From Desulfobacteraceae bacterium (GTDB taxonomy: Bacteria > Desulfobacterota > Desulfobacteria > Desulfobacterales > Desulfosalsimonadaceae), in contig JABZFM010000012.1 in assembly GCA_014237465.1 (NCBI GenBank), positions 1 through 64,000 on the forward strand: 64,000 nucleotides of DNA, read 5' to 3'. The position numbers and the translations under genes were made by a program. The notes below the pieces were generated by a model. The model did not search any database. It worked only from the letters and a program-made list of their open reading frames with translations, and was not told the origin of the DNA. How positions within the stretch are numbered: position 1 is the first letter of the stretch; each line of letters opens with the position of its first letter. This document shows positions 1 through 64,000 of the stretch, piece after piece.

Positions 1-53
1 AAAATGACACTTCCTGAAAACGCACTTCATCCCCCCTGATCAAAAAAAGATAT

Positions 54-950
54 TTGCTTATATATAGAGTCATCAAGACCGGGCTTGTTCAACCTTCGGA
101 TAAGATTGTGGTTCGTTCCTCACATCAATCTATCCTTGTTCGTTCTGGCAGGGCGTTGATCGGGTCTTTGCTGGCAAGAAATCTTAAAGTCAGAGTGGGG
201 GACGAGTTAACGATCATGGGACAGGGAAAAGACGGCTCTGTGGCAGCCGCAATCCTTACCGTCTGCGGTATTTACGAATCCGGAATGGACGAGTTTGACC
301 GGAACACCCTGCACATACCGATCAATACCTTTCAGGCGGTTTATTCCATGGAATCGGCGGTTCACGAAATTATTATTAATGTGAACTCTTTGCGTGATGT
401 CCCGATGGTAAAGGCCAAAATTATCAACCGTTTAAAGGATATCCTGCAAGGGAATGCCTTGGTGGTCATGGATTGGGACGAACTGGTCCCGGGGCTGACC
501 CAGTCGATCCGTATTGACCTGACCATGGGGATTATTTTTTGGTTTCTACTGGTGGTGATCGTGGCGTTTTCTATTCTCAATACGTTTCTGATGGCAATTT
601 TTGAGCGCACCCGGGAATTTGGTGTTATGATGGCCATTGGCACGACGCCGCAACGGCTGGTGAAACTGTTGCTGTATGAATCCAACTTTATGACCATCGT
701 CGGGGTGGGTCTGGGAATCCTGACCGGGTGCGGGATAACGATGGTTTTCCAGATTTACGGAATCGATATGTCCGGATCCTCTGAAATCTTAAAGCAATAT
801 GGAATGTCCGGGCGGATTTATCCGCGACTGAGTATCATTACAGCATTTGCCGGACCGGTCCTGGTTTGGTTGATTACTGTTGGTGTTGCGCTGTATCCGG
901 CATTAAAAATTAAGAGGCTTAAGCCCGTTGAAGCGATGCATCACGTTTAA
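54..950 (+). CDS. FtsX-family ABC transporter permease, 5' partial
   Basis: C-terminal part of a LolC/LolE/MacB-like permease. Residues 30-140 are the end of a MacB-type periplasmic core, with a stretch reading LLARNLKVRVGDELTIMGQG. After it come three hydrophobic segments (about 160-185, 205-235 and 265-290) and the FtsX ending KRLKPVEAMHHV. The next gene ends almost the same way (SRITPVEAMAHT), so the two are paralogous partners that would sit in one inner-membrane complex with the ATPase at 2469. The N-terminus is unresolved: the in-frame start here is only a TTG, there is an in-frame stop at 15-17, and about 40 codons further left would be expected to code for more periplasmic domain. The gene is either cut by the window edge plus a frame error, or decayed at its front. 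The substrate is unknown; lipoproteins or lipids are plausible. Confidence 0.8.
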   Translation: MLIYRVIKTGLVQPSDKIVVRSSHQSILVRSGRALIGSLLARNLKVRVGDELTIMGQGKDGSVAAAILTVCGIYESGMDEFDRNTLHIPINTFQAVYSMESAVHEIIINVNSLRDVPMVKAKIINRLKDILQGNALVVMDWDELVPGLTQSIRIDLTMGIIFWFLLVVIVAFSILNTFLMAIFERTREFGVMMAIGTTPQRLVKLLLYESNFMTIVGVGLGILTGCGITMVFQIYGIDMSGSSEILKQYGMSGRIYPRLSIITAFAGPVLVWLITVGVALYPALKIKRLKPVEAMHHV

Positions 951-967
951 CATTTCAGGTGGATAGA

Positions 968-1070
968 CTGAAGGCCGAAGGCTGAAGGGAAAAACAACGA
1001 CTGAAATCATTTTTTGCTTCAACCTTCAACCTTCAACCTTCAACCTTAAACCTTCTACCTTCAGCCTTAG
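968..1070. repeat. CCTTCAA heptamer tract with inverted partner
   Basis: The gap between the two permease genes holds a run of near-perfect CCTTCAA heptamers (about 1018-1047) ending in CCTTCAGCCTT (1058-1068). The reverse complement, AAGGCTGAAGG, lies at 978-988, so the tract can fold back on itself across about 70 nt. A related run lies at 49088-49110. It contains no gene. Confidence 0.6.
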
Positions 1071-1080
1071 GACCTAAACA

Positions 1081-2304
1081 ATGGAATTACAGCTTGCATG
1101 GCGCAATATCTGGCGAAATCCGAGGCGGACGGTGATTATCATGATTGCCGTCATCATCGGTGTCTGGACGATGGTTGCTTTAACGTCACTGATGCGGGGT
1201 ATTGTCAATGACATGCTTGAAAACGGTATTTCAACCCTGACCGGTGATATTAAACTATATGCTTCCGGATATCATAATGATCCGTCAATTGAATACCGTA
1301 TCGATGATCCGAATTCTGTAATTTCAAAAATTGCAAAAACTTTGCCCGTGGACTCAAAATATGCCGCACGCGTGCGGGTCAATGCAATTGCTTCAAATGC
1401 CCGGCACTCCATCGGGCTTACGCTGGTGGGGATTGATCCGGATCAGGAAAAGGGGGTGTCCTTTATCGGCAATGGGGTTGTTGACGGTCGCATGATATCC
1501 GAAGATGATAATAACGCCATTGTCATCGGGCAGGCCTTGCTGGAAAAGTTTGAAACCCGAATCGGCCGCAAGCTGATTCTGATGTCTCAGAATTCACAAA
1601 ATGAAATCGTTTCAAAGGCATTTAAGATTGTGGGTGTTTTCCGGGCCAAGCTGGCGTCAACGGAAAAGCAGTTTGTGTTTGTCAATAAACATTCGGCGCA
1701 GAAGATGCTGGGTATCGGCAATGGGATTTCCGAGATTTCCGTTGTGATAAATGATCATGGAAAATTTGAACAGACCTCACAGGGCATTGCAGAAATTCTA
1801 AAGGATTCTGATATTGAAGTTCATACGTGGAAAGATCTTTTGCCCATGCTCACGGCATACATGGAAATTTTCAACGGGTTTATTGTGTTATGGTATCTGG
1901 TGGTGTTTGTTGCCATGGCATTCGGCATCGTCAATACGATGCTGATGGCGGTGTTTGAAAGGATGCGGGAATTCGGCCTGCTCAAAGCGCTGGGAATGAA
2001 ACCAATGCTGATTTTGCGGTCAGTTCTGATTGAATCCGGCATTATCCTGATCATGGGGGCCATTGCCGGAAATCTGCTGGCGTTTGGATCTGTAATGATG
2101 ATCGCTGCAACCGGGATTGACCTTTCCGCACTGTCTTCCGGGTTTGAATACGTCGGCATGTCTTCGGTTATTTATCCTGAGATTTTTTTAAAAGATGTGT
2201 TTCTGGCCAATGTGGTTGTATTGATTCTCGGGTTGGCAGTCAGCACGTATCCGGCGGTCAAAGCATCCCGTATTACGCCGGTTGAGGCTATGGCCCACAC
2301 TTAA
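1081..2304 (+). CDS. FtsX-family ABC transporter permease (LolC/LolE/MacB-like)
   Basis: A complete 407-residue permease. The N-terminal AWRNIWRNPRRT motif and a membrane segment at about 17-40 are typical of LolE/MacB-type proteins. A periplasmic core follows (about 45-255), then three membrane segments (about 265-290, 310-345, 370-395) and the C-terminal FtsX signature ending ITPVEAMAHT. It is the second of two permeases, followed by an ATPase (2469), so the three resemble an asymmetric LolCDE or a MacB-like system. Known families use ATP hydrolysis to drive conformational work on periplasmic substrates such as lipoproteins; the substrate here cannot be read from the sequence. Its stop codon lies inside the left terminal repeat of a palindromic element. 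Confidence 0.88.
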   Translation: MELQLAWRNIWRNPRRTVIIMIAVIIGVWTMVALTSLMRGIVNDMLENGISTLTGDIKLYASGYHNDPSIEYRIDDPNSVISKIAKTLPVDSKYAARVRVNAIASNARHSIGLTLVGIDPDQEKGVSFIGNGVVDGRMISEDDNNAIVIGQALLEKFETRIGRKLILMSQNSQNEIVSKAFKIVGVFRAKLASTEKQFVFVNKHSAQKMLGIGNGISEISVVINDHGKFEQTSQGIAEILKDSDIEVHTWKDLLPMLTAYMEIFNGFIVLWYLVVFVAMAFGIVNTMLMAVFERMREFGLLKALGMKPMLILRSVLIESGIILIMGAIAGNLLAFGSVMMIAATGIDLSALSSGFEYVGMSSVIYPEIFLKDVFLANVVVLILGLAVSTYPAVKASRITPVEAMAHT

Positions 2305-2443
2305 CAGGTGTTGAAAAACTATTGCGCTTGACAATACGGCGTTAAAATTCGACTCAAAATGCTCATTTATAGACATAAACTCCGCTTTTTCGTCGAATTT
2401 TGCCTTGTCTTGCCTGCGCTCATAACGTTTTCACCAACCTGTT
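2303..2443. repeat. Dispersed palindromic element, family A, copy 1
   Basis: About 141 bp, lying in the operon between permease and ATPase genes. The ends are imperfect inverted repeats (starting AACAGGTGTTGAAAAAC at the left, ending GTTTTCACCAACCTGTT at the right). Inside is a perfect 10-bp stem, AAAATTCGAC at 2344-2353 with GTCGAATTTT at 2392-2401. A second copy lies at 18136-18278. No transposase is encoded. Confidence 0.8.
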
Positions 2444-2468
2444 AATGGCTTCGCAAAAAGGAGGAATC

Positions 2469-3152
2469 ATGCCGATTGTAGACGTTAAAGGGGTTGAAAA
2501 AGTCTATCAGCAGGGCGATATCGAGGTCCATGCCTTAAAAGACATTTACCTGTCGATTGCACCCGGCAGTTTTGCTGCGATTGCGGGTCCGTCCGGTTCC
2601 GGTAAAACCACTTTGCTTAATATTATTGGCGGTCTGGATCTGCCGGATCATGGTGAAGTAGTTGTGGACAGCCGGCATTTCAGGAAAATGAATCAGAGCC
2701 AGCTGGCTGAACTGCGGTTGAACCGGATCGGTTTTGTATTTCAGGCGTATAATTTAATCCCCGTGCTGTCTGCGGTGGAAAACGTGGAATATGTGATGCT
2801 GCTCCAGGGTGTTGAAAAGGCAGATCGCCGAAAACGGGCCATGGCAATATTAGATGAGGTGGGATTGAGTGAAAAATACCATAATCGACCGTCGGAATTG
2901 TCCGGGGGACAGCAGCAGCGTGTGGCGGTTGCACGGGCCATTGTTTCAAATCCAGCCATTGTGCTGGCTGATGAGCCCACGGCCAACCTGGATTCAAAAA
3001 CAGGGGAAGCATTGCTGCAAATCATGGCCGAGATGAATGAAAATCGGAATGTGACGTTTATATTTTCAACCCATGATCAGATGGTCATGGACTATGCCCA
3101 TCGGCTGGTGCTCCTCCGTGATGGGATGATTGATGATGACCAGGTTAAATAA
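2469..3152 (+). CDS. ABC transporter ATP-binding protein, LolD/MacB type
   Basis: A 227-residue ATPase subunit of the LolD/MacB/FtsE type. Visible motifs are Walker A GPSGSGKTT (residues 40-48), a Q-loop in FVFQAYNLIP, the signature LSGGQQQRVAVARA, Walker B IVLADEPTANLD with the catalytic Glu, and the H-loop His in FSTHDQ. The start was set at the ATG at 2469 because AAAGGAGG lies just upstream; a longer frame from 2400 begins inside a repeat element and has no ribosome site. It would energise the two FtsX permeases encoded immediately upstream. Its 3' end overlaps the next gene, which suggests translational coupling. Confidence 0.93.
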   Translation: MPIVDVKGVEKVYQQGDIEVHALKDIYLSIAPGSFAAIAGPSGSGKTTLLNIIGGLDLPDHGEVVVDSRHFRKMNQSQLAELRLNRIGFVFQAYNLIPVLSAVENVEYVMLLQGVEKADRRKRAMAILDEVGLSEKYHNRPSELSGGQQQRVAVARAIVSNPAIVLADEPTANLDSKTGEALLQIMAEMNENRNVTFIFSTHDQMVMDYAHRLVLLRDGMIDDDQVK

Positions 3153-4487
3153 TTTTAAAAAAATCATCTCCAAAGTTTGCATCCGTCTGTGTCTGTACGT
3201 TTTCCTTTGCGGTGCTGTTTTGCATTTGTCTTCACCTGCGGCAGGAGCCGGCCTCCTCGATGAAAGTCAATTTTTAAGTGGTTGGGGGGGGGGCATTTTC
3301 GATTACGGGGTGCAGTCTCTTTTCCGGATAACAATTCCCGGCTGGATCATTTGCATCAAGATCGTCTGCATGACGGCGCGGTTGAGTTTCGGCTGAAAAA
3401 GAATACCGGATTTAATGACTGGTTAAGTTTAGATTTTCATTATGAAGTGATCGGAACCGGCGGCGAGACAAGAAAAGCGCAGCAGCAATTTTTAAAGCAG
3501 TATCCGGTTTTTTCAGATAGTCTTTTTATGGCAAATGCTGTCAAAGACGACAGCCGGGTGATGGATTTAACACATACAATCTCATCGGATACGGAATATC
3601 TGCTGTATCATCGGATTGATCGGCTGGTTTTGTCTGCCTCCGCTGACTGGGGTTCTGTCAGGGTCGGGCGCCAGGCATTAACCTGGGGGAACGGATTCCT
3701 GTTCAACCCCATGGACCTGTTCAACCCGTTTTCCCCGACAGATGTTGATCGGGATTATAAAATCGGCGATGATATGATTACAGCTCAGGTGTACACGGGA
3801 AATTCCGGGGAATTGCAGATGCTTTATATGCCGCGAAGGGACACGGAAAATCATAATATTGAGTGGGATGATTCCTCTTTGGCGGCAAAATTTCATTTTA
3901 ATATCAGTATCACGGATATTGACGTGATGGCGGGGAAACACTATGAAGACAATGTGCTGGGAATCGGATTCACCGGTTACCTGATGAATGCGGCCTGGCG
4001 TCTGGATACAACATATACCTGGCTGGATGCTGACAGTGAGCGGTCCGGTTTTGTGAGCCTTGTGGCAAATATTGATTATTCCTGGGTCTGGTGGAATAAA
4101 AATCTATATGGATGGATCGAATATTATTATAACGGCCTGGGGGAAAATGATTATCAAAAAGCACTGACCGACCCGGACATCATGAAGCGTCTGGCCCGGG
4201 GGGAATGGTTTACGCTGGGGCATTCATACATGAATACCCAGCTTCAGATTGAATGGCATCCGCTGGTCAATGGGTTTATCACGATAATTACGAATACCGG
4301 TGATTCGTCAGGCATTCTTCAACCAAGAATTACCGTGGACCCGGCGCAGAATTTTCAAATCATGTGCGGCGGAAATATTTATTACGGGAAAACCAAAACC
4401 GAGTTCGGAGGCATTGAACTTCCCGGGGTTCTGGTCAGGGAAGTACCGGCGGATATGGTGTATCTCTGGCTTTCCTATTACTTCTGA
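3133..4487 (+). pseudogene. Outer-membrane barrel protein with internal frameshift
   Basis: The first frame (start ATG ATG at 3133-3138, overlapping the ATPase gene) encodes a signal peptide ending near PAAGA, then GIFDYGVQSLF. The second frame continues from about 3318 with PDNNSRLDHLHQDRL and runs to 4487. Joined, they give one protein of about 450 residues with alternating aromatic and polar strands, the motif WGSVRVGRQALTWGNGFLFN and a terminal LWLSYYF, all typical of outer-membrane beta-barrels (DUF1302-like). A single missing T in the TCTCTTTTCC run (about 3315-3324) would account for the shift. A run of ten G at 3284-3293 lies just before it and is the other candidate site. It is either a pseudogene, a phase-variable gene or a base-calling error. 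The operon position suggests it is the outer-membrane partner of the ABC system. Confidence 0.7.
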
Positions 4488-4511
4488 CGGTTTCCTTAAA
4501 AATCTCTTTCG

Positions 4512-4660
4512 GATGGTAATGAAAAAAGTTTCACCAATTTTATAAAATATGGCAAGGCGCGCAAAGCCTGAGGAGCGAGACGTACGAATGTACGTTGAGT
4601 GACGAAGGCTGAAGCGTAACCCAAAACTAAAATTGCAGTTGAACTTTTTACGACGCCATC
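4512..4660. repeat. Dispersed palindromic element, family B
   Basis: About 149 bp with imperfect inverted ends (GATGGTAATGAAAAAAGTTT at the left, matching the reverse complement of the right end near TTTTTACGACGCCATC) and a GC-rich centre around CGTACGAATGTACG. It lies between two convergent genes. A truncated copy occurs at 31393-31450. No coding potential. Confidence 0.7.
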
Positions 4661-4664
4661 AGGG

Positions 4665-6293
4665 TTAATACCCTGCCGGTTCCCGGTACGCCCCGGCCAC
4701 CGCATCGATCATCTCGGCAATCTCAAGCAGTTCCATATCATGCCAGCGGCGTCCCACCAACTGCACGCCAATCGGCATCCCGTCCTGGGAATATCCGGCC
4801 GGAATGGTGACAGCCGGATGCCCGGTGGTGTTGAAAGGGGCGGTATAAGCAGCATTCGCCATCCAGTAGTTCAGCTGATGTTCATCGACCGGGATCGGAT
4901 CATCATAAATATTATATCCGAAAATGACATCATTGGGTTCAAGATGTTTATATGCGGGTTGGGTGGTGACCGGACAGATGAACACATCCCATTCCATGAG
5001 AAATTGTTCAAGATGCGCGATCAGGATCTCCCTTTTAGAGCATGTCTCGATAAACTTGTCATATGTTGCGGGGTACACCATCTGGAGCAGCGGGGATTTA
5101 CTTCTATGTATGCCGCCCAAAGTATACATGATAAATCGTGCGGATGACGGGAGGGTGACATTAATCTGCAGGTCGACCATTTTCCCCCAGGTTTCCCATA
5201 CCTCTATAAAATTGAAATCCGCCGGGTTTATTTTTTTTATCGTGCAGCCTTCATCTGAAAGCTTGTCAATAAATTGCTTCAGTACCTTTCGGGTTTCATT
5301 AGAAACAGGGACATCTCCGAAATTGTCCGACCAGGCAATGCGTAATTCTTTATAGCCTGGTTTTGTTTTAGGCGTCATGTTGACGGCAGGTACCATTGCA
5401 TCATATCCATCCGGTCCGGCAATGATTGACAGGCACAGTTTTAAATCTTTAATGGAACGGGCCAGCGGCCCGAGAGACGCCATGGCGCGAATGGTTCGGC
5501 GGTTTTTATCTGTGAGCCCCGGAAAAATGCCATAGCTTGATACAAAATTTTCAGTGGGTTTAATGCCGTAAACACCGCAAAAAGCGGCGGGGATTCGGAT
5601 GGAACCAGCGAGATCGCTGCCAATGGTAAGCGGGGACATGCCGGTCGCAACCGCTGCCGCACCGCCGCCGGTACTTCCCCCCGGGGTCCGGGTCAAATCC
5701 CATGGATTATTGGTCCGGCCGTAAATCGGATTAAAAGTCTGCACATCCATGGCCATCACCGGCATATTGGTGATCCCTAAGATGATGGCGCCGGCATTTT
5801 TAAGCCGTTTAACTATTGTTGCGTCAAAATCGGTCACCTGGTCGGATAGGGGGGTAAATGCATTGGTGATCCGCATGTTTTTGACGGCAAAATGGTCTTT
5901 TATGCTGACCGGCACACCGTGCAGCGGGCCCCAGAGTTCTCCTGCGGCAAGGGCTTCATCCGCCTGCCGGGCCCGATCCAGTGTAGTCTTTTCATCAATA
6001 ACAACAAGAGCGTTGAGATCCGGATTGTATTTATGAATATGGTTGATGTGAGCGGAAATCACCTCATGCGAAGAAAATGTGCCGGATCGGATGCCCGCTG
6101 CCAGGTCAGAGGCAGATAGAAATACTATCGGCCGGCCGGAAGCAGCTGTCGAATTTTCAGGAGTCTGGTAGGGAAGCGGGTCGGAGGATGACTGGCATCC
6201 CACAAATACGAAAAGGGACAGAAATAACAGCAAATTTATTGATTTGAGGGAAATGATTCCGGAAAAATCGTTGCGGTGAAATTTGTTTTTCAT
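4665..6293 (-). CDS. Amidase-signature family lipoprotein
   Basis: A 542-residue amidase. The N-terminus is a lipoprotein signal with a lipobox FVFVGC (Cys33), so the enzyme should be anchored outside the cytoplasmic membrane, unlike GatA. The Ser-cisSer-Lys triad is visible as Lys132 (VSIKD), Ser207 (GGSTGG) and Ser231 (GSDLAGSIR). The spacings of 75 and 24 residues are those of the family, for example FAAH Lys142/Ser217/Ser241. These enzymes hydrolyse carboxylic amides; the substrate is unknown. AAGGAGGG lies a few bases before the ATG. It stands alone, convergent with the ABC/OMP operon and separated from it by a repeat. Confidence 0.88.
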   Translation of the reverse strand: MKNKFHRNDFSGIISLKSINLLLFLSLFVFVGCQSSSDPLPYQTPENSTAASGRPIVFLSASDLAAGIRSGTFSSHEVISAHINHIHKYNPDLNALVVIDEKTTLDRARQADEALAAGELWGPLHGVPVSIKDHFAVKNMRITNAFTPLSDQVTDFDATIVKRLKNAGAIILGITNMPVMAMDVQTFNPIYGRTNNPWDLTRTPGGSTGGGAAAVATGMSPLTIGSDLAGSIRIPAAFCGVYGIKPTENFVSSYGIFPGLTDKNRRTIRAMASLGPLARSIKDLKLCLSIIAGPDGYDAMVPAVNMTPKTKPGYKELRIAWSDNFGDVPVSNETRKVLKQFIDKLSDEGCTIKKINPADFNFIEVWETWGKMVDLQINVTLPSSARFIMYTLGGIHRSKSPLLQMVYPATYDKFIETCSKREILIAHLEQFLMEWDVFICPVTTQPAYKHLEPNDVIFGYNIYDDPIPVDEHQLNYWMANAAYTAPFNTTGHPAVTIPAGYSQDGMPIGVQLVGRRWHDMELLEIAEMIDAVAGAYREPAGY

Positions 6294-6466
6294 GGGTATT
6301 CGGCCCTCCTTATGCTGAATTTTATAGTTTCGGCAGGTTATGCGGGCATTAAATATTTTACATGTAAAACAGAGGTCAGATTCGGTTAGGATGTTTAATG
6401 TCTGAAAGCCAGAGCCGGCTAATGGGTTTTGAAAAAGCCGATCAATAAATTAATAAAAACAGGCTG

Positions 6467-6928
6467 TTAATAGTCTTTTCGTTTGGCCCGATCCATCTCG
6501 CGTTTCATTTCGCGTTCTTTGATGGATTCTCTTTTGTCATATTTACGCTTGCCGCGGGCGAGCCCGATGGTAACTTTGGCTTTTCCGTTTTTAAAGTATA
6601 TTTTTAACGGAATCACTGAAAACCCTTTTTCCCTGATCTTGGCTTCCATTCGTTTGAGTTCGGATTTATGCAGGAGAAGCTTTCTCGGGCGTAACGGATC
6701 ATGGTTATCATAATAGGCAAAAGGATACGGACTGATATGCACCTGATGAAGGATCAGTTCGCCTTTTTCAATTCTGCCGTAAGCGTCTTTCAGGTTGGCT
6801 CCCCCTGATCGCAGGGATTTGACTTCAGTGCCCAGCAGCACCATTCCCGCTTCAATTTCTTCTGTGATTGAATAATTATGCCAGGCTTTCCGGTTTTTAG
6901 TGACAATTTTGATGTGGCTGTTTTCCAT
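6467..6928 (-). CDS. smpB: SsrA-binding protein SmpB
   Basis: A 153-residue SmpB, the tmRNA partner that places SsrA RNA in stalled ribosomes for trans-translation. The family features are present: an N-terminal NRKAWHNYSI block, GTEVKSLRSG, YDNHDPLRPRKLL, LKIYFKNGKAKVTIGLARGK and the basic tail DKRESIKEREMKREMDRAKR. It follows ptsI with 62 bp between, as in many Desulfobacterota. No ssrA RNA gene was recognised in the window. Confidence 0.97.
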   Translation of the reverse strand: MENSHIKIVTKNRKAWHNYSITEEIEAGMVLLGTEVKSLRSGGANLKDAYGRIEKGELILHQVHISPYPFAYYDNHDPLRPRKLLLHKSELKRMEAKIREKGFSVIPLKIYFKNGKAKVTIGLARGKRKYDKRESIKEREMKREMDRAKRKDY

Positions 6929-6990
6929 TTTGGATGCTGACTAATTAAAGGGTGAAGTGACTAAAATGATCTAAAGTGTCTTTTGTAATT

Positions 6991-8757
6991 TTACTTATCA
7001 TAGATACCGTTTGCCAGTGTTTCACCGTAAGTATCTGTTATCAATTGAATGGTATCCAGTGCGGACGTCTGTTTCATGACTTTTTTTAAAAAAAGTTTTG
7101 ATTCGTTGACGCTGATTTTTCTGATCATGTTTTTAATGGAAGGGATTGATTGGGGCGCCATGCTGAAGGCGTCCAGGCCAAGGCCCAGCAGAACGGGAAG
7201 GTTAATGATCTCCGATGCCATTTCACCGCACATGAATGTTTTGATATCTTTTTTTTTCCCGGTATCCACAACATGTTTTATCATTCGGATAACTGCCGGG
7301 TGCAAAGGATTATAGAGGTATGCAACATGGCGGTTCACCCGGTCTATGGCCAGCGTGTATTGAACCAGATCATTGGTGCCGATGCTGAAAAAATCAACCA
7401 GGTCGGCCATGGCATCCGCCATGATCGCTGCAGACGGAATTTCTATCATAATACCGATTTGAATGTTTCTATTGTAGGCCAGCCCGTCTTTTTCAAGGGA
7501 TTCTGCTGCTTCATCAATAATTTTAAAGGTCTGAAGAATTTCTTCACACCCGGAAATCATCGGAAGCAGGAGCTTGACATTACCGAAAGCGGCTGAGCGT
7601 AAAATAGCGCGGAGCTGTGTTATAAATATGTCCGGATTTTTAAGACAAAACCGGATGGCCCGAAGGCCCAGAGACGGATTGCTCTCTTCCGGCGTCGGGA
7701 TGGCTGAAATTGCCTTGTCGCCGTTGATATCAAGCGTGCGGATAATGACCGGGTTCGGTGCCATTAGTTCCGCAACTTCTTTATATTGATCAAACAATTC
7801 CTGTTCATCGGGAAAAGACATTCGGCCCAAATAGAGGAACTCCGTTCGAAACAGGCCGATACCTTCTCCGCCATGGTCTTTTACCGCCACGACTTCCTCG
7901 GGCAGTTCAATATTTCCCATAATGCTGAATAAATGCCCGTCAGCGCTTTTTGCCGGCCGGTCGCTGGTTCGGAGGATGTTTGCTTTGCGTGTTTCGTATT
8001 TCTTGCTCAGTTCATCATATTTTATTAGTGTTTCTTCTTCAGGATCAACAATGACAATGCCTTCAGATCCATCGACAATAATAATGCTGTCATTTTTGAT
8101 CACCTGGGTGGCATTATCCAGGCCGAGAACTGCCGGTATTTCAAGAGTCCGGGCGATAATGCTGGTATGTGACGCTTTGCCGCCGCGATCCGTAATAAAC
8201 CCCATAATTTTTTCAAGCTGGATCTGGCTGGTTTCCGCCGGGGAAAGTGTATGGGCCACCAGTATCACCCGTTTGTCAATATTGGATATATTAACGTCCT
8301 TGCAGCCGACCAGATTTCTCATAATACGTTCTGAAACATGCTCGATATCTGCGGAACGTGATTTGAGGTAAGGGTCTGCAATATTGCTGAACATGGATTT
8401 TGCTTGTGAAGTCGCCTCCTTGAGCGCCCATTCCGCATTAATCAGCTCATTTGTAATGATGTCAATGGCTTTTCCATACAGCATCTTGTCTTTGTGAAGC
8501 AAAAGGTGAGTTTCAAGGATAGCGGCATGCTGCCGGAGTTCTTCCGGTACCCCTTTGATGATGTCAGACAGTTCATTTTTGGCTTTGGTAACCGCACTTT
8601 TAAAACGATTGATTTCTTTTTTGACTTTATTCTCGGTGATCGAGTATTTTTCAATGACATCAACACCTTCTTTATCCACAAGGTAAGCCTTGCCAATGCA
8701 GATTCCCGGAGAACCGCTGATCCCTTTGATGATTTTTTCCGTGGTATCAGATGGCAT
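6991..8757 (-). CDS. ptsI: Phosphoenolpyruvate-protein phosphotransferase (PTS Enzyme I)
   Basis: A 588-residue Enzyme I. It takes phosphate from PEP onto a histidine and passes it to HPr. The phospho-histidine is His197 in DRGGKASHTS. The C-terminal PEP-binding barrel is recognisable by LFRTEFLYL, the signature FFSIGTNDLVQYTLAIDR and MCGEMASE with the active Cys. The length is normal for the family. It starts 6 bp after ptsH, so the two are cotranscribed. No EIIA, EIIB, EIIC or EIID gene is adjacent, so the pair may serve regulation or an EII encoded elsewhere. Confidence 0.95.
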   Translation of the reverse strand: MPSDTTEKIIKGISGSPGICIGKAYLVDKEGVDVIEKYSITENKVKKEINRFKSAVTKAKNELSDIIKGVPEELRQHAAILETHLLLHKDKMLYGKAIDIITNELINAEWALKEATSQAKSMFSNIADPYLKSRSADIEHVSERIMRNLVGCKDVNISNIDKRVILVAHTLSPAETSQIQLEKIMGFITDRGGKASHTSIIARTLEIPAVLGLDNATQVIKNDSIIIVDGSEGIVIVDPEEETLIKYDELSKKYETRKANILRTSDRPAKSADGHLFSIMGNIELPEEVVAVKDHGGEGIGLFRTEFLYLGRMSFPDEQELFDQYKEVAELMAPNPVIIRTLDINGDKAISAIPTPEESNPSLGLRAIRFCLKNPDIFITQLRAILRSAAFGNVKLLLPMISGCEEILQTFKIIDEAAESLEKDGLAYNRNIQIGIMIEIPSAAIMADAMADLVDFFSIGTNDLVQYTLAIDRVNRHVAYLYNPLHPAVIRMIKHVVDTGKKKDIKTFMCGEMASEIINLPVLLGLGLDAFSMAPQSIPSIKNMIRKISVNESKLFLKKVMKQTSALDTIQLITDTYGETLANGIYDK

Positions 8758-8763
8758 TTTTAC

Positions 8764-9045
8764 CTACTCCCTAAACCCTTTTTCAAACAGGTTGATCATT
8801 TCATTAAGAATGTCAATGTCTTCCGGATTTTCCACTTTCAGTGCCACATTTGCGCCTTTCAGGCAGGCAAGAGATAATATGTCAATAATGCTGGAGGCAT
8901 CCACCTCTTCTCCATTCTTGCAAAGCCAGACATCAGATTGCGCTTTAAGTGCAAGGTTCGCAAGCATTGCCGCCGGCCTGGCATGAAGGCCAAGTTCGTT
9001 AATTACGGTCGTTTTTCTGCTTAGATTATGGTCTATCTCATTCAT
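8764..9045 (-). CDS. ptsH: Phosphocarrier protein HPr
   Basis: A 93-residue HPr. The phosphorylation site is His21 in GLHARPAAML. The position equivalent to regulatory Ser46 is Ser52 in DASSIIDILSL, so control by an HPr kinase is possible, although no hprK is in the window. It is first in the ptsH-ptsI-smpB operon. In related genomes rpoN, hprK, rapZ and mannose-family EII genes often precede it (general knowledge); here a protease gene lies upstream instead. Confidence 0.94.
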   Translation of the reverse strand: MNEIDHNLSRKTTVINELGLHARPAAMLANLALKAQSDVWLCKNGEEVDASSIIDILSLACLKGANVALKVENPEDIDILNEMINLFEKGFRE

Positions 9046-9078
9046 ATCTTTTATAATTATTTATTATTTAAATCTATA

Positions 9079-9108
9079 AAGATAGCATGCGATGATTATG
9101 ATTGTCAA
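9079..9108 (-). promoter_or_regulatory. Candidate sigma70 promoter of ptsH-ptsI-smpB
   Basis: On the minus strand, a perfect -35 TTGACA (9103-9108) is followed after 18 nt by TATCTT (9079-9084), a 4/6 match to the -10 box. The start codon of ptsH lies about 33 nt further on. The rest of the 9046-9321 gap is AT-rich with no convincing gene. Confidence 0.45.
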
Positions 9109-9321
9109 ACGAAATTTTTTGATAAAATACTGAAAGAGTACTGAAAGTATTATAAATAATTTATTTATTATTTTGGGAGGGATGGATTGATGGGTGGAAT
9201 TATAAGATATCGGGATAAGTTAATAACAAATGTTATTATGCGGGATCAGTTGAAAGGCTTTCATGTTTGGAGTGAATCAAAACCGTTGGATAATCTTGGT
9301 GATATCTCCTTCTACAGAAGA

Positions 9322-12300
9322 TTATCTTATGATCAGCGCCGGGTCGCCCAGTAGATTATAAATATCCATCATATAGGGTGGCTTACCAGTTTGGTAATAG
9401 CTTTCAAGGGCTTTCAATACGACATCCCCAAGAATCTTTTCCTCGTCAGTAAAGAGTGAATGGAAGAAGTTTTTATTCAAAATTACTGATAGCTCATTGA
9501 ATGAGAGGCCAGTGGGTGACCATGTGGCTATTGCACCGCCACCTTCATGCAAAACCAACAGTTCAGCTAAAGAATCAAAGCCGGGAATAGCATACCGCCC
9601 CACCACACAGGTCATGGCGGTAACGATAGGAAGTTTTTTATTATTTTCAAGAAAAGCGACATCATTACTTAATAACATGCCTTCCTGGGCCAGGCGGTCG
9701 AGGCCGGCATGGCCCAAATAATTCAAAAGCAAGGCTCCGTCATTGATTTCATCAAGGATTAGCTGATGTGCTTCTTCAATCGGATATTCAGATAAATATA
9801 TCTTCTCCGCCAAGTATTCAGTGGGTAAAATTTCAGCAACTGCATTGCTGGCTGCCGGAAAATCACCCCCATCATCAGGATTATCGGCTACCATGAGAAT
9901 CTTGCGGGCCCAATTGCCATTTGCGCTTTCATATGCCTTTATTTTGTTGATCATTCCGTCAAACTCTTCAGAAGTAACGGCCGGCAGCCGTCCAATGGCA
10001 ATATCCGGAACGCCATCATTATCAAGTACATCCGCATAACGGTTATCTGAGGCAAAAAGCCCGTAAGGGGTAGCGACAAGGGGTGTGGGCACCATGTTGT
10101 CCCCATACCCCATATTGTCTTTATAGTCATATGTGCCAACACCTGCCAGAACCACATATCGGGGAGCCTTTTTCCAATTGTGATATGCAAAAGAGAGGAA
10201 TTCTTTTATGGCTTCCGGGCTGAAAACCCCCTCATTAAATTCATCCATAATCTCTTCAATGTCCACCACCATCGCATCAAGATTTTGGGCCTGCCGGTAA
10301 GCGGCAAGATCCTCAGCCGATTTTTTGAACTCTGAAGGCGCTATGATTAAATAGTCTGCCCGATTCTGTTTTTGTCTCAGGTCGGAGGTGTTATAAGCTG
10401 CAATAGAGAGCGGCGGGTTTGACATATTCTTAGTTGTTGCAAGATATAATATGTCGGAAGCTGCCGGCGTAAAACTTATTTGGTAACCGCTGCCGACATC
10501 TCCAATAACGGCCGCATTAATGATTCGGGGGGTTTTCGGATCCCCCAGATCAAAAACAAGGATGTCGTCACTGGTAAAGCCGGATACGGTGACCACATCG
10601 TGTTCGTCACCACGCAAAAACAACCTGTTATCAACTGCCTGGTAGTAACGCGGGTAAGCCAGATCAAAGGAGTCCACATAAAAGATACTGTAGGGCACGT
10701 CATCATCAAGGAGTCCGGTCACCTCAATGGTGTTTTTACCCTCATTCAAAAGATCCGGGCCAAATTCTAAAACCAGTTCATGGGACGAGGCTCCTGACCA
10801 GTGCCCCTCGCCGATCCATGTCTCATTTAGCGTTACTGAAACATAATGATCATTTTCGTTGTTATTGTCAGTAATCCCCAGAAGATAAACCGTCAGGCGG
10901 GCACTATCTGTTTCAGCCACACTATGTGTCGAAATATTAAAGGTCTTGGTGGAATGATCCGGATTGCCGGAAATAATAAAATCCCACAGCCAGTAATCAG
11001 CCATTGGGTCATCAAACAGGGCGGTTAACGCAAAATGGTCCTCCTCTGCATGAATCGTTTCTTCAAAAGCACCATTCCCAATAGCAGAAAAAGGCTGGTT
11101 TCCCTCAAATTTTATCATTTGCAATCCGTCGTCTTTTTTGCCGATCTTGAGCAAGTAGACATTACGGTCGGTGTAAATGCTGTTGATGGATTCTCCATAA
11201 AAATATATGCCTGCATTTTCGTCGGCACAAAGCCAGGCGATCTCTTTGCCTTGATTGTTTAATATGAATTGCTTTCGCTTGATCCGGCTTGAGACGGTGC
11301 TTGTGGTCTCTCCCATCACATATGCGATCTCGGCGGCATCGACATAGTAAAGACCGTTCTGGGCCACAGAGATTTTGGCTATGTCGCTTTTGGAATACTC
11401 TTTTGAGGCTTTTTTATCTGAATGCATGGCTGCGATTCTATCTTTTTTAGCTTCAGTCATCTGATGGGCGATGCTGCTGTATCCAGATTCGTTAACGATA
11501 TTTTCAGCTTGAAAGAATTTTTCAAAAGCCTCGTCCACAGATTCCCAACCCACAGTGACATTAAAAGGTCCATAGGTATTCTTTTTGCCTCGGTTATCAA
11601 CTTCCACCAGCTTATATGTATACGCCTTGCCTGGCGCTGCGCCTTTGTCCACGCATCGGTAAACCCCGCCCTGGGCTGCATTTAATAGTCCTGGCAGCAA
11701 TTTTTTATTTACCTTGAGGTATCTGCCGGTATCCGGATTGAGCCGGTAGAGGTCAAACCCTACAGTTCCGTTCTCCGTCCCTGTCTGCCATTCGATAAGC
11801 GCGCCCTTGACATGATCAAATGCACGGAAATCTGAAATAAGCGCATAAGTCGGATGAATGACACCGAATGCCTTTATGGCAAAGTTTGCACTCGAATTAT
11901 ATGTATGTAAATCAAACCAACTGGAACCGTCCGGGCCATAAAAGCTTTCCTCCCAGTTGGCTGTGGCTGCGCTTGAGTAGCCAGGGTAAGCATACTCATA
12001 ACTTTGAGGATAACCGTAGCCCGGCGTTGTCAACCCGATCACTACAGAGAAGTAACCTTCGTTAAGCAAGACTATGCTATACCCGGAGGTGGCCAGAGGC
12101 ACTGTTCGATACCCGGGGTATGTGATCGTGCCCGACTGCTCGTGCGCCAGTGTGCCGCTGTCCGGATTATCCGGCGTGACATTAATATATATTCTGATGG
12201 TGTATTCAGTATCTGGCACCTGTGCATAGAATGATACCGCATTGATCACGTGGTCGCTACCAGTGGTATTTTTGAAAATATTAGCACCCCAAAAAACATA

Positions 12301-13341
12301 ATTAGTCCCGCCATACCCTATGGTTCCTATTGCTCCCAAAGGATCATACTGGTATACGTGGTCGTAGTTGTCTGTTGGTTCTGCCAGGAACACGGCGCAA
12401 TTGGTTACAAACGGGTCGTAATAAGAAATCCATAAATATCCGCTGTTGGCCCAGGTTGTGCCCCAACTGTTTTTAATCAAAAAAGCACCGTCACCCGGCG
12501 GCTGATTCGAGCTGATAAAGTTTGTGGCTGAATAGTTATCATCCCATCCGGCAATAGTGACCCCATGGTTTGTGGAAGAACTGGCGCCGTTATAATAGTA
12601 TGCGCCATTGCTGTAATCAAAATAAGGGCTGTCACTAATCTGACTTCCCTCCCATCTCATGCTGGTTCGGAGGGCACCATAGGCCATTATTGCGTTTTTG
12701 ATTTCATCATTCAGAAGAGAACCGCCTCTGTCAGGAATGAAATAAACATCCTGACTATGTTTCTGAATGGTCAGCCCTCCTGGCGAAATGTTGCTAATCG
12801 TACTGTAAGGGTCGTCAATCTCATTGACCGGCCCGCTCCAGCGGGTCAGGTAGGCTGTGGATATTCCCCTGTTGCCGCCGTCGCAGTGTCCCCAGTCAAA
12901 TCCATGGGTGTTTTTCATGTTGTTTTCGGAGAAATTCCAGTTTTCAAAAATCAATTTAAGTAACGTGGACTCAAGGGAACCATAAGCCGCAAAGGCCCAG
13001 CAGCTACCGCAACCGCCCTGATTTTTAACTGAAGTCATTTCTCCCAGGTCATTGAGGTTGTATGAAAGGGGCGCACCTTCTTTAGGAAATGGGAGTTTGA
13101 TGTGCATGCCCTTTGTAAAGGAATAGTCGATCGGTGAAGGTATTTCCCCCAGCCCGAATTCATCTTCCCGTTCGCTGTCGGCTTTAATAAGCCCGGCGGT
13201 TTGCATGTATTGAACGAAAGCCGGGTTCAGGGGGGCGATGGTAGGTTCAGGGTCCGCAGCATCAACATTGCTCCCCCATATGGTTAAAATCAGTAAGCTT
13301 AAATAAAACAAGCAATTCAACGTAAAGGCCCTTTGCTTCAT
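9322..13341 (-). CDS. Secreted dual cysteine protease: papain-like C1 domain fused to gingipain-like C25 domain
   Basis: A 1339-residue exported protein. Residues 1-29 are a signal peptide. A papain-type C1 domain spans about 95-320 with Gln108, Cys114 (QGGCGSCW), His259 (TNHGV) and Asn291 (KNSWG). About 330-495 is a beta-rich stretch, and about 500-600 resembles a fibronectin-III-like module (EWQTGTENGTVGFDLYR). About 640-980 is another beta-rich region like the segment found before C25 domains. The C-terminal 350 residues form a C25 (gingipain-like) catalytic domain with His1211 (NYLGHAG) and Cys1245 (TAMTCVVG), ending NLLGDPALIIR as in that family. Both active sites look intact. The two folds belong to unrelated protease clans (CA and CD). 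AAGGA precedes the ATG. It is monocistronic. It may degrade extracellular protein or process cell-surface proteins; the biological target is unknown. Confidence 0.9.
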   Translation of the reverse strand: MKQRAFTLNCLFYLSLLILTIWGSNVDAADPEPTIAPLNPAFVQYMQTAGLIKADSEREDEFGLGEIPSPIDYSFTKGMHIKLPFPKEGAPLSYNLNDLGEMTSVKNQGGCGSCWAFAAYGSLESTLLKLIFENWNFSENNMKNTHGFDWGHCDGGNRGISTAYLTRWSGPVNEIDDPYSTISNISPGGLTIQKHSQDVYFIPDRGGSLLNDEIKNAIMAYGALRTSMRWEGSQISDSPYFDYSNGAYYYNGASSSTNHGVTIAGWDDNYSATNFISSNQPPGDGAFLIKNSWGTTWANSGYLWISYYDPFVTNCAVFLAEPTDNYDHVYQYDPLGAIGTIGYGGTNYVFWGANIFKNTTGSDHVINAVSFYAQVPDTEYTIRIYINVTPDNPDSGTLAHEQSGTITYPGYRTVPLATSGYSIVLLNEGYFSVVIGLTTPGYGYPQSYEYAYPGYSSAATANWEESFYGPDGSSWFDLHTYNSSANFAIKAFGVIHPTYALISDFRAFDHVKGALIEWQTGTENGTVGFDLYRLNPDTGRYLKVNKKLLPGLLNAAQGGVYRCVDKGAAPGKAYTYKLVEVDNRGKKNTYGPFNVTVGWESVDEAFEKFFQAENIVNESGYSSIAHQMTEAKKDRIAAMHSDKKASKEYSKSDIAKISVAQNGLYYVDAAEIAYVMGETTSTVSSRIKRKQFILNNQGKEIAWLCADENAGIYFYGESINSIYTDRNVYLLKIGKKDDGLQMIKFEGNQPFSAIGNGAFEETIHAEEDHFALTALFDDPMADYWLWDFIISGNPDHSTKTFNISTHSVAETDSARLTVYLLGITDNNNENDHYVSVTLNETWIGEGHWSGASSHELVLEFGPDLLNEGKNTIEVTGLLDDDVPYSIFYVDSFDLAYPRYYQAVDNRLFLRGDEHDVVTVSGFTSDDILVFDLGDPKTPRIINAAVIGDVGSGYQISFTPAASDILYLATTKNMSNPPLSIAAYNTSDLRQKQNRADYLIIAPSEFKKSAEDLAAYRQAQNLDAMVVDIEEIMDEFNEGVFSPEAIKEFLSFAYHNWKKAPRYVVLAGVGTYDYKDNMGYGDNMVPTPLVATPYGLFASDNRYADVLDNDGVPDIAIGRLPAVTSEEFDGMINKIKAYESANGNWARKILMVADNPDDGGDFPAASNAVAEILPTEYLAEKIYLSEYPIEEAHQLILDEINDGALLLNYLGHAGLDRLAQEGMLLSNDVAFLENNKKLPIVTAMTCVVGRYAIPGFDSLAELLVLHEGGGAIATWSPTGLSFNELSVILNKNFFHSLFTDEEKILGDVVLKALESYYQTGKPPYMMDIYNLLGDPALIIR

Positions 13342-13715
13342 GTAATAAAATCCTTTCTGGTAATTCAGACACTTGTATTATTTGAATATCATGAATTTTT
13401 TAGTCAAGAAAAACAAATTTGGGGATACCGTGACGAAGATAATGATTTTTATTTATATTTGCAGAAAAATCAAAAGTGTAATTTCTAAATAGGTTCAGTC
13501 ATTAAAAACATCCATGTTTTTCTAAAAGATATTGTATGCATAAACGTAATGAATATCAAGATAATCATATCGCAATGAGTTGTAATCAATCACACAAAGT
13601 AAATCATTGACAACCGCCGGGCTGGCTGATATTTTTATTAACCATTTAAAGTTATAACTAATTGAATTTATGTATTTTTTGTTAATCAAAACCATTTCAC
13701 CAATGGAGGTTTCCC
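13342..13715. other. Divergent intergenic region, protease / selenoprotein
   Basis: A 374-bp AT-rich gap between divergently transcribed genes. A good plus-strand promoter is described separately at 13607. No convincing minus-strand promoter was found for the protease; a TTGACT lies about 60 bp upstream of its start but the -10 match is poor. No gene was recognised. Confidence 0.5.
13607..13635 (+). promoter_or_regulatory. Candidate sigma70 promoter of the selenoprotein gene
   Basis: TTGACA (13607-13612), a 17-nt spacer, then TATTTT (13630-13635). The -35 is perfect and the -10 matches 4 of 6. It would give a leader of roughly 75 nt before the GTG start at 13716. Confidence 0.45.
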
Positions 13716-13943
13716 GTGGAATCAAAAATTCATATTTATGGAAAGTCGACATGACCGTTTACCAATGCAGCTCGTGAAGCTTACGCAAAGAAGGATGCTG
13801 AAGTTGAGTATATTGATGTTTTGGCAAATGATGAGAATATGGAATCCATGCTTAAATTCTCGGACGGCAGCCGAAGAGTACCCGTCATTGTTGACGGAGA
13901 AAAGATCGCCATTGGTTTCAACGGCCGGAGCTGACGTGTTTAG
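13716..13943 (+). CDS. Double-selenocysteine glutaredoxin-like protein (UXX-star family)
   Basis: A 75-residue protein missed by ordinary gene calling because it contains two in-frame TGA codons: Sec13 (13752-13754) and Sec73 (13932-13934), ending at TAG 13941-13943. Read through, it gives a small thioredoxin/glutaredoxin fold. Strand 1 is KIHIYGKST, the active site is T-U-P-F-T, then helix NAAREAYAKK, EVEYIDVLAN, and the cis-Pro region RRVPVIVDGEK, followed by IAIGFNGRS-U-RV. This matches my memory of the UXX-star (seleno)protein family, whose members carry Sec or Cys in the first motif and often a second near the C-terminus. The start is GTG with GGAGG six bases upstream. Each TGA is followed by a SECIS-like hairpin whose loop begins exactly 18 nt downstream. 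A thiol/selenol redox role is inferred. It needs SelA, SelB, SelC and SelD from elsewhere in the genome. Confidence 0.88.
13752..13787 (+). promoter_or_regulatory. Candidate bacterial SECIS element for Sec13
   Basis: After the UGA there is an 11-nt spacer, then a 5' arm TGCAGCT (13766-13772), loop CGTGA (13773-13777), and a 3' arm AGCT (13778-13781) plus GCA (13785-13787) with a 3-nt bulge. The loop begins 18 nt after the UGA and has G as its second base, as expected for SelB-recognised bacterial SECIS hairpins. Confidence 0.6.
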
Positions 13944-13964
13944 TCAGCTGGCAGGATGCCGGTT
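13932..13964 (+). promoter_or_regulatory. Candidate bacterial SECIS element for Sec73, spanning the stop codon
   Basis: After the second UGA there is again an 11-nt spacer (containing the TAG stop), then AGCTGGC (13946-13952), loop AGGAT (13953-13957) and GCCGGTT (13958-13964). Seven base pairs form, including two G-U pairs. The loop begins 18 nt after the UGA with G as its second base, the same geometry as the first hairpin. Confidence 0.65.
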
Positions 13965-13999
13965 CAACAATACTAAAAAACAAAGAGAACAGGATAATA

Positions 14000-14656
14000 A
14001 TGGAAAAACAATATTTGATTGATGAAATGGAACTCAGCGAAGCCTGGCGGCTTTTCAGGATTATCGGGGAATTCGTTGAAGGCGTGGAGGAAATGCATGA
14101 TATCGGGCCGGCGGTGAGTATTTTCGGGTCCGCCCGGATGAAGCCGGATGACCCGTATTATCAGCGTACTGTTGAAATTTCCGGGATGCTTGCGGAAAAC
14201 GGGTTTACCGTGATTACCGGCGGCGGGGGCGGCATAATGGAGGCAGCCAATAAAGGGGCTGCAGAGAAAAACGGAAAATCGGTGGGCTTGAATATTGTGC
14301 TTCCCATGGAGCAGGAACCCAATCCCTATTCAAATATCAAAGTCGAGTTTAATTATTTTTTTATTCGTAAAGTGATGTTTATTAAATACGCTATGGCATA
14401 TGTTATTATGCCCGGCGGATTCGGTACGTTAGACGAGCTTTTTGAAGCCGTAACATTGATTCAGACCAAGCGGGTGAAACCGCTTCCGGTCATTTTATTT
14501 GGTTCGGAATACTGGGGCGGACTGGTGGAGTGGATTAAGGCCAGGCTCCTGGAAGACAAGCTGATTTCTCCGGATGATTTAGACATTTTAAAGGTAACCG
14601 ATGATCCTGAAGAGATTTTAAAGATTGTGAAGGGGGTTGCCGCGCTGGTCTCATAA
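14000..14656 (+). CDS. LOG family protein (TIGR00730-type, lysine-decarboxylase-like fold)
   Basis: A 218-residue Rossmann-like protein with the LOG hallmarks VSIFGSARM (39-47), TGGGGGIMEAANKGA (73-87) and PGGFGTLDE (138-146). Family members studied biochemically release cytokinin-type bases or ribose 5-phosphate from nucleoside monophosphates. Many bacterial members are annotated as lysine decarboxylases in error. The substrate here is unknown. It starts 56 bp after the selenoprotein gene in the same direction, so they may share a transcript. Confidence 0.88.
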   Translation: MEKQYLIDEMELSEAWRLFRIIGEFVEGVEEMHDIGPAVSIFGSARMKPDDPYYQRTVEISGMLAENGFTVITGGGGGIMEAANKGAAEKNGKSVGLNIVLPMEQEPNPYSNIKVEFNYFFIRKVMFIKYAMAYVIMPGGFGTLDELFEAVTLIQTKRVKPLPVILFGSEYWGGLVEWIKARLLEDKLISPDDLDILKVTDDPEEILKIVKGVAALVS

Positions 14657-14691
14657 ATCATCAATTATGAAAGGAACTCTTTTTTAAATCA

Positions 14692-15816
14692 ATGAACACA
14701 TCTCATCGGATTTTTTTCCAAAATGCAAAAAAAATGAAAGCACTCAAGCCCGGGAGTATCGATCTGGTGGTCACTTCGCCGCCGTATCCTATGATCGAGA
14801 TGTGGGATGATGTTTTCAAAAATATGAACCCCAAGGTCAAAACGGCGTTTAAAGAAAAAAATGGTAACGCGGCGTTTGAATTAATGCACCAGAGTCTTGA
14901 TGCCGTCTGGGATGAGGTGGTCCGTGTTTTAAAAAACGGCGGCTTTGCATGCATTAATATCGGTGATGCGGTCCGGACCATCAATGATCATTTCAGGCTG
15001 TATCCAAATCACGCCAGAATTTTATCCGTTTTTCATCAAAAGGGATTATCTCCGCTGCCTATTGTCATCTGGCGAAAGCAGACCAATGCGCCGAATAAAT
15101 TCATGGGGTCCGGGGTCCTGCCGGCAGGTGCATATGTAACGCTGGAACACGAGTATATACTGGTATTGCGCAAAGGTGGAAAGCGCACATTTGACACGGC
15201 TGATGACCGGGCCGGCCGACAGAACAGCGCCCTGTTCTGGGAAGAACGAAACCAGTGGTTTTCAGATGTCTGGATGGATTTAAAAGGAACAAGGCAGGAT
15301 CTGATTGATAAGAGTGTCAGAAAAAGAAGTGCTGCCTTCCCGTTTGAGCTGCCGTACCGGCTGATCAACATGTACTCCGTAAAAGGCGACACGGTTCTGG
15401 ACCCGTTTCTGGGAACCGGAACAACCATGTTTGCGGCCATGGCTACCTGCAGGAACAGTGTCGGAGTTGAAATCGATAAAAATTTTTTAGAGATCATTGA
15501 CGCCCAGTTTGGTTCGATTGTTGGTTTTTCAAATAACCATATCAGTGAAAGGCTCCGGCGGCATGAGGCCTTTGTCAAGGACCGGATTCAGGCAAAAGGC
15601 CCGTTAAAGCATACAAATCAGCATTACGGATTTCCGGTGATCATGAACCAGGAAAAAAACCTGATGTTTAATCCGCTTCAATCCGCCGGAAAAACAGGAG
15701 AGGGATGTTTTGAAATTAAGTACTCTGAAGAAACAGAGATAAAAAAATCTCAGCAACCGGAATATTCCGATGAGTCGGGAAAGAAAAGGTTTCAGCAGCT
15801 GGAATTGAAGATCTAA
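14692..15816 (+). CDS. DNA methyltransferase, beta class (N4-cytosine or N6-adenine)
   Basis: A 374-residue methyltransferase. The catalytic motif IV is TSPPY (28-32), and the AdoMet-binding motif I, VLDPFLGTGTT, comes later (about 235-245), the order of beta-class enzymes. The SPPY form is commoner in N4-cytosine enzymes, though not exclusive to them. The region between, about 90-230, would hold target recognition. The last 80 residues are basic and low in complexity. No restriction endonuclease gene adjoins it, so it is probably an orphan (regulatory or remnant) methyltransferase. It lies 35 bp after the LOG gene. Confidence 0.88.
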   Translation: MNTSHRIFFQNAKKMKALKPGSIDLVVTSPPYPMIEMWDDVFKNMNPKVKTAFKEKNGNAAFELMHQSLDAVWDEVVRVLKNGGFACINIGDAVRTINDHFRLYPNHARILSVFHQKGLSPLPIVIWRKQTNAPNKFMGSGVLPAGAYVTLEHEYILVLRKGGKRTFDTADDRAGRQNSALFWEERNQWFSDVWMDLKGTRQDLIDKSVRKRSAAFPFELPYRLINMYSVKGDTVLDPFLGTGTTMFAAMATCRNSVGVEIDKNFLEIIDAQFGSIVGFSNNHISERLRRHEAFVKDRIQAKGPLKHTNQHYGFPVIMNQEKNLMFNPLQSAGKTGEGCFEIKYSEETEIKKSQQPEYSDESGKKRFQQLELKI

Positions 15817-15859
15817 TCTTTTAATCGCTCAAAATGAAACTGGAAATGGCGGGCCCTCC

Positions 15860-17161
15860 ATGAATCTTGTTTTCTTCTTAATTGTACTGATTGCGTTTGT
15901 TTTTGCCGGATGGCATCAGATTCTCTGGGTGCCGGTAGAAGGTGTAGCATCGCCCATTGAGGCCTTGTCGGTTGCCATGGTGGAATCCGCCGGCGGTGCC
16001 GTGGAACTGGCCATTGGTCTGGTGGGGGTGATGACCCTGTTTCTGGGATTGATGAAAATCGCAGAAGAGGGGGGGCTGCTGAAGGTCATTTCCCGTCTGA
16101 TCCGTCCGCTGATGGTGCGTCTGTTTCCGGATGTGCCGCCGGATCATCCGGCCATGGGGGCCATGATTTTAAATATGTCGGCCAATGCGCTGGGATTGGG
16201 AAATGCAGCCACACCCTTTGGCATCCGGGCCATGCAGGAGCTTGACAAACTCAATTCAAACAAAGGCACTGCCACGGATGCCATGGCCTTGTTCCTGGCC
16301 ATCAATACGTCGAGTATCACCCTCTTGCCGACCGGTATCATTGCCCTGCGGGCAGCGGCCGGATCTGCCGACCCGGCAGGGATATTGCCCACCACTTTGT
16401 TTGCCACCATGGGATCCACAACCGTTGCCATTATTGCCGCGAAGATGTACTCACGGTTTTCAAAAGTGAAAAAAAAGGCGAATTTCGCGGAAGCTGCGAA
16501 TAATGCCACGGACACGGCCAATGATTCAGATAGCCTCGTGGCGGCTGATTCCCTGTCATCCGGATATCCGCTGTGGGTCAGCATTATTGCACTTTGCGTG
16601 CTGGCGTCTTTTATTCCATTGACGGTTATATACGGAAAAGTAATATCCCCCTGGATTATCCCGTCATTGATGATCGCTTTTCTGACATTCGGGGTCTTTC
16701 GGCGTGTCAGCGTCTATGAGGTATTTGTTGAAGGCGCCAAAGAAGGGTTTCAGGTGGCCATCAAAATTATCCCTTACCTGGTGGCTATTCTGGTGGCCGT
16801 CGGCATGTTCCGGGCCAGCGGCGCCATGGATACCATGGTGACATTTTTAGGCGCATGGACCGGGAAAGTCGGTCTTCCGGCCGAAGCGCTGCCCATGGCC
16901 TTGTTGCGGCCCTTATCCGGTTCCGGGGCTTATGGAATAGTGGCTTCGGTGATTAATGACCCGGCAATCGGGCCGGACAGCTATGCCGGATACCTGGTCA
17001 GTACGTTGCAGGGGTCCACGGAAACAACATTCTATGTGCTGGCGGTTTATTTTGGCGCGGTTCAGGTGAAGAGACTGCGGCATACTTTGGCGGCTGCCCT
17101 GTCAGCAGATGTTGCCGGTGTTATTTTTGCGGTGATCGCCTGTTATTATTTGTTCGGGTAG
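15860..17161 (+). CDS. SpmA-SpmB fusion, nucleoside-recognition (Gate) domain membrane protein
   Basis: A 433-residue polytopic membrane protein. The first half, about 1-205, resembles SpmA (NMSANALGLGNAATPFGIRAM). The second, from about 230, resembles SpmB (ALPMALLRPLSGSGAYGI, STLQGSTETTFYVLAVYFGAV). In Bacillus these are two separate spore-maturation proteins; fused or paired versions are common in non-sporulating bacteria and their function there is unknown. Each half carries a Gate (nucleoside-recognition) domain. It is last in the 13.7-17.2 kb gene run. Confidence 0.85.
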   Translation: MNLVFFLIVLIAFVFAGWHQILWVPVEGVASPIEALSVAMVESAGGAVELAIGLVGVMTLFLGLMKIAEEGGLLKVISRLIRPLMVRLFPDVPPDHPAMGAMILNMSANALGLGNAATPFGIRAMQELDKLNSNKGTATDAMALFLAINTSSITLLPTGIIALRAAAGSADPAGILPTTLFATMGSTTVAIIAAKMYSRFSKVKKKANFAEAANNATDTANDSDSLVAADSLSSGYPLWVSIIALCVLASFIPLTVIYGKVISPWIIPSLMIAFLTFGVFRRVSVYEVFVEGAKEGFQVAIKIIPYLVAILVAVGMFRASGAMDTMVTFLGAWTGKVGLPAEALPMALLRPLSGSGAYGIVASVINDPAIGPDSYAGYLVSTLQGSTETTFYVLAVYFGAVQVKRLRHTLAAALSADVAGVIFAVIACYYLFG

Positions 17162-17180
17162 TGATTTTTCACAGAAAATA

Positions 17181-17270
17181 TAAAAGCCGGATAATGATGC
17201 GACTTAAAGTTGGATGATTGGAATAATGATGTTTTAGTTGACAAGCCAGGTATACTAAACCCGGCTTTTA
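17181..17270. terminator. Inverted repeat between convergent genes
   Basis: TAAAAGCCGG at 17181-17190 and its exact reverse complement at 17261-17270 are separated by 70 nt. The right arm includes the stop codon of the minus-strand gene. The long loop makes it a weak terminator; it may mark a small dispersed repeat. Confidence 0.35.
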
Positions 17271-17702
17271 TTCCCACTTATCGTCGAATTTATCCAAATC
17301 AATGGTATCGTCATCTTGTTCAGGTCTTTGGGGTTGGGGGCGGCTATCTTCATACATCCGGTTCTCCTGAATCATTGCAGTGAGCACCCAGTTGGCTATA
17401 CTGATGAGCAGGGCACCGAATATGGCCGTCCAGAATCCGGTCACCGTGAAGCCTGAAATAAGTCCGGAAGCCATTTTCAGCATGAGCGCATTAATCACGA
17501 ATGTAAAGAAACCAAGCGTCATTACGTTGATCGGCAGCGTCAGGATAAACAGTACCGGCCGGAAAAACATATTTAAAATGCCCAGAACAGCGGCCGTGAA
17601 AAACGCGCTGAAAAAGTCCTTTACATAGATTCCGTCAAGAACATAGGCGGCAAATAACACGGCCCCGGTCAGGCACAGCCATTTGATCAGCAATCGGCCC
17701 AT
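17268..17702 (-). CDS. Phage holin family 4 / YvlD-type small membrane protein
   Basis: A protein of about 144 residues with four hydrophobic segments (WLCLTGAVLFAAYVL, FFTAAVLGILNMFFR, MTLGFFTFVINALMLKMAS, FWTAIFGALLISIANWVL) in the arrangement of the YvlD (phage holin family 4 superfamily) proteins. The acidic tail ends DDDTIDLDKFDDKWE. The start at 17702 is chosen because GGAAAG lies just upstream and the family begins MGRLL-like. A longer frame to 17774 would overlap the preceding gene. Function unknown; despite the family name it is probably not a phage lysis protein. Confidence 0.8.
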   Translation of the reverse strand: MGRLLIKWLCLTGAVLFAAYVLDGIYVKDFFSAFFTAAVLGILNMFFRPVLFILTLPINVMTLGFFTFVINALMLKMASGLISGFTVTGFWTAIFGALLISIANWVLTAMIQENRMYEDSRPQPQRPEQDDDTIDLDKFDDKWE

Positions 17703-17745
17703 TATCTGCTTTCCGAAGTCGTTGCCTTGGGGAAATTGTTGTCTA

Positions 17746-18168
17746 TTAAAGTTTGTAATTTTGATGAGTCTCATGAATCAACCTGTTGTTAATTGAAATG
17801 GTTATTTTGTTGTCAGCGCCGATCCCAATAATAATTTCATTTTTTCCGCCGCCGCGCAACTCCGGATATGTTGCTCTGAGCCATGCAAAATCAAGATTTT
17901 CCAAAGCTTCTTTTAAGAGTGATATTTCAGATTCAATTATTTCTGTATTTTCTGATGCCTTTAATTTAAAATAATTTGAAATCAGTCGGTTATATTTTCT
18001 TTTGACTGCCGTTTGAATGCAAGATTTATTGAGATTCAGATTGATTTCCATATATTTTTCATTTCCCGTCATTTTAAGGGGATGGTAACAGTTTTCAAAC
18101 TGGCGACGCAAGGGGGAATTTGATAAAGCATATTGAACAAGATGTGAAAAACTATTGCGCTTGTCCAT
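17746..18168 (-). CDS. Hypothetical protein, start uncertain
   Basis: 140 codons if read from the ATG at 18168. That start lies inside palindromic element A and has no ribosome-binding site. ATG codons at 18072 or 18051 give 108 or 101 residues, and the latter has GGGA upstream. The body is helical and charged (KYNRLISNYFKLKASENTEIIE), and the last 40 residues look like a short beta unit. I do not recognise the family. It lies 43 bp before the YvlD-like gene when that gene starts at 17702. Confidence 0.5.
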   Translation of the reverse strand: MDKRNSFSHLVQYALSNSPLRRQFENCYHPLKMTGNEKYMEINLNLNKSCIQTAVKRKYNRLISNYFKLKASENTEIIESEISLLKEALENLDFAWLRATYPELRGGGKNEIIIGIGADNKITISINNRLIHETHQNYKL

Positions 18169-18278
18169 ACTGCATTAAAATTCGGCTCAAAGTGCTCATT
18201 TATATACATAAACTCCGCTTTTTCGCCGAATTTTGCCTTGTCCGGCCTGCGCTCATAACGTTTTTCATCATCCTGTCA
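18136..18278. repeat. Dispersed palindromic element, family A, copy 2
   Basis: About 143 bp, matching copy 1 at 2303-2443 over its length with scattered substitutions. The inner stem is AAAATTCGGC (18177-18186) with GCCGAATTTT (18225-18234). Compared with copy 1, one A-T pair has become G-C on both sides of the stem. It sits between a minus-strand hypothetical gene and bioA, just upstream of bioA. Confidence 0.8.
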
Positions 18279-18319
18279 ACCCAATAGATAACTATAAACC
18301 AATGAGAGAAAATTAAATA

Positions 18320-19633
18320 ATGATTGATTTTAAAATTTCCAAAGATCCAAAACTCTGGCGACAATACGACCGGAAACATATATGGCACCCGTATACATCA
18401 ATGCTTCATCCGCTTCCCGCATATACGGTCAGTTCAGCCCATGGGGTCTGCCTCAAACTTGCTGATGGGCGTGAGCTGATTGACGGTATGTCCTCTTGGT
18501 GGACGGCGATTCACGGGTATAATCATCCGCGTTTGAACGCAGCCATTGAAGAACAGCTAAAATCCATGGCCCATGTGATGTTCGGCGGATTAACGCATCA
18601 GCCGGCGATCGGCCTGGCAGAACGCTTGGTCGAATTAACGGCAAAACCGCTTCAGCATGTTTTTTTCTGCGACTCGGGTTCTGTTTCCGTGGAAGTGGCG
18701 ATTAAGATGGCCATTCAATACTGGTATGCCCAGGGGAAGACGAACAAGCAACGTCTGCTCACCGTCCGGGGCGGATACCACGGGGATACATTCGGGGCCA
18801 TGAGCGTATGTGATCCGGTTAACGGGATGCACCAGATGTTTGCCGGGGTCCTTCCGCAACACCTTTTTGCACCAAGGCCGCAGCGTGATGACGGAAAGTG
18901 GGATGATGTCTGGATTAAAGATTTTAAGGAATTGCTGGAGAACAATCGCAATGAAATCGCTGCGGTGGTCATTGAACCGATTGTTCAGGGGGCCGGCGGG
19001 ATGAATATCTTTAGTGCGGAATATCTTCGCAGATTCCATCGTCTTTGCGATGAGAACGATGTGCTGCTGATTTTTGATGAGATCGCCACCGGCTTCGGTC
19101 GTACGGGCAGGTTATTTGCTTATGAACACGCGGATGTAGTCCCGGATATTTTATGCCTGGGAAAAGCCATGACCGGTGGATATATGACTTTGGCCGCGAC
19201 TCTGGCAAGCACCCGCGTGGCAGAAGGGATTTCCGCGGACGGACACGGCGTTTTAATGCACGGTCCCACGTTTATGGCAAATCCGCTGGCCTGCCGGGTG
19301 GCAGTTGAAAGCATCGATCTGCTTCTGGAAAGTCCCTGGCAGCAGCAGGTGAATGCGATTGAGAAACAGATACAGAAGGAACTTGCACCCTGCCGTCAAC
19401 TACCGGGTGTCGCTGATGTCCGCAATATCGGTGCGATTGGCGTGGTGGAAACAAAAATTCCGGTTGAAATGCCCTGGATGCAGGAGCAGTTTGTGAAAAA
19501 CGGTGTATGGATCCGGCCCTTCGGCAACTTGGTCTACATTATGCCGCCATATATTATTGAACCTGAACAGCTGTCCAAACTGACCGGCGCAATATACAAT
19601 GTGCTGGAAGAGTGGGGACAAGAATCAGATTGA
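18320..19633 (+). CDS. bioA: Adenosylmethionine-8-amino-7-oxononanoate aminotransferase
   Basis: A 437-residue class III PLP aminotransferase that converts KAPA to DAPA in biotin synthesis, using S-adenosylmethionine as amino donor. Specific features are IWHPYTSM, DGMSSWWTAIHGYNHPRL, the PLP-phosphate contact CDSGS, the ring-stacking Asp253 in IFDEIATGFGRTG and the Schiff-base Lys282 in LGKAMTGGYM. MHGPTFMANPLACR near the end is also typical of BioA. Other bio genes are not adjacent. The gene ends just before a strong terminator. Confidence 0.93.
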   Translation: MIDFKISKDPKLWRQYDRKHIWHPYTSMLHPLPAYTVSSAHGVCLKLADGRELIDGMSSWWTAIHGYNHPRLNAAIEEQLKSMAHVMFGGLTHQPAIGLAERLVELTAKPLQHVFFCDSGSVSVEVAIKMAIQYWYAQGKTNKQRLLTVRGGYHGDTFGAMSVCDPVNGMHQMFAGVLPQHLFAPRPQRDDGKWDDVWIKDFKELLENNRNEIAAVVIEPIVQGAGGMNIFSAEYLRRFHRLCDENDVLLIFDEIATGFGRTGRLFAYEHADVVPDILCLGKAMTGGYMTLAATLASTRVAEGISADGHGVLMHGPTFMANPLACRVAVESIDLLLESPWQQQVNAIEKQIQKELAPCRQLPGVADVRNIGAIGVVETKIPVEMPWMQEQFVKNGVWIRPFGNLVYIMPPYIIEPEQLSKLTGAIYNVLEEWGQESD

Positions 19634-19642
19634 TGATTTAAT

Positions 19643-19668
19643 GGTGGATTACGCTTTGCTAATCCACC
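19643..19668. repeat. GGTGGATTA hairpin repeat
   Basis: GGTGGATTA (19643-19651) and TAATCCACC (19660-19668) around an 8-nt loop, followed by CTACGG. This motif is a widespread dispersed bacterial repeat. A related GGTGCAT...ATGCACCCTACG form lies at 32807-32891. Confidence 0.6.
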
Positions 19669-19694
19669 CTACGGTTTTATTTCTTTTGGCGCAT

Positions 19695-19734
19695 AAAAAA
19701 ATCCGGCGGGGTTTCAGCCCCGCCGGTTTTTTTT
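19695..19734. terminator. Bidirectional rho-independent terminator
   Basis: A 9-bp GC stem, CCGGCGGGG (19703-19711) and CCCCGCCGG (19718-19726), with a 6-nt loop. It is flanked by seven A on the left and eight T on the right, so it can terminate transcription in both directions. It serves the convergent bioA and fhs genes. Confidence 0.92.
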
Positions 19735-19761
19735 ATGCAATATTAAAATTCCGAAGGAATT

Positions 19762-21525
19762 TTAGAACAGACCGGATACCTTTCCGGTTGCCGGGTCAAC
19801 GTCGATTCTTCTGAAGGCCGGGTTGGAGCCGGTTCCCGGCATCAGGCTGATGGTTCCAGCGCAGGGGCAGAGGAACTTGGCACCTGAGTAAATCAGAATG
19901 TCACGGATGGGCAGTGTCCATCCCTTGGGAACTCCCTTGAGTGTTGGGTCATGGGTCAGGCTCAGGTGTGTTTTAACCATCATGGTTGCAAAATCAGCAT
20001 ATTGGGGATCTGCTTCAAGCATCTTGGCTTTTGCTTCAGCTTCCGGAGACCAGGAAACACCGTCAGCACCGTAAACTTCCTTGGCGATGGTGGCAACACG
20101 GTCTCTTAATTTCATTTCCAGCGGATACAGATATTTGAAATCATTTTCTTCTTCACAGGCATCAATAACGGCATCGGCAAATTCCAGAGCGCCTTCACCA
20201 CCCAGTTCCCAGTGTTTGGATTCCGCACAACGGGCGCCGGCTGCTTCGGCGGCCTTTTTAACGATGGCCACTTCAGCATCCGTGTCGGTATAGAAGCGGT
20301 TGACACAGACAACCGGGTTAATGCCGGATTTACGGATAACGCCGATCATGTGAACCATATTTTCAACGCCTTTTTCCACCAGTTCCAGATTTTCTTTGGT
20401 ATAGGCATCATCCAGGGCTTTACCGGCAACGACCTTGGGGCCGCCGCCATGCATTTTCAGCGCGCGGATGGTAGAGGTCAGAACGGAAACGTGCGGTTTC
20501 AGGCCGGAAAAACGGCACTTCACATTCCAGAATTTCTCAAAACCGATGTCAGCGGCAAATCCGGATTCAGTGACGTGGTAGTCGAACAGTTTCAGCCCCA
20601 CACGGTCGGCAATAATTGAGGACTGGCCGACAGCGATGTTGGCGAACGGACCGGCGTGAACAAAGCAGGGCTGATATTCTGCAGTGCACATCAGGGTCGG
20701 GTTGATGGTGTTTCTCATAAACGCGGCCATTGCGTTGCCGACTTCCAGGTCACCACAGGTGACCGGCTTGCCGCTCTTGTCAAAGGCAACGGTGATTTTG
20801 TTGATACGGTCTTTTAAGTCGGCCAGATCGGTTGCAACCGCCAGGATGGCCATGAGTTCGGAACCCACCGCAATACCGAATTTGGACTGCATGGTAAAAC
20901 CGTCAAAGCGACCGCCCATGCCAATCACGATGTTTCTTAATGCCTGTGCACAGAAGTCGATGATCCATCCGAACTCCACGCGAGTGGGATCGATATCCAG
21001 ACGCCGCATGCCGGTCAGGCGGGCAAGCTGTTCATCGTTGTAGTTGCGTTCATGCTGCATACGGGCAGTCATCGCCACCATACCCAGGTTGTGGGCGTTC
21101 ATGATGTCGTTGATGTCGCCGGTCAGACCCAGGGAGAATTCCGTCATGGGAATCAGCAGGGAGTTTCCGCCGCCGGCTGCCGTTCCTTTTACGTTCATTG
21201 TCGGGCCACCGGAGGGCTGACGCAGGGCGCCGCCGACGTTCTTGCCACGCAGGCCGAGACCTTCCATCAGACCGACGGATGTGGTGCTTTTGCCTTCGCC
21301 CAACGGGGTGGGAGTGATGGCGGTGACTTCAATGTATTTTCCGTCGGGTTGATCTTTGAGACGGTCAATCACCTTGAGAAAATCAATTTTTGCCAGCCGG
21401 CCCATGGGCAGCATATCCTGGGCTTCAAGGCCCAGTTTTTCTTTCCATTGATCCGGGGTCGGCATATTTTTTTCCGCTTCGTCAGAAATCTGCCAATCTT
21501 GCATGTTTACTGCATCAAAAGCCAT
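19762..21525 (-). CDS. fhs: Formate--tetrahydrofolate ligase
   Basis: A 587-residue 10-formyl-THF synthetase, joining formate to tetrahydrofolate with ATP. In anaerobes it is a methyl-branch enzyme of the Wood-Ljungdahl pathway. The P-loop is [11 protein letters not shown], followed by [18 protein letters not shown] and [14 protein letters not shown], all strongly conserved. The C-terminal [10 protein letters not shown] is also typical. AAAGGAG precedes the start. It is monocistronic, between the bioA terminator and an AT-rich gap. Confidence 0.96.
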
Positions 21526-21704
21526 TTTTTCATCTCCTTTACTTAGGGGTTAATCCATTAAGTTTTAATATTATTGGATAGTTATATTTACAGAATATAA
21601 ATTTTTTTTCTTATCATGTAAATTTTGGTTTGACAAGAGCAATATGTGTTTATGTTCATATCTGATATAATAATTGGCAAATGGTAAAAAAATGTATTTT
21701 CGGA

Positions 21705-23678
21705 TTACCCCTGCATAAGGTTTAACCGATGATAAAATCCCTTTTGCTTCAGCAGTTCTTCGTGGGTTCCGGTTTCAAGAATTTTTCCGCTGTGAATCAC
21801 CATAATCCGGTCGGCAACCCGGGAGGTGCTCAGGCGATGGGCGATGATCACGGATGTTCTGTTTTTCATCAGATTGGACAGGGCCTCGGAAATTTTACTT
21901 TCTGTTTCTGAATCCACGTATGATGTTGCTTCATCAAAAATAATCAGGTCCGGGTTATGGGCCAGTGCCCGGGCAATAGAGATTAACTGGCGTTCACCGC
22001 TTGACAGGGAAGCGCCGCTTTCGGTCAATTCCGTGTCAATTCCGTTGGGCAGTTTATCGATAAAGCTTTTACAATAGGACGCTTCCAAAATATCATTGAT
22101 GTCATTGATTTTCCGATCACGGATAGGGTCTTTTTGGGTGAAAATATTGTTTCTGATACTGCCTGAAAATATATACGGATCCTGGGTGACAACAGCAACT
22201 TTGGACCTTAAATCAGAAATTTTAAACTGCCTGATATCTGTTCCATTGATCATGACAGATCCGGAGTCCGGATCATAAAACCGGGTGATCAGGTTGACTA
22301 TAGAAGTTTTCCCGGCGCCGGTCGGACCCACAATGGCAATTGTTTCGCCGGCCCGGATATCAAAAGAAATATCATCTAATACAATTTCTCCCTTAACATA
22401 TGAAAAATGAACATGATTGAAGCCAAGAGATTTTAGCCTGGCAGGCGCTTGAGCCAGTTTTTTTTCACCAGTCTCTGGGAGCATGTCGCTGTCTTCCAGG
22501 ATTAAAAACATTCTTTCGGCAGATGACAACGCATTGAGGGTAATATTGTATTTTTCAGCAATGTCCCTGATCGGGCGGAAAAACATTTTAATATAGGATA
22601 TGAAAACCACCAGCGTTCCGAGTGAAATCCGCTGGGCGATAATACTTTCCCCCCCGTAAAAAATAACAATGGCCAGTGCCACGGAACTCATCATTTCGAT
22701 TAACGGCATAAATAATGCAAAAACCGTAATTTGCTGCATGCCGGCCTGAAAGTGTGCATTGTTTATTTTTTTAAATTTTTTATAATTGGCGTTTTCCTGG
22801 CGGAAAAGCTGGATGACCTGCATCCCCCCGATTGTTTCGGAAAATTTGGAATTGATTTCCGCCACCTTGATGCGAAGCGTCCGAAATGCCTGACGGGCGG
22901 ATCTGGAAAATTTATATGACGCATAAAAAACAAAAGGGAAAACCGTATAAACAGCCACTGACAGCTGCCAGTCAATTGAAAACAGGACAACCGTGATACC
23001 GATTAACATAAAAACGTCTTTTACGACAAAGACCAAAACGGATGTGAACATCTCTTGCATGTTCTGGGTGTCATTGGTAACGCGGGTCACCAGTCTCCCG
23101 ACCGGGTTTTTTGTGAAAAAATGGATCGACAGGCGCTGGATATGGGAAAACAACTTTATTCTGAGGTCATGCATCATCTTCTGACCGGCATACTCCATGA
23201 GTATTACTTTGATAAAATTTAAGAAAAAACCGATGATCACAATGATAAGAAGCCAGGCAGCAGCATGGGAAACACCGGTTAAATCATTTTTACGGAGTTG
23301 AAAAATCGCGTTTTTCGGCAGGTCGGGTAATTGTTTATAAGAAATGATAGCTGAATTTTTGTTTACCTGGAAAAGATCAGGATAGGCAGCTACAATTCTG
23401 GAAACTTCGGGATCGGAAAGATCACAGCGAAGAAAGCGCATCTGCGCTCCTTTTTTTAGCCGGATCGAATTTTCAGGCACAATATAACGGTCAATAGCAA
23501 CTTTTGTGATATAGGGTATGGTCAGCTCAAGGCCCGTTATCAGGATGATGAGGATGAATGTATAGGTAAATAAAACCCGGTATGGCTTAACATAGGGGGT
23601 CAGCTTTTTTAACAGGCCAAAGTCCTGGGCTTGCCCGAGCTTTTTTTCTTCAAATATGTTTGTGTTTGATGCTGTCAT
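21705..23678 (-). CDS. ABC exporter half-transporter with periplasmic insertion
   Basis: A 657-residue TMD-NBD half-transporter of the ABCB/MsbA-like type. Walker A is GPTGAGKTS, Walker B IIFDEATS with catalytic Glu, and the H-loop IIAHRLS. The signature motif is LSSGE rather than LSGGQ. An insertion of roughly 70 residues (about 66-135), absent from the partner, lies between the first two membrane helices and should face the periplasm. The gene follows its partner (23715) by 36 bp. The deviant signature and the partner's Walker B Asp fit the asymmetric (one degenerate site) heterodimeric exporter class. The substrate (drug, lipid or peptide) is unknown. Confidence 0.9.
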   Translation of the reverse strand: MTASNTNIFEEKKLGQAQDFGLLKKLTPYVKPYRVLFTYTFILIILITGLELTIPYITKVAIDRYIVPENSIRLKKGAQMRFLRCDLSDPEVSRIVAAYPDLFQVNKNSAIISYKQLPDLPKNAIFQLRKNDLTGVSHAAAWLLIIVIIGFFLNFIKVILMEYAGQKMMHDLRIKLFSHIQRLSIHFFTKNPVGRLVTRVTNDTQNMQEMFTSVLVFVVKDVFMLIGITVVLFSIDWQLSVAVYTVFPFVFYASYKFSRSARQAFRTLRIKVAEINSKFSETIGGMQVIQLFRQENANYKKFKKINNAHFQAGMQQITVFALFMPLIEMMSSVALAIVIFYGGESIIAQRISLGTLVVFISYIKMFFRPIRDIAEKYNITLNALSSAERMFLILEDSDMLPETGEKKLAQAPARLKSLGFNHVHFSYVKGEIVLDDISFDIRAGETIAIVGPTGAGKTSIVNLITRFYDPDSGSVMINGTDIRQFKISDLRSKVAVVTQDPYIFSGSIRNNIFTQKDPIRDRKINDINDILEASYCKSFIDKLPNGIDTELTESGASLSSGERQLISIARALAHNPDLIIFDEATSYVDSETESKISEALSNLMKNRTSVIIAHRLSTSRVADRIMVIHSGKILETGTHEELLKQKGFYHRLNLMQG

Positions 23679-23714
23679 TTGCAGTTAAATTAATCTGTTA
23701 ATCCATCCACCGGA

Positions 23715-25466
23715 TTACTCCGGTTGTTCGGCGCGTTGAATAAAATATGATTTGGCATAGTAGTTATTGGATGCGACAAGCGTTTCATGGGAGCCGGATT
23801 CAGTGATACGCCCGGCGTCCAGCACAATGATGTGATCTGCAAACCCAACTGCCGAAAGCCGGTGAGACACAATAATGATTGTTTTATTCCGTGATAAAAA
23901 CCGGATGGTGCGGATAATCGCTGCGGCTGTCTGGGTATCCACCTGACCGATGGGATCATCCAGCAGCAGGACCGGTGGATTATGAATTAATGCACGAGAT
24001 AGAACGATTCGCTGTTTTTGTCCGCCGGAAAGAATAACGCCTTTTTCACCGATAATGGTTTCAAGCCCATCAGCAAATCCGGTGATTGTCTCATACATGG
24101 CGGCGGCTTTTGTCGCCTGTATGATTTTTTCTTCAGCAATCGTCTCTCCGAATGTAATATTATCCCGGATGGATCCTGAAAATAAAAAGGGCTCCTGGGA
24201 AACAAAACCGATATTTTTTCTCAGATCGTTGAGTTTAAATTTTTTTATATCCAGGTTATCAATCATAATGCTCCCGGATGAAATGTCATAGATCCTGGGA
24301 ATCAGCTGCAGCAGGGTTGTTTTGCCGCTTCCCTGGGGGCCGATAATTCCGAGTACTGAACCGGGGCAAACATTAAAATTGATATCCGATAAAACAGGGG
24401 TGTTTGATGATTTGTAGGAAAAACCGACGTTTCTAAATTGAACCTCTCCAGTGATTTGTTTTTTTACGGCAGCATCCGTATTTATTATTATTTCCGGGTT
24501 TTCAATTATTTCCGGCGGTGTGTGTAATATTTTGTTTATTCGGTCAATTGAGGCAGATCCCCGCTGAATCAAATTGGTCACCCAACCCATGGCCATCATG
24601 GGCCATGTCAGCAGATTCAGATAACTGATGAATGCGACAAAATCGCCGGGGGTAATGGTTGTTGTAATGGTTTGCCGGCCACCGAGATAGATTACAATGG
24701 TTAAACTTATATTTGTAAAAAGAATCATCATGGGAAAGAATGATCCCGTGATTTTAACCAGTTTAAGGTTCTCTTGGATATATTTTTCTGAAACAGCTGC
24801 CACCCGGTCGGTTTCACTTTTTTCACGATTAAATGCTTTTACAATCCGGATTCCGGAGAAACTTTCACGCACGGATTCGGTTAATTCGGAAAATGTTGCC
24901 TGAACATTCGTGTACCTCCGGTGCATTTTTTTCCCAAAACTTCGTGTGAACCATACGATCACCGGCATGGGAATCAAGGCAAACAGGGTCAGTTTGATAT
25001 TGATATATGCCATAAAACATATGGCGGCACTTCCCAAAAATACGGCATCGGTTAATGCAACCATTCCCATTCCCACGGCCATCCGGATATTATTAATGTC
25101 ATTGGTGGCATGGGCCATCAGGTCCCCTGTTTTTGTTTGATCAAAATAGCCTGCGGACAATGTCTGGATGTGAGAAAATAATTTATTACGAAGTTCTCTT
25201 TCAATGACTCTTGATGTACCGATCAGAAATCGTCGCCAGACAAAACGAAGCGCTGCCATTAAAACTGCAATGCAGATGATCTCACCGGCATATATGGATA
25301 ACTGCCTGATATCAATTTTTAATGATGTCAGATCGTCAACCGCCCATTTAATTATACGCGGAATGAATAACTGGAGGGTATCCACCCCCATCAGGCAGAT
25401 GATACCGGCAATAATGAGGTGGCGGCGTTGATAAAAGTATGGCTGGATTAACCGAAACGATTTCAT
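23715..25466 (-). CDS. ABC exporter half-transporter with degenerate Walker B
   Basis: A 583-residue half-transporter with six membrane helices and an ATPase domain. Walker A is GPQGSGKTT, the signature is a standard LSGGQ, and the H-loop is IIVSHRLS. Walker B reads LLLDDP, so Asp replaces the catalytic Glu. In TM287/288-type heterodimers the subunit with the non-catalytic residue pairs with the other subunit's deviant signature, and that combination is present here. It is first in a two-gene operon divergent from the CorC-like gene. Confidence 0.9.
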   Translation of the reverse strand: MKSFRLIQPYFYQRRHLIIAGIICLMGVDTLQLFIPRIIKWAVDDLTSLKIDIRQLSIYAGEIICIAVLMAALRFVWRRFLIGTSRVIERELRNKLFSHIQTLSAGYFDQTKTGDLMAHATNDINNIRMAVGMGMVALTDAVFLGSAAICFMAYINIKLTLFALIPMPVIVWFTRSFGKKMHRRYTNVQATFSELTESVRESFSGIRIVKAFNREKSETDRVAAVSEKYIQENLKLVKITGSFFPMMILFTNISLTIVIYLGGRQTITTTITPGDFVAFISYLNLLTWPMMAMGWVTNLIQRGSASIDRINKILHTPPEIIENPEIIINTDAAVKKQITGEVQFRNVGFSYKSSNTPVLSDINFNVCPGSVLGIIGPQGSGKTTLLQLIPRIYDISSGSIMIDNLDIKKFKLNDLRKNIGFVSQEPFLFSGSIRDNITFGETIAEEKIIQATKAAAMYETITGFADGLETIIGEKGVILSGGQKQRIVLSRALIHNPPVLLLDDPIGQVDTQTAAAIIRTIRFLSRNKTIIIVSHRLSAVGFADHIIVLDAGRITESGSHETLVASNNYYAKSYFIQRAEQPE

Positions 25467-25786
25467 TAATTGAATTTTTTAAACAAATAGATTATAAAAT
25501 AATATGCTTAGAATTCGTAATCGGGATTATGCAGTACAATAAAATTATACACAATGAAAAACAGTTAATGTTTACCTCAATGACCTATTTGTTTAAGATT
25601 CCTTTTCTCCGGCCGTTCGTGTTATTTTCTTCGTTTAATTTGATAAATTTATTCTTAGTGGCAGAAAAATTTGATATCCTTAACCGGAAACATTTGATTG
25701 GCAAAGGATCTAAATATTTGAGATATTTCAAACCTTTAATAAAAAGCCGGCAGGTATTTCGCCGGAGTTATCAGGGGACAGTATAA
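25467..25786. other. Divergent promoter region, ABC exporter / CorC-like gene
   Basis: 320 bp, strongly AT-rich. An open frame runs through it to 25786, but it starts inside the opposite gene, has no ribosome site and unusual composition, so I do not call a gene. I see no specific operator. Confidence 0.5.
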
Positions 25787-27004
25787 ATGCCTGGAAATTT
25801 AATTTTATTAGTGATTCTGTTGATTTTGTCCGGATTCTTTTCATCATCTGAAACCGCACTTTTTTCCATCGGCAGGGCAAAAGCAAAGTTTTTGGCAAAA
25901 GAGCCGGGCAAAGCCAATCAACTGATTTTAAAAATGAAGGAAGATCCGCATAAACTGCTCACGACCATTTTAATCGGCAATAACCTGGTTAATATAGGGG
26001 CTTCTGCGCTGGCCACCGCAATTTCTTTAAATTATTTTTCAAATAATGCGGTGGGGATTGCCACAGGGATCATGACATTGCTGATTCTGGTTTTTGGAGA
26101 AATTTTTCCCAAGTCAGTTGCGACCCGAAATAACATTATGATCGCACAAATAGTCATATTTCCAATTTACTGGTTGTCTTATGTGTTTTATCCGGTGATA
26201 CTATTTTTAAATTTTATTCCCATGCTCACCGGCAGGGTTAAATCAGCGCCGCGTGTGACTGAGGAGGAACTTATGTCCTTTGTGGAGGTGGTTCAGGAGG
26301 AAGGCCAGATCAATCCCGGTGAAAAGGAGTTGATTAATAATATCGTTAAACTGGATGATATCAATGTCTCGTATATTATGACCCCCAGCGCGGATATGTT
26401 TGTCATCGACAAGTCCGAAGAACCCCAGCTTGAGCAGATCATTAAATCCGGATTTACCAGGATTCCGGTAATTGACGGTGATATTGATCATATTGTCGGG
26501 ATGGTGAATATCAAGGATTTATTCCGGCAGCAGGCAAACGCAAACGGGTCGATCGCTCTGGAGGAAATCATGCGGGAGCCTTATTTTGTGCCTGAAAACA
26601 AAAAACTGGATCAGCTGCTGAATCAGTTTAAAAACCGTAAAGATCATGCCGCCATTGTCGTCAATGAATATGGTGAGGTTACGGGTATCGTGACCCTTGA
26701 GGATGTATTGGAAGCCATTGTGGGCGATATTATTGATGAGACCGACATTATCAAGCAGCCGGTGGTTCAGATCAGGAACAAGGAGTGGCTGGTACTGGGA
26801 GCGGCAGACATTGAAATAATTAATCAGGCGATTCATATGGATATTCCCGAATCCATCGAATATGAAACTTTTTCCGGCTATGTGCTGGAGCAGATCGGGA
26901 AAATTCCTCAGGAAAAAGAACAAATCGTTATTGACCGATATCTCATCACCATCAAAGAAATGGATGGAAACCGAATTAAAACTTTTATTGTGAAACGCAG
27001 ATAG
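25787..27004 (+). CDS. CNNM/CorC-HlyC family membrane protein
   Basis: A 405-residue protein with a DUF21 (CNNM) membrane domain (1-150; SGFFSSSETALFSIGRAK is the family signature), a pair of CBS domains (about 195-325) and a C-terminal CorC/HlyC domain (about 325-405). Some homologues function in magnesium or cobalt efflux; the older hemolysin name is misleading. It stands alone ahead of the RNase gene. Confidence 0.9.
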   Translation: MPGNLILLVILLILSGFFSSSETALFSIGRAKAKFLAKEPGKANQLILKMKEDPHKLLTTILIGNNLVNIGASALATAISLNYFSNNAVGIATGIMTLLILVFGEIFPKSVATRNNIMIAQIVIFPIYWLSYVFYPVILFLNFIPMLTGRVKSAPRVTEEELMSFVEVVQEEGQINPGEKELINNIVKLDDINVSYIMTPSADMFVIDKSEEPQLEQIIKSGFTRIPVIDGDIDHIVGMVNIKDLFRQQANANGSIALEEIMREPYFVPENKKLDQLLNQFKNRKDHAAIVVNEYGEVTGIVTLEDVLEAIVGDIIDETDIIKQPVVQIRNKEWLVLGAADIEIINQAIHMDIPESIEYETFSGYVLEQIGKIPQEKEQIVIDRYLITIKEMDGNRIKTFIVKRR

Positions 27005-27205
27005 GCGTTTTAGGGATGTTTGGTGATGAGATGGTTGATGGAGACCCGGATATTTCTAACGGGTTGTAATCAACAAACTTTCAATTGGTGATTTGATATA
27101 ATTATATGTTTTAATGGATGATTGTCCATTTTTGATTTCCCCGCCGGTTTATTTATTCCTCAGGTCCATTGACTTTACCATACCTGCTTGTTATCCAATC
27201 AAATT

Positions 27206-29194
27206 ATGGAACATGGAATAATTGTTGAATATATCGACCAGCAGCAAATTTTTTGCGCGGTGGTTGTGGAGCACAATGACCAGCGGGTGCGTCTTCTGAA
27301 TGAGAACAACCGTGAAGTGAGTCAGAAGATCAGCCGTTTGTCCCATATCTCACGTATTCGTTTAAAGATGAATGGCGGACGGGATAAACTCATTGCGTCA
27401 TTAAAAGAAACTGCGGTTCGTCGGAAATCTCTGAGTGAAAATATTGATATCAGGGAATTGTGGGAAGTCCTGAGCCCCATGGCGGAATGGGTAGACCTCC
27501 CCACAATGACAGGACTGTGTTTTCCCGGCAATTCAAACGGGGATCATGAAGCAGCCATCATCAGGGCATGTTTTGACAACCGGATTTATTTTAAATTTAA
27601 CCATGATTCTTTTTTTCCGCATTCCGAACAAGAGGTTGAAAAAAATATCATCCGGGAAAAAGAAAAAGAACTTCGAAACCAGTTGATTGAAGATGGCGGA
27701 GACTGGTTAAAAAAAGTGCTGGACGGTATAGAAACTGATCTGGCAGAAGATAAAGTGTCCCTGATTGAAATCCTGAAATCATATTATCTGTTTGGAAAAG
27801 AAAGTCCGCATAGTGCCGTCGGGCGCGCTATCATTTCCAGGGCAGGCGTTGAAAGTGCAGAAAAAATTTTTGACGCCATGGTGAAAATCGGTGCCTGGAA
27901 ATCCAATTATAATATAGACCTGAAACGTTATGACATCCCCGAAACTTTTTCAGATGCCGTGCTAAAAAAAGCCGATGCAATACCCGAAGATTTTGATGTC
28001 AAGTTATTGGCGCCCAACCGGAGAAATTTGACATCACTCCCGGTGATGACCATCGACGGACAGGGGACACTTGATTTTGATGATGCGATCAGTATTGAGG
28101 CGGAAGGCGGCTATTACCGTGTTGGGGTGCATATCGCGGATGTTTGTGAATATGTCGCAAGGGATGATGTCATTGACCAGGAAGTCATCAACCGGGGAAC
28201 TTCAATCTATATGCCGGATATGAAGATTCCGATGATGCCGCCGAAGCTGTCTGAAAATATTTGCAGCCTGAAGGTCGGTGAAGTCCGGCCTGCCATCAGT
28301 ACTTTTTTTAAGGTCAGCCGCTATGCCGAGTTATTTGAATTTGAAGTGGTTCCCACCATTATCAAAGTGGGGCGGCAGCTGACGTATAATGAAGTTGATT
28401 TAATGGTGGACACGGATGAATCCATCTGGCTGCTGAATGAAATCGCCTGTAATTTTAGACGGAAACGGTTGTCAAATGGGGCGGTTCAGATCTCAATTCC
28501 CGAAACCAGCATCCGGGTATTTGATGACGGCGATGTCAGTGTCAGGCAATTAGACCGCGAAAGTCCCGGGCGGATGTTCGTCTCTGAAATGATGATTATG
28601 GCCAACTGGCTGATGGCGAGATTCCTGGCGGACAATAACATGCCCGCCATTTTCCGGGGGCAGCCGGAACCCAAAGCCAGGCTTTACAGCCAGAAAAAAG
28701 AAGGCACCCTGTTTCAGAACTGGATGCAGCGGCGGATGCTCAACCGGGCGATTATTTCGTCACAGCCGGAATCGCATTCCGGGCTGGGGCTGGACAAGTA
28801 TGTGACCGCCACATCTCCCATTCGTAAGTACTTTGACCTGGTAACCCAGCGCCAGATTCGTGCCTGTTTTGATATGGAGCCGCCTTATTCAGTTGACGAG
28901 ATAGAAAATATGTTGCAGTTCCTCAAACAGCCGTTAATGAATGCCGGGCTGGTGCAGATAAGAAGAAATCGTTACTGGCTGCTGAAATATCTTGAGAAAC
29001 ATATCGGCGCAAAAGAAGAAGCCATTGTTCTGAATAAAGTCAGGGATAAATATATTATTCTTCTAACCACTTATCTTGTGGAATGCAAACTCGGCTCTTC
29101 CAGCCACTGGAATCTTAAACCCCAGGACCTGGTCCGGGTGACCATTTCACATGTTGATGCCAGACGGGATGTCCTTAACGTTGATCTGGGGTAG
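27206..29194 (+). CDS. RNase II/R family (RNB domain) exoribonuclease
   Basis: About 662 residues from the ATG at 27206. A TTG six codons earlier is possible; neither start has a clear ribosome site. The N-terminus (VEYIDQQQIFCAVV, LLNENNREV) is a small beta domain seen in a deltaproteobacterial RNB subgroup. The RNB catalytic domain starts near 270 with TIDGQGTLDFDDAISIE, containing the metal-binding Asp cluster, then GVHIADVCEYV, RGTSIYMPDMKIPMMPPKLSE and YVTATSPIRKYFDL. It degrades RNA from the 3' end. It lacks the standard RNase R length (about 800 residues) and a recognisable cold-shock pair. Confidence 0.9.
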   Translation: MEHGIIVEYIDQQQIFCAVVVEHNDQRVRLLNENNREVSQKISRLSHISRIRLKMNGGRDKLIASLKETAVRRKSLSENIDIRELWEVLSPMAEWVDLPTMTGLCFPGNSNGDHEAAIIRACFDNRIYFKFNHDSFFPHSEQEVEKNIIREKEKELRNQLIEDGGDWLKKVLDGIETDLAEDKVSLIEILKSYYLFGKESPHSAVGRAIISRAGVESAEKIFDAMVKIGAWKSNYNIDLKRYDIPETFSDAVLKKADAIPEDFDVKLLAPNRRNLTSLPVMTIDGQGTLDFDDAISIEAEGGYYRVGVHIADVCEYVARDDVIDQEVINRGTSIYMPDMKIPMMPPKLSENICSLKVGEVRPAISTFFKVSRYAELFEFEVVPTIIKVGRQLTYNEVDLMVDTDESIWLLNEIACNFRRKRLSNGAVQISIPETSIRVFDDGDVSVRQLDRESPGRMFVSEMMIMANWLMARFLADNNMPAIFRGQPEPKARLYSQKKEGTLFQNWMQRRMLNRAIISSQPESHSGLGLDKYVTATSPIRKYFDLVTQRQIRACFDMEPPYSVDEIENMLQFLKQPLMNAGLVQIRRNRYWLLKYLEKHIGAKEEAIVLNKVRDKYIILLTTYLVECKLGSSSHWNLKPQDLVRVTISHVDARRDVLNVDLG

Positions 29195-29201
29195 CCGAAT
29201 A

Positions 29202-29308
29202 TCTCACAAGCCTGATTCGCCCATTTGTTTCGTTATAAGCGGTTCGCGGTAAAACCACTACAGCTTCACCCCTTATGCCTCGCAAATGAACGAATCAGAC
29301 TCGTGAGA
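29202..29308. repeat. Palindromic element, family C
   Basis: A 107-bp near-palindrome just after the RNase gene. The outer arms of 26 nt (29202-29227 and 29283-29308) differ at only four places. An inner pair around CGTTATAAG / CCTTATGCC continues the stem. In a minus-strand transcript all four outer mismatches become G-U pairs. It could act as a transcription end or as a mobile repeat. Confidence 0.6.
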
Positions 29309-29509
29309 AATCCGTCTTGGCGAGGAAACAGCGCTTTGCTGTTACGTCGTTTTCATTGGGTTGTTAAATTCGTGGCGGCCAATGCCACTTGGGAGATTGG
29401 GGGTTCAGGTTTCAGGTGTCAGCAATACGAGTAAAAAATCCTGAGCACTGAAATCGCTTCAAGTTGAATTGTAATATTAAGAAAATTTCTGATTCCCTGA
29501 ATAACAGGT

Positions 29510-29538
29510 ATGCATTCCCACGGACCGTGGGAACGAGG
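29510..29538. repeat. Palindrome D, copy 1
   Basis: ATGCATTCCCACGG, one base, then CCGTGGGAACGAGG: a 9-bp hairpin (29515-29523 with 29525-29533). It lies ahead of the ParD/RelE-like pair. The rest of 29309-29745 holds a small hairpin (AACAGC-GCTTT-GCTGTT, about 29327-29343) and no gene that I can support. Confidence 0.75.
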
Positions 29539-29670
29539 GAATTTTACAATTAACTTGTGTATTGTAAGCAGAGCCACTACCAAGTGCATTCCCCGAATTT
29601 GTTTGTTGCTTCGCTCCTCTCAAATCGGATGATGCCGGACATTAGCCTTCCAATAATGCCATGCGAGCCA

Positions 29671-29698
29671 TATTGCAATAATGTGTTGCATCTTGCAA
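29671..29698 (+). promoter_or_regulatory. Candidate operator/promoter of the ParD/RelE-like pair
   Basis: A 10-bp palindrome TATTGCAATA (29671-29680) is followed by TTGCA-TCT-TGCAA (29686-29698). TTGCAT (29686-29691) and TAAAAT (29709-29714) are 17 nt apart and could be -35 and -10 boxes. Antitoxin binding here would give the usual autoregulation. Confidence 0.4.
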
Positions 29699-29745
29699 TT
29701 TTCTATAGTAAAATTACGGTAATAATATTTTAGGAGGTAACTATA

Positions 29746-29964
29746 ATGCCAACAGCAGTAAGAATTACCGATGATTTGGTTCGGGACGCAAAGATATTCA
29801 GTAAAATTGATAAACGTTCGTTAACAGGTCAGATTGAGTATTGGGCGCGAATTGGCAAGTGTGCTGAAGAAAATCCTGATTTAACCTATGGACTGATTAA
29901 AGATATTCTATTAGGTCTTGCAGAGCTTGAACAAGGTGAATTATCAGAGTATAAATTCGGATAA
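29746..29964 (+). CDS. ParD-like antitoxin
   Basis: A 72-residue protein. AVRITDDLVRDAKIFSKIDKRSLTGQIEYWARIGK is a ribbon-helix-helix-like DNA-binding unit of the ParD-like antitoxin group. The acidic C-terminus would wrap the toxin. GGAGG stands seven bases ahead of the ATG. The toxin gene follows after 5 bp. Confidence 0.82.
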   Translation: MPTAVRITDDLVRDAKIFSKIDKRSLTGQIEYWARIGKCAEENPDLTYGLIKDILLGLAELEQGELSEYKFG

Positions 29965-29969
29965 TCGAA

Positions 29970-30251
29970 ATGAAAATCCTTCAATCCCGATCATTTGAAC
30001 GAAAAGTTAAAAAGTTTACTAAACTAGAAAAAAAGGCATTAGACAAACAGATTTTAAAAATTGCCAAGAACCCATCTGCTGGGATAGAAAAAAAAGGCGA
30101 TCTCCGTGGAGTATATGTTCATAAATTTAAGATTCAAACCATGCAATATTTGCTCTCATATCGCTTTGTCGGGACAGGAATGGAATTAATTATGATTGGC
30201 GCTCATGAAAATTACTATCGAGATTTAAAAAACTATCTGAAAACGAGATGA
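29970..30251 (+). CDS. RelE/YafQ-type toxin
   Basis: A 93-residue basic protein (SFERKVKKFTKLEKKALDKQI, then KGDLRGVYVHKFKIQTMQYLLSYRF, ending LIMIGAHENYYRDLKNYLK) with the ParE/RelE layout: two N-terminal helices and a small sheet. Such toxins are ribosome-dependent mRNA endonucleases or gyrase poisons; which applies here cannot be told. The C-terminal His-Glu-Asn-Tyr-Tyr resembles the RelE group. Confidence 0.82.
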   Translation: MKILQSRSFERKVKKFTKLEKKALDKQILKIAKNPSAGIEKKGDLRGVYVHKFKIQTMQYLLSYRFVGTGMELIMIGAHENYYRDLKNYLKTR

Positions 30252-30276
30252 AACTTTAGTTATTTGGAGAATAGAT

Positions 30277-30308
30277 ATGCGTTCCCACGGGGGACCGTGG
30301 GAACGAGG
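30277..30308. repeat. Palindrome D, copy 2
   Basis: GTTCCCACGG, 4-nt loop GGGA, CCGTGGGAAC (30281-30304) followed by GAGG. Same orientation as copies 1 and 3. It lies 25 bp after the toxin gene. Confidence 0.78.
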
Positions 30309-30419
30309 AAAGCTAATCAAAGCAAAGTAAAAAGCTTTTCAATGTGACGTTGCAGCATTTTTACGTGCAAATAATAACGGCTGGACAACCGAAAATAAAC
30401 TGATTTATTGGATTTTATT

Positions 30420-30653
30420 ATGCACTTTGCTATAATTGGAAATATTGAGGAAATTGAAACCATAGCGGCAGGTGGAAATATTCGAGATATAATGCGGCTT
30501 CATAAGCAATATGGTTTTGGACGGTGGCGGAAACTTAAGGGAATAGCAGTTATTCGTCTTCAAAATGGTAATGTTCGAAAAGCTGAGCTCCATTGGTATG
30601 AAGCCCATGGTATCGGCAAAAAGAAAATGAAAATCAAAAAGTTTATGGATTAA
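30420..30653 (+). CDS. Conserved small protein, unrecognised function
   Basis: About 77 residues from ATG 30420: MHFAIIGNIEEIETIAAGG, RDIMRLHKQYGFGRWRKLKGIAVIRLQNG, KAELHWYEAHGIGKKKMKIKKF. The pattern GRWRKxKGxAxxRL...AExHWYEAxGIG is familiar from many uncharacterised bacterial proteins. The basic, compact fold would suit RNA or protein binding. It is translationally close (3 bp) to the next gene, which suggests a two-gene unit and possibly a toxin-antitoxin-like pair; that is inference only. Confidence 0.72.
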   Translation: MHFAIIGNIEEIETIAAGGNIRDIMRLHKQYGFGRWRKLKGIAVIRLQNGNVRKAELHWYEAHGIGKKKMKIKKFMD

Positions 30654-30656
30654 GAA

Positions 30657-30887
30657 ATGAAGAAAAACAATGATAAATTAAAATATGCTCTTTGTGTAGA
30701 TAATAAAGATTGCGAAGATTTAGAAAAACGCAAGATTTATCAAATCCTTCATGATGAAGAAGCCCAAAACGATGGTTATCTGAGAGTTTTTGATGAATCA
30801 GGAGAAGATTATCTTTATCCCGCATCCTATTTTATTTTTGTACAACTTCCTGAAGAAGCGCAAGAAGCACTGCGCTTAACAGCCTAA
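30657..30887 (+). CDS. Small acidic protein, partner of the preceding gene
   Basis: 76 residues: KYALCVDNKDCEDLEKRKIYQILHDE, then GYLRVFDESGEDYLYPASYFIFVQLPEEAQEAL. The protein is acidic, opposite in charge to its upstream neighbour. The motif YLRVxDESGEDYLYPxxxF is recurrent in small uncharacterised proteins I have seen next to similar partners. Function not recognised. Confidence 0.72.
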   Translation: MKKNNDKLKYALCVDNKDCEDLEKRKIYQILHDEEAQNDGYLRVFDESGEDYLYPASYFIFVQLPEEAQEALRLTA

Positions 30888-30938
30888 ATTGTCTGTTATT
30901 ATTTTTCAATCGTAGCGTGCAGTTGGTTGGCGGATTTT

Positions 30939-30970
30939 ATGCATTCCCACGGGGGACCGTGGGAACGAGG
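30939..30970. repeat. Palindrome D, copy 3
   Basis: ATTCCCACGGGGGACCGTGGGAACGAGG with the same hairpin and loop as copy 2. It lies 52 bp after the small acidic protein and 53 bp before the truncated nuclease-like gene. Confidence 0.78.
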
Positions 30971-31022
30971 AAAAAATACAAGATGTTAGCTTGGCCTGGC
31001 CCTATCCAAGTTAGGAAAAAAT

Positions 31023-31418
31023 ATGCGTATAGAAAATTCAAAAGGTTATGAAATTTTGAATCTCGCTGATTGGGCGAAGCTTTATGATACGCCTCAGTCA
31101 TCCCACCACTGGAAAGAACACCGAAGCGCTTATTCCGCAGCCGAGTTCATTATGAATCGAAATGGTGGTGCCGCTATTCAATCGCGAGTATCTGACGCGC
31201 TGTGTAGAGCAGTGAACTTTCAACGCGCAATTCCGGAATTTGAAGTTCGGTTCGACGAATTTGGACGCGGGCGGATACACGATATCGCTATCTTCGGCAC
31301 TACCGATTCAGGAGAAAGCGTTTTTGTTGGCGTCGAAGCCAAAGTCGATGAAACGTTTGGTAGTTTAGTCCATGACGCATATTTGACAGCTAAAGGCTGC
31401 CGCGCAACCCAAAGCTAA
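31023..31418 (+). pseudogene. Truncated PD-(D/E)XK-like protein gene
   Basis: 131 codons. Residues 30-115 look native (HHWKEHRSAYSAAEFIMN, IPEFEVRFDEFGRGRIHDIAIFG, FVGVEAKVDETFG); the acidic residues followed by VEAK suggest a PD-(D/E)XK nuclease-like core. The last residues (KGCRATQS) are encoded by the left part of a family B repeat fragment that begins near 31393, so the original 3' end has been lost. The upstream side carries palindrome D. I regard it as a remnant. Confidence 0.6.
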
Positions 31419-31450
31419 AATAGCAGTTGAGCTTTTTACGAAGCCATCAT
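31393..31450. repeat. Family B repeat fragment
   Basis: Matches 4603-4660 of the family B element (GGCTGCCGCGCAACCC, AGCAGTTGAGCTTTTTACGA, AGCCATCA) with roughly one base in five changed. Only the right half is present. It replaces the 3' end of the nuclease-like gene and touches the stop of the AICAR transformylase gene. Confidence 0.7.
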
Positions 31451-32700
31451 CAATGTTTAAAGCTGCGCTGACCGGTAAGTACCATGGTCACATTCGCTTC
31501 ATTACAGGCTTCAATGGACTGGTAATCATTTAAAGATCCGCCGGGCTGTACAACGGCGGAAACCCCTTCCTGGATACCCACATCAATGCCGTCCCTGAAC
31601 GGAAAGAACGCGTCACTGACCATGGTGGCACCGATCAGGCCGCCTTTTTCCGAATTCACCCGGCTGTTAATTGCCGCTTTTTTGTCTTCATCGATGAGGT
31701 CATTATAGGAAATACCGTGGGATTCAAAGCAGTAGCGGTCACCCAGTTTTCGGTACGCTTTATCCCTGGCAATCTCGGCCACGCCCACGCGGTCCTGTTC
31801 ACCGGTACCAATGCCCACCGACACACCGTCTTTCACATAGATAACGGAATTGGATGTGATGCCGGACTCTAAAAGCCAGCCAAAACGGATATCCGCGTAT
31901 TCCTGTTCAGTGGGCGGACGGTTGATGACGTATTCCCTGTCTTGAAATTCGCATCGGGCCAGGGCAAAATCGGAACTGTCAAGGGATTGGGGGACGAAAG
32001 ACCATTGCGCCACAATACCGCCGTCGATCAGGTTTTTAAATTCCACCACCCGCTGCCCGACAAATGTGTTCAGGTTGGAAATATTTTTAATCCGGATGAC
32101 CCGTAAGTTTTTCTTTTGGGCAAGAATTTTCATTGCGCCGTCTTCAAAATCAGGGGCGACCACCACTTCGGCATATTGCCCGGCAATAGATTCCGCGGTT
32201 GGTTTGTCGATGGGGCGATTGACGGCAATGCATCCGCCAAAGGCGGCCACGCGGTCTGCCATGTAGGCCTTGTGGTACGCATTTTCAAGGGAATCGGATA
32301 TGGCGGCGCCGCAGGGATTGTTGTGCTTGACGATAATGACCGCCGGCTGGTCGGAAAAATATCTGAGAATGTTTAAAGCGTTATCCGCATCCGTCAGGTT
32401 TGTTTTTCCCGGATGCTTTCCGGACTGCAGCAGTTCAATGTCAGATACCAGGTACTGGCCGGGCTGGATGGTTTCCGTTTGCCCCAGAATCAGGTTCCCG
32501 TTGATCAGGCGGTACAAAGCGGCCTCCTGGCCCGGGTTTTCTCCATACCGAAGCCCTTTACGGATATTATCGATGGTCCAGTCGGCTTTTTCATAAAAAA
32601 GGGTTTGTCGCAGACCGCCGTCCACAAAGCTGATTTCCATTTGCGGCGGGAAATGATCATCCATAATGGTCTTATACATCTGTTTTAAATCTTTGCTCAT
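31450..32700 (-). CDS. purH: AICAR formyltransferase (stand-alone PurH C-terminal domain)
   Basis: A 416-residue phosphoribosylaminoimidazolecarboxamide formyltransferase, corresponding to the C-terminal domain of bifunctional PurH. Conserved parts are LRYGENPGQEAALY, VIVKHNNPCGAA, AYMADRVAAFGGCIAVNRP, KDGVSVGIGTGEQDRVG and SDAFFPFRDGID. It transfers the formyl group of 10-formyl-THF to AICAR, the step before IMP closure. The cyclohydrolase half is a separate gene upstream (32896), separated by a 195-bp gap carrying a repeat. Both halves look complete, so this is a split, not a broken, PurH. Confidence 0.9.
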   Translation of the reverse strand: MSKDLKQMYKTIMDDHFPPQMEISFVDGGLRQTLFYEKADWTIDNIRKGLRYGENPGQEAALYRLINGNLILGQTETIQPGQYLVSDIELLQSGKHPGKTNLTDADNALNILRYFSDQPAVIIVKHNNPCGAAISDSLENAYHKAYMADRVAAFGGCIAVNRPIDKPTAESIAGQYAEVVVAPDFEDGAMKILAQKKNLRVIRIKNISNLNTFVGQRVVEFKNLIDGGIVAQWSFVPQSLDSSDFALARCEFQDREYVINRPPTEQEYADIRFGWLLESGITSNSVIYVKDGVSVGIGTGEQDRVGVAEIARDKAYRKLGDRYCFESHGISYNDLIDEDKKAAINSRVNSEKGGLIGATMVSDAFFPFRDGIDVGIQEGVSAVVQPGGSLNDYQSIEACNEANVTMVLTGQRSFKH

Positions 32701-32806
32701 TTTTTTAACTCCTCAAAATCTGGAAGTCTGGTTTCTGTTTCGATTAGCGATATCGACGTCATCCAGAGTTTTTAAACTGGTTCTTGGTATGCGTGTCAAT
32801 CAGTTT

Positions 32807-32891
32807 GGTGCATGGAATGCACCCTACGATGGTTCAATTTGTTGGCATCGTCCCCTGCGGTATCTGGCTTGTGGGGTGCATTTTATGCACC
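32807..32891. repeat. GGTGCAT inverted repeat between the two PurH genes
   Basis: GGTGCATGGAATGCACCCTAC at the left (32807-32827) and GTGGGGTGCATTTTATGCACC at the right (32871-32891) form inverted arms around about 43 nt. It is related to the GGTGGATTA repeat at 19643. It separates two genes that are normally one. Confidence 0.6.
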
Positions 32892-32895
32892 TTAT

Positions 32896-33684
32896 TCAAA
32901 TGATTTCCGGGTAGCACGACCTAACATCTGAGATTGACCGGCTGCCGAGATAATCCGCAATTGCCCGGTCATAATCCGCTGTGTGGGAAAAAGCTTTTTG
33001 CGCCAAACGGAAACGGGTTTCAAGGGTGGTCATTCCCTCATTCAATGCGAGTTCCGCCAGGATGGTGTCATAATTTTTTGGGTCCACCACGGATGCGACG
33101 CGCAGGCAGTTTTTGGCCGATGCCCGGATCATGCAGGGGCCGCCGATATCAATATTTCCCCGGGCCATTTCAGGGGTAACGCCGTCCTTTTTAATTGTTT
33201 CTTCAAAAGGATACAGGTTAACGATGACCATATCAATGGGGCTGGCATCGGTCCGTTTCAGGTCTTTTTGATGAGAGGCATTATATGTTTCAGTGAGAAT
33301 GCCTAAATAAATCTTAAAATCAAGGGTTTTGACAAGCCCGCCCTTGGTTTCCGGCTGGCCCGTGTAATCCGATACCTGTGTCAGAGCCTTGGCTGACGCA
33401 CTCCCGAGGATTTCCTTGATTTTATTATACGTTCCCCCGGTGGACAGAATTTTGATATCAGGGTTGATTTTTACAAGGCCGGGGACCAATGTCTCAAGAC
33501 CGGATTTGTCTGAAACACTGATCAAAACGGTTTGTACTTTTACAAGGTTGTCTATTTTTTCAACAAAGTTAATTCCCATAAGCGAAATAAACACCGGATT
33601 TTTCCTTGCATGAGAAATGCGGGTTAAATTTGAATATCCGGTAATTCCTCCTTTTTTTGGTTTGATGGATTCAAAAAAAGTCAT
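32896..33684 (-). CDS. purH: IMP cyclohydrolase (stand-alone PurH N-terminal domain)
   Basis: A 262-codon frame holding the MGS-like inosine monophosphate cyclohydrolase domain. Signatures are TVLISVSDKSGL, ILSTGGTYNKIKE, HPLHGGL-region equivalent KGGLVKTLDFKIYLGIL, DMVIVNLYPFEETI, the family motif GNIDIGGPCMIRASAKN and VVDPKNYD. It closes FAICAR to IMP, the last step of purine synthesis. Residues 1-35 may not be translated: an ATG at 33579 (MGINFVEKIDN) fits the family N-terminus better, and neither start has a clear ribosome site. Confidence 0.88.
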   Translation of the reverse strand: MTFFESIKPKKGGITGYSNLTRISHARKNPVFISLMGINFVEKIDNLVKVQTVLISVSDKSGLETLVPGLVKINPDIKILSTGGTYNKIKEILGSASAKALTQVSDYTGQPETKGGLVKTLDFKIYLGILTETYNASHQKDLKRTDASPIDMVIVNLYPFEETIKKDGVTPEMARGNIDIGGPCMIRASAKNCLRVASVVDPKNYDTILAELALNEGMTTLETRFRLAQKAFSHTADYDRAIADYLGSRSISDVRSCYPEII

Positions 33685-34034
33685 AAAACGGCTGTTTATT
33701 GACTGTTGTAATGTATAAATTCAATATGTTAAAAGAACGATGCGCCCCAAATCCGACTTTTTACGGAGACATCAATTTTGATGGTATTTATATATCAGAG
33801 TCAAAAATAAAATTGTATTTTTATTTTTTTATTTTAAAGTAAATCGTTGTGCATTGAAAAAAGTACTTAAATTTTATATATTTATAAATTTTTCGTCCGG
33901 GGTGCGAAAATATTGAAAAAAATAACAATGAAAACCGTTTCATTCCCACTGTACTTGGGATACAATTAAAAGTTGCAATCAAATAGCTGATGAAACTCGA
34001 ACTTTGAGAACTTTAATATATAAGGAGAACGGCT
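33685..34034. other. Intergenic region, purH half / beta-CASP gene
   Basis: 350 bp between divergent genes, with long A and T runs (about 33800-33960). The only clear signal is AAGGAG at 34022-34027, the ribosome site of the next gene. No gene or hairpin stood out. Confidence 0.5.
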
Positions 34035-35615
34035 TTGCGTGTAACATTTTTTGGTGCTGTAAGAGAAGTGACCGGCTCAATGCATATGATCACGACCCAT
34101 TCCGATAATATTCTTCTGGACTGCGGTATGTACCAGGGAAGACGAAAAGACGCGGACCGCAAGAACCGGGTGCTGCCGTTTGACCCGGGAATTATTACCA
34201 ACGTGATACTTTCCCACGCACATATCGATCATTCAGGCCGAATACCGCTGTTGACCAAAGAGGGTTTAAAAGGACGAATCGTTGCCACGCGAGCAACTGC
34301 GGATGCGTGTCATTATCTGCTTCCGGACAGCGCCCATATTCAGGAATCAGATGCGAATTATCTGAATTATAAAATGGTGCGTAACGTTTTATCAAAAATT
34401 AAATCCCGGTCCGGAAAGGGCAAAAGCAGCTCGTCCCGAATCAAAGAGATAAAAAAAATACTAAAAAAGGGTAAACATAATTTAAACACGGATGCCATTA
34501 ATGAACTGGCTGCAGAATATCAACTAGAAGCGGTATTGCCCATGTACTCCACCGAAGATGCAAATCACGCGCTTACCTTTTTTAATGGGATACCTTATGA
34601 AAAGCCTGTTGCCGTGGGAAACAACTCCGTCTGCACCCTCTATGATGCCGGACATATCCTGGGATCGGCCATCAGTATTGTTAAAACAAATAACAATGGT
34701 AAGCGCCATGCGGTGTGTTTTACCGGTGATATCGGCAGATTTGATAAGCCGATTTTAGAAGATCCCACGCTGGATTTTGCGGAGGAAGACCGGAATATTG
34801 ACCTGCTGATTATGGAAAGCACCTATGGCGGCCGCCTGCATGAGCCGGTTGTGGATTTGGCGCCGCATCTGAAAAAAGTACTAAATGATACGGTCGAGCG
34901 GGGGGGAACCGTTTTGATCCCGGCATTTGCATTCGGCCGCACCCAGGAATTGTTATATTTTATCCATGAATTATATAATAAAAATGAAGTCCCCCGAATA
35001 CCGGTTTATGTGGATAGTCCGCTGGCAACAAGAATTACAAAGGTTTTTGGTGAACATCCGGAAATGTATGATCAGGAAACCCATGAGGAGTTTTTACAAA
35101 ACGGGGATAACCCGTTTATGTTTAACCAGTTGCATTTCACCTCATCCGTGGATGAATCCATGGCGCTGATGCGGGAGAAAAAGCCGCATATCGTTATTTC
35201 CGCATCCGGTATGTGTGAAGCCGGACGGATTCTCCACCATTTACGATATAAGATACATGACCCCAAAAACACCATTCTGGTTGTCGGATACATGGCCCAG
35301 CACACCCTCGGGCGCAGAATTCTGGAGCAGGGACAGCTTTACGAGGAATCCGGCCGGACGGGAAAACCGCCCAGGATGCGGTTGCTCGGCAAAGAATATC
35401 CCCTGGCGGCCCAGGTCGTAAAACTCGGCGGATTCAGTGCCCATGGGGATAAAAATGAGATGCTGCGATTTATTGAAAAATCGAATTTAAATATAAAGAA
35501 AATCGCGCTGGTGCACGGGGATGAGGACCAGACCCTGGCATTTGCGGATACGCTGAAACGTAAAGGGCACGATGTACTGGTTCCAAAAGTAGGCGAGTCC
35601 CTGGAATTAGGATAG
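34035..35615 (+). CDS. Metallo-beta-lactamase / beta-CASP nuclease
   Basis: A 526-residue RNA-processing-type enzyme. The N-terminal metal site is SHAHIDHSG, with upstream FFGAVREVTGSM and DCGMYQG. The beta-CASP domain follows, with FTGDIGRFDKPIL, LIMESTYGGRLH, PAFAFGRTQELLYFI, VISASGMCEAGRILHHL and GFSAHGDKNEM. Homologues process or degrade RNA (archaeal and eukaryotic CPSF-like and bacterial YSH1-like proteins). The start is TTG with AAGGAG seven bases upstream; the next in-frame ATG would remove strand 1. A basic insert (about 130-155, rich in Lys and Ser) is present. It is monocistronic. Confidence 0.88.
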   Translation: MRVTFFGAVREVTGSMHMITTHSDNILLDCGMYQGRRKDADRKNRVLPFDPGIITNVILSHAHIDHSGRIPLLTKEGLKGRIVATRATADACHYLLPDSAHIQESDANYLNYKMVRNVLSKIKSRSGKGKSSSSRIKEIKKILKKGKHNLNTDAINELAAEYQLEAVLPMYSTEDANHALTFFNGIPYEKPVAVGNNSVCTLYDAGHILGSAISIVKTNNNGKRHAVCFTGDIGRFDKPILEDPTLDFAEEDRNIDLLIMESTYGGRLHEPVVDLAPHLKKVLNDTVERGGTVLIPAFAFGRTQELLYFIHELYNKNEVPRIPVYVDSPLATRITKVFGEHPEMYDQETHEEFLQNGDNPFMFNQLHFTSSVDESMALMREKKPHIVISASGMCEAGRILHHLRYKIHDPKNTILVVGYMAQHTLGRRILEQGQLYEESGRTGKPPRMRLLGKEYPLAAQVVKLGGFSAHGDKNEMLRFIEKSNLNIKKIALVHGDEDQTLAFADTLKRKGHDVLVPKVGESLELG

Positions 35616-35627
35616 TAAATACCAATG

Positions 35628-35831
35628 TCATAACCCAAGGATTTGTTTGAGCCTGGCGATGTCCGGTGAAAATTCATTCTGTCCCTGCCGACTATTCATC
35701 GTCTCAAAATGGAGAAACAGGCCTTCGAGTTTTTCCCTGCCGATGGGATCTTTGGCGGCTTCCTTCGGGGTCATGTCCCCAAGCGCGGGGACAGGGATAT
35801 CGATCCATGAATCCCAGTGGCTTTTTGCCAT
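35628..35831 (-). CDS. Short C-terminal-domain-like protein, probable fragment
   Basis: About 67 residues from the ATG at 35831: HWDSWIDIPVPALGDMTPKEAAKDPIGREKLEGLF, a motif (W..IPVPALG.MTP.EAA...GR..LE.L) that I know as a C-terminal module of longer proteins. The ATG is one base after the toxin stop, so it may be cotranslated. It could be a remnant of a larger gene or a small third partner. A frame extended to 35891 would overlap the toxin gene. Confidence 0.45.
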   Translation of the reverse strand: MAKSHWDSWIDIPVPALGDMTPKEAAKDPIGREKLEGLFLHFETMNSRQGQNEFSPDIARLKQILGL

Positions 35832-35832
35832 T

Positions 35833-36096
35833 TCAGTTATTTTTGTCTCTTTTCCTGATTGCAATAACCAATACGCATATTTCTTTGTCAATCACCTCAT
35901 AAACGAGACGATAGCCGGTTGCCCTTAATTTTATTTTATAGTGGTTTTCGAATCCGGAAAGCCGGCAGGCTTTATGATGCGGCTCTTCGAGACGTTCTTT
36001 TAATTTCTTCCTGAACTGTGATTGAATAAAACCGTCGAGTTTTTTCCACTCCTTAAGGGCTGTGGGAAGAAATTTAAGTTTGTACTTATAATTCAT
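35833..36096 (-). CDS. RelE-type toxin
   Basis: An 87-residue RelE-family toxin: YKYKLKFLPTALKEWKKLD, QFRKKLKERLEEP, CRLSGFENHYKIKLRATGYRLVYEVIDKEICVLVIAIRKRD. Key basic and Tyr residues of RelE (KIKLRATGYRLVY) are present, so the mRNA-cleaving activity should be intact. The ATG at 36096 overlaps the end of the antitoxin gene. The neighbour that should neutralise it is reduced to its C-terminal third. Confidence 0.85.
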   Translation of the reverse strand: MNYKYKLKFLPTALKEWKKLDGFIQSQFRKKLKERLEEPHHKACRLSGFENHYKIKLRATGYRLVYEVIDKEICVLVIAIRKRDKNN

Positions 36097-36187
36097 CAAT
36101 GTCCACTTCAACGGCGGAGATTTTTTCGTTTTGCCGGTCTTTTACAATTAGACTCAGTTGATAGTCTTCCAGTTTTTCCATTGACAT
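36086..36187 (-). pseudogene. Decapitated RelB/Phd-type antitoxin
   Basis: Only the C-terminal part of an antitoxin is recognisable: MSMEKLEDYQLSLIVKDRQ then KISAVEVDIDEL, matching the toxin-binding tail of RelB-type proteins. The N-terminal DNA-binding part is missing; upstream on this strand the frame runs into the vapB gene on the opposite strand. Its end overlaps the toxin start by 11 nt, the usual coupling. Confidence 0.6.
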
Positions 36188-36242
36188 GCAGCACCGTTTG
36201 ATATATATCTTGGTGTATACCATAAACAACAGGAGGCGTGAC

Positions 36243-36470
36243 ATGCAGACTGCAAAGTTATTTATTAATGGTCGAAGCCAGGCAGTAAGGTTGCCGAAAG
36301 AATTCAGGTTTTCGGGAAATGACGTTTTAATAAAAAAAATCGGTAAAATGGTTATTCTTTTGCCTAAAGATGATCCATGGTCATCCTTAATCAACAGCCT
36401 CGACCAGTTTACCGATGACTTTATGGATGATAGAAATCAGCCGGATCAAGATCCCAGGGAAAAATTCTAA
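36243..36470 (+). CDS. vapB: VapB-type antitoxin (AbrB/SpoVT fold)
   Basis: A 75-residue protein: MQTAKLFINGRSQAVRLPKEFRF is the swapped-hairpin DNA-binding unit of the VapB group, followed by IKKIGKMVILLP and an acidic tail. AGGAGG precedes the ATG by five bases. Its TAA overlaps the ATG of vapC by one base. Confidence 0.88.
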   Translation: MQTAKLFINGRSQAVRLPKEFRFSGNDVLIKKIGKMVILLPKDDPWSSLINSLDQFTDDFMDDRNQPDQDPREKF

Positions 36471-36871
36471 TGAAATTCATGCTCGATACGAACATATGTA
36501 TTTATATCATCAAGCGAAAGCCATCAAATGTAATCGAGCGGTTTCGGCAGATGGAAATTTCACAAATCTGCATTTCATCGATTACACTGAGCGAGCTTTT
36601 ATATGGTGCTTCAAAAAGCTCCCGGCCCGAACAGAATCAAATCGCATTGTCACAATTTGTTGCGCCACTGGAGATATTGGCCTACGACGATGACGCCGCC
36701 CGGTTTTATGGCAGCTTAAGAGCCCACCTGGAGAAGCAAGGGACACCTATAGGATCTCTCGATATGCTGATTGCCGCTCACACACTTTCAGTGGCTTGTA
36801 CACTGGTTACCAATAATGAAAAAGAGTTTTACCGGGTACCAAATTTAAAGATTGATAATTGGATAAAGTGA
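36470..36871 (+). CDS. vapC: VapC-type PIN-domain toxin
   Basis: A 133-residue PIN-domain ribonuclease: MKFMLDTNICIYIIK with Asp6, SSITLSELLYG with Glu42, and GSLDMLIAAHTL with Asp98, then TLVTNNEKEF. The acidic cluster for Mg2+ is complete. VapC enzymes cut tRNA or rRNA. It is translationally coupled to vapB. Confidence 0.92.
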   Translation: MKFMLDTNICIYIIKRKPSNVIERFRQMEISQICISSITLSELLYGASKSSRPEQNQIALSQFVAPLEILAYDDDAARFYGSLRAHLEKQGTPIGSLDMLIAAHTLSVACTLVTNNEKEFYRVPNLKIDNWIK

Positions 36872-37233
36872 AATTTTGTGTTTGACCCAGTTAATGGGGG
36901 AATTTGTAAAGGTCGTCGTGATCAAGAACGCGTAGCAGCTTTAAAGGAAGTGCCCAGTCGGGTAGCGCCGGTTGTCTGCCAGGCTGAAGGCTCAAAGGAT
37001 ATTCGGTACCTTTTATCAACACGGGCGGACCATGCTGTCGGATCATTTGTGATCCGTTCAATATTCAGATCCGGGTGGAATGGATTTGCTTCCTGGAATT
37101 TTAAATATTTAGCAATTAATTTTTAATCGGACCCTATTTTCTATTTGATCGCATCGGCTGGATTCTTATAAAGAAAAAATCAATATAAATTCGGGATAAA
37201 GACGCAAAGAGGCTGTGGGAGGTACAAAGCGAA
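36872..37233. other. Gap after vapC
   Basis: 362 bp. Short frames on both strands have protein-like stretches (for example PLKLLRVLDHDDLYKFP on the minus strand), but none is complete or has a start signal. It probably contains decayed genes. Confidence 0.35.
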
Positions 37234-38115
37234 ATGGATTTAACTCATAAAGAAATTCAGAAGATGGCTCATTGGTGGTCTTTATTCGATTTTCCCCTGC
37301 GGCCGGGAAAGGAAGATTTAAGAGCTTTTAAATCACTGCTTCCGGAAATACAAACCGGTCAGGGAATGGTTCTGGGCGCAACTCCGGAACTGGTTGATCT
37401 GCTGCTCGGTCAAAAAGGACTTAAGGTTAAGATTATGGACCATTTTGAGGCATCAGTGAAGGCCATGGAAATTCTGGGGCATTCAGACTGGTCCACTGTT
37501 GAAATCTCCTTTTCCGACTGGCTGACAAGAGCAGATAACCTGACCGCGGGCATAAATGTGATTCTCGGGGACAATGCGTTTCTTTTCCTTAAATTCCCAA
37601 ACGAGTGGCGAAAACTAATTGAAAATCTAAATAGTTACCTGGTTGAAGGGGGCAGGATAGTAGCGCGGGGTTTTTTCAAACCAGGTGTAACTTTCAATTT
37701 TCAGTCGTATTTCGATAAGAGCCTCAGCCGCATCCAGGCAATCAATCAAAAAAGTCCATCAGAAGCGGATATTCGAACATTCTCGAAAGAAATTTCGGCT
37801 CTCCGCCTATGTACAGCATTAGAGGCAGCAGGCCCGTATGGGCTTATCGACCGCAAAGAAAGAAACCAGCGGATTTGTTCAGTAAAAGAAAAACTTGCCC
37901 AATCCTTTGACCATCCCTCCTGCCGGGAGATCATTGAAGCAGTTCTCTTTCTGGAAACAAAGAAAGAAGGTGAATTGATCCCGACATCAATTCCTGACTG
38001 GTCGGAAGTAAAAATACTTTTTGAAACCTCAGGGTTTACGATAGCATCGGATATACCTTTGGAGAATGAAGATTTTCCCGGAGTTATCCGGTGTTACGCT
38101 GCCGTGAAGAACTGA
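37234..38115 (+). CDS. SAM-dependent methyltransferase-like protein
   Basis: 293 residues with a class I methyltransferase-like layout: MVLGATPELVDLLL in place of motif I, KIMDHFEASVKAMEIL (acidic residue of motif II), VILGDNAFLFL (motif IV region) and YLVEGGRIVARGFF (motif V/VI). The glycine-rich loop is only partly conserved (VLGATPE), so AdoMet binding is plausible rather than certain. It is followed by a PaaK-like ligase in the same direction. The gene starts with a weak ribosome site (GGGAGG about 15 bases upstream). Confidence 0.65.
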   Translation: MDLTHKEIQKMAHWWSLFDFPLRPGKEDLRAFKSLLPEIQTGQGMVLGATPELVDLLLGQKGLKVKIMDHFEASVKAMEILGHSDWSTVEISFSDWLTRADNLTAGINVILGDNAFLFLKFPNEWRKLIENLNSYLVEGGRIVARGFFKPGVTFNFQSYFDKSLSRIQAINQKSPSEADIRTFSKEISALRLCTALEAAGPYGLIDRKERNQRICSVKEKLAQSFDHPSCREIIEAVLFLETKKEGELIPTSIPDWSEVKILFETSGFTIASDIPLENEDFPGVIRCYAAVKN

Positions 38116-38272
38116 AGGATGATTCAACACCAGAGGACCCTGATGTTTGCGGTTTATCCTGCGTCAAACCTGCCCTGAAGGAAAAACAAATACATAAAGT
38201 ACGATAAAATCAAAAAGATTAAGCAAAGAAAGCGTTGTCTGCCATTTATTTACACTCAGTAACATTTATCTT

Positions 38273-39583
38273 ATGGAGTTAAGTTCAACAGGACGTCTGG
38301 TGAAAAAAATCAAAATAAAATCTCTTTTTTCAGGAGCAAGAGTCGCATATCATTTATTACAGTTGAGAAAGAACCAATGGAAATCGCCACAGGAGCTGCA
38401 GAAAATTCAATTAACAAAACTAAAAGCCATTGTGCATTATGCCTATGGTAATGTCCCCTATTACTGCAAGCTGTTTGACTCTGTGAAATTTAAACCTGAT
38501 GATCTCAAATCTCTCAGCGACATCCGGAAGATCCCCATAACAACAAAAAAAGATGTTCGTGCAAACTACCCGGAAATTGTTTCAAAGGGAACCGATAATT
38601 CAAAGCATAAAGTTTTCTATACGTCAGGCTCAACAGGTATCCCCTTAACTATTATCAGGGATCAAAAGGCTCTGGATTATTCCCTGGCATTAAAAGCTTA
38701 CGCATTTATGGCGTGCGGCGTTAAAGTAACGGATAAGTTCATTACTGTAGCGCAATCGGAAGAATCATTATTACCGAATAAATCAAGTTTTAATGCAGCC
38801 GCGGAAACGGAAACCATCATTGATTACTTAAGACAGGCCAAACCGGATGTGCTCTACACGTATGGAAATATACTAGCCGGTATTGCAGCCTGTGATGTAT
38901 CTGGAATACACCCGCGATTAATCTTCAGTCAGGGCATAAAGTTAAGCCGGCATTTCAGGGACCTTGTTAAGTCAGCCTTTGGTTTAGAAGTATTTGATAC
39001 TTATGGTTCTATCGAATTCAGTCGCCTGGCGTTTGAGTGCAAGGCGCATTCAGGCTTACACATGATAACGGATTGCGCAGTGATGGAATTTTTAAATGAT
39101 GGAGAACCGGTCCCCCCTGGAGAACCAGGTCATATTGTAGTTACTTCATTGTATAATTCATCAATGCCATTAATCAGGTATGCGCTCAACGACATCGGTG
39201 TCCTGAGTGAAGAAGTCTGTTCCTGTGGAAGATCCTGGCCGTTGATTAAAAGTATTGAAGGAAGATATGTAGATTTTTTTACCATGCCAAGCGGCAAAAA
39301 AATCAACCCCGGAATCTTATATTTCCCTATAAATAAAGAAACCAGAGAGAACATTTTCTGTATTTCACAATTTCAGATTGTCCAAATGCAAAAGGATAAG
39401 ATTGTATTAAATATTGTTAAGGGAAGGGAGTTTAACCCGGAAATAATTACACGATTAAAAAAAGGTGTTGGAAAAAGCTTCACCGACATACGCGAAGATG
39501 TCTCAGTGGATGTGCGGATCGTAAGTGAAATCCAAAAAGAGAGAACAGGAAAAATCAGGACAATGATATCTTTGGTAAAGTGA
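38273..39583 (+). CDS. PaaK/CapK-like adenylate-forming protein
   Basis: A 436-residue member of the phenylacetate-CoA ligase-like AMP-binding group. The ATP loop is YTSGSTGIPLTI (about 115-126), then VFDTYGSIEF as the adenine-binding motif, IRYALNDIGVL, and CSCGRSWPLIKSIEGR with the Cys pair of this group. The C-terminal lid ends KERTGKIRTMISLVK with the catalytic Lys region. Related proteins are encoded in surface-polysaccharide or lipid gene clusters; the acid substrate is unknown. No such cluster surrounds it. Confidence 0.85.
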   Translation: MELSSTGRLVKKIKIKSLFSGARVAYHLLQLRKNQWKSPQELQKIQLTKLKAIVHYAYGNVPYYCKLFDSVKFKPDDLKSLSDIRKIPITTKKDVRANYPEIVSKGTDNSKHKVFYTSGSTGIPLTIIRDQKALDYSLALKAYAFMACGVKVTDKFITVAQSEESLLPNKSSFNAAAETETIIDYLRQAKPDVLYTYGNILAGIAACDVSGIHPRLIFSQGIKLSRHFRDLVKSAFGLEVFDTYGSIEFSRLAFECKAHSGLHMITDCAVMEFLNDGEPVPPGEPGHIVVTSLYNSSMPLIRYALNDIGVLSEEVCSCGRSWPLIKSIEGRYVDFFTMPSGKKINPGILYFPINKETRENIFCISQFQIVQMQKDKIVLNIVKGREFNPEIITRLKKGVGKSFTDIREDVSVDVRIVSEIQKERTGKIRTMISLVK

Positions 39584-39725
39584 TATTTCAGACAGCGAAA
39601 TAAAGATAGAGGAAATATGCTGTGTAAATCGGAGTTTGTACAATTCGTCAACATTGGAACATTTTATCAACAGGCTCAATAGTGTCTTTGATTCATAAAC
39701 GCTATGATGACTTGAGTGCATAGTG

Positions 39726-40163
39726 TCAATGTGGAGGATCGGGCAAATTTTCCCAAACGTTTAAAAATGATTTTGCGTTTAGAATTTTAATTCCTTTATA
39801 GGCTTCTATGTCGAGCAGATGATGATCACCGGAAACGATATAATCTGCTTCGCCTTCATACGCACATGCCAAATATTTATTGTCTGATGGATCATCTGAA
39901 ATCACATTAACTGCTTCTTTTCCCTCAACGATCCACGCAAACATCAAGACATCTTCAAAGTACGCGTCTATTTCCTGTGCGGTTTTACGATGATATTTTT
40001 GTAGTCTGGGGTAAAGTAAGATACGTTTTATTTCTCTTATAACAGAAGGCGACAGAATCAACTCCAATTGGTTATGTTTGATCAAATCAAGAATTTTGCC
40101 GGGATTCGAATTCGGTTTGATCAAACCGCTGGCAAAAAGATTGGCATCAACAACGATCTTCAA
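39726..40163 (-). CDS. PIN-domain toxin (COG1569-type)
   Basis: A 145-residue PIN protein: KIVVDANLFASGLI with Asp6, LSPSVIREIKRIL with Glu44, VISDDPSDNKYLACAYEGEADYIVSGDHHLL with the C-terminal Asp cluster. It is the putative nuclease toxin of a pair; the antitoxin gene ends 13 bp upstream. Confidence 0.86.
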   Translation of the reverse strand: MKIVVDANLFASGLIKPNSNPGKILDLIKHNQLELILSPSVIREIKRILLYPRLQKYHRKTAQEIDAYFEDVLMFAWIVEGKEAVNVISDDPSDNKYLACAYEGEADYIVSGDHHLLDIEAYKGIKILNAKSFLNVWENLPDPPH

Positions 40164-40176
40164 AACAACTTATCCT

Positions 40177-40458
40177 TTAATCACGTTCAACCTGTTTAGC
40201 TGCCTGTGTTGCTTCCTCCAGAATATCATCAAGTTTTTCAATGTCTTCTCCGGCAAAAGAATCGCTGATTTTCGACATATTGCTAAAAAAACGCTGTCTG
40301 GCCTTATCCATTTGCCTGAATTTCTTGATGGGAATAATCGCAACCATGGGCATCCCTTTGCGTTCTACAATATACTGGTCGTTCCCGAATGACACAGCAT
40401 TCATTATAGTTCCAAACTTTTGTCGTGCCTTAAGAGCTGTAACTATTTTTAATGACAT
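40177..40458 (-). CDS. Phd/YefM-type antitoxin
   Basis: A 93-residue protein: VTALKARQKFGTIMNAVSFGNDQYIVERKGMPMVAIIPIKKF is the Phd/YefM fold (DNA-binding and dimerisation), followed by an acidic C-terminal helix. AAAGGAGAT precedes the ATG. A perfect palindrome lies just upstream. Confidence 0.87.
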   Translation of the reverse strand: MSLKIVTALKARQKFGTIMNAVSFGNDQYIVERKGMPMVAIIPIKKFRQMDKARQRFFSNMSKISDSFAGEDIEKLDDILEEATQAAKQVERD

Positions 40459-40473
40459 ATTTATCTCCTTTTT

Positions 40474-40497
40474 AAACTATATCAATTGATATAGTTT
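40474..40497. promoter_or_regulatory. Perfect 24-bp palindromic operator
   Basis: AAACTATATCAA followed by its exact reverse complement, with no spacer. It sits 15 bp upstream of the antitoxin ATG, next to the ribosome site, so occupation by the Phd-type protein would block expression of the pair. Confidence 0.78.
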
Positions 40498-41062
40498 TAT
40501 ATTTAAATAAAAATAAACACATTGTCAAGAAAATAGACAAAGGGCAATCGAATTCGGGGGACGCCGACGCCCATGATGAAAAGTATAATCAAGATGATCG
40601 GGGTCGCCTCGATTAAAATGGCCTTCCACATGAAGCCGGCCAGACGTTTACAGATAGATAAAAATCTCTGCCGACTGCTGATGGCGCATGCCACTGAATC
40701 CGGGAGGCTTTTACGTTCCAAGCAAAGAAGATTTTAACAGGTTAAACTATCTGCGTTTATCTGCGTGCGTCTGCGGCTAATTTATTGTTTGAAGTGGGCT
40801 TCGATGGGTGGCTTTGGGGAAAGCATGGTTATCTTCCAATATAACTCATTCATAATATTTTGAAATGATTGATAAGTTATTTTCTCATACAGTGGTGATG
40901 CATCACCATGAAAAGTTTTTTATGCAGAACAATAAACCCTGATCCCGGGGCAAAGTCTATTGACAGCAGGGATATGATGCTGGACAATAGCCTCTGATTA
41001 AATCCGGGAATTTTAGATTTTGGATAACACACATCATTATATTAATAAAAAGGAGAGGCACC
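40498..41062. other. Gap between Phd/PIN pair and monooxygenase gene
   Basis: 565 bp. A 55-codon plus-strand frame (about 40573-40740) and a 72-codon minus frame exist, but I recognise neither. At 40740-40785 there is a TCTGCG-rich run (CTGCGTTTATCTGCGTGCG) of the kind that recurs in many genomes. No other feature. Confidence 0.4.
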
Positions 41063-41353
41063 ATGGTGGTAGTGGCAAAATTAAAAGCAGTCAAAGGCAA
41101 GGAAAAAGAGATGGAAAAAGCGTTGCTGGACATAATTCCCAAGGTCAGGGAAGAAGAAGGGACACTGGTGTATACGCTACACCAGGACCAGAATGATCCA
41201 TGTGTATTTTTGTTTTATGAAAAATACAAAGACGTGGATGCTTTAGTGGCGCACAGCTCAACGCCTCATTTTAAGGCGCTGTTCGGCACAATTAAACCGC
41301 TGCTTGAAGCAAATCCCGAGATTGTCATGTATAATGAGCTGGCCGGCATTTAA
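41063..41353 (+). CDS. ABM-domain (YgiN-like) monooxygenase-fold protein
   Basis: A 96-residue dimeric alpha-beta barrel protein: VVVAKLKAVKGKEKEMEKALLDI, EEGTLVYTLHQDQNDPCVFLFYEKYKD, HSSTPHFKALFGTI. This is the antibiotic-biosynthesis-monooxygenase/quinol monooxygenase YgiN fold. Members act on quinones or act as small oxygenases, and many have no known substrate. AAAGGAGAGG precedes the ATG. The metallo-hydrolase gene follows after 29 bp and is probably cotranscribed. Confidence 0.88.
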   Translation: MVVVAKLKAVKGKEKEMEKALLDIIPKVREEEGTLVYTLHQDQNDPCVFLFYEKYKDVDALVAHSSTPHFKALFGTIKPLLEANPEIVMYNELAGI

Positions 41354-41382
41354 ACCCTTAGAGTCGAGCGGAACAGGAATAA

Positions 41383-42273
41383 ATGTTAGAATTAATTGAT
41401 TTGGACATTAAGGAACTTGAATATAGCCGGTTTATTTCCTCCTGGTTTTATCAGGGGAAAGAAGGCTGTTTTCTGATTGATCCGGGACCTGCCTGCACGA
41501 TAAATCATTTGTTTGCGGAGTTGGAAAAGCGGAATGTGACGCACCTGGACTGGATTTTGCTAACGCATATTCACATGGATCATGCCGGCGGGATCGGCCA
41601 TCTGGTCGAACGGTTTCCCGATGCCCGGGTGATTTGTCATAAAAATGCAGTCAAGCATCTAAAGAATCCGGAACGGCTGTGGGAAGGTTCCTTGAAAATC
41701 CTGGGGGATGTGGCCCGGGTTTACGAAAGAATTAAACCAGTACCGTCGGCGAATATCATGACAGTCGCGCAGGTTCCTTTTGACAACGGTACCCGGCTTA
41801 ATGAGGGTATTCGGGTTATTCCGACCCCCGGCCATGCCGCTCATCATCAGTGTTTTGTCTGGAAAGACGTTTTATTTTGCGGTGAGCTTTTCGGTATTTT
41901 TCATCAACTGGACAATTCAATCTATCTGCGCCCGGCAACACCGCCGGTCTTTGTACTGGATGATTTTTTACGGTCCATGGACGCCGTTGCCCCTTATATG
42001 GATCGCCGGGTATGCTTCTCTCATTACGGAACCTGCACTGATGGAGTGGAGGTCATGAAGGTTGCAAGGCAGCAACTTTTGCTGTGGGTGGATGTGATTG
42101 GCCGTCATATGGATGATCCTGATATGGATCAGGTCATAGATGATTTATCGGATAAGGATCCGGTCTTTGCCCGGAAAGCATTACTGGCAACGGAATTATA
42201 CAAACGAGAGATGCATTTTTCAGTAAATTCAATTAAGGGGATCCTTCAGTATTTTTCGAATGGTTTGACTTAA
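41383..42273 (+). CDS. MBL-fold metallo-hydrolase
   Basis: A 296-residue metallo-beta-lactamase-fold hydrolase. The metal motif is LTHIHMDHAGG, with IPTPGHAAHH as the second His and DVLFCGELFG carrying the bridging acidic residue. A helical C-terminal part of about 90 residues follows. Candidate roles include glyoxalase II-like thioesters or lactones; nothing specifies it. It overlaps the convergent histidine kinase gene by 45 bp at its 3' end. Confidence 0.88.
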   Translation: MLELIDLDIKELEYSRFISSWFYQGKEGCFLIDPGPACTINHLFAELEKRNVTHLDWILLTHIHMDHAGGIGHLVERFPDARVICHKNAVKHLKNPERLWEGSLKILGDVARVYERIKPVPSANIMTVAQVPFDNGTRLNEGIRVIPTPGHAAHHQCFVWKDVLFCGELFGIFHQLDNSIYLRPATPPVFVLDDFLRSMDAVAPYMDRRVCFSHYGTCTDGVEVMKVARQQLLLWVDVIGRHMDDPDMDQVIDDLSDKDPVFARKALLATELYKREMHFSVNSIKGILQYFSNGLT

Positions 42274-44556
42274 TAGTTGAATTTTAAACGGTTTCTGAAT
42301 AAATCCATTGCACTCTTTTTTGAGAATTCTTTCAGCTGGACCGTTCTGGCTGTAGCCGCTTGAAATCAGAACCTTTATATTCGGATTTATTTTAACCAGG
42401 CGATCATAAACCTGTTTTCCGCTCATGCCCGGCATAACCATATCCAGGATAACCAAATGAATCCGGTCTTTATATGTTGAGTAGAATTCAATCGCGTTAT
42501 TCCCGTTTTGAGCGGAATGGACCTGATAACCGAGGGCTTCCAGCATTTCTTTGCCGATTTCAAGAATGTCGGGTTCATCGTCTATGATCAGAATGGTTTC
42601 AGTGCCGGTGGCAATTGAGTCATCCGGCGGGTGAATGACCGTTGTCTGTTTGTGTGATACCGGAAAATAGATATGAAATGTGCTTCCTCTGTCGGGTTGT
42701 CTGTCAACACTGATATGGCCGTCATGACTTTTGATAATCCCATAGACTGACGATAATCCCAGGCCGGTTCCTTTTCCTCTTTTTTTTGTGGTAAAGAAGG
42801 GATCAAATATTTTTGACACAACGGACCGGTCCATCCCGACACCCGAGTCGGTGATGGAGATTCTGATGTAAGTTCCGGAGGATATTTTATATGGCGTATT
42901 ATCCAGATTTTTTATGGTGATGTCTTCCGTTATAATGTCAATATCGCCGCCTTTAGGCATTGCCTGCCATGCGTTGATCAGGAGATTAATAATCGCCTGT
43001 CGGATTTGCCCGCTGTCAGCTTTAATCACCTTGTTTATGTTGTTGTAATATGTATGCAGTCGAAGTTCTTTTTTGGTGCGGCAGAACATGGTTGCCGTAT
43101 CGTTGATGAGTTGATTGATATCGATTGGCTGCTGGTCGCTGGTTTTTGAGCTGGCAAAATCCAGAAGTTGACGGGTAAGTTCCGTCCCGCTTGCGATATA
43201 TGACTCAATATCCTTGAATTTATTATAATACTCCTGGGTCGTTTCCATATTCAAGAGCGCCAGAGAGGTATTGCCCTGTATTCCGGATAGAATATTGTTA
43301 AAATCATGCGCAATGCCGGCAGCCATTGTCCCGATGGCTTCTATCTTCTGGGCTTGAAGCAGTTGTTTTTCCAGGTGCTTCTGCTGTGTAATATCTTTGA
43401 TAAAGCATAACAGTGCCGGGGCATTCTCCCAGGTTACCGGCACTGCACTGACTTGAACCCATAATAATTTATTGTCATTATTTATTATTCTTGTAGAGCT
43501 GCCGGGTATGATGCTTTTTTCGGTTTTGTTTTCCGGCGTGTTTTGAAGGAGATTATTTAAAAAATCCTGATCATTTATATGGCAGAGTTCAATAAACGGT
43601 TTTTCATAAAGCTCACGGGCGGAATAGCCAAGCAGTGCTTCAGTCCTTTTGTTATGGAATTTGCTGACGCCATCCTGATAAATAACGATGGCGTCGTTTG
43701 CATTTTCAACAAGCAGCCGATATTTCTCTTCGGAGTCCTTTAGTGCATTTTTTGTTTTTTCCCGCTCTGTAATTTCTATTTTTAGATCGATGTTTGATTT
43801 TTTTAAAGCATTTGTGCGTTCATCAATCATGGTTTCAAGGTTTTCCCGATGTCTTTTCAGGATCTTTTCAATGCGTCTTCGTTCCTTAACCTCATCTTTG
43901 AGGTTTTTGTTAATGGAATCGGCCCGGTGTTTTTCTTGTTTCAGAAAGTGGATCAGATCGATGTTTTCAAACTGCAGCTTCAAGGTGGTGCGTGTTTGAT
44001 TATATAGATGATACGCCGACACGGAGCCAAGCGCGAGATAGAGTATGATCATCCCGCCCATTGACTGCTGGATCAATGTCCCGGCATTAAAGAAGGTAAT
44101 AAAAAGGGGCAGGAGCGCCGGTATTGCATAGGCAAGGAAGGCCGGCAGGACAGCCGAAAATGTTCCGATGGCGCCGGATACCATCCCCACGAGAATAAAT
44201 GACAGAAAAACCTGGTGTGAAAAAGATGTTTCAGGGAAAATCAGTATGGCCGAGCTGCCCCATATGGCTCCGGAAATAAAAATTAACCGGATAAATATTT
44301 TTTTCCACCGGGCAACGTCTTTTGCAGATACTCTTGATCGCCGATAGCGGATAATAAAAAAATGGCGGACTAATGTGATGGCAATTGCCGCAGAAACCCA
44401 TATCACCAGATTGGCATGGGTAACCAGCGGCCATAAAACGATTCCGGTAACGATTGAAGCGGTGCAGGCCCCTAAAGAAGCAATATAGGACTGTCCGTAC
44501 AGCTGTTTGACCTGTTCCAGCAGGAGGCGTTGATCATATTTGGGTTTCTGCGGCAT
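42229..44556 (-). CDS. Membrane-bound hybrid histidine kinase with C-terminal receiver
   Basis: 775 residues. Five or six hydrophobic segments (about 28-190) come first, then a coiled coil (about 205-275), a PAS domain (about 278-395), HisKA with His417 ([10 protein letters not shown]), an HATPase_c domain ([19 protein letters not shown]) and a receiver domain (about 650-775) with Asp in VILDMVMPG. The ligand sensed by the membrane part is unknown. No separate response regulator is adjacent. Promoter and RBS are not obvious. Confidence 0.9.
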
Positions 44557-44710
44557 AATTAAAACAGGACAAGCAATATGCGTCAGTTCAGAGTTGACGA
44601 GACACTAGGTGCATCAGCCAATTGATTTGTGACAGTGCATTAAATGTGTTTCGGTCTCATTAATCGGATCTGCTTCTGTTAAGATAGCAATATTATGTCA
44701 AAAATGAAAG

Positions 44711-47449
44711 TCACTTATCAATTTCTTCTTTGACTGCTCGTGCCAGGCCTTCAATTAAATAGGGTTTTTTCAGGCACGCACCTGCCCCCAGTGCCTGGGC
44801 CTGTTTGATTCTGTCGGATGTTGAATAACCGGTGGCAATAATGGCTTTCTGGCCGGGATTGATTTTAATAATTTCTTTATAAGTATCTAAGCCATCCATC
44901 CCGGGGGTCATGATCATATCTAAGATGAGCATATCGGTTGGGTTATTTTTAATATACTCGACGGCCTCTTCGCCGCTGGATACGGTGCATGCAGTATAGC
45001 CCAGCTGTGTCAGCATCTGGGCGGCAAGCTCTCTTTGTTCCTGGATATCATCCACAACCAGTATTGTTTCTTTTTTTCCGTTAATTAAATCATAGGGGGC
45101 ATTGGGGGCATCTGTTGAAATATCAGAATTTCCTGCCGGAAAGTAAATTGATATGGCACTGCCTTTATCGGGGCTGCTTTTGATTTCTATATAGCCGTTA
45201 TGATCATGCACCACGCCCCAAGCCATGGCCATACCGAGACCCGATCCGCTTTTCCCCATTTTCTTTTTTGTATAAAAGGGCTCGAAGATTCTCTCCCTGT
45301 CTTCTTTTGTCATGCCGGTACCAGTATCTTCTATTCGGAGCATGACGTATTCTCCTGTCTTAATTTTTTCATACCCGGGCAGGGGGGTATCAATATACTG
45401 GTTTTCCGTTGCAATGGTGATTGTCCCGCCCTTCGGCATGGCTTCGGCTGCATTTGTCATCAGGTTCATTATGGTTTTAGATATGTGAACGCCGGAAGCA
45501 GACATGTTCAACAGGTTTTCAGCCGGTCGGAAGATAACGCTGACCAACGGATGGTGCGTTAAAAGGGAATTATATTCCGGGCTGTTAAGGTGCTCCTCGA
45601 TAAGGGCGTTTAAATTCAATATGGAAAGATCAGGAAGCCCTCTTCGGGCGAGGGTCAGCAGATCCTGAACAATGGCGGCGGCTTTTTCTCCTGATTTTTG
45701 GATGGTTTGAATTGGTTTTTTCAAAGGGCTGTCCGGGGGAAGCTTCATCAACAGCAGGTCCGGGTAGCTGACAAGACCGGAAAGAATATTGTTCAGGTCA
45801 TGGGCAACGCCGCCGGCAAGGGTGCCGATGGCTTCCATTTTCTGGGCATGGCGGAGGTTGCTTTCAAGTTTTTCCTTTTCTTTTTCTGATTGAATGCGTT
45901 GGGTAATATCTCTGACAATTCCTTTAAATCCAATGGGTTTTTCATTGCCGTCTTGAATTGCTGAAATTGATGTCTCAATAAACCGCTCGGCACCGTCCTC
46001 CTGGACCAGTTTCCAGTCAATCCCGTCAGCCGGCTGCCCGGTCCGGTAAACCTGGATAAATGTTTTAAAAATTGAGGCAATGTGATCTTTGGCGCAAAAT
46101 TTACGGAAGTTCATTCCTTGCAGTTTTGCCGCCGGGTATCCCAGGATGGTGCAAAGGGATGGATTGGAAAAAGTGATATTTCCGGAAAGGTCAACTTCAT
46201 AATAGCCCTCTTCGATATTGTCCAGAATGCTTTTATATTTTTCCCTGCTTTCGACAAGGGCTTTTTCCGAATTATCCCGCGCCTGCAGCAGTTGATCAAT
46301 GTCCATTTTAATCAAAGAAACAGCTTCAACCACCGGGTAAAGCGGATGCAAGGGATCGACTTTTCGGATGATTGTTCCGGGGTCCTGGGCGTCCCAGCTA
46401 ATAGCGGCTAAGAGATGAAGCAGTTCGTCAATGGTGTTCTGGTTCTTATCCTGTAGATTCCCGGCTGTTTTTGTCGCGGGTTGCCGGCCCTGTTTTTTTG
46501 CTGATTCTATTAATTCCAATGCCGCGGATAAATCATCCGCGATATGGACATCATACGGGGCGTTTATTCTGGCGAGATTGATGGCCGCTCGTAATACCCA
46601 GTTGGTGTTGTAAAAAATAAGCATCCGCAAGGGATGTTGCTTGTGCCATTTTCGAAGTGCTATCTCAAAATTTCGCCGGGCCTTTAAGGTGGCCCCTTTT
46701 AATGCCTTTTGATTAGACAGCAGATAATATTTCCCGTCTTTTAAGTCCATTTCAGCAAATACTTTTTTTTGCAGTTTAAAGATCGGGTCAATATATTCCG
46801 TTCTTAAATAACCGGATGGCACAGGATGGAAAATATTGTCATTAATTAATTCAAAACGGAGGCTGAAATCGCCAAGCGTCAATGCCCAGTTGTTGTTGCG
46901 GATGATGCCTGGTGAGACGGGGCCTTTCCGGATGCGCAGATTATCCTTTGGCGTCTGGTTTTCGGATGCCAGGATTTGCCGGGCAAGCTGGACGGCTTCC
47001 GCCAGATCACTTGCCAGATGGATATCAAATTTAAACGAATAGATACGCTTTCCCAGTTTGATGCTAAAATTAAACAGCGCCGATGTATTGCAGAAAATGA
47101 CAGCCTGCAGATGGTTCCGGTTTTTGAGGTAGTTGATAAAATATTTCCGGGCATCAAGCGTTGCGCCCTGCAGTTGCTGGTAATTTTCAATCTGGACATA
47201 GGGTGCTTCTTTTGGGATGCCCTGGAGCCTGACTTTCTGATTTAGCGCATTTGATTGTTTAATGTCCGGTAACGTGACAATGCCTGAGGGGCAGCTGACG
47301 AGAATGTTTTTATTTAGCACAAAAAAATCAGCCCGATGGTTGCCGCCTATTATTGTTCTGCGCCATTCGGGTTCACGATGAACCGAAAGACCTGTTTTTC
47401 TGAGAATGATTTCATAATTCTGTTCGTCAGATTTTTTTGGGTGGGGCAT
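44711..47449 (-). CDS. Cytoplasmic hybrid histidine kinase with duplicated N-terminal domain
   Basis: 912 residues, no membrane segment. Two copies of an unrecognised module fill the N-terminus: about 15-165 and 180-320. Each ends in GATL.AR..F....., a strand with F.NT, then H.A.DL..A. The copies are about 157 residues apart. A PAS domain follows (about 400-515), HisKA with His550 (GGVAHDLNNIL), HATPase_c (YTKKKMGKSGSGLGMAMAWG) and a receiver (about 800-912; LILDMIMTPGMDG). The duplicated module may be the sensor. It follows no response regulator gene. It lies upstream of the other hybrid kinase in the same direction, 154 bp apart. Confidence 0.88.
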   Translation of the reverse strand: MPHPKKSDEQNYEIILRKTGLSVHREPEWRRTIIGGNHRADFFVLNKNILVSCPSGIVTLPDIKQSNALNQKVRLQGIPKEAPYVQIENYQQLQGATLDARKYFINYLKNRNHLQAVIFCNTSALFNFSIKLGKRIYSFKFDIHLASDLAEAVQLARQILASENQTPKDNLRIRKGPVSPGIIRNNNWALTLGDFSLRFELINDNIFHPVPSGYLRTEYIDPIFKLQKKVFAEMDLKDGKYYLLSNQKALKGATLKARRNFEIALRKWHKQHPLRMLIFYNTNWVLRAAINLARINAPYDVHIADDLSAALELIESAKKQGRQPATKTAGNLQDKNQNTIDELLHLLAAISWDAQDPGTIIRKVDPLHPLYPVVEAVSLIKMDIDQLLQARDNSEKALVESREKYKSILDNIEEGYYEVDLSGNITFSNPSLCTILGYPAAKLQGMNFRKFCAKDHIASIFKTFIQVYRTGQPADGIDWKLVQEDGAERFIETSISAIQDGNEKPIGFKGIVRDITQRIQSEKEKEKLESNLRHAQKMEAIGTLAGGVAHDLNNILSGLVSYPDLLLMKLPPDSPLKKPIQTIQKSGEKAAAIVQDLLTLARRGLPDLSILNLNALIEEHLNSPEYNSLLTHHPLVSVIFRPAENLLNMSASGVHISKTIMNLMTNAAEAMPKGGTITIATENQYIDTPLPGYEKIKTGEYVMLRIEDTGTGMTKEDRERIFEPFYTKKKMGKSGSGLGMAMAWGVVHDHNGYIEIKSSPDKGSAISIYFPAGNSDISTDAPNAPYDLINGKKETILVVDDIQEQRELAAQMLTQLGYTACTVSSGEEAVEYIKNNPTDMLILDMIMTPGMDGLDTYKEIIKINPGQKAIIATGYSTSDRIKQAQALGAGACLKKPYLIEGLARAVKEEIDK

Positions 47450-47576
47450 AAAACGATCTCTTGGCTTTATGTCAACAGGTTAATGCTTGAGCAGATTTTA
47501 AACATCAATTTTTAATATAACATACTATGATCTGTCATGCATTATAAAATTTAGGCCCAAAAACTGAATTTTGCTT

Positions 47577-48932
47577 TTACGATTTTATCTTGAAAGTATA
47601 TGCCAGCAGGAAAATGATGCCGGCGGCGGCCGAAATAACCGATCCGGCCAGAATTGCGAATTTTGAGTAATTGATTAAACCCGGGTCGGTGAATGAAAGT
47701 CCGGAAACAAAAAGGGACATGGTGAATCCGATGCCGCCGAACATAGAGGCGCCAATAATATGTTGCCAGTGAATCCCCTGGGGCAGAACCGCTATTCTGG
47801 TTTTAACAGCAAGATATGAAAAGAGTGTAATGCCGATCGGTTTTCCCAGAAACAACCCCAGGATGATCCCCAGGGTCAACGGATGGGTCATCGCTTCGGA
47901 AAAATTTACGTCGTGAAAGGACAATCCGGCATTTCCCAGTGCAAAAACAGGCAGAATGAGGAATGCGACCCATGGGTGCAGGGCATGTAGCATCCGCTGT
48001 AACGGTGTTTCAACATTGTGGCAGTCGAGCTCTAATCTTTGGACGGCATTTAGGTGATCCTCATTCAATAAAATGGAAAAACCGCAGCTGCTTTCCGCGC
48101 ACTCAAAGGCATCCAGTCTTTGTCTGGCTTTTTGCACAAATAAATCCGTGTCGTATTTTCCCTGGGCCGGAATAAACATAGATACAATAATTCCGGCAAT
48201 TGTGGGATGAAGTCCGGAGCCAAGAACGGCAATCCATATCAAAAGACCCAACACTGCGTAAACAATGGTCCAGCGTATCCACAGAAAATTGGCAAGCGCA
48301 AGCATCAGCACCAGTATTCCGCAGATTACAATATTGGAAAAAACAATTTCTTTTGTATAAAATAAAGCAATGATAAATACCGCTCCTAAATCATCGGCAA
48401 TCGCAAATGCGGCCAGAAATACCCTCAGGCCCATCGGAAGTTTCTTCCCAAAAATGGCAATAGCGCCCATTGCAAAAGCGATATCGGTTGCCATGGGAAT
48501 CGCCCATCCGCCGGCAGATGGGGTGTTGAAATTAATCAGGGCAAAAATAATGCCCGGCACGAGCATCCCGCCGACAGCAGCAGCAACAGGAAATAATGCT
48601 TTTTGCGGTAACGAAAGTTCTCCGACAAGCAGCTCCCGTTTGATTTCAAGGCCGACGGTAAAGAAGAAAAGCGCCATCAGGCCGTCATTTATCCAGTGGA
48701 TCAGGCTTTTGGTGATGGTTGTCTGACCGATGGTGAACCCGATTTCAGTGTGCCAGATATGATGATAGAATTCGAATACGGAAAAGTTGGCCCATATCAG
48801 TGCAGTAATGGTAGCGGCCAGAAGAAGGAGGCTGCTGGCAGCTTCTTTTCTGAAAAATCGTTGGGCAGGTTTAACGATTTGGCCTGAAAAAACCCCATGT
48901 ATGGCGGATCGGTATTTTTGAATAACTTTCAT
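47577..48932 (-). CDS. nhaA: Na+/H+ antiporter NhaA
   Basis: A 451-residue sodium/proton antiporter. The ion-binding Asp pair is in AFAIADDLGAVFIIALFY, with DGLMALFFFTVGLEIKRELLVGEL, PMATDIAFAMGAIAIFG and the C-terminal GGIGFTMSLFVSGL motif. It moves Na+ out in exchange for protons. A hydrophilic loop of about 50 residues (QARQRLDAFECAESSCGFS region) is longer than in E. coli NhaA, as in many environmental bacteria. It is monocistronic. Confidence 0.95.
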   Translation of the reverse strand: MKVIQKYRSAIHGVFSGQIVKPAQRFFRKEAASSLLLLAATITALIWANFSVFEFYHHIWHTEIGFTIGQTTITKSLIHWINDGLMALFFFTVGLEIKRELLVGELSLPQKALFPVAAAVGGMLVPGIIFALINFNTPSAGGWAIPMATDIAFAMGAIAIFGKKLPMGLRVFLAAFAIADDLGAVFIIALFYTKEIVFSNIVICGILVLMLALANFLWIRWTIVYAVLGLLIWIAVLGSGLHPTIAGIIVSMFIPAQGKYDTDLFVQKARQRLDAFECAESSCGFSILLNEDHLNAVQRLELDCHNVETPLQRMLHALHPWVAFLILPVFALGNAGLSFHDVNFSEAMTHPLTLGIILGLFLGKPIGITLFSYLAVKTRIAVLPQGIHWQHIIGASMFGGIGFTMSLFVSGLSFTDPGLINYSKFAILAGSVISAAAGIIFLLAYTFKIKS

Positions 48933-49087
48933 ATGGGCGTGTCATATTTGACGGTTCTGTCGAATTTAAGAAGAAACAACTCCATAATTCAAGGTAGATG
49001 GCGGAAGGTGCAAGTCCGGTTTCTCTCTTTTTAGACTGATAACAGTTAGTTAACTGTTGCGGAGGCCGGTTTTTTATCCTGCTTCCG

Positions 49088-49110
49088 CCTTCGACCTTCG
49101 ACCTTCAACC
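49088..49110. repeat. CCTTCRA heptamer run
   Basis: Three near-identical heptamers in a row (CCTTCGA, CCTTCGA, CCTTCAA). Same unit as the tract at 1018-1068. It lies between nhaA and the kinase gene. AACAGT...ACTGTT hairpin at 49041-49058 is nearby. Confidence 0.55.
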
Positions 49111-49115
49111 TGTTT

Positions 49116-49736
49116 TTATTCTTTCAGTTTGTGTTTCAGGTTTTCACAGATCAGGTCAACCGCCTCCAGTACAGAATTTTTCCCCATATCGATGATTAGA
49201 TCATACAGACGGGCATCATTCCAGTCCGCATCAAAATATTCTTTAATATAAACCTTCAGATCTTTTTCGTCGGTTGTGATTTTATGCTCAGCTGCTTTAT
49301 GGCTCAAATTTTGACGTTCCGTCAGTTCCGAGATTTTCAGTTCAAGGTCTTTTCTGAGTCTGACATGAAGGGTGTTGGGTTTGTCCTTGAGAAGGCACTG
49401 GGCGCCCCATCCCAGAATAATGACGTTGTCATTGTCATATAGTTTTTCAACAAGTTCTTTTGTCTTCTCAGAATATGCCTTGTCATCCAGGCATCCGTGT
49501 TCGCGGTCCACTACTTTTTGAACGATTGAGCAGGTATACTTGTCAACCAGTCTGAGGACGGAAGACTTGGATGTCTGCCTGAAGGTGTTCGCTTCATGTT
49601 CAGAGAGATTCAGCTCCTTGGCGATCTGGGCCAGAAGCTGGTCCCCGATATATTCATATCCAAGCTTTTGCGCCAGTTTGGATGCAACGCGCTGGCTCCG
49701 GGTGCCGAATTCTTTGTTTATGGTGATTACCGCCAT
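49116..49736 (-). CDS. Cytidylate kinase-like protein
   Basis: A 206-residue member of the Cytidylate_kin2-like group: VITINKEFGTRSQRVASKLAQKLGYEYIGDQLL, then VIILGWGAQCLL and LHVRLRKDLE. The P-loop position reads EFGTRSQ instead of a canonical GxxGxGK, as in this group, so kinase activity is not certain. The C-terminus (YDLIIDMGKNSVLEAVDLI) is typical. GGAGG lies a few bases ahead of the ATG. The true substrate is unknown. Confidence 0.82.
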   Translation of the reverse strand: MAVITINKEFGTRSQRVASKLAQKLGYEYIGDQLLAQIAKELNLSEHEANTFRQTSKSSVLRLVDKYTCSIVQKVVDREHGCLDDKAYSEKTKELVEKLYDNDNVIILGWGAQCLLKDKPNTLHVRLRKDLELKISELTERQNLSHKAAEHKITTDEKDLKVYIKEYFDADWNDARLYDLIIDMGKNSVLEAVDLICENLKHKLKE

Positions 49737-50130
49737 GAATTCCTCCTAACGAGTGTGCAACAATTATTTATTTTTTCGTGAACCCTTATTGGTAATAATT
49801 TCAAATCGTTTCTTTAAAATGTGATTATTTAATCTTTTTATTTAACATATCTATCTGAATTTTACGATTCATTATTAATGATCCAGCATTATTAATCTAA
49901 TTCTCTACTTGATGTGCGTCAAGTCTGATTTCGATTTCTATTGTTTTGGGGTTGAATTTGTATTTTTTGTATGTATATTTGAATTAATCATCCACAAAGC
50001 TCCACTTTGAAATTTAGTTTTTTAATATTCAATAATTATTAGAAAAAAATAAAAATATTATTATTATTTTGCTTGACATTTTTATTCTTTTCTATATTAT
50101 TGGAGCAGATGTGGGTTAAAGTGGATATTA
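49737..50130. other. Divergent upstream region of the dcw cluster
   Basis: 394 bp, very AT-rich with runs of A and T. It carries the promoter at 50073 and the start of the MraZ box. No gene was recognised. Confidence 0.55.
50073..50100 (+). promoter_or_regulatory. Sigma70-like promoter of the dcw cluster
   Basis: TTGACA (50073-50078), a 16-nt spacer, TATTAT (50095-50100), a 6/6 and a 5/6 match. It lies about 50 bp ahead of mraZ and just before the MraZ box. Confidence 0.72.
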
Positions 50131-50136
50131 ATGGGG
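50112..50136 (+). promoter_or_regulatory. MraZ operator (TGGGN repeats)
   Basis: Three direct repeats with 10-bp period: TGGGT (50112), TGGAT (50122), TGGGG (50132), each separated by 5 nt. A fourth partial TGGA lies at 50101, 11 bp ahead. This is the arrangement known for MraZ-binding boxes in other bacteria. The third repeat overlaps the ribosome-binding region, so binding could affect transcription and translation. Confidence 0.75.
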
Positions 50137-50145
50137 GCTTGTTCC

Positions 50146-50601
50146 ATGGAACGGTTTTTTGGGGCTTCAGATCATACTATTGACGAGAAAGGGCGTATTA
50201 TTGTCCCCGTCAGATTCCGGCAGGTGCTGGAGACTCTGGGTAGTCATGGTGTGGTGGTTTCCCGTATGGACAAGACCCTTTTTGTTTATCCCTATGGCCG
50301 ATGGAGTGAGGTCGCAGAAAAGATCAACTCTCAGGCTGAGAAAAGTGACACCATGCGCCGTTTCAGGCGTTTTTTTATTGGAAATGCATCTGATTGTCCG
50401 TGTGATAAGCAGGGGCGTATCCTGATTCCTCCGGATCTGAGAAGCTATGCAGCGCTGGAAAAGGATATTACGCTTGTCGGCGTAACCGATCATTTTGAAG
50501 TCTGGAATCGGGAAAAGTGGAAGAGTGAAAATGCGATGATGGAAGAAGAGGATATGAAGAAAGAGGAGGTCCGAAACGAAATAGCAAACTTAGGGTTATA
50601 G
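50146..50601 (+). CDS. mraZ: Transcriptional regulator MraZ
   Basis: A 151-residue (from ATG 50146) AbrB-like regulator of the dcw cluster. It has the two family half-motifs DEKGRIIVP and DKQGRILIP. An ATG 15 bases earlier gives a 156-residue form, but 50146 fits the family N-terminus (ERFFGASDHTIDEKGR) and leaves the MraZ box entirely upstream. It represses its own cluster in studied bacteria. An acidic C-terminal tail (MMEEEDMKKEEVRNE) is an addition. It is followed by rsmH after 4 bp. Confidence 0.93.
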   Translation: MERFFGASDHTIDEKGRIIVPVRFRQVLETLGSHGVVVSRMDKTLFVYPYGRWSEVAEKINSQAEKSDTMRRFRRFFIGNASDCPCDKQGRILIPPDLRSYAALEKDITLVGVTDHFEVWNREKWKSENAMMEEEDMKKEEVRNEIANLGL

Positions 50602-50605
50602 TGTC

Positions 50606-51547
50606 ATGGCTTATCGACATATACCCGTGATGCTTAATGAAGTAATGGCATATCTGGATTGCAAGCCGGGAAAATGCTATGTGGACTGTACGGTCGGCGG
50701 CGCAGGTCATTCCAGTGCAATACTGGAAAAGATAAAGCCGGATGGATTGTTAATCGGAATTGACCAGGATGCAGACGCAATTCAAAATGCAATACAGGTG
50801 CTTACGCCGGATGTTTCAAACGTTCGCCTGATTCATGATAATTATGTCAACCTCCCGAATATCCTTTCACAATTAAATATCTGCAAGGTCGATGGCATCA
50901 TTGCAGACCTCGGCCTTTCATTCAATCAGATTGAAAACAGTGGGCGCGGTTTCAGTTTCCAGAAGTCTGAGCCCCTCGATATGAGAATGGATGCCGGTTC
51001 CGGCATTACCGCGGCAGATATTGTCAATAACGAGACTCAGGAAGATCTTGAAAGAATTTTCAAAAGCTACGGAGAGGAACGATGGGCAAGAAAGATTGCC
51101 CGTCGGATCGTTACCGTACGAATCGGTCAAAGAATACGAACCAGTACGGATCTGGCTGAAATTGTTTGCGACGCGATCCCGAAGCGGTCGTTGCATCAAC
51201 GCCGGAAACATCCTGCCACAAAAGTATTCATGGCCCTTCGCATTGCAGTTAACAAAGAACTGGAAGTCCTGGAATCGTTTATGGCGGGTGCTGTAGACTT
51301 TTTGAACCCCGGCGGGAGGATATGTTTCCTGTCTTTTCATTCCCTCGAAGATCGTATTGTAAAAAGACAATTCAAGGACCTGGAGGGTAAATGCACCTGT
51401 CCGCCGGATTTTCCGAAATGTGTCTGCGATCAGAAACAAATTATCAGGATTTTGACCCGTAAAGTGGTTCGTCCGACAGAAGAAGAAGTTAATATCAATC
51501 CAATGGCAAGAAGTGCATGTTTGAGAGCCGCGGAAAAGGTGGGGTAG
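50606..51547 (+). CDS. rsmH: 16S rRNA (cytosine(1402)-N4)-methyltransferase RsmH
   Basis: A 313-residue methyltransferase that modifies C1402 of 16S rRNA. Hallmarks are HIPVMLNEVMAYLD, VDCTVGGAGHS (AdoMet loop), GIDQDADAI, DGIIADLGLSFNQIE and PTATKVFMALRIAVN-like RHPATKVFMALRIAVN and CFLSFHSLEDRIVKR. The length is standard. It follows mraZ by 4 bp and is part of the dcw operon. Confidence 0.97.
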   Translation: MAYRHIPVMLNEVMAYLDCKPGKCYVDCTVGGAGHSSAILEKIKPDGLLIGIDQDADAIQNAIQVLTPDVSNVRLIHDNYVNLPNILSQLNICKVDGIIADLGLSFNQIENSGRGFSFQKSEPLDMRMDAGSGITAADIVNNETQEDLERIFKSYGEERWARKIARRIVTVRIGQRIRTSTDLAEIVCDAIPKRSLHQRRKHPATKVFMALRIAVNKELEVLESFMAGAVDFLNPGGRICFLSFHSLEDRIVKRQFKDLEGKCTCPPDFPKCVCDQKQIIRILTRKVVRPTEEEVNINPMARSACLRAAEKVG

Positions 51548-51596
51548 CCGGCGGGGCGGCTCATGGTATTGTGGTATTTATGATAGGGGGAATATC

Positions 51597-51788
51597 ATGG
51601 TTAAATTAAAAGTCTTTTTTGTGATGGGAATTGTGGTCTCCGTACTTATCCTGTGCGCGCTTGCGCCGGGTATATGTTTTGACCGGTTTGTGCTGCCGGA
51701 CGGCTGCTGCACGGGTTGTATTGAGTCGTCATCTTTATGCTGCACCGACTGTATTGTCGAAGAAGGCAAAAGCTGTGCATGCCGATAA
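51597..51788 (+). CDS. Small cysteine-rich membrane-anchored protein
   Basis: 63 residues with a hydrophobic N-terminal segment (FFVMGIVVSVLILCALAPG) that could be a signal anchor. The following part has nine cysteines: Cys27, then CCTGC (37-41), CCTDC (48-52) and CAC (60-62), so CCxxC is repeated 11 residues apart. A Cys also lies in the membrane segment. AGGGGGA precedes the ATG by six bases. It lies between rsmH and ftsL in the same direction, where dcw clusters usually have nothing. I know no homologue. A metal- or redox-binding role in the periplasm is only a guess. The gene is short but has a proper ribosome site, and its position keeps it in the operon. Confidence 0.68.
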   Translation: MVKLKVFFVMGIVVSVLILCALAPGICFDRFVLPDGCCTGCIESSSLCCTDCIVEEGKSCACR

Positions 51789-51855
51789 GCCCGGAAAACA
51801 TCTGATCCGGTAGTATTTGCGTTAATTTTCAAAATCATCAAGATAGATTTCGGCA

Positions 51856-52158
51856 ATGAAGTTCAACAGAAAATCAAAACCCAATATATTTACACCGCGA
51901 GTGATTGCGGTGGGTTTTGTTTTTTTATCGGTTTTTATTGTTGAATTTTTTTTTAAAACATGGTGCGGGGTGCAGTGCATTCGAATCGGTTATGAAATCA
52001 CGGACGCAATGAACAAACAGCAGAATTTGATGAATATGCAGAAGAATTTAACCATTGAACTGGTTCATCTCCAGTCGCCACAGGTCCTGATGAAAATTGC
52101 CAAAGAAAAATTTGAACTGACAATCCCGGAACCCGACCAGGTAATTGTTATCCCATGA
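51856..52158 (+). CDS. ftsL: Cell division protein FtsL
   Basis: A 100-residue bitopic protein: basic N-terminus, membrane segment VIAVGFVFLSVFIVEFFF (about 16-33), then a coiled coil (YEITDAMNKQQNLMNMQKNL) and a conserved tail LQSPQVLMKIAKEKFELTIPEPDQVIVIP. It is part of the FtsQLB subcomplex that activates FtsWI. Identification rests mainly on position and architecture. Its stop overlaps the ATG of ftsI. Confidence 0.88.
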   Translation: MKFNRKSKPNIFTPRVIAVGFVFLSVFIVEFFFKTWCGVQCIRIGYEITDAMNKQQNLMNMQKNLTIELVHLQSPQVLMKIAKEKFELTIPEPDQVIVIP

Positions 52159-53933
52159 ACTCGACAAAAGTTGAGCAGCATAGAAATAAACTTAGAAATC
52201 GACGCATCATCGTTATCGGCGGTTTTTTAACTTTTTTGTATGTGGTGGTGGGGATTCAAGCTTTTTATTTGCAGGTCATCGAAGGCGATATTCTTTCCAA
52301 ACGAGCCTCGAAGCAATACCAAAAGTCAATGAAGTGCCAGGGAAAGCGCGGGGCCATATTTGATGCGAATTACCGTGAACTGGCGATCAGCACCAGTGTC
52401 GTTGAAGTCGGTATGCATCCTATGGATGTAAAAAGTAAAGATGAAAAAACGATCCTGAACAAACATAAGTTGTCCGGTGATATCGCCAGGATTCTGAATC
52501 TAAATCAAAACGTTTTGTATAAAAAATTATCCTCAAACAAAAAATTTGTATGGCTTGACCGTAAAGTGACCCCGATGCGGGCAGTGACGCTCAGGTCCCT
52601 GAGGCTGACGGGATTTGAATATGATTCGTCGTATTTGCGGGTTTATCCCTATAAATCACTGGCGGCACAGGTAGTCGGATTTGTGGGGGTTGACGGATAC
52701 GGCCTTGACGGTCTGGAGCAGCACTTTGATGATGAACTGCAGGGAAATCTCCGCCAATGGACGATTATCAAGGACCGGATGGGGCGGATTTTTGACCGCC
52801 GGGAGGCTTGTTCTCCGGGATACGAAGGCAATAATTTAATATTAACCATTGACAGTAACATTCAGTATATCGCTGAAACCGCTTTGCAGAAATCAGTGGA
52901 AGAAAATAATGCCAAGTGCGGTCTTGCCATCGTAATGGCGCCGGAGACCGGTGCGGTGAAAGCCATTGCCCATTATCCGACATATAACCCGAATTCTTTT
53001 AATTCGTTCCCCAGAGATTCCTGGCGCAACAGATCAGTGACAGATACTTTTGAACCGGGGTCTGTTTTGAAAGTTTTTTTGATTGCTGCCGCCCTGGAGT
53101 CCGGTCTGTGTGATCCGGAAATGATCATTAACTGCGAAAGTGGTCAGTACAGAATCGGGCGGAATGTAATCAACGACACGCATTCTTATGATTTTTTGAC
53201 GGTTCACGACGTGCTGAAATATTCAAGTAACATCGGTTCGGTAAAGATAGCAGAGATTATCGGCGCACAGGCCCTTTATGAAATGCTGCTGAATTTCGGA
53301 TTTGGAGAAAAAACCGGAATTAACTGTCCGGGTGAAGTAAAGGGTCTTTTAAGACATTTTCAGGGGTGGAAAAAAATTGATAATGCCACCATTTCTTTTG
53401 GTCAGGGTATTACCGTTACGCCCATCCAGCTTATTACGGCTATTTCCGCAGTCGCCAACCACGGGGTATTGATGACGCCTTATGTTGTCCAGGCGATTAC
53501 TGATGAAAACGGGAATATTATAAAAAACTTCAACCCCAGTGAGAAACGAAAAGTGATTATGCCCGAGACTGCCAGAGCTTTGATGCAAATGATGAATGCC
53601 GTAACAGAACCTGATGGGACCGGCGGGCAGGCGGTCCCGGTCGGTTATACGGTATGCGGTAAAACCGGGACCGCCCAGAAGATCAATGCACACGGAACGT
53701 ATCGGAATTGTGAGTATAACGGTGTGTTTGTCGGATTTTCGCCGGCGCAGTCCCCGGAATTGGCGGTATTGGTCGTTATCGACGAACCACAGAAGCATCA
53801 CTACGGGGGAGTCGTGGCAGCACCCGTATTCAGGGAGATCGTTCATGAGACATTTAATTATTTAAATATTCCCCCGAGCACACCCAAAGAACAGTTAAAC
53901 GTTTCCAATGGTGTCGGAGAAGTGGGTGCATGA
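52155..53933 (+). CDS. ftsI: Septal peptidoglycan transpeptidase FtsI (PBP3)
   Basis: A 592-residue class B penicillin-binding protein. A membrane anchor (about 18-37) is followed by the pedestal domain and the transpeptidase domain. The catalytic motifs are SVLK (Ser303), SSN in YSSNIGSVK, and KTG in CGKTGTAQK. It crosslinks peptidoglycan at the septum with FtsW. It overlaps ftsL (4 nt) and murE (4 nt). Confidence 0.96.
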   Translation: MNSTKVEQHRNKLRNRRIIVIGGFLTFLYVVVGIQAFYLQVIEGDILSKRASKQYQKSMKCQGKRGAIFDANYRELAISTSVVEVGMHPMDVKSKDEKTILNKHKLSGDIARILNLNQNVLYKKLSSNKKFVWLDRKVTPMRAVTLRSLRLTGFEYDSSYLRVYPYKSLAAQVVGFVGVDGYGLDGLEQHFDDELQGNLRQWTIIKDRMGRIFDRREACSPGYEGNNLILTIDSNIQYIAETALQKSVEENNAKCGLAIVMAPETGAVKAIAHYPTYNPNSFNSFPRDSWRNRSVTDTFEPGSVLKVFLIAAALESGLCDPEMIINCESGQYRIGRNVINDTHSYDFLTVHDVLKYSSNIGSVKIAEIIGAQALYEMLLNFGFGEKTGINCPGEVKGLLRHFQGWKKIDNATISFGQGITVTPIQLITAISAVANHGVLMTPYVVQAITDENGNIIKNFNPSEKRKVIMPETARALMQMMNAVTEPDGTGGQAVPVGYTVCGKTGTAQKINAHGTYRNCEYNGVFVGFSPAQSPELAVLVVIDEPQKHHYGGVVAAPVFREIVHETFNYLNIPPSTPKEQLNVSNGVGEVGA

Positions 53934-55522
53934 AGCTTTCACGGTTAATAGATCCGATTGAAGTTGTCAGTATTAACTGGCTTTCAATTGATGGGCTTCC
54001 GATTGAAGGGATTTCAGGGGATAAGCGGGATGACGCATTGGACCCTGAAATTGCATCAATCCACTATCGGTCCAATGAAGTGCGTCCGGGTGGGATATTT
54101 TTTGCAATTAAAGGGCAGCAGACAGATGGCCATCAATATATCCGGGATGCAATTAACAGGGGGGCCGCGGCCGTGGTCGTTGAAGCCGGCCATCAGATTG
54201 ATGATGCGGAAGCAGTTGTGGTTTCAGTTGAAAATACCCGAAAGGCGCTGGCTGCCGGTTCATCGATTTTCTTCAATAATCCGTCAGGAAATTTATATTT
54301 GATTGGAATTACAGGAACAAACGGTAAAACGACAACGGCGTATCTTGTCGAGCATCTTCTGCTGGAAAGCGGCATGGATGTCGGTGTGATCAGTACCATT
54401 AATTACCGTTATCAGGGACTGGTCTATAATAACCCGTTGACAACGCCGGAGTCCCTGGATCTTCAGAAAATATTGTCGGAAATGGTGTCTGCCGGGGTAA
54501 CCCATGTCGTCATGGAAGTGTCATCCCATGGCATTGCCCTGGATCGCATATATTACTGCTGGTTTGATATGGGCATCTACACCAACTTGAGCCAGGATCA
54601 CCTGGATTTTCATGGAAATATGGAAGAATACGGGTCTTGTAAAAAAAGATTTTTTACCGGTTATTTAATGGCAGGTCCTAAGCAAAAGCATGCCGTTGCG
54701 GTCATCAACACGGACAACCCTATGGGAATGGAGATTTTAAGCGCAATGGAAAATTTCAAGGTCGTCTCCGTGGGGTCGAATGCATCAAGCGATGTCTTTG
54801 CCCGGCACATTCGGTTTGATCAGTATGGCATGAGCGGCGAGATCCGGTTTCCGGATAAAGGGGTACAATTCCAATCCGGTTTAATTGGAAGTTATAATCT
54901 TGAAAATATCATGTGTGCGGCAGGAGCCGGCATGGCGCTGAAGATTTCTCCTGCATTAGTAAAACAAGGCATTGACTCGTTTGCATATGTTCCTGGTCGA
55001 CTGGAACGTATTCCCGATGAATCCGGCCGGCACGTGTTTTTGGATTATGCCCATACCCCCGACGCACTGGAAAATGTTTTATCCACCTTAAAAGAAGTCA
55101 TTGCCGGACGTCTGATCTGCGTTTTCGGATGCGGGGGAGACCGGGATAAGGCAAAACGGCCCCAAATGGGAAAAATTGCGGGCAAATTAAGTGATTTTGT
55201 GGTGATTACGTCCGATAACCCTCGGACAGAAGTCCCGGGAGTCATTATTGAAGAAATCCGCAATGGGGTAATGGCCGTTTTACAGAAGGAATACATGACG
55301 TCTGAACTTGAAAATAGATTTCCGGAAAATGGGTATGTCATCGAACCGGATCGGGAAAGAGCGATTAACTTAGGTATCAAAATTGCTAAACCGGATGACA
55401 CGATATTAATTGCCGGTAAAGGGCATGAAGATTATCAGATCATCGGCAAAAAAATCATCCCGTTTGATGACAGGGAGAAGGCCACAGCCGCGTTGGCCAA
55501 ATCTTTACTGAAAGTAAATTAA
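53930..55522 (+). CDS. murE: UDP-N-acetylmuramoyl-tripeptide synthetase MurE (m-DAP type)
   Basis: A 530-residue Mur ligase. The ATP loop is GITGTNGKTTTAY, the central domain has THVVMEVSSHGIALDR, and the C-terminal domain has DNPR (about 429-432), the meso-diaminopimelate recognition motif. It adds the third residue of the stem peptide. The N-terminal about 25 residues are longer than in E. coli. It is coupled to ftsI and murF by overlaps. Confidence 0.95.
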   Translation: MKLSRLIDPIEVVSINWLSIDGLPIEGISGDKRDDALDPEIASIHYRSNEVRPGGIFFAIKGQQTDGHQYIRDAINRGAAAVVVEAGHQIDDAEAVVVSVENTRKALAAGSSIFFNNPSGNLYLIGITGTNGKTTTAYLVEHLLLESGMDVGVISTINYRYQGLVYNNPLTTPESLDLQKILSEMVSAGVTHVVMEVSSHGIALDRIYYCWFDMGIYTNLSQDHLDFHGNMEEYGSCKKRFFTGYLMAGPKQKHAVAVINTDNPMGMEILSAMENFKVVSVGSNASSDVFARHIRFDQYGMSGEIRFPDKGVQFQSGLIGSYNLENIMCAAGAGMALKISPALVKQGIDSFAYVPGRLERIPDESGRHVFLDYAHTPDALENVLSTLKEVIAGRLICVFGCGGDRDKAKRPQMGKIAGKLSDFVVITSDNPRTEVPGVIIEEIRNGVMAVLQKEYMTSELENRFPENGYVIEPDRERAINLGIKIAKPDDTILIAGKGHEDYQIIGKKIIPFDDREKATAALAKSLLKVN

Positions 55523-56937
55523 TGGATGAAATTTTCTGGACAATTGATGAAATCATAAAAGCCACGGGCGGGGAACTCCTGGCCGGAAAGGGCTTGCCCC
55601 GTTTTACGAGCATTTCGATTGATTCCAGAAATATTTCAAAAAATGATCTGTTCGTGGCGGTAAAAGGTCAAACCCACGACGGCCACCAGTTTATCGAAGA
55701 TGTTATTGAAAAGGGTGTCCAGGGCATAGTGATTGATCGGGAAAAATTCAGCCAGGCCTTTCAAACCGGGATATCAAATGACGTCTGCTGTATTCTGGTG
55801 GATGATACAATTCGGGCGCTGGGTGATCTGGCTATGTTTCACCGGCGGCGGTTTTCCATCCCGGTAGTTTGTATCACCGGCTCAAATGGTAAAACAACAA
55901 CCAAGGAGATGACGGCTTCGGTCCTGGGGCAAAAATTTAACACTCTTAAAACCGTGGGCAATTTAAATAATGAATTCGGTGTCCCGCTAACGATTTTCCG
56001 GATGAATCATTCCCATGAAGCAGCGGTTTTGGAGCTTGGAATGAACCACCCCGGTGAAATCCGTCGTCTTTCAGAAATCTGCCGTCCGGATTTAGGTGTC
56101 ATTACAAATATTGGAGAAGCACACCTTGAGGGCCTGGGCAGTATCGCGAATGTCATGTCCGCCAAAGGTGAGTTGATTGAAAATATCAAACAAGACGGCG
56201 GGATTATATTAAATGGTGATGATACCTACAGCTTGAGGCTCGGCGGCACAGCCAGCCGGAAGGTATCCTATTTTGGCCAGTCGATTTACGCTGATATCCG
56301 GGCGATAGATATTGCAAAAAAAGAAAACACAACGGTTTTTACCCTGGAACTGCCCAATGAGAAAATTTCAGTCAAGATCAATGCGCCCGGTCAGTTCATG
56401 GTATTAAATGCCCTGGCCGCATCTGCCGTCGGATATTTGACCGGTCTCAGCGCCACAGAAATAAAAACGGGTATCGAGACATTCAGGCCGCTAAAAGGCC
56501 GTATGGATATAAAAGAAAGCCGGCGGGGATTTTTCATTATTGACGATTCTTATAATGCCAACCCCGGTTCCATGGAAGCGGCCATAAAAACCCTGGTATC
56601 GTTAAAAGGTCAGAAAAAAGGGGCTTTGGTGGCAGGGGACATGCTTGAACTGGGCAGGAATGCCCAACGCTTACATGAAAGTATCGGACAGGTCGCTGCC
56701 CAGTCAGGGGTTAACAGGCTTTTCCTGACTGGGAATTATGTAAATGCCGTGAAAAAAGGGGCGCAACACCAGGGTATGCCGGATCAGGATATCATCATCG
56801 GTGATAAAACGGAACTGGTGGAATCATTGGTCGAATTTCTCTGTCCAAAAGACTGGGTTCTGGTGAAAGGCTCAAGAGGGGCGGGAATGGAAGAAATTGT
56901 AAAACAGCTGGAGGCAACCGATGCACCGGCCGCGTAA
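55522..56937 (+). CDS. murF: UDP-N-acetylmuramoyl-tripeptide--D-alanyl-D-alanine ligase MurF
   Basis: A 471-residue Mur ligase with CITGSNGKTTTKEM as the ATP loop, VGNLNNEFGVPLT, LELGMNHPGEIRRLS and the MurF motif IIDDSYNANPGSMEAA. It adds D-Ala-D-Ala to the tripeptide. Its ATG shares one base with the murE stop (TAATG). Confidence 0.96.
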   Translation: MDEIFWTIDEIIKATGGELLAGKGLPRFTSISIDSRNISKNDLFVAVKGQTHDGHQFIEDVIEKGVQGIVIDREKFSQAFQTGISNDVCCILVDDTIRALGDLAMFHRRRFSIPVVCITGSNGKTTTKEMTASVLGQKFNTLKTVGNLNNEFGVPLTIFRMNHSHEAAVLELGMNHPGEIRRLSEICRPDLGVITNIGEAHLEGLGSIANVMSAKGELIENIKQDGGIILNGDDTYSLRLGGTASRKVSYFGQSIYADIRAIDIAKKENTTVFTLELPNEKISVKINAPGQFMVLNALAASAVGYLTGLSATEIKTGIETFRPLKGRMDIKESRRGFFIIDDSYNANPGSMEAAIKTLVSLKGQKKGALVAGDMLELGRNAQRLHESIGQVAAQSGVNRLFLTGNYVNAVKKGAQHQGMPDQDIIIGDKTELVESLVEFLCPKDWVLVKGSRGAGMEEIVKQLEATDAPAA

Positions 56938-57014
56938 TTGTTTGAAGCTTTTTTCTGTCCATTTGAATCTGATTTTTTACAGGATCATCAAGTTTATATT
57001 GTTTGGATATTTTA

Positions 57015-58094
57015 ATGTTTTATCATCTTTTTAATATGCTGCAGCCGGAAATTACGGTTTTAAACGTATTTCGATATATTACGTTTAGAACCATATGCGC
57101 CAGCTTAACTGCCCTGATGATCTGTTTTGTGTTCGGTCCATGGGTGATCCGCTTGCTCGGAGAAAAGCAGATCGGCCAGTTTATCCGGAAAGTCGGACCG
57201 GAAAGCCATCAGGATAAAGCCGGCACGCCCACCATGGGCGGCGTGATGATTCTTCTGGCAATCTTTGTGTCAGTCATTCTGTGGGTTGATTTAACCAATT
57301 TATACATATGGATTATCTTATTTGTAGGCGCCGGTTATTTTGCAATTGGCTTTGCCGATGATTACTTAAAGCAGATTCAGAAACGGAACAGGGGATTAAG
57401 CGCCCAGGCCAAGTTCTGTCTGCAGATCCTGATTGCCGCCATTGCCGGGGGCATGATTTATGTTTACCCGGAATTTAACACCCAGGTCACAGTTCCTTTT
57501 TTTAAAAGTATCACACCGGATCTGGGTCCGGGCTATATCATCTTTGCAATCCTGGTGATTGTGGGGGCTTCCAATGCGGTTAATTTAACGGATGGCCTTG
57601 ACGGTCTAGCGATCGGCCCCGTAATCATTGCTGCGGCAACATACATGCTGTTTGCCTATGTGACGGGACACATTAAAATCGCGCAGTATCTTCAGATCAA
57701 CTATCTGGCCGGTTGCGGCGAGGTGACGATCATATGCGGGGCCATGGCCGGGGCCGGGCTCGGGTTCTTATGGTACAACACGTATCCGGCACAGATTTTC
57801 ATGGGAGATGTGGGATCTCTGCCCCTGGGCGCTCTGCTGGGAATTATTGCCGTGATTACCAAACATGAAATCCTGCTGGTCATTGTGGGCGGAATATTTG
57901 TGATCGAAGCGCTGTCGGTGATTTTGCAGGTGGGGTATTTCAAGCTGACAAAAGGGCAGCGGATTTTTTTAATGGCGCCCCTGCATCACCATTTTGAATT
58001 AAAAGGATGGGCGGAGTCCAAGGTGATTGTCCGGTTCTGGATTATCGCCATTATTCTGGCGCTGATTTCGATCAGTACGCTTAAACTGAGATAG
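57015..58094 (+). CDS. mraY: Phospho-N-acetylmuramoyl-pentapeptide transferase MraY
   Basis: About 359 residues with ten membrane segments. Signatures are [27 protein letters not shown], the catalytic Asp pair in [33 protein letters not shown] and [12 protein letters not shown]. It makes lipid I by moving phospho-MurNAc-pentapeptide onto undecaprenyl phosphate. I start at ATG 57015, where the family N-terminus (MFYHLFNML) begins; a TTG four codons earlier is possible. A 77-bp gap separates it from murF, the largest in the front part of the cluster. Confidence 0.95.
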
Positions 58095-58108
58095 GTGGCA
58101 TTGATTTA

Positions 58109-59470
58109 ATGGATTTGAGAAATAAACATATACTGGTGGTTGGACTGGGAAAATCTGGAACATCCGTGGCCAAATTTTTGATCAGCCGGGGATGCACGGT
58201 CACCGTGGCGGATAACCGCAGAGAAGACGCGCTTGGCGATGTGCTGTCTGAAATCAGAAGCCTCGGAATTACTATTGAGCTGGGTCCCCATGATTCTAAA
58301 ATCTTTGAAAATAGCGATCTTATCGTGCTGAGCCCCGGGGTGCCGCACACGATAGAGCCGGTGAATCGGGCCAGGCAAAAAGATATACCTGTGATCGGAG
58401 AAATCGAACTGGCGTATCATTTTATTAATATACCGATTATCGCCGTCACCGGCACCAACGGGAAATCGACCACAACACTACTGCTCGGGGAGATGCTGAA
58501 TCATTCCGGTTTTAAAGCGCTGACCGGCGGGAATCTCGGAACACCCTTAATTGAACTGGTCGACCAACAGGAAACAGCGGATTTCATTGTCGCGGAAATC
58601 AGCAGTTTTCAGCTCGATACCATTGAAAAATTCAGACCGTTGGTAAGTATCATATTGAATATTACTGATGATCATCTGGACCGGTACCCGGACTTTGATG
58701 CGTATGCCCGTTCCAAGGCCGGAGTTTTTAAAAACCAGACAGCAAATGATGTCTGTGTGTTAAATGAAAAAGACGCAACCATCCTGTCAGTTTCAGAGAA
58801 TCTGACCGCCCGGCGGTTTGCGTTTAATTGCCGGCAGTTTAATGAATACAGAGCATGGATATCGGAACAAACAATCTGCTTTCATACACCGGATGATGGT
58901 GATCAGCATGTGGACTGTACAGATATTCCCCTGACCGGTCGCCATAATCTTGAAAATGCGTCAGCTGCGGGTCTTGCGGTTCTGGCCGTCGGCGGCACCA
59001 TTTCCGGAATTAAAGATGCTTTGCAGAATTTTAAAGGCCTGTCCCACCGGGAGGAATATGTGGACACCGTCAACAGCGTTCAATTTTATGATGATTCAAA
59101 GGCCACCAACGTGGATGCGGTGGCAAGGGCGCTGGAATCATTTTCTTCACCGGTTGTGCTGATTATGGGCGGGCGAGACAAGGGCGGCGGGTATGAAAGT
59201 CTGAGGTCCCGGGTCGCCCAATGCGTTAAACAGTTGATTGTCATAGGGGAAGCCGCAGGAAAAATAAAAACCGTGTTTGAGGATATGGTACCGACAGTAA
59301 TGGCGGCGGACATGGCTCAGGCGGTGAAAATGGCGGTTTCGTATGCAGATCCCGGTGATTCGGTACTGCTGTCGCCCGCTTGTTCAAGTTTTGATATGTA
59401 CGACAGTTACGCCCAGCGGGGCAGGGATTTTGCGCAATCGGTTGACCAGTTAAAAAGTGGAGCTCAATGA
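58109..59470 (+). CDS. murD: UDP-N-acetylmuramoylalanine--D-glutamate ligase MurD
   Basis: A 453-residue Mur ligase: N-terminal VVGLGKSGTSVAKFL, ATP loop AVTGTNGKSTTTLLLGEML, AEISSFQLDTIEKFRP, ILNITDDHLDRY and the C-terminal DDSKATN and ILIMGGRDKGG-type VLIMGGRDKGG. It adds D-Glu to UDP-MurNAc-L-Ala. It overlaps ftsW by 4 nt. Confidence 0.96.
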   Translation: MDLRNKHILVVGLGKSGTSVAKFLISRGCTVTVADNRREDALGDVLSEIRSLGITIELGPHDSKIFENSDLIVLSPGVPHTIEPVNRARQKDIPVIGEIELAYHFINIPIIAVTGTNGKSTTTLLLGEMLNHSGFKALTGGNLGTPLIELVDQQETADFIVAEISSFQLDTIEKFRPLVSIILNITDDHLDRYPDFDAYARSKAGVFKNQTANDVCVLNEKDATILSVSENLTARRFAFNCRQFNEYRAWISEQTICFHTPDDGDQHVDCTDIPLTGRHNLENASAAGLAVLAVGGTISGIKDALQNFKGLSHREEYVDTVNSVQFYDDSKATNVDAVARALESFSSPVVLIMGGRDKGGGYESLRSRVAQCVKQLIVIGEAAGKIKTVFEDMVPTVMAADMAQAVKMAVSYADPGDSVLLSPACSSFDMYDSYAQRGRDFAQSVDQLKSGAQ

Positions 59471-60585
59471 AAAGAAGACACCATAAAACCAATTATTTGT
59501 CTTATGACGTGGTCATTTTGCTGCCGGTTCTTTTTTTGACGGGAATTGGTGTTGCCATGGTGTACAGCGCCAGCAGCGCCATCGCATTGCATGATTACGG
59601 CAATGAATATTACTTTTTTACAAAACAGCTGATATTCGCCGGACTCGGTTTGTTCGGCATGTTGGTATGCCGTTACATCCCCTACCGGCTGTATCGCAAC
59701 CTGACATATGTTATGGTCGCAGGCGCCCTTGTATTGCTGGGAATCGTTTTGATTAAAGGCATGGGCCATGAGGTGAAGGGCGCGGTCCGGTGGATTCAGT
59801 TCAATGGGTTCCGGTTTCAGCCGGTCGAGTTCGCACGGTTCGCATTAATCGTATTTATGGGATATTCCCTGACAAAAAAACAGGATGATATTGAAAGTTT
59901 TTCCATCGGGTTTATGCCCCATGTGATGGTTTTACTGGTTTTTTCCGTACTCATCCTTTTGCAGCCGGATTACGGGTCCGTCGCAATTTTTTGGATGATG
60001 GCATGGCTTATCATGTTTGCCGGCCGTGTGCGTTTGTCGCAGCTGAGTCTGTCCGCGATGGTTTTTGTTTTGCCGGCAGCTGTTGTTCTGATTTTATCAA
60101 GCGACTACAGGCTGAAAAGGTGCTTGTCGTTTCTGGACCCGTGGCAATACCCAAAAGATGAGGGCTACCAGGTGATCCACTCATTAATGGGTTTCGGCTC
60201 GGGGGGGCTCTGGGGCAAGGGGTTCGGCCAGGGATACCAGAAGCTGTTTTATCTGCCGGATCCGCATACGGATTTTATTTTTTCAGTGATCGGTGAAGAA
60301 GGCGGGTTAAGGTGGGTCCTTATCGTAATGTTCCTTTATCTCGTCATCCTGTGGCGGGGACTCGGAATTGCAAGATCAAAGCGTGATTTTTTCGGTTCCC
60401 TGCTTGCCCTGGGGATTACCATCTCCATAGCACTGCAGGCCGTGATTAATATGGGCGTGAACTTAAGTCTTTTACCGACCAAAGGACTGACGTTACCGTT
60501 TTTAAGTTACGGCGGTTCTTCACTGGTCATTAACCTCGCATTAATCGGCGTGTTGATGAATATATGGGCATCTCAGAAACAATAA
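59467..60585 (+). CDS. ftsW: Lipid II polymerase FtsW (SEDS family)
   Basis: A 372-residue SEDS glycosyltransferase with ten membrane segments. Markers are GVAMVYSASS, VKGAVRWIQF (with GFRFQPVEFARF), LQPDYGS with the catalytic Asp region, YQVIHSLMGFGSGGLWGKGFGQGYQKLFYLPDPHTDFIFSVIGEE and LPFLSYGGSSL. It polymerises lipid II with FtsI. It overlaps murD (4 nt) and murG (22 nt). Confidence 0.96.
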   Translation: MKRRHHKTNYLSYDVVILLPVLFLTGIGVAMVYSASSAIALHDYGNEYYFFTKQLIFAGLGLFGMLVCRYIPYRLYRNLTYVMVAGALVLLGIVLIKGMGHEVKGAVRWIQFNGFRFQPVEFARFALIVFMGYSLTKKQDDIESFSIGFMPHVMVLLVFSVLILLQPDYGSVAIFWMMAWLIMFAGRVRLSQLSLSAMVFVLPAAVVLILSSDYRLKRCLSFLDPWQYPKDEGYQVIHSLMGFGSGGLWGKGFGQGYQKLFYLPDPHTDFIFSVIGEEGGLRWVLIVMFLYLVILWRGLGIARSKRDFFGSLLALGITISIALQAVINMGVNLSLLPTKGLTLPFLSYGGSSLVINLALIGVLMNIWASQKQ

Positions 60586-61781
60586 AAGAAAATATTAATT
60601 TGACCGGTTCCGGCAGAAAGAAAGAAAGCCCGGAGCCAAGTTCTTTTCCTGAGCTGCGCATCGTTATTGCCGGCGGCGGGACCGGGGGGCATTTGTTCCC
60701 TGGCATTGCCATTGCTGAAGTGTTTATGAAACGACAGGCCCGGACCCGCGTGCTGTTCGTCACCAGCGGTAAAAGAATAGAAGAAACGGTTTTGGCCAAC
60801 ACATTATTTGAAAAAAAACTGATATCTGTGGAAGGCATAAAAGGCAAAGGCCTTTTTGCCAAACTTGCTTCTATGTGCAGACTCCCGAAAGGGATGATCG
60901 ATGCACTCAGGCTGTTAATTGGATTTAAACCCGATATCGTTATCGGGATGGGCGCGTATTCCGCCGGACCGGTCATCGCAGGTGCTTGGATGTTAAGGAT
61001 TCACCGTGTGATCCATGAACAAAACAGTATTCCGGGGTTAACCAACAGACTTTTATCGGGACTGGCGGAAAAGATCTATGTTTCATTTCCGGATACGGGA
61101 TTTAAATCGTTGGTCAAACATAAAATCAATTTTACCGGAAATCCGGTCCGTAATGAAATTGTTCAGGCGGCCGGGTTTGATGGTAACAGCCATAAGGGGT
61201 CGCAAAAGCAGAAACGGTTATTCAACCTGTTGATTCTTGGCGGCAGCCAGGGGGCGCACAGTATTAATATGGCAGTGCTGGACAGTATTCGTTACTTGAA
61301 AGATCCCGATAAATTTCGGTTTGTCCACCAGACCGGAATAAAAGATGCGGATGAGGTCAGCAAAGTTTATCAGCAAAATTGTATCGTTTCTGAAGTGGCC
61401 CCTTTTTTTAATGATATGGCAGACCGGTACCGGGAGGCGGATCTGGTTATCTGCCGGTCGGGCGCGACAACCGTTGCGGAATTAACCGTGACCGGGAAGG
61501 CGGTTGTGTTTATTCCTTTTCCGTTTGCAACGGATGACCATCAGGTTGTCAACGCCAGAGCCCTTGTTGATAGCGGCGCGGCTGAAATGATTTTCGAAAA
61601 AGATCTTACCGGGAAAATTCTTGCTGAAAGAATTGTGTTTTATTCTGAAAATCACGAAGTAAAGGGAAGAATGGAATCCAAGATTCGGAAATTTGGTCAT
61701 CCGGATGCGGCACAAAGAATAGTGGATGATATTTACAGGATGATTCACAACAATACTCCTGAAACGGCATGCGCGGCATAA
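60564..61781 (+). CDS. murG: UDP-GlcNAc--lipid I GlcNAc transferase MurG
   Basis: A 405-residue GT28 glycosyltransferase that makes lipid II at the inner face of the membrane. The glycine-rich RIVIAGGGTGGHLFPG starts only at about residue 31, then HEQNSIPGLTNRLL, FTGNPVR, LILGGSQGAHSIN, CRSGATTVAELT and IPFPFATDDHQVVNA. The first 30 residues (GISETIKENINLTGSGRKKE) are extra and overlap ftsW; a shorter form starting inside is possible but no internal ATG is suitable. Confidence 0.95.
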   Translation: MGISETIKENINLTGSGRKKESPEPSSFPELRIVIAGGGTGGHLFPGIAIAEVFMKRQARTRVLFVTSGKRIEETVLANTLFEKKLISVEGIKGKGLFAKLASMCRLPKGMIDALRLLIGFKPDIVIGMGAYSAGPVIAGAWMLRIHRVIHEQNSIPGLTNRLLSGLAEKIYVSFPDTGFKSLVKHKINFTGNPVRNEIVQAAGFDGNSHKGSQKQKRLFNLLILGGSQGAHSINMAVLDSIRYLKDPDKFRFVHQTGIKDADEVSKVYQQNCIVSEVAPFFNDMADRYREADLVICRSGATTVAELTVTGKAVVFIPFPFATDDHQVVNARALVDSGAAEMIFEKDLTGKILAERIVFYSENHEVKGRMESKIRKFGHPDAAQRIVDDIYRMIHNNTPETACAA

Positions 61782-61806
61782 TATTTAATAACAGCTGAGA
61801 GTATTT

Positions 61807-63192
61807 ATGTATCGAAAACAATACCACATATTTTTTGTCGGAATCGGTGGAATCGGAATGAGCGGTATTGCCGAATTGCTGCTGAACCTGGGTTACCGCG
61901 TTTCCGGTTCCGATATCGCCATGTCTGATGTGACCGAACGGCTGGAAACACTGGGCGGAAAAATATTTAACGGTCATCATGCGGATCATATCAAAGATGT
62001 GGATGTCGTGGTGACGTCATCGGCCATTTTGCAGGAAAACCCTGAAGTTCTTGCCGCACTGGAAGCTTCCGTGCCTGTCATTCCGAGAGCGGAAATGCTG
62101 GCCGAACTGATGCGTCTGAAATACAGCATTGCCGTGGCCGGCGCCCATGGAAAAACATCCACCACCTCAATTCTTGCAAGCGTTCTTGCCGAAGGGGGGC
62201 TTGATCCCACAGTGGTTATCGGTGGTAAATTGAAAAGTATCAACACCAACGCGGTTTTGGGAGAAGGTGATTTTATTGTCGCGGAAGCGGATGAAAGTGA
62301 CGGGTCGTTTTTAAAGTTTTCCCCGACAATTGCGGTGGTGACTAATATTGATCTTGAACATATTGATTTTTATAAAAATATCGAAAATATTAAATCTGTC
62401 TTTCTGAGTTTTATTGACCGCATCCCGTTTTACGGGCTGGCTGTCCTGTGCCTGGATAACGAGGCAGTCCAGGAAATTATTCCGAAAATAAAAAAACGGT
62501 TTGTCACCTACGGATTAAGCGCCCAGGCGGATATTCAGGCCCGTGATGTTGAGTTTGACGGGATGCAGAGCCGTTTTAAAGTATTTCGTAATGATGCGTC
62601 TTTCGGAGAGGTTGAATTGAATCTGCCGGGAATCCATAATGTTTACAATGCACTGGCAACGATTTCAGTGGGATTTGAACTGGATATTCCTTTTAAGAAG
62701 ATTCAATATGCGCTGGAGCATTTGCAGGGAGTGGCCCGGCGGTTGGAAGTCAAGGGGGATATCGCCGGTATCAAAGTGTTGGATGATTATGGGCATCATC
62801 CCACGGAAATCAAAATCACCCTTGACGCCATACGAAAAAGCTGGCCCGGTCGACGGCTGATCGTAATTTTTCAGGCCCACCGGTATTCCCGGACAAAGGC
62901 ATTGTATGATGAATTTACCCGGGCATTTTACCAGTCGGATTTTTTGATCCTGCTGCCGGTTTATGCTGCCGGCGAAAACCGGATCGAAGGGATTGACAAT
63001 GTGATGTTGTGTGAAGGCATTAAGAGTCACGGACACAAGGAAGTAAAGCATTTCAATGAAACGACGGCAGCGGTTGATTATCTGGCCGGGGTTGTCAGAA
63101 AAGGGGATTTGGTGCTGACACTCGGCGCAGGAGATGTCTGGAAAGCCGGGGAATCACTGATTAAAAAGCTTGATAGTGAAAGTTTTGAATAA
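61807..63192 (+). CDS. murC: UDP-N-acetylmuramate--L-alanine ligase MurC
   Basis: A 461-residue Mur ligase: FVGIGGIGMSGIAELLLNLG, AVAGAHGKTSTTSILA (ATP loop), VAEADESDGSFLKFSP, VTNIDLEHIDFY, and DDYGHHPTEIKIT near the C-terminal domain. It adds L-Ala to UDP-MurNAc, the first ligase step. It lies 25 bp after murG. Confidence 0.97.
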   Translation: MYRKQYHIFFVGIGGIGMSGIAELLLNLGYRVSGSDIAMSDVTERLETLGGKIFNGHHADHIKDVDVVVTSSAILQENPEVLAALEASVPVIPRAEMLAELMRLKYSIAVAGAHGKTSTTSILASVLAEGGLDPTVVIGGKLKSINTNAVLGEGDFIVAEADESDGSFLKFSPTIAVVTNIDLEHIDFYKNIENIKSVFLSFIDRIPFYGLAVLCLDNEAVQEIIPKIKKRFVTYGLSAQADIQARDVEFDGMQSRFKVFRNDASFGEVELNLPGIHNVYNALATISVGFELDIPFKKIQYALEHLQGVARRLEVKGDIAGIKVLDDYGHHPTEIKITLDAIRKSWPGRRLIVIFQAHRYSRTKALYDEFTRAFYQSDFLILLPVYAAGENRIEGIDNVMLCEGIKSHGHKEVKHFNETTAAVDYLAGVVRKGDLVLTLGAGDVWKAGESLIKKLDSESFE

Positions 63193-63204
63193 ACTATCAG
63201 GATG

Positions 63205-63351
63205 CTAGTGTCTGAACGAAAATCTGAAAATTTTTTTAAGTTCAAGGCGGGTGAAAATTTTAACCGGAGGAATGCAAAGAGTATTTTGAGGATTAAAATT
63301 TGAGCCCAACGCCGAAATTGAAAAAATTAGCGGTTTTCGGGCGGCACTAAT
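63205..63351. repeat. Dispersed palindromic element, family F, between murC and murB
   Basis: About 147 bp. The ends are imperfect inverted repeats (GCTAGTGTCTGAACGAAAA at the left; TTTTCGGGCGGCACTAA at the right). It has no reading frame of note and sits between genes that are normally contiguous, adding about 180 bp to the spacing. Similar in size and layout to elements A and B but not close in sequence. Confidence 0.6.
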
Positions 63352-63372
63352 AAAATGTTTTTAGCAGGTGCT

Positions 63373-64000
63373 ATGGCGATACAATCAGAGCTTAAAAAAC
63401 AATTAAAGAACCGATTTTTCGATCGGGTCCGGTTTGATGAACCGATGGCACCCCATACCAGTTTTCGTGTCGGCGGGCCGGCAGATGCATACGTAACGGC
63501 AACTGATGAAAATGAAATGACTTATCTGATCAAGTGGGTGAAAGAAAATAATCTGCCGTTTTTTATCATCGGCGGGGGAACCAACCTGCTGGTTAAAGAT
63601 CAGGGGATTCGAGGTGTTGTGATTTCCATGGCGGATGGTCTGGTAAAGATTTCACAGCACGGCGCAACAGTGCTTTCAGCGATGGCGGGCGCCAGTTTAA
63701 GCGCTCTTTGCCGTTTTGCAATTAATCACGGCCTTTCCGGGTTAAATTTCGCATTGGGAATTCCGGGGACTGTCGGCGGCGCCATCCGCATGAATGCCGG
63801 GGCCTGGAAAGGTGATATGAGCGATGTGCTGGATAGCATCCGGATTATTCTCCCGGACGGCAGCATTGAATCTGTGGATAAAACAGGGTTAACGTTTTCA
63901 TATCGTTCCCTTTCATTTGCAGCGGAAAACCGCAGGGACCTATCATCCTGCGTGATTATAGAAGGGAGGTTTTTACTTTCACATCAGCGTCCGGAATTCT
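63373..64000 (+). CDS. murB: UDP-N-acetylenolpyruvoylglucosamine reductase MurB, 3' partial
   Basis: 209 codons before the window edge. Markers are APHTSFRVGGPADAYV, FFIIGGGTNLLVKDQGIRGVVI (FAD-binding), LNFALGIPGTVGGAIRMNAGAWKGDM and FSYRSLSF, the last carrying a catalytic-region Ser. It reduces UDP-GlcNAc-enolpyruvate to UDP-MurNAc. The start ATG at 63373 has a short AGG four bases upstream; an in-frame ATG at 63355 has none. Confidence 0.94.
   Translation, partial: MAIQSELKKQLKNRFFDRVRFDEPMAPHTSFRVGGPADAYVTATDENEMTYLIKWVKENNLPFFIIGGGTNLLVKDQGIRGVVISMADGLVKISQHGATVLSAMAGASLSALCRFAINHGLSGLNFALGIPGTVGGAIRMNAGAWKGDMSDVLDSIRIILPDGSIESVDKTGLTFSYRSLSFAAENRRDLSSCVIIEGRFLLSHQRPEF

What the first reader, a model, noticed from the sequence alone, without database searches (positions are those of the whole stretch)
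9322..13341. Two unrelated cysteine proteases in one secreted polypeptide
A papain-type (clan CA, C1) domain with Cys114/His259/Asn291 and a gingipain-type (clan CD, C25) domain with His1211/Cys1245 are fused in 1339 residues behind a signal peptide. Both catalytic sets are intact by eye. The combination could allow one domain to activate or process the other. I do not know a characterised protein with this pairing.
Basis: partly seen in the sequence, partly recalled or inferred. Interest (0 to 1): 0.72.

Follow-up and report, generated by a model that had tools for sequence, protein, structure and literature searches.

The report
Two-headed secreted cysteine protease
One secreted bacterial protein carries two unrelated protein-cutting enzymes, each with its active-site residues in place; it joins two known building blocks, and other bacteria of the same order have joined the same two enzyme types independently.

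Summary
The N-half resembles C. difficile Cwp84. The C-half resembles the type IX sortase PorU in sequence and predicted fold, but misses the PorU model cut-off and stops where the C25 domain ends. Catalytic Q108/C114/H259/N291 and H1211/C1245 are in register with both families.

The gene is a one-gene gain between the UXX-star glutaredoxin and HPr genes. All 7 same-genus genomes examined have the empty site, and 0 of 10 have the C1-lectin half. No other C1-lectin-C25 protein turned up among 78 GTDB loci or 15 Lectin_like-bearing genomes of 395. C1 and C25 do share one frame in four other genomes of the order: three with C1-Fn3-propeptide-C25, one with C25-C1-C13 lacking the C25 Cys and C1 His. 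Trees of both domains reject a common origin for the window fusion and the first of these types.

Best reading: a shuffled, secreted bifunctional endopeptidase acting on extracellular or envelope protein. Cross-activation is possible but has no specific support. A new variant of a known kind.

The parts
9322..13341 (-). Whole gene, 1339 aa, C1 - Lectin_like - Fn3-like - PorU-like N-region - C25
13258..13341 (-). Putative Sec signal peptide (residues 1-28, cut near VDA|AD)
   Evidence: by eye; no predictor available
13090..13257 (-). Short Cwp84-like propeptide region (residues about 29-84), with conserved 'P..P.F' and 'G..P' positions
   Evidence: conserved columns in A1; boundary inferred
12424..13053 (-). 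Peptidase_C1 domain, residues 97-306; catalytic Q108 (13018-13020), C114 (13000-13002), H259 (12565-12567), N291 (12469-12471)
11866..12357 (-). Lectin_like domain (PF18560), residues 329-492; Cwp84 calcium ligands Glu448 and Asn487 correspond to E449 and N486
   Evidence: ligand names from PMC4089489 passages
11542..11853 (-). Fn3-like beta domain, residues about 497-600, shared with many other secreted proteins of the lineage
   Evidence: partial matches; strands in the model; no Pfam match, name inferred
11377..11541 (-). Low-confidence linker with 9 Lys/Arg in residues 600-656
   Evidence: low pLDDT; composition
10417..11376 (-). PorU-like beta region in front of C25, residues about 656-975
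   Evidence: NCBIfam PorU models start at residue 720; Foldseek match to 6za2 over 815 columns
9334..10353 (-). Peptidase_C25 domain, residues 997-1336; catalytic H1211 (9709-9711), C1245 (9607-9609); the protein ends 3 residues later
9190..13593 (.). Stretch absent from the same place in relatives (about 4.4 kb, this one gene)
   Evidence: edges good to about 25 bases against L157 and L158

Best explanation
A Sec-exported, two-headed cysteine endopeptidase made by domain shuffling. A Cwp84-like block (short propeptide, papain-type C1, calcium-type lectin-like domain) was joined in frame, at a domain boundary (492/497), to a block that circulates in this lineage (Fn3-like, linker, PorU-like region, C25). 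Shown: the fused ORF, the domains, the catalytic residues, the absence of the gene from the same place in relatives, and the independence from the other main fusion type. Inferred: export; autocatalytic loss of the C1 propeptide as in Cwp84; both sites active and cutting protein outside the inner membrane, with the lectin-like and Fn3-like parts holding substrate or surface; the two sites working side by side on shared substrates rather than one switching on the other.
For: Three Pfam domains far above cut-off in one open frame. Catalytic residues conserved on both sides. N291 keeps the papain Asn where Cwp84 itself has Ser, and E449/N486 keep two calcium ligands. C-half model (mean pLDDT 81) finds PorU 6za2 first (E 1e-29) and gingipain R next (E 4e-18). 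Each half occurs with other partners: C1-lectin relatives with other or no tails, C25 block 44% identical over 497-1339 on a 1937-aa protein of the same genome. The fused gene fills a clean empty site. C1 and C25 have been joined more than once, which fits some benefit in having both in one secreted chain.
Against: No activity, secretion or processing evidence. No orthologue of the fusion was found, so selection on the two sites could not be measured. The conserved GHG after the C25 His reads GHA here. The C1 half could not be modelled (mean pLDDT 49). No partner genes suggest a substrate: the neighbours are HPr, PTS enzyme I-like, SmpB (these named by eye), a UXX-star selenoprotein and a LOG-type protein. 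Type C (L174) pairs C1 and C25 with catalytic residues lost, so pairing does not imply two active sites.
Confidence: 0.6

Rival explanations
1. Activation in cis: the C1 domain cuts the linker near 600-655, or an inhibitory contact, and so releases or switches on the C25 half (or the reverse).
For: A low-confidence, Lys/Arg-containing linker lies between the halves. In the independent type B fusions a Propeptide_C25 sits between C1 and C25, where C1 could remove it. Gingipains free themselves by cutting off an N-terminal propeptide (PMC5445135 passage).
Against: This protein has no Propeptide_C25; the same linker region exists in relatives without C1; the Cwp84 S2-pocket Asp320 falls in a gap of the alignment, so a Lys preference cannot be carried over.
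Confidence: 0.17
2. A PorU-like sortase or surface-protein maturase: the C25 half trims or transfers surface proteins as PorU does, and the C1-lectin half matures them as Cwp84 does.
For: NCBIfam PorU models cover 720-1336; best PDB fold match PorU; Cwp84 cleaves the S-layer protein SlpA (PMC4089489 passages).
Against: 279.5 bits against a PorU cut-off of 420; the protein ends at the C25 boundary whereas the 1156-residue PorU chain goes on well past its matched part, which ends at 783; no recognisable substrate gene next to it. The type IX system is described as found only in some Bacteroidetes (start of the abstract of PMC5445135) and was not searched for in this genome.
Confidence: 0.1
3. 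A recently acquired gene with no settled role, or with only one working head.
For: Found in one genome only; 0 of 10 other same-genus genomes have the C1-lectin half; 7 of 7 examined have the empty site. Type C shows a pair with lost catalytic residues.
Against: No stop, frameshift or lost catalytic residue in 1339 codons; base composition like the window (46.3 against 45.0% G+C).
Confidence: 0.1
4. Assembly or binning artefact joining two genes.
For: Only one genome carries it; the assembly has 70 contigs.
Against: Both flanks are syntenic with relatives in one contig; the halves meet in frame at a domain boundary; similar composition in both halves (47.7 and 45.5%).
Confidence: 0.03

Closest known systems
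Cwp84, S-layer-associated C1A peptidase of Clostridium difficile (PDB 4ci7, 4d59)
   Same: Propeptide, C1 and lectin-like domain in the same order; phmmer 83-492 against 4ci7, E 2e-35; catalytic Gln/Cys/His and two calcium ligands in register
   Different: No cell-wall-binding repeats (none found by Pfam); keeps the papain Asn where Cwp84 has Ser; carries a C25 half instead
PorU, type IX secretion sortase (PDB 6za2)
   Same: C25 core plus the beta region in front of it; best fold match and best sequence match of the C-half
   Different: Below the PorU equivalog cut-off; lacks everything after C25; has Fn3-like, lectin-like and C1 parts in front
Gingipain R / RgpB (PDB 1cvr, 4ief), family C25
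   Same: C25 His and Cys aligned; fold match TM 0.66 to the target
   Different: No Propeptide_C25 found and no room for the Ig-like domain that follows C25 in gingipains (recalled); C1-lectin half in front
C1-Fn3-Propeptide_C25-C25 proteins of the same order (L153, L154, L173)
   Same: C1 and C25 in one frame, N- to C-terminal, both catalytic sets present
   Different: No Lectin_like domain; C25 with its own propeptide; C1 and C25 lie in other branches of both trees for L153 and L154 (L173 not in the trees)
Paralogue on contig 62 of the same genome (L027, 1937 aa)
   Same: 44% identical over residues 497-1339
   Different: Other N-terminus (Lamin Tail Domain); followed by a small precursor-like ORF, a PqqD-like and a radical SAM gene

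Membership tests
Peptidase family C1 (papain) | Pfam PF00112 above the curated cut-off | tested here: met
   87.1 bits, cut-off 20.7
Peptidase family C1 (papain) | Gln-Cys-His-Asn catalytic set in register | tested here: met
Cwp84-like C1-lectin proteins | Lectin_like PF18560 directly after C1 | tested here: met
   126.8 bits, cut-off 27; window C1 falls in the lectin-type clade, SH-aLRT 100
Cwp proteins of C. difficile | cell-wall-binding repeats | tested here: not met
   no such Pfam match with E up to 1
Peptidase family C25 (gingipain) | Pfam PF01364 above the curated cut-off | tested here: met
   291 bits, cut-off 23
Peptidase family C25 (gingipain) | catalytic His and Cys in register | tested here: met
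Gingipains proper | C25 propeptide, and an Ig-like domain after C25 | tested here: not met
   no PF08126 match; the protein ends 3 residues after C25
T9SS sortase PorU | NCBIfam equivalog cut-off | tested here: not met
   279.5 of 420 bits; PorU2 model 182.2 of 450
T9SS sortase PorU | type IX secretion genes in the genome | not tested
Secreted protease | functional signal peptide | not testable with these tools
   plausible by eye only

The most novel reading that the evidence does not exclude
Putting a papain-type and a gingipain-type protease in one secreted chain is a recurrent solution in this bacterial order: it arose at least twice from different parts because the first enzyme licenses the second (removing or opening the C25 pro-region), giving a self-contained proteolytic cascade in one molecule.
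Probability: 0.17. Interest if true: 0.62.

Novelty: new variant of a known kind. Interest (0 to 1): 0.42.

Why it matters
Proteases of clans CA and CD are usually studied as separate enzymes. Repeated joining of both in one secreted protein, from different C1 and C25 stock, makes it testable whether the second protease serves activation, complementary specificity or a shared anchor. [quoted passage not shown] Sediment microbes are described as using secreted peptidases, gingipain-type ones among them (papers seen only as search listings), so a two-in-one enzyme may matter ecologically.

Tried and rejected
Tried and of little use: structure prediction of residues 28-734 (mean pLDDT 49; not used). 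Search for terminal or target-site repeats around the inserted gene (nothing convincing). PqqD/radical SAM partners for this gene: the genome has PqqD only on contigs 62 and 51, none in the window. Plasmids: 8 records match one half only, none covers 80%. A survey of another phylum could not be set up. A script looking for more precursor peptides stopped on an error after one hit and was not rerun.

Considered and rejected: misassembly (flanks syntenic); one origin for the window fusion and type B (AU p 5e-4 for C25; p 2e-5 for C1); filing it as PorU (cut-off not met); filing it as a Cwp (no wall-binding repeats).
Full report
WHAT IS THERE. The ORF at 9322-13341 lies on the minus strand and encodes 1339 residues from ATG. 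Pfam finds Peptidase_C1 at 97-306, Lectin_like at 329-492 and Peptidase_C25 at 997-1336, all far above their cut-offs. By sequence the N-half matches Cwp84 of Clostridium difficile (83-492, E 2e-35). The C-half matches PorU (E 8e-14) and gingipain R (E 5e-9). A model of residues 495-1339 from a 14-row alignment has mean pLDDT 81; against the PDB it finds PorU first (E 1e-29, 815 columns, TM 0.47 on the query) and RgpB next (E 4e-18, TM 0.66 on the target). NCBIfam's PorU model covers 720-1336 with 279.5 bits, below its cut-off of 420. The protein stops three residues after the C25 match, so the parts that follow C25 in PorU are missing.

CATALYTIC RESIDUES. C1: Q108, C114, H259 and N291 are invariant in the 10-row alignment A1. 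A1 holds the window and 9 of the other sequences found; masked, partial or distant ones were left out. In a wider set of 72 rows these positions hold Q 70, C 70, H 71 and N 72. Against Cwp84, C114 pairs with the mutated Cys116, H259 with His262 and Q108 with Gln110. N291 pairs with a Ser of Cwp84, which fits the statement that Asn287 of Cwp84 is not in the active site (PMC4089489, passages). The calcium ligands Glu448 and Asn487 correspond to E449 and N486; Asp320 of the Cwp84 S2 pocket falls in a gap. C25: H1211 and C1245 are invariant in 14 rows, hold in 33 and 31 of 33 rows and align with the His and Cys of PorU and RgpB. One deviation: the usual GHG reads GHA.

BOTH HALVES ARE MODULES. In the same genome the C1 and Lectin_like domains occur once each, both in this gene, while C25 occurs four times. 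The paralogue on contig 62 is 44% identical over 497-1339 and has another N-terminus. In 40 relatives (the window genome included), 23 genomes match some part of the protein, but none except the window genome matches its whole length. Lectin_like occurs in 15 of 395 genomes of the phylum. The C1-lectin homologues fetched from these carry other tails such as Fn3 or DUF4214-like sequence, or none (tail names by eye). A GTDB scan with A1 kept the best 80 of 576 relatives, giving 78 loci; no C1-lectin frame there contains C25, and one locus (L136) has a separate C25 frame on the other strand.

GENE GAIN. In the own family the C1-lectin half matches 2 of 36 genomes: the window's own, and one weak 71-residue hit. 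None of the 10 other same-genus genomes has it. I fetched the orthologous place from 7 of those 10. In all 7, HPr is followed by the UXX-star/LOG or LOG gene with no protease gene between. Sequence similarity stops near 13593-13597 and resumes at about 9162-9190 (9115 in the shorter L159, L162 and L163 alignments), so about 4.4 kb holding this one gene replaces a short spacer: 106 bases in L157, 81 in L158. Composition gives no foreign signal (46.3% against 45.0% G+C), and no convincing flanking repeats were seen. Gain in the window lineage is more economical than repeated loss. The donor is unknown.

HOW WIDESPREAD IS THE PAIRING. C25 is in 49 of 395 genomes of the phylum. Of 71 genomes with a C25 hit or a hit to this protein, 25 have C1, and in three both lie in one frame: G000 (window), G075 and G406. 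In the order, 100 of 389 genomes have C1. I tested 70 of these 100 for C25, leaving out 30 whose listed C1 frames were short; 27 of 70 have C25 and five have both in one frame: the three above, G533 and G494 (read, whose match list is cut). Pfam on the fetched ORFs confirms this. Type B (L153, L154, L173): C1 - Fn3-like repeats - Propeptide_C25 - C25 - cadherin-like, with catalytic residues present. Type C (L174): C25 - C1 - Fn3 - C13, with the C25 Cys aligned to Ala, the C1 His to Leu and the Gln to Leu. The window is a third architecture. In a 70-row C1 tree (70 of 111 harvested rows, quick method) the window falls in the lectin-type clade (SH-aLRT 100) and type B in a non-lectin clade (100); a joint clade is rejected (AU p 2e-5). 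In a 31-row C25 tree the window lies in the large group that holds the surface-protein C25s and other C25s of the phylum, type B with a Bacteroidota sequence (100/99); a joint clade is rejected (AU p 5e-4). L173 and L174 were not in the trees. So C1 and C25 were joined at least twice.

WHAT IT DOES. Shown: one open frame with two catalytic sets, a gene absent from the same place in relatives, and independent origins. Inferred: Sec export, propeptide removal as in Cwp84, and extracellular or envelope proteolysis by two heads side by side. Cross-activation is the main rival. It has a plausible cut site (a low-pLDDT linker with 9 Lys/Arg in 600-656) but nothing that ties the linker to the C1 domain. 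No genetic neighbour hints at a substrate.

LITERATURE. Papers seen: PMC4089489 (passages), PMC10380794 (passages: it names one solved multidomain prokaryotic C1A peptidase, the lectin fusion), PMC5445135 (abstract start; passages). All others were seen as listings. Searches for a C1-C25 fusion found none. These cover open-licence PMC papers only, and term searches can miss it.

VERDICT. It is a new domain combination of known families with convergent counterparts, not a new kind of system.

Noticed in passing
L027 3399-6000 (own genome, contig 62); also L030-L033, L036-L038: The nearest C25 relatives sit in large surface-type proteins directly followed by a PqqD-like and a radical SAM/SPASM gene: 8 of 12 C25 loci fetched with flanks (a ninth, L034, has both genes divergently). 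In L027 a 65-aa precursor-like ORF ending '...EEVLAIGCKMFDSGINVAQSTNCGIVNNCVTYGS' and an ORF that looks by eye like an HPr-kinase-type ATPase complete what looks like a RiPP cluster. No radical SAM or PqqD model reached its cut-off (two of the loci). A C25 protease tied to a radical SAM peptide system deserves its own study.
   Followed up: partly
window 13716-13934 (+), TGA at 13752-13754: UXX-star selenoprotein family 1 (glutaredoxin-like, NF041114, 102.8 bits, cut-off 72) with an in-frame TGA read as selenocysteine. The TGA is seen at the same place in 4 of 7 relatives by a simple pattern search.
   Followed up: partly
L174 2048-7234 (-): One 1729-aa frame holds C25, C1 and C13 domains, three cysteine peptidase families, with the C25 Cys and the C1 His and Gln missing in alignment.
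   Followed up: partly
L153 3302-8320, L154 4649-11635, L173 2026-8439: An independent C1-Fn3-Propeptide_C25-C25 fusion in three genomes of two other families of the order; L153 is cut by the contig end.
   Followed up: yes
window 31450-33684 (-): PurH is encoded as two pieces (MGS plus start of AICARFT, then the rest) separated by four in-frame stops. Probably two separate genes; not compared with relatives.
   Followed up: no
window 50606-63192 (+): Cell-division/wall cluster (mraW, PBP, Mur ligases, FtsW, MurG-like) in the usual order.
   Followed up: no
L136: A Bacteroidota contig with a C1-lectin gene and a separate, opposite-strand C25 fragment of the type B branch.
   Followed up: no

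What the first reader, a model, noticed from the sequence alone, without database searches (positions are those of the whole stretch)
13716..13943. Hidden gene for a protein with two selenocysteines
Two in-frame TGA codons (Sec13 and Sec73) interrupt a 75-codon frame that otherwise reads as a clean thioredoxin-fold protein with a GTG start, GGAGG ribosome site and TAG stop. The first TGA sits where glutaredoxins have the active Cys (T-U-P-F-T), and the second is three residues from the end (GRS-U-RV). A gene caller would leave the region blank. The match to the UXX-star (seleno)protein family is from memory; the reading frame and codons are directly visible. The two selenocysteines may form a diselenide or a resolving pair, which would be unusual for a protein this small.
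Basis: partly seen in the sequence, partly recalled or inferred. Interest (0 to 1): 0.87.

Follow-up and report, generated by a model that had tools for sequence, protein, structure and literature searches.

The report
Small double-selenocysteine glutaredoxin-like protein gene
A bacterium of the sulfate-reducer type carries a 75-amino-acid glutaredoxin-like gene in which two UGA "stop" codons are almost certainly read as selenocysteine; it is a good member of a catalogued family whose members normally carry two selenocysteines, so it is real but not new.

Summary
Window 13716-13943 (+) is a real, conserved 75-codon gene with in-frame TGAs at codons 13 and 73 and a TAG stop. It belongs to the catalogued UXX-star selenoprotein family 1 (NCBIfam NF041114, 106.5 bits against a cut-off of 72). 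A 2026 review already lists that family with two Sec residues, so "two Sec in so small a protein" is normal for the family. The genome has selA, selB, selD and tRNA-Sec. dN/dS is about 0.06-0.23 after codon 13. Among 101 distinct members, site 1 is U in 92 and C in 9. Site 2 is U in all 101, and 99 have a stop codon exactly three codons after it. Each UGA is followed by a hairpin whose loop starts about 21 nt on, usually with G at loop position 2. The second hairpin lies wholly beyond the stop codon. In members with Cys at site 1 the first hairpin's loop-closing pair is lost (kept in 2/9 against 87/92), which supports a selenocysteine-insertion role. The model is a glutaredoxin fold without the usual last helix. 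Chemistry is unproven: redox couple or metal(loid) ligand pair. A diselenide was not testable. Verdict: correct, new member of a known kind.

The parts
13705..13709 (+). GGAGG ribosome-binding site
   Evidence: sequence, 6 nt before GTG
13716..13943 (+). UXX-star family 1 selenoprotein gene, 75 codons plus TAG, two in-frame TGA
   Evidence: NF041114 106.5 bits, cut-off 72; 101-member conservation; dN/dS
13752..13754 (+). TGA = Sec13, in T-U-P-F-T (glutaredoxin active-Cys position)
   Evidence: U in 92, C in 9 of 101 members
13769..13781 (+). SECIS-like hairpin 1: stem AGCT/AGCT, loop CGTGA (13773-13777) starting 21 nt after the first base of UGA1
   Evidence: wobble covariation; G at loop position 2 in 91/92; loop-closing pair kept in 87/92 Sec but 2/9 Cys members
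13932..13934 (+). TGA = Sec73, in U-R-V-stop (the UXX-star)
   Evidence: TGA in 101/101 members; stop exactly 3 codons on in 99/101
13941..13943 (+). TAG stop
13946..13964 (+). SECIS-like hairpin 2, wholly beyond the stop codon: 7-bp stem AGCTGGC/GCCGGTT, loop AGGAT (13953-13957) starting 21 nt after the first base of UGA2
   Evidence: fold; best hairpin loop starts at +21..+28 in 94% of members against 26% of shuffles; stem levels paired in 86-97% with several pair types
14000..14656 (+). Downstream neighbour, TIGR00730/LOG-like Rossmann protein, probably co-transcribed
   Evidence: TIGR00730 148.4 bits; homologue downstream on the same strand in 53 of 101 loci
8764..9045 (-). HPr (PTS) gene, divergent conserved neighbour of the family
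   Evidence: PF00381; HPr-like homologue upstream in 54 loci
6991..8757 (-). PTS enzyme I gene, next to HPr
   Evidence: TIGR01417 603 bits; 53 loci

Best explanation
This is a functional selenoprotein gene of UXX-star family 1. SelB with Sec-tRNA decodes UGA13 and UGA73 (supported by conservation and hairpins, not shown on protein). Each UGA is served by its own hairpin, with an apical loop about 21 nt after the UGA. For Sec73 the hairpin lies in the spacer beyond the TAG stop. The product folds as a minimal glutaredoxin (beta-alpha-beta-alpha-beta-beta) without the last helix (predicted). Sec13, at the start of helix 1 and facing the conserved VP loop, acts as the nucleophile (inferred from the glutaredoxin fold). 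There is no second Cys inside the T-U-P-F-T motif, so the invariant C-terminal Sec73 most likely serves as the second group, forming a transient Se-Se (or Se-S in Cys13 members) bond or sharing a substrate (inferred). The overall role is most likely a reducing or selenol-transfer step in an anaerobe's thiol chemistry (inferred). The confidence given is for the whole statement; that both UGAs are read as Sec I put at about 0.95.
For: Family: NF041114 106.5 bits against a cut-off of 72, and Pfam glutaredoxin; all 69 aligned members match NF041114. Sec machinery in the same genome: selA, selD, selB, tRNA-Sec with anticodon TCA. Recoding of UGA1: coding constraint after codon 13 and Cys in 9 members. 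Recoding of UGA2: residue +2 is V or I in 96/101 with all four GTN codons used, then a stop in 99/101. Hairpins: covariation and shuffle control, stem pair types and conserved loop G, loss of the loop-closing pair of hairpin 1 in Cys members, Fisher p = 1.5e-6. Fold: pLDDT 86, best PDB match a glutaredoxin, 3ic4, TM 0.74. Invariant columns include G9, U13, P14, T16, P56, G67 and U73.
Against: No protein-level evidence of Sec. The distance between Sec13 and Sec73 could not be measured (no coordinates returned). In the model the tail is a short extra strand after strand 4, which need not bring the two Sec into bonding distance. No assay or substrate. The Fisher test counts sequences, and related members are not independent.
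Confidence: 0.5

Rival explanations
1. Same gene and same two Sec, but the pair serves mainly as a high-affinity metal or metalloid ligand site (mercury, arsenic, organometals), not a redox couple.
For: [quoted passage not shown] Site 2 is never Cys in 101 members, suggesting selenol-specific chemistry.
Against: Conserved glutaredoxin active-site features and a glutaredoxin fold. The neighbours seen (LOG-like, HPr, enzyme I, SmpB-like) are not metal-resistance genes.
Confidence: 0.25
2. A GSH-linked monothiol-type selenoglutaredoxin in which Sec13 alone catalyses and Sec73 only tunes binding or targeting.
For: UxxT motif like single-nucleophile glutaredoxins; conserved K10 and VP loop, which in glutaredoxins contact glutathione (general knowledge).
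Against: Site 1 tolerates Cys while site 2 does not, the reverse of what a mere tuning role for Sec73 predicts. The last helix of glutaredoxins is absent from the model.
Confidence: 0.15
3. Only UGA13 is decoded as Sec; UGA73 is the true stop and the final U-R-V is not made.
For: The product would lose only three residues.
Against: Codons +1 and +2 after UGA2 are conserved as amino acids with free wobble positions, and a stop follows at +3 in 99/101. A dedicated hairpin follows at the same spacing as for UGA1. TGA at site 2 is invariant although TAA or TAG would do equally well for a stop.
Confidence: 0.04
4. A decayed glutaredoxin pseudogene with stop codons.
For: A gene caller using the standard code sees an interrupted frame.
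Against: Whole-gene dN/dS 0.08-0.16 against close relatives; both TGA conserved in 92 distinct loci; complete Sec machinery.
Confidence: 0.01

Closest known systems
UXX-star selenoprotein family 1 (NCBIfam NF041114; 'distant Grx-like protein 1')
   Same: Length, U-P-[FYH]-T motif, U-X-X-stop C-terminus, two Sec; 106.5 bits against a cut-off of 72
   Different: Nothing that matters; GTG start, TAG stop and the tail R-V are ordinary variation
UXX-star families 2 and 3 (NF041211, NF047338) and HUGP/GUXX-star fusion (NF045501)
   Same: Related by sequence over nearly the whole length; same broader Uxx-star group
   Different: Scores 60.4 of 100, 53.2 of 97 and 41.7 of 325, all below cut-off
Classical glutaredoxin / NrdH (PF00462, TIGR02181, TIGR02194)
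   Same: Fold and active-site position of the first Sec
   Different: Scores below the curated equivalog cut-offs; no second Cys in the motif; no last helix in the model; second Sec at the C-terminus

Membership tests
UXX-star selenoprotein family 1 (NF041114) | Score above the curated cut-off (72 bits) over the full model | tested here: met
   106.5 bits, model positions 1-70 of 70
UXX-star selenoprotein family 1 (NF041114) | Two Sec, the first in UxxT | tested here: met
   TGA at codons 13 (U-P-F-T) and 73
UXX-star selenoprotein family 1 (NF041114) | C-terminal U-X-X-stop | tested here: met
   U-R-V-TAG; stop at +3 in 99/101 members
Selenoprotein (bacterial) | Genome encodes SelA, SelB, SelD, tRNA-Sec | tested here: met
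Selenoprotein (bacterial) | SECIS hairpin just downstream of each UGA with G in the apical loop | tested here: met
   Both hairpins, loops at +21; no Rfam family matches
Selenoprotein (bacterial) | Sec present in the protein | not testable with these tools
   needs 75Se labelling or mass spectrometry
Glutaredoxin (classical, GSH-dependent) | Score above curated cut-off of TIGR02181/TIGR02180/TIGR02194 | tested here: not met
   34.7 of 90, 25.8 of 87.25, 25.3 of 85.75
Glutaredoxin fold / Pfam PF00462 | Pfam gathering score and fold | tested here: met
   43 against 22.9 bits; TM 0.74-0.78 to glutaredoxin/NrdH-like structures

The most novel reading that the evidence does not exclude
The C-terminal Sec, not the active-site one, is the irreplaceable residue of this family: site 2 is Sec in every member seen and never Cys, inserted by a hairpin that lies entirely past the stop codon. 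In 46 of 101 members (not in this window) the stop itself is also UGA, 9 nt after the recoded UGA. Those genes would then read one UGA as Sec and the UGA three codons later as stop using distance to the hairpin alone, and the protein would do selenol-specific chemistry that Cys cannot.
Probability: 0.4. Interest if true: 0.5.

Novelty: new member of a known kind. Interest (0 to 1): 0.33.

Why it matters
Standard gene callers miss or truncate such genes, and the family's function is unknown. Most selenoprotein families have Cys relatives at their Sec sites (general knowledge); here the C-terminal site had none among 101 members found with the family model or this protein. The paired UGA (Sec) / UGA (stop) arrangement, 9 nt apart in nearly half of the members, is a natural test of how precisely a SECIS hairpin picks its UGA.

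Tried and rejected
Pseudogene: rejected by dN/dS and conservation. Competing ORF 13738-14022 in another frame: broken in nearly all close relatives. UGA73 as the real stop: rejected by the conserved codons and stop after it. Post-stop hairpin as a transcription terminator: considered and set aside, since no T-run follows it in the window; the terminator scanner was not run. Rfam for SECIS: nothing at gathering score and only chance-level hits. Phylogenetic profile against SelA: uninformative, SelA is in 178 of 195 relatives and its absences may be draft incompleteness; ten genomes with the gene above cut-off lack a SelA hit. Plasmid and phage collections: no match. The paper by Haft and Tolstoy 2025 is not held. 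Sec13-Sec73 distance: no coordinates available. Selection against a UGA stop: none seen, 46 of 99 stops are UGA against 21 of 48 in the downstream LOG-like genes.

Full report
Observation. The frame at window 13716-13943 (+) is as described: GGAGG at 13705-13709, GTG start, TGA at codons 13 and 73, TAG at 13941-13943, 75 residues. Under the standard code the region holds mainly an unrelated ORF at 13738-14022 in another frame, which is broken in nearly all close relatives.

Identity. The translation scores 106.5 bits with NCBIfam NF041114, UXX-star selenoprotein family 1 (cut-off 72), and 84.7 with the broader Uxx-star subfamily model. It passes Pfam glutaredoxin but scores far below the curated cut-offs of true glutaredoxins and NrdH. 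A 2026 review lists this family as 'distant Grx-like protein 1 (UXX-star selenoprotein family 1)', motif UxxT, two Sec, and suggests metal-ligand or unknown-substrate roles for UXX-star Sec residues (PMC13188914). The name UXX-star fits the C-terminal U-X-X-stop seen here (my reading of the name). So the double Sec is the family norm, not a peculiarity of this genome.

Machinery. The window's own genome (5.09 Mb, 70 contigs) has selA, selD, itself with one in-frame TGA, selB and a tRNA-Sec with anticodon TCA. SelA is in 178 of the 195 relatives searched, so presence/absence adds nothing.

Conservation. 94 of 195 relatives have the gene above cut-off; with a genome-contig scan and fetched stretches I had 101 loci distinct in DNA. 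Site 1 is U in 92 and C in 9; site 2 is U in all 101. Caveat: the loci were found with the family model or this protein, and my parser looked for U or C at site 2, so more distant forms could be missed. dN/dS of the window gene against L002, L003, L004, L062 and L116 is 0.08-0.16 over the gene and 0.06-0.23 for codons 14-72.

Read-through of the second UGA. The codon after it is G or R in 92/101, the next is V or I in 96/101 with all four valine codons in use, and a stop follows at the third codon in 99/101 (TGA 46, TAA 35, TAG 18). Beyond the stop the codon-level conservation ends. That is the pattern of translated sequence, not of an untranslated region.

Hairpins. After UGA2 the best hairpin scores far above shuffles (0.94 against 0.18 pass the same threshold) and its loop starts 21-28 nt after the UGA in 94% against 26%. 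In the window the 5-nt loop AGGAT starts at +21 and the whole stem (13946-13964) lies beyond the TAG. Stem positions are paired in 86-97% of members with several pair types, and G is at loop position 2 in 92/101. After UGA1 the loop CGTGA also starts at +21; the two wobble-position pairs covary. The loop-closing pair is kept in 87/92 Sec members but in only 2/9 Cys members (p = 1.5e-6, not corrected for relatedness). This within-family control supports a Sec-insertion role for hairpin 1. No Rfam family matched.

A side observation on stops. Members with a UGA stop carry a recoded UGA and a terminating UGA 9 nt apart. UGA is used as the star as often (46 of 99) as in the downstream LOG-like genes (21 of 48). 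Distance to the hairpin could explain the discrimination; this is inference. The window gene uses TAG.

Fold and mechanism. AlphaFold2 on 69 members gave mean pLDDT 86 and beta-alpha-beta-alpha-beta-beta with a short extra strand at the C-terminus and no last helix. Best PDB matches are glutaredoxins and NrdH-like proteins, 3ic4 first. Invariant or nearly invariant residues are I7, G9, K10, U13, P14, T16, A19, R20, P56, G67 and U73 among others. Sec13 sits where glutaredoxins have the nucleophilic Cys; there is no second Cys in the motif, so Sec73 is the natural candidate for the partner residue.

Neighbourhood. A TIGR00730/LOG-like gene follows on the same strand in 53 loci; divergent HPr-like, enzyme I-like and SmpB-like genes lie upstream in 54, 53 and 32 loci (the SmpB name is from the sequence by eye). 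In the window LOG-like is at 14000-14656, HPr at 8764-9045, enzyme I at 6991-8757, and 6467-6928 reads as SmpB from its opening residues. A 1339-residue papain/C25-type peptidase gene (9322-13341, -) sits between HPr and the selenoprotein gene here. The 56-nt gap to LOG holds hairpin 2, so co-transcription is plausible but not shown.

Verdict. It is a well-supported new member of a known kind. Interest is moderate because the function of the family is unknown and the C-terminal Sec appears irreplaceable.

Noticed in passing
window 9322-13341 (-): 1339-residue protein with papain-family, lectin-like and C25 peptidase domains (partial, below-cut-off match to PorU models), lying between HPr and the selenoprotein gene; in 54 other loci an HPr-like gene lies close upstream of the selenoprotein gene.
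   Followed up: partly
L019 1501-2421 (G000:C63:107176-108096): selD of the same genome has one in-frame TGA, so it is probably a selenoprotein itself.
   Followed up: no
window 29195-31023: 1.8 kb without an ORF of 100 aa or more; holds small frames (29734-29961 and from 29955, the second toxin-like by eye) and three copies of a palindromic repeat with core TTCCCACGG...CCGTGGGAA at about 29522, 30276 and 30938.
   Followed up: partly
family members, e.g. L006, L010, L016: Stop codon after U-X-X is UGA in 46 of 101 members, 9 nt after a UGA read as Sec.
   Followed up: partly
L011, L012, L013, L040, L068, L090, L102, L120, L121: Members with Cys at site 1 keep Sec at site 2.
   Followed up: yes
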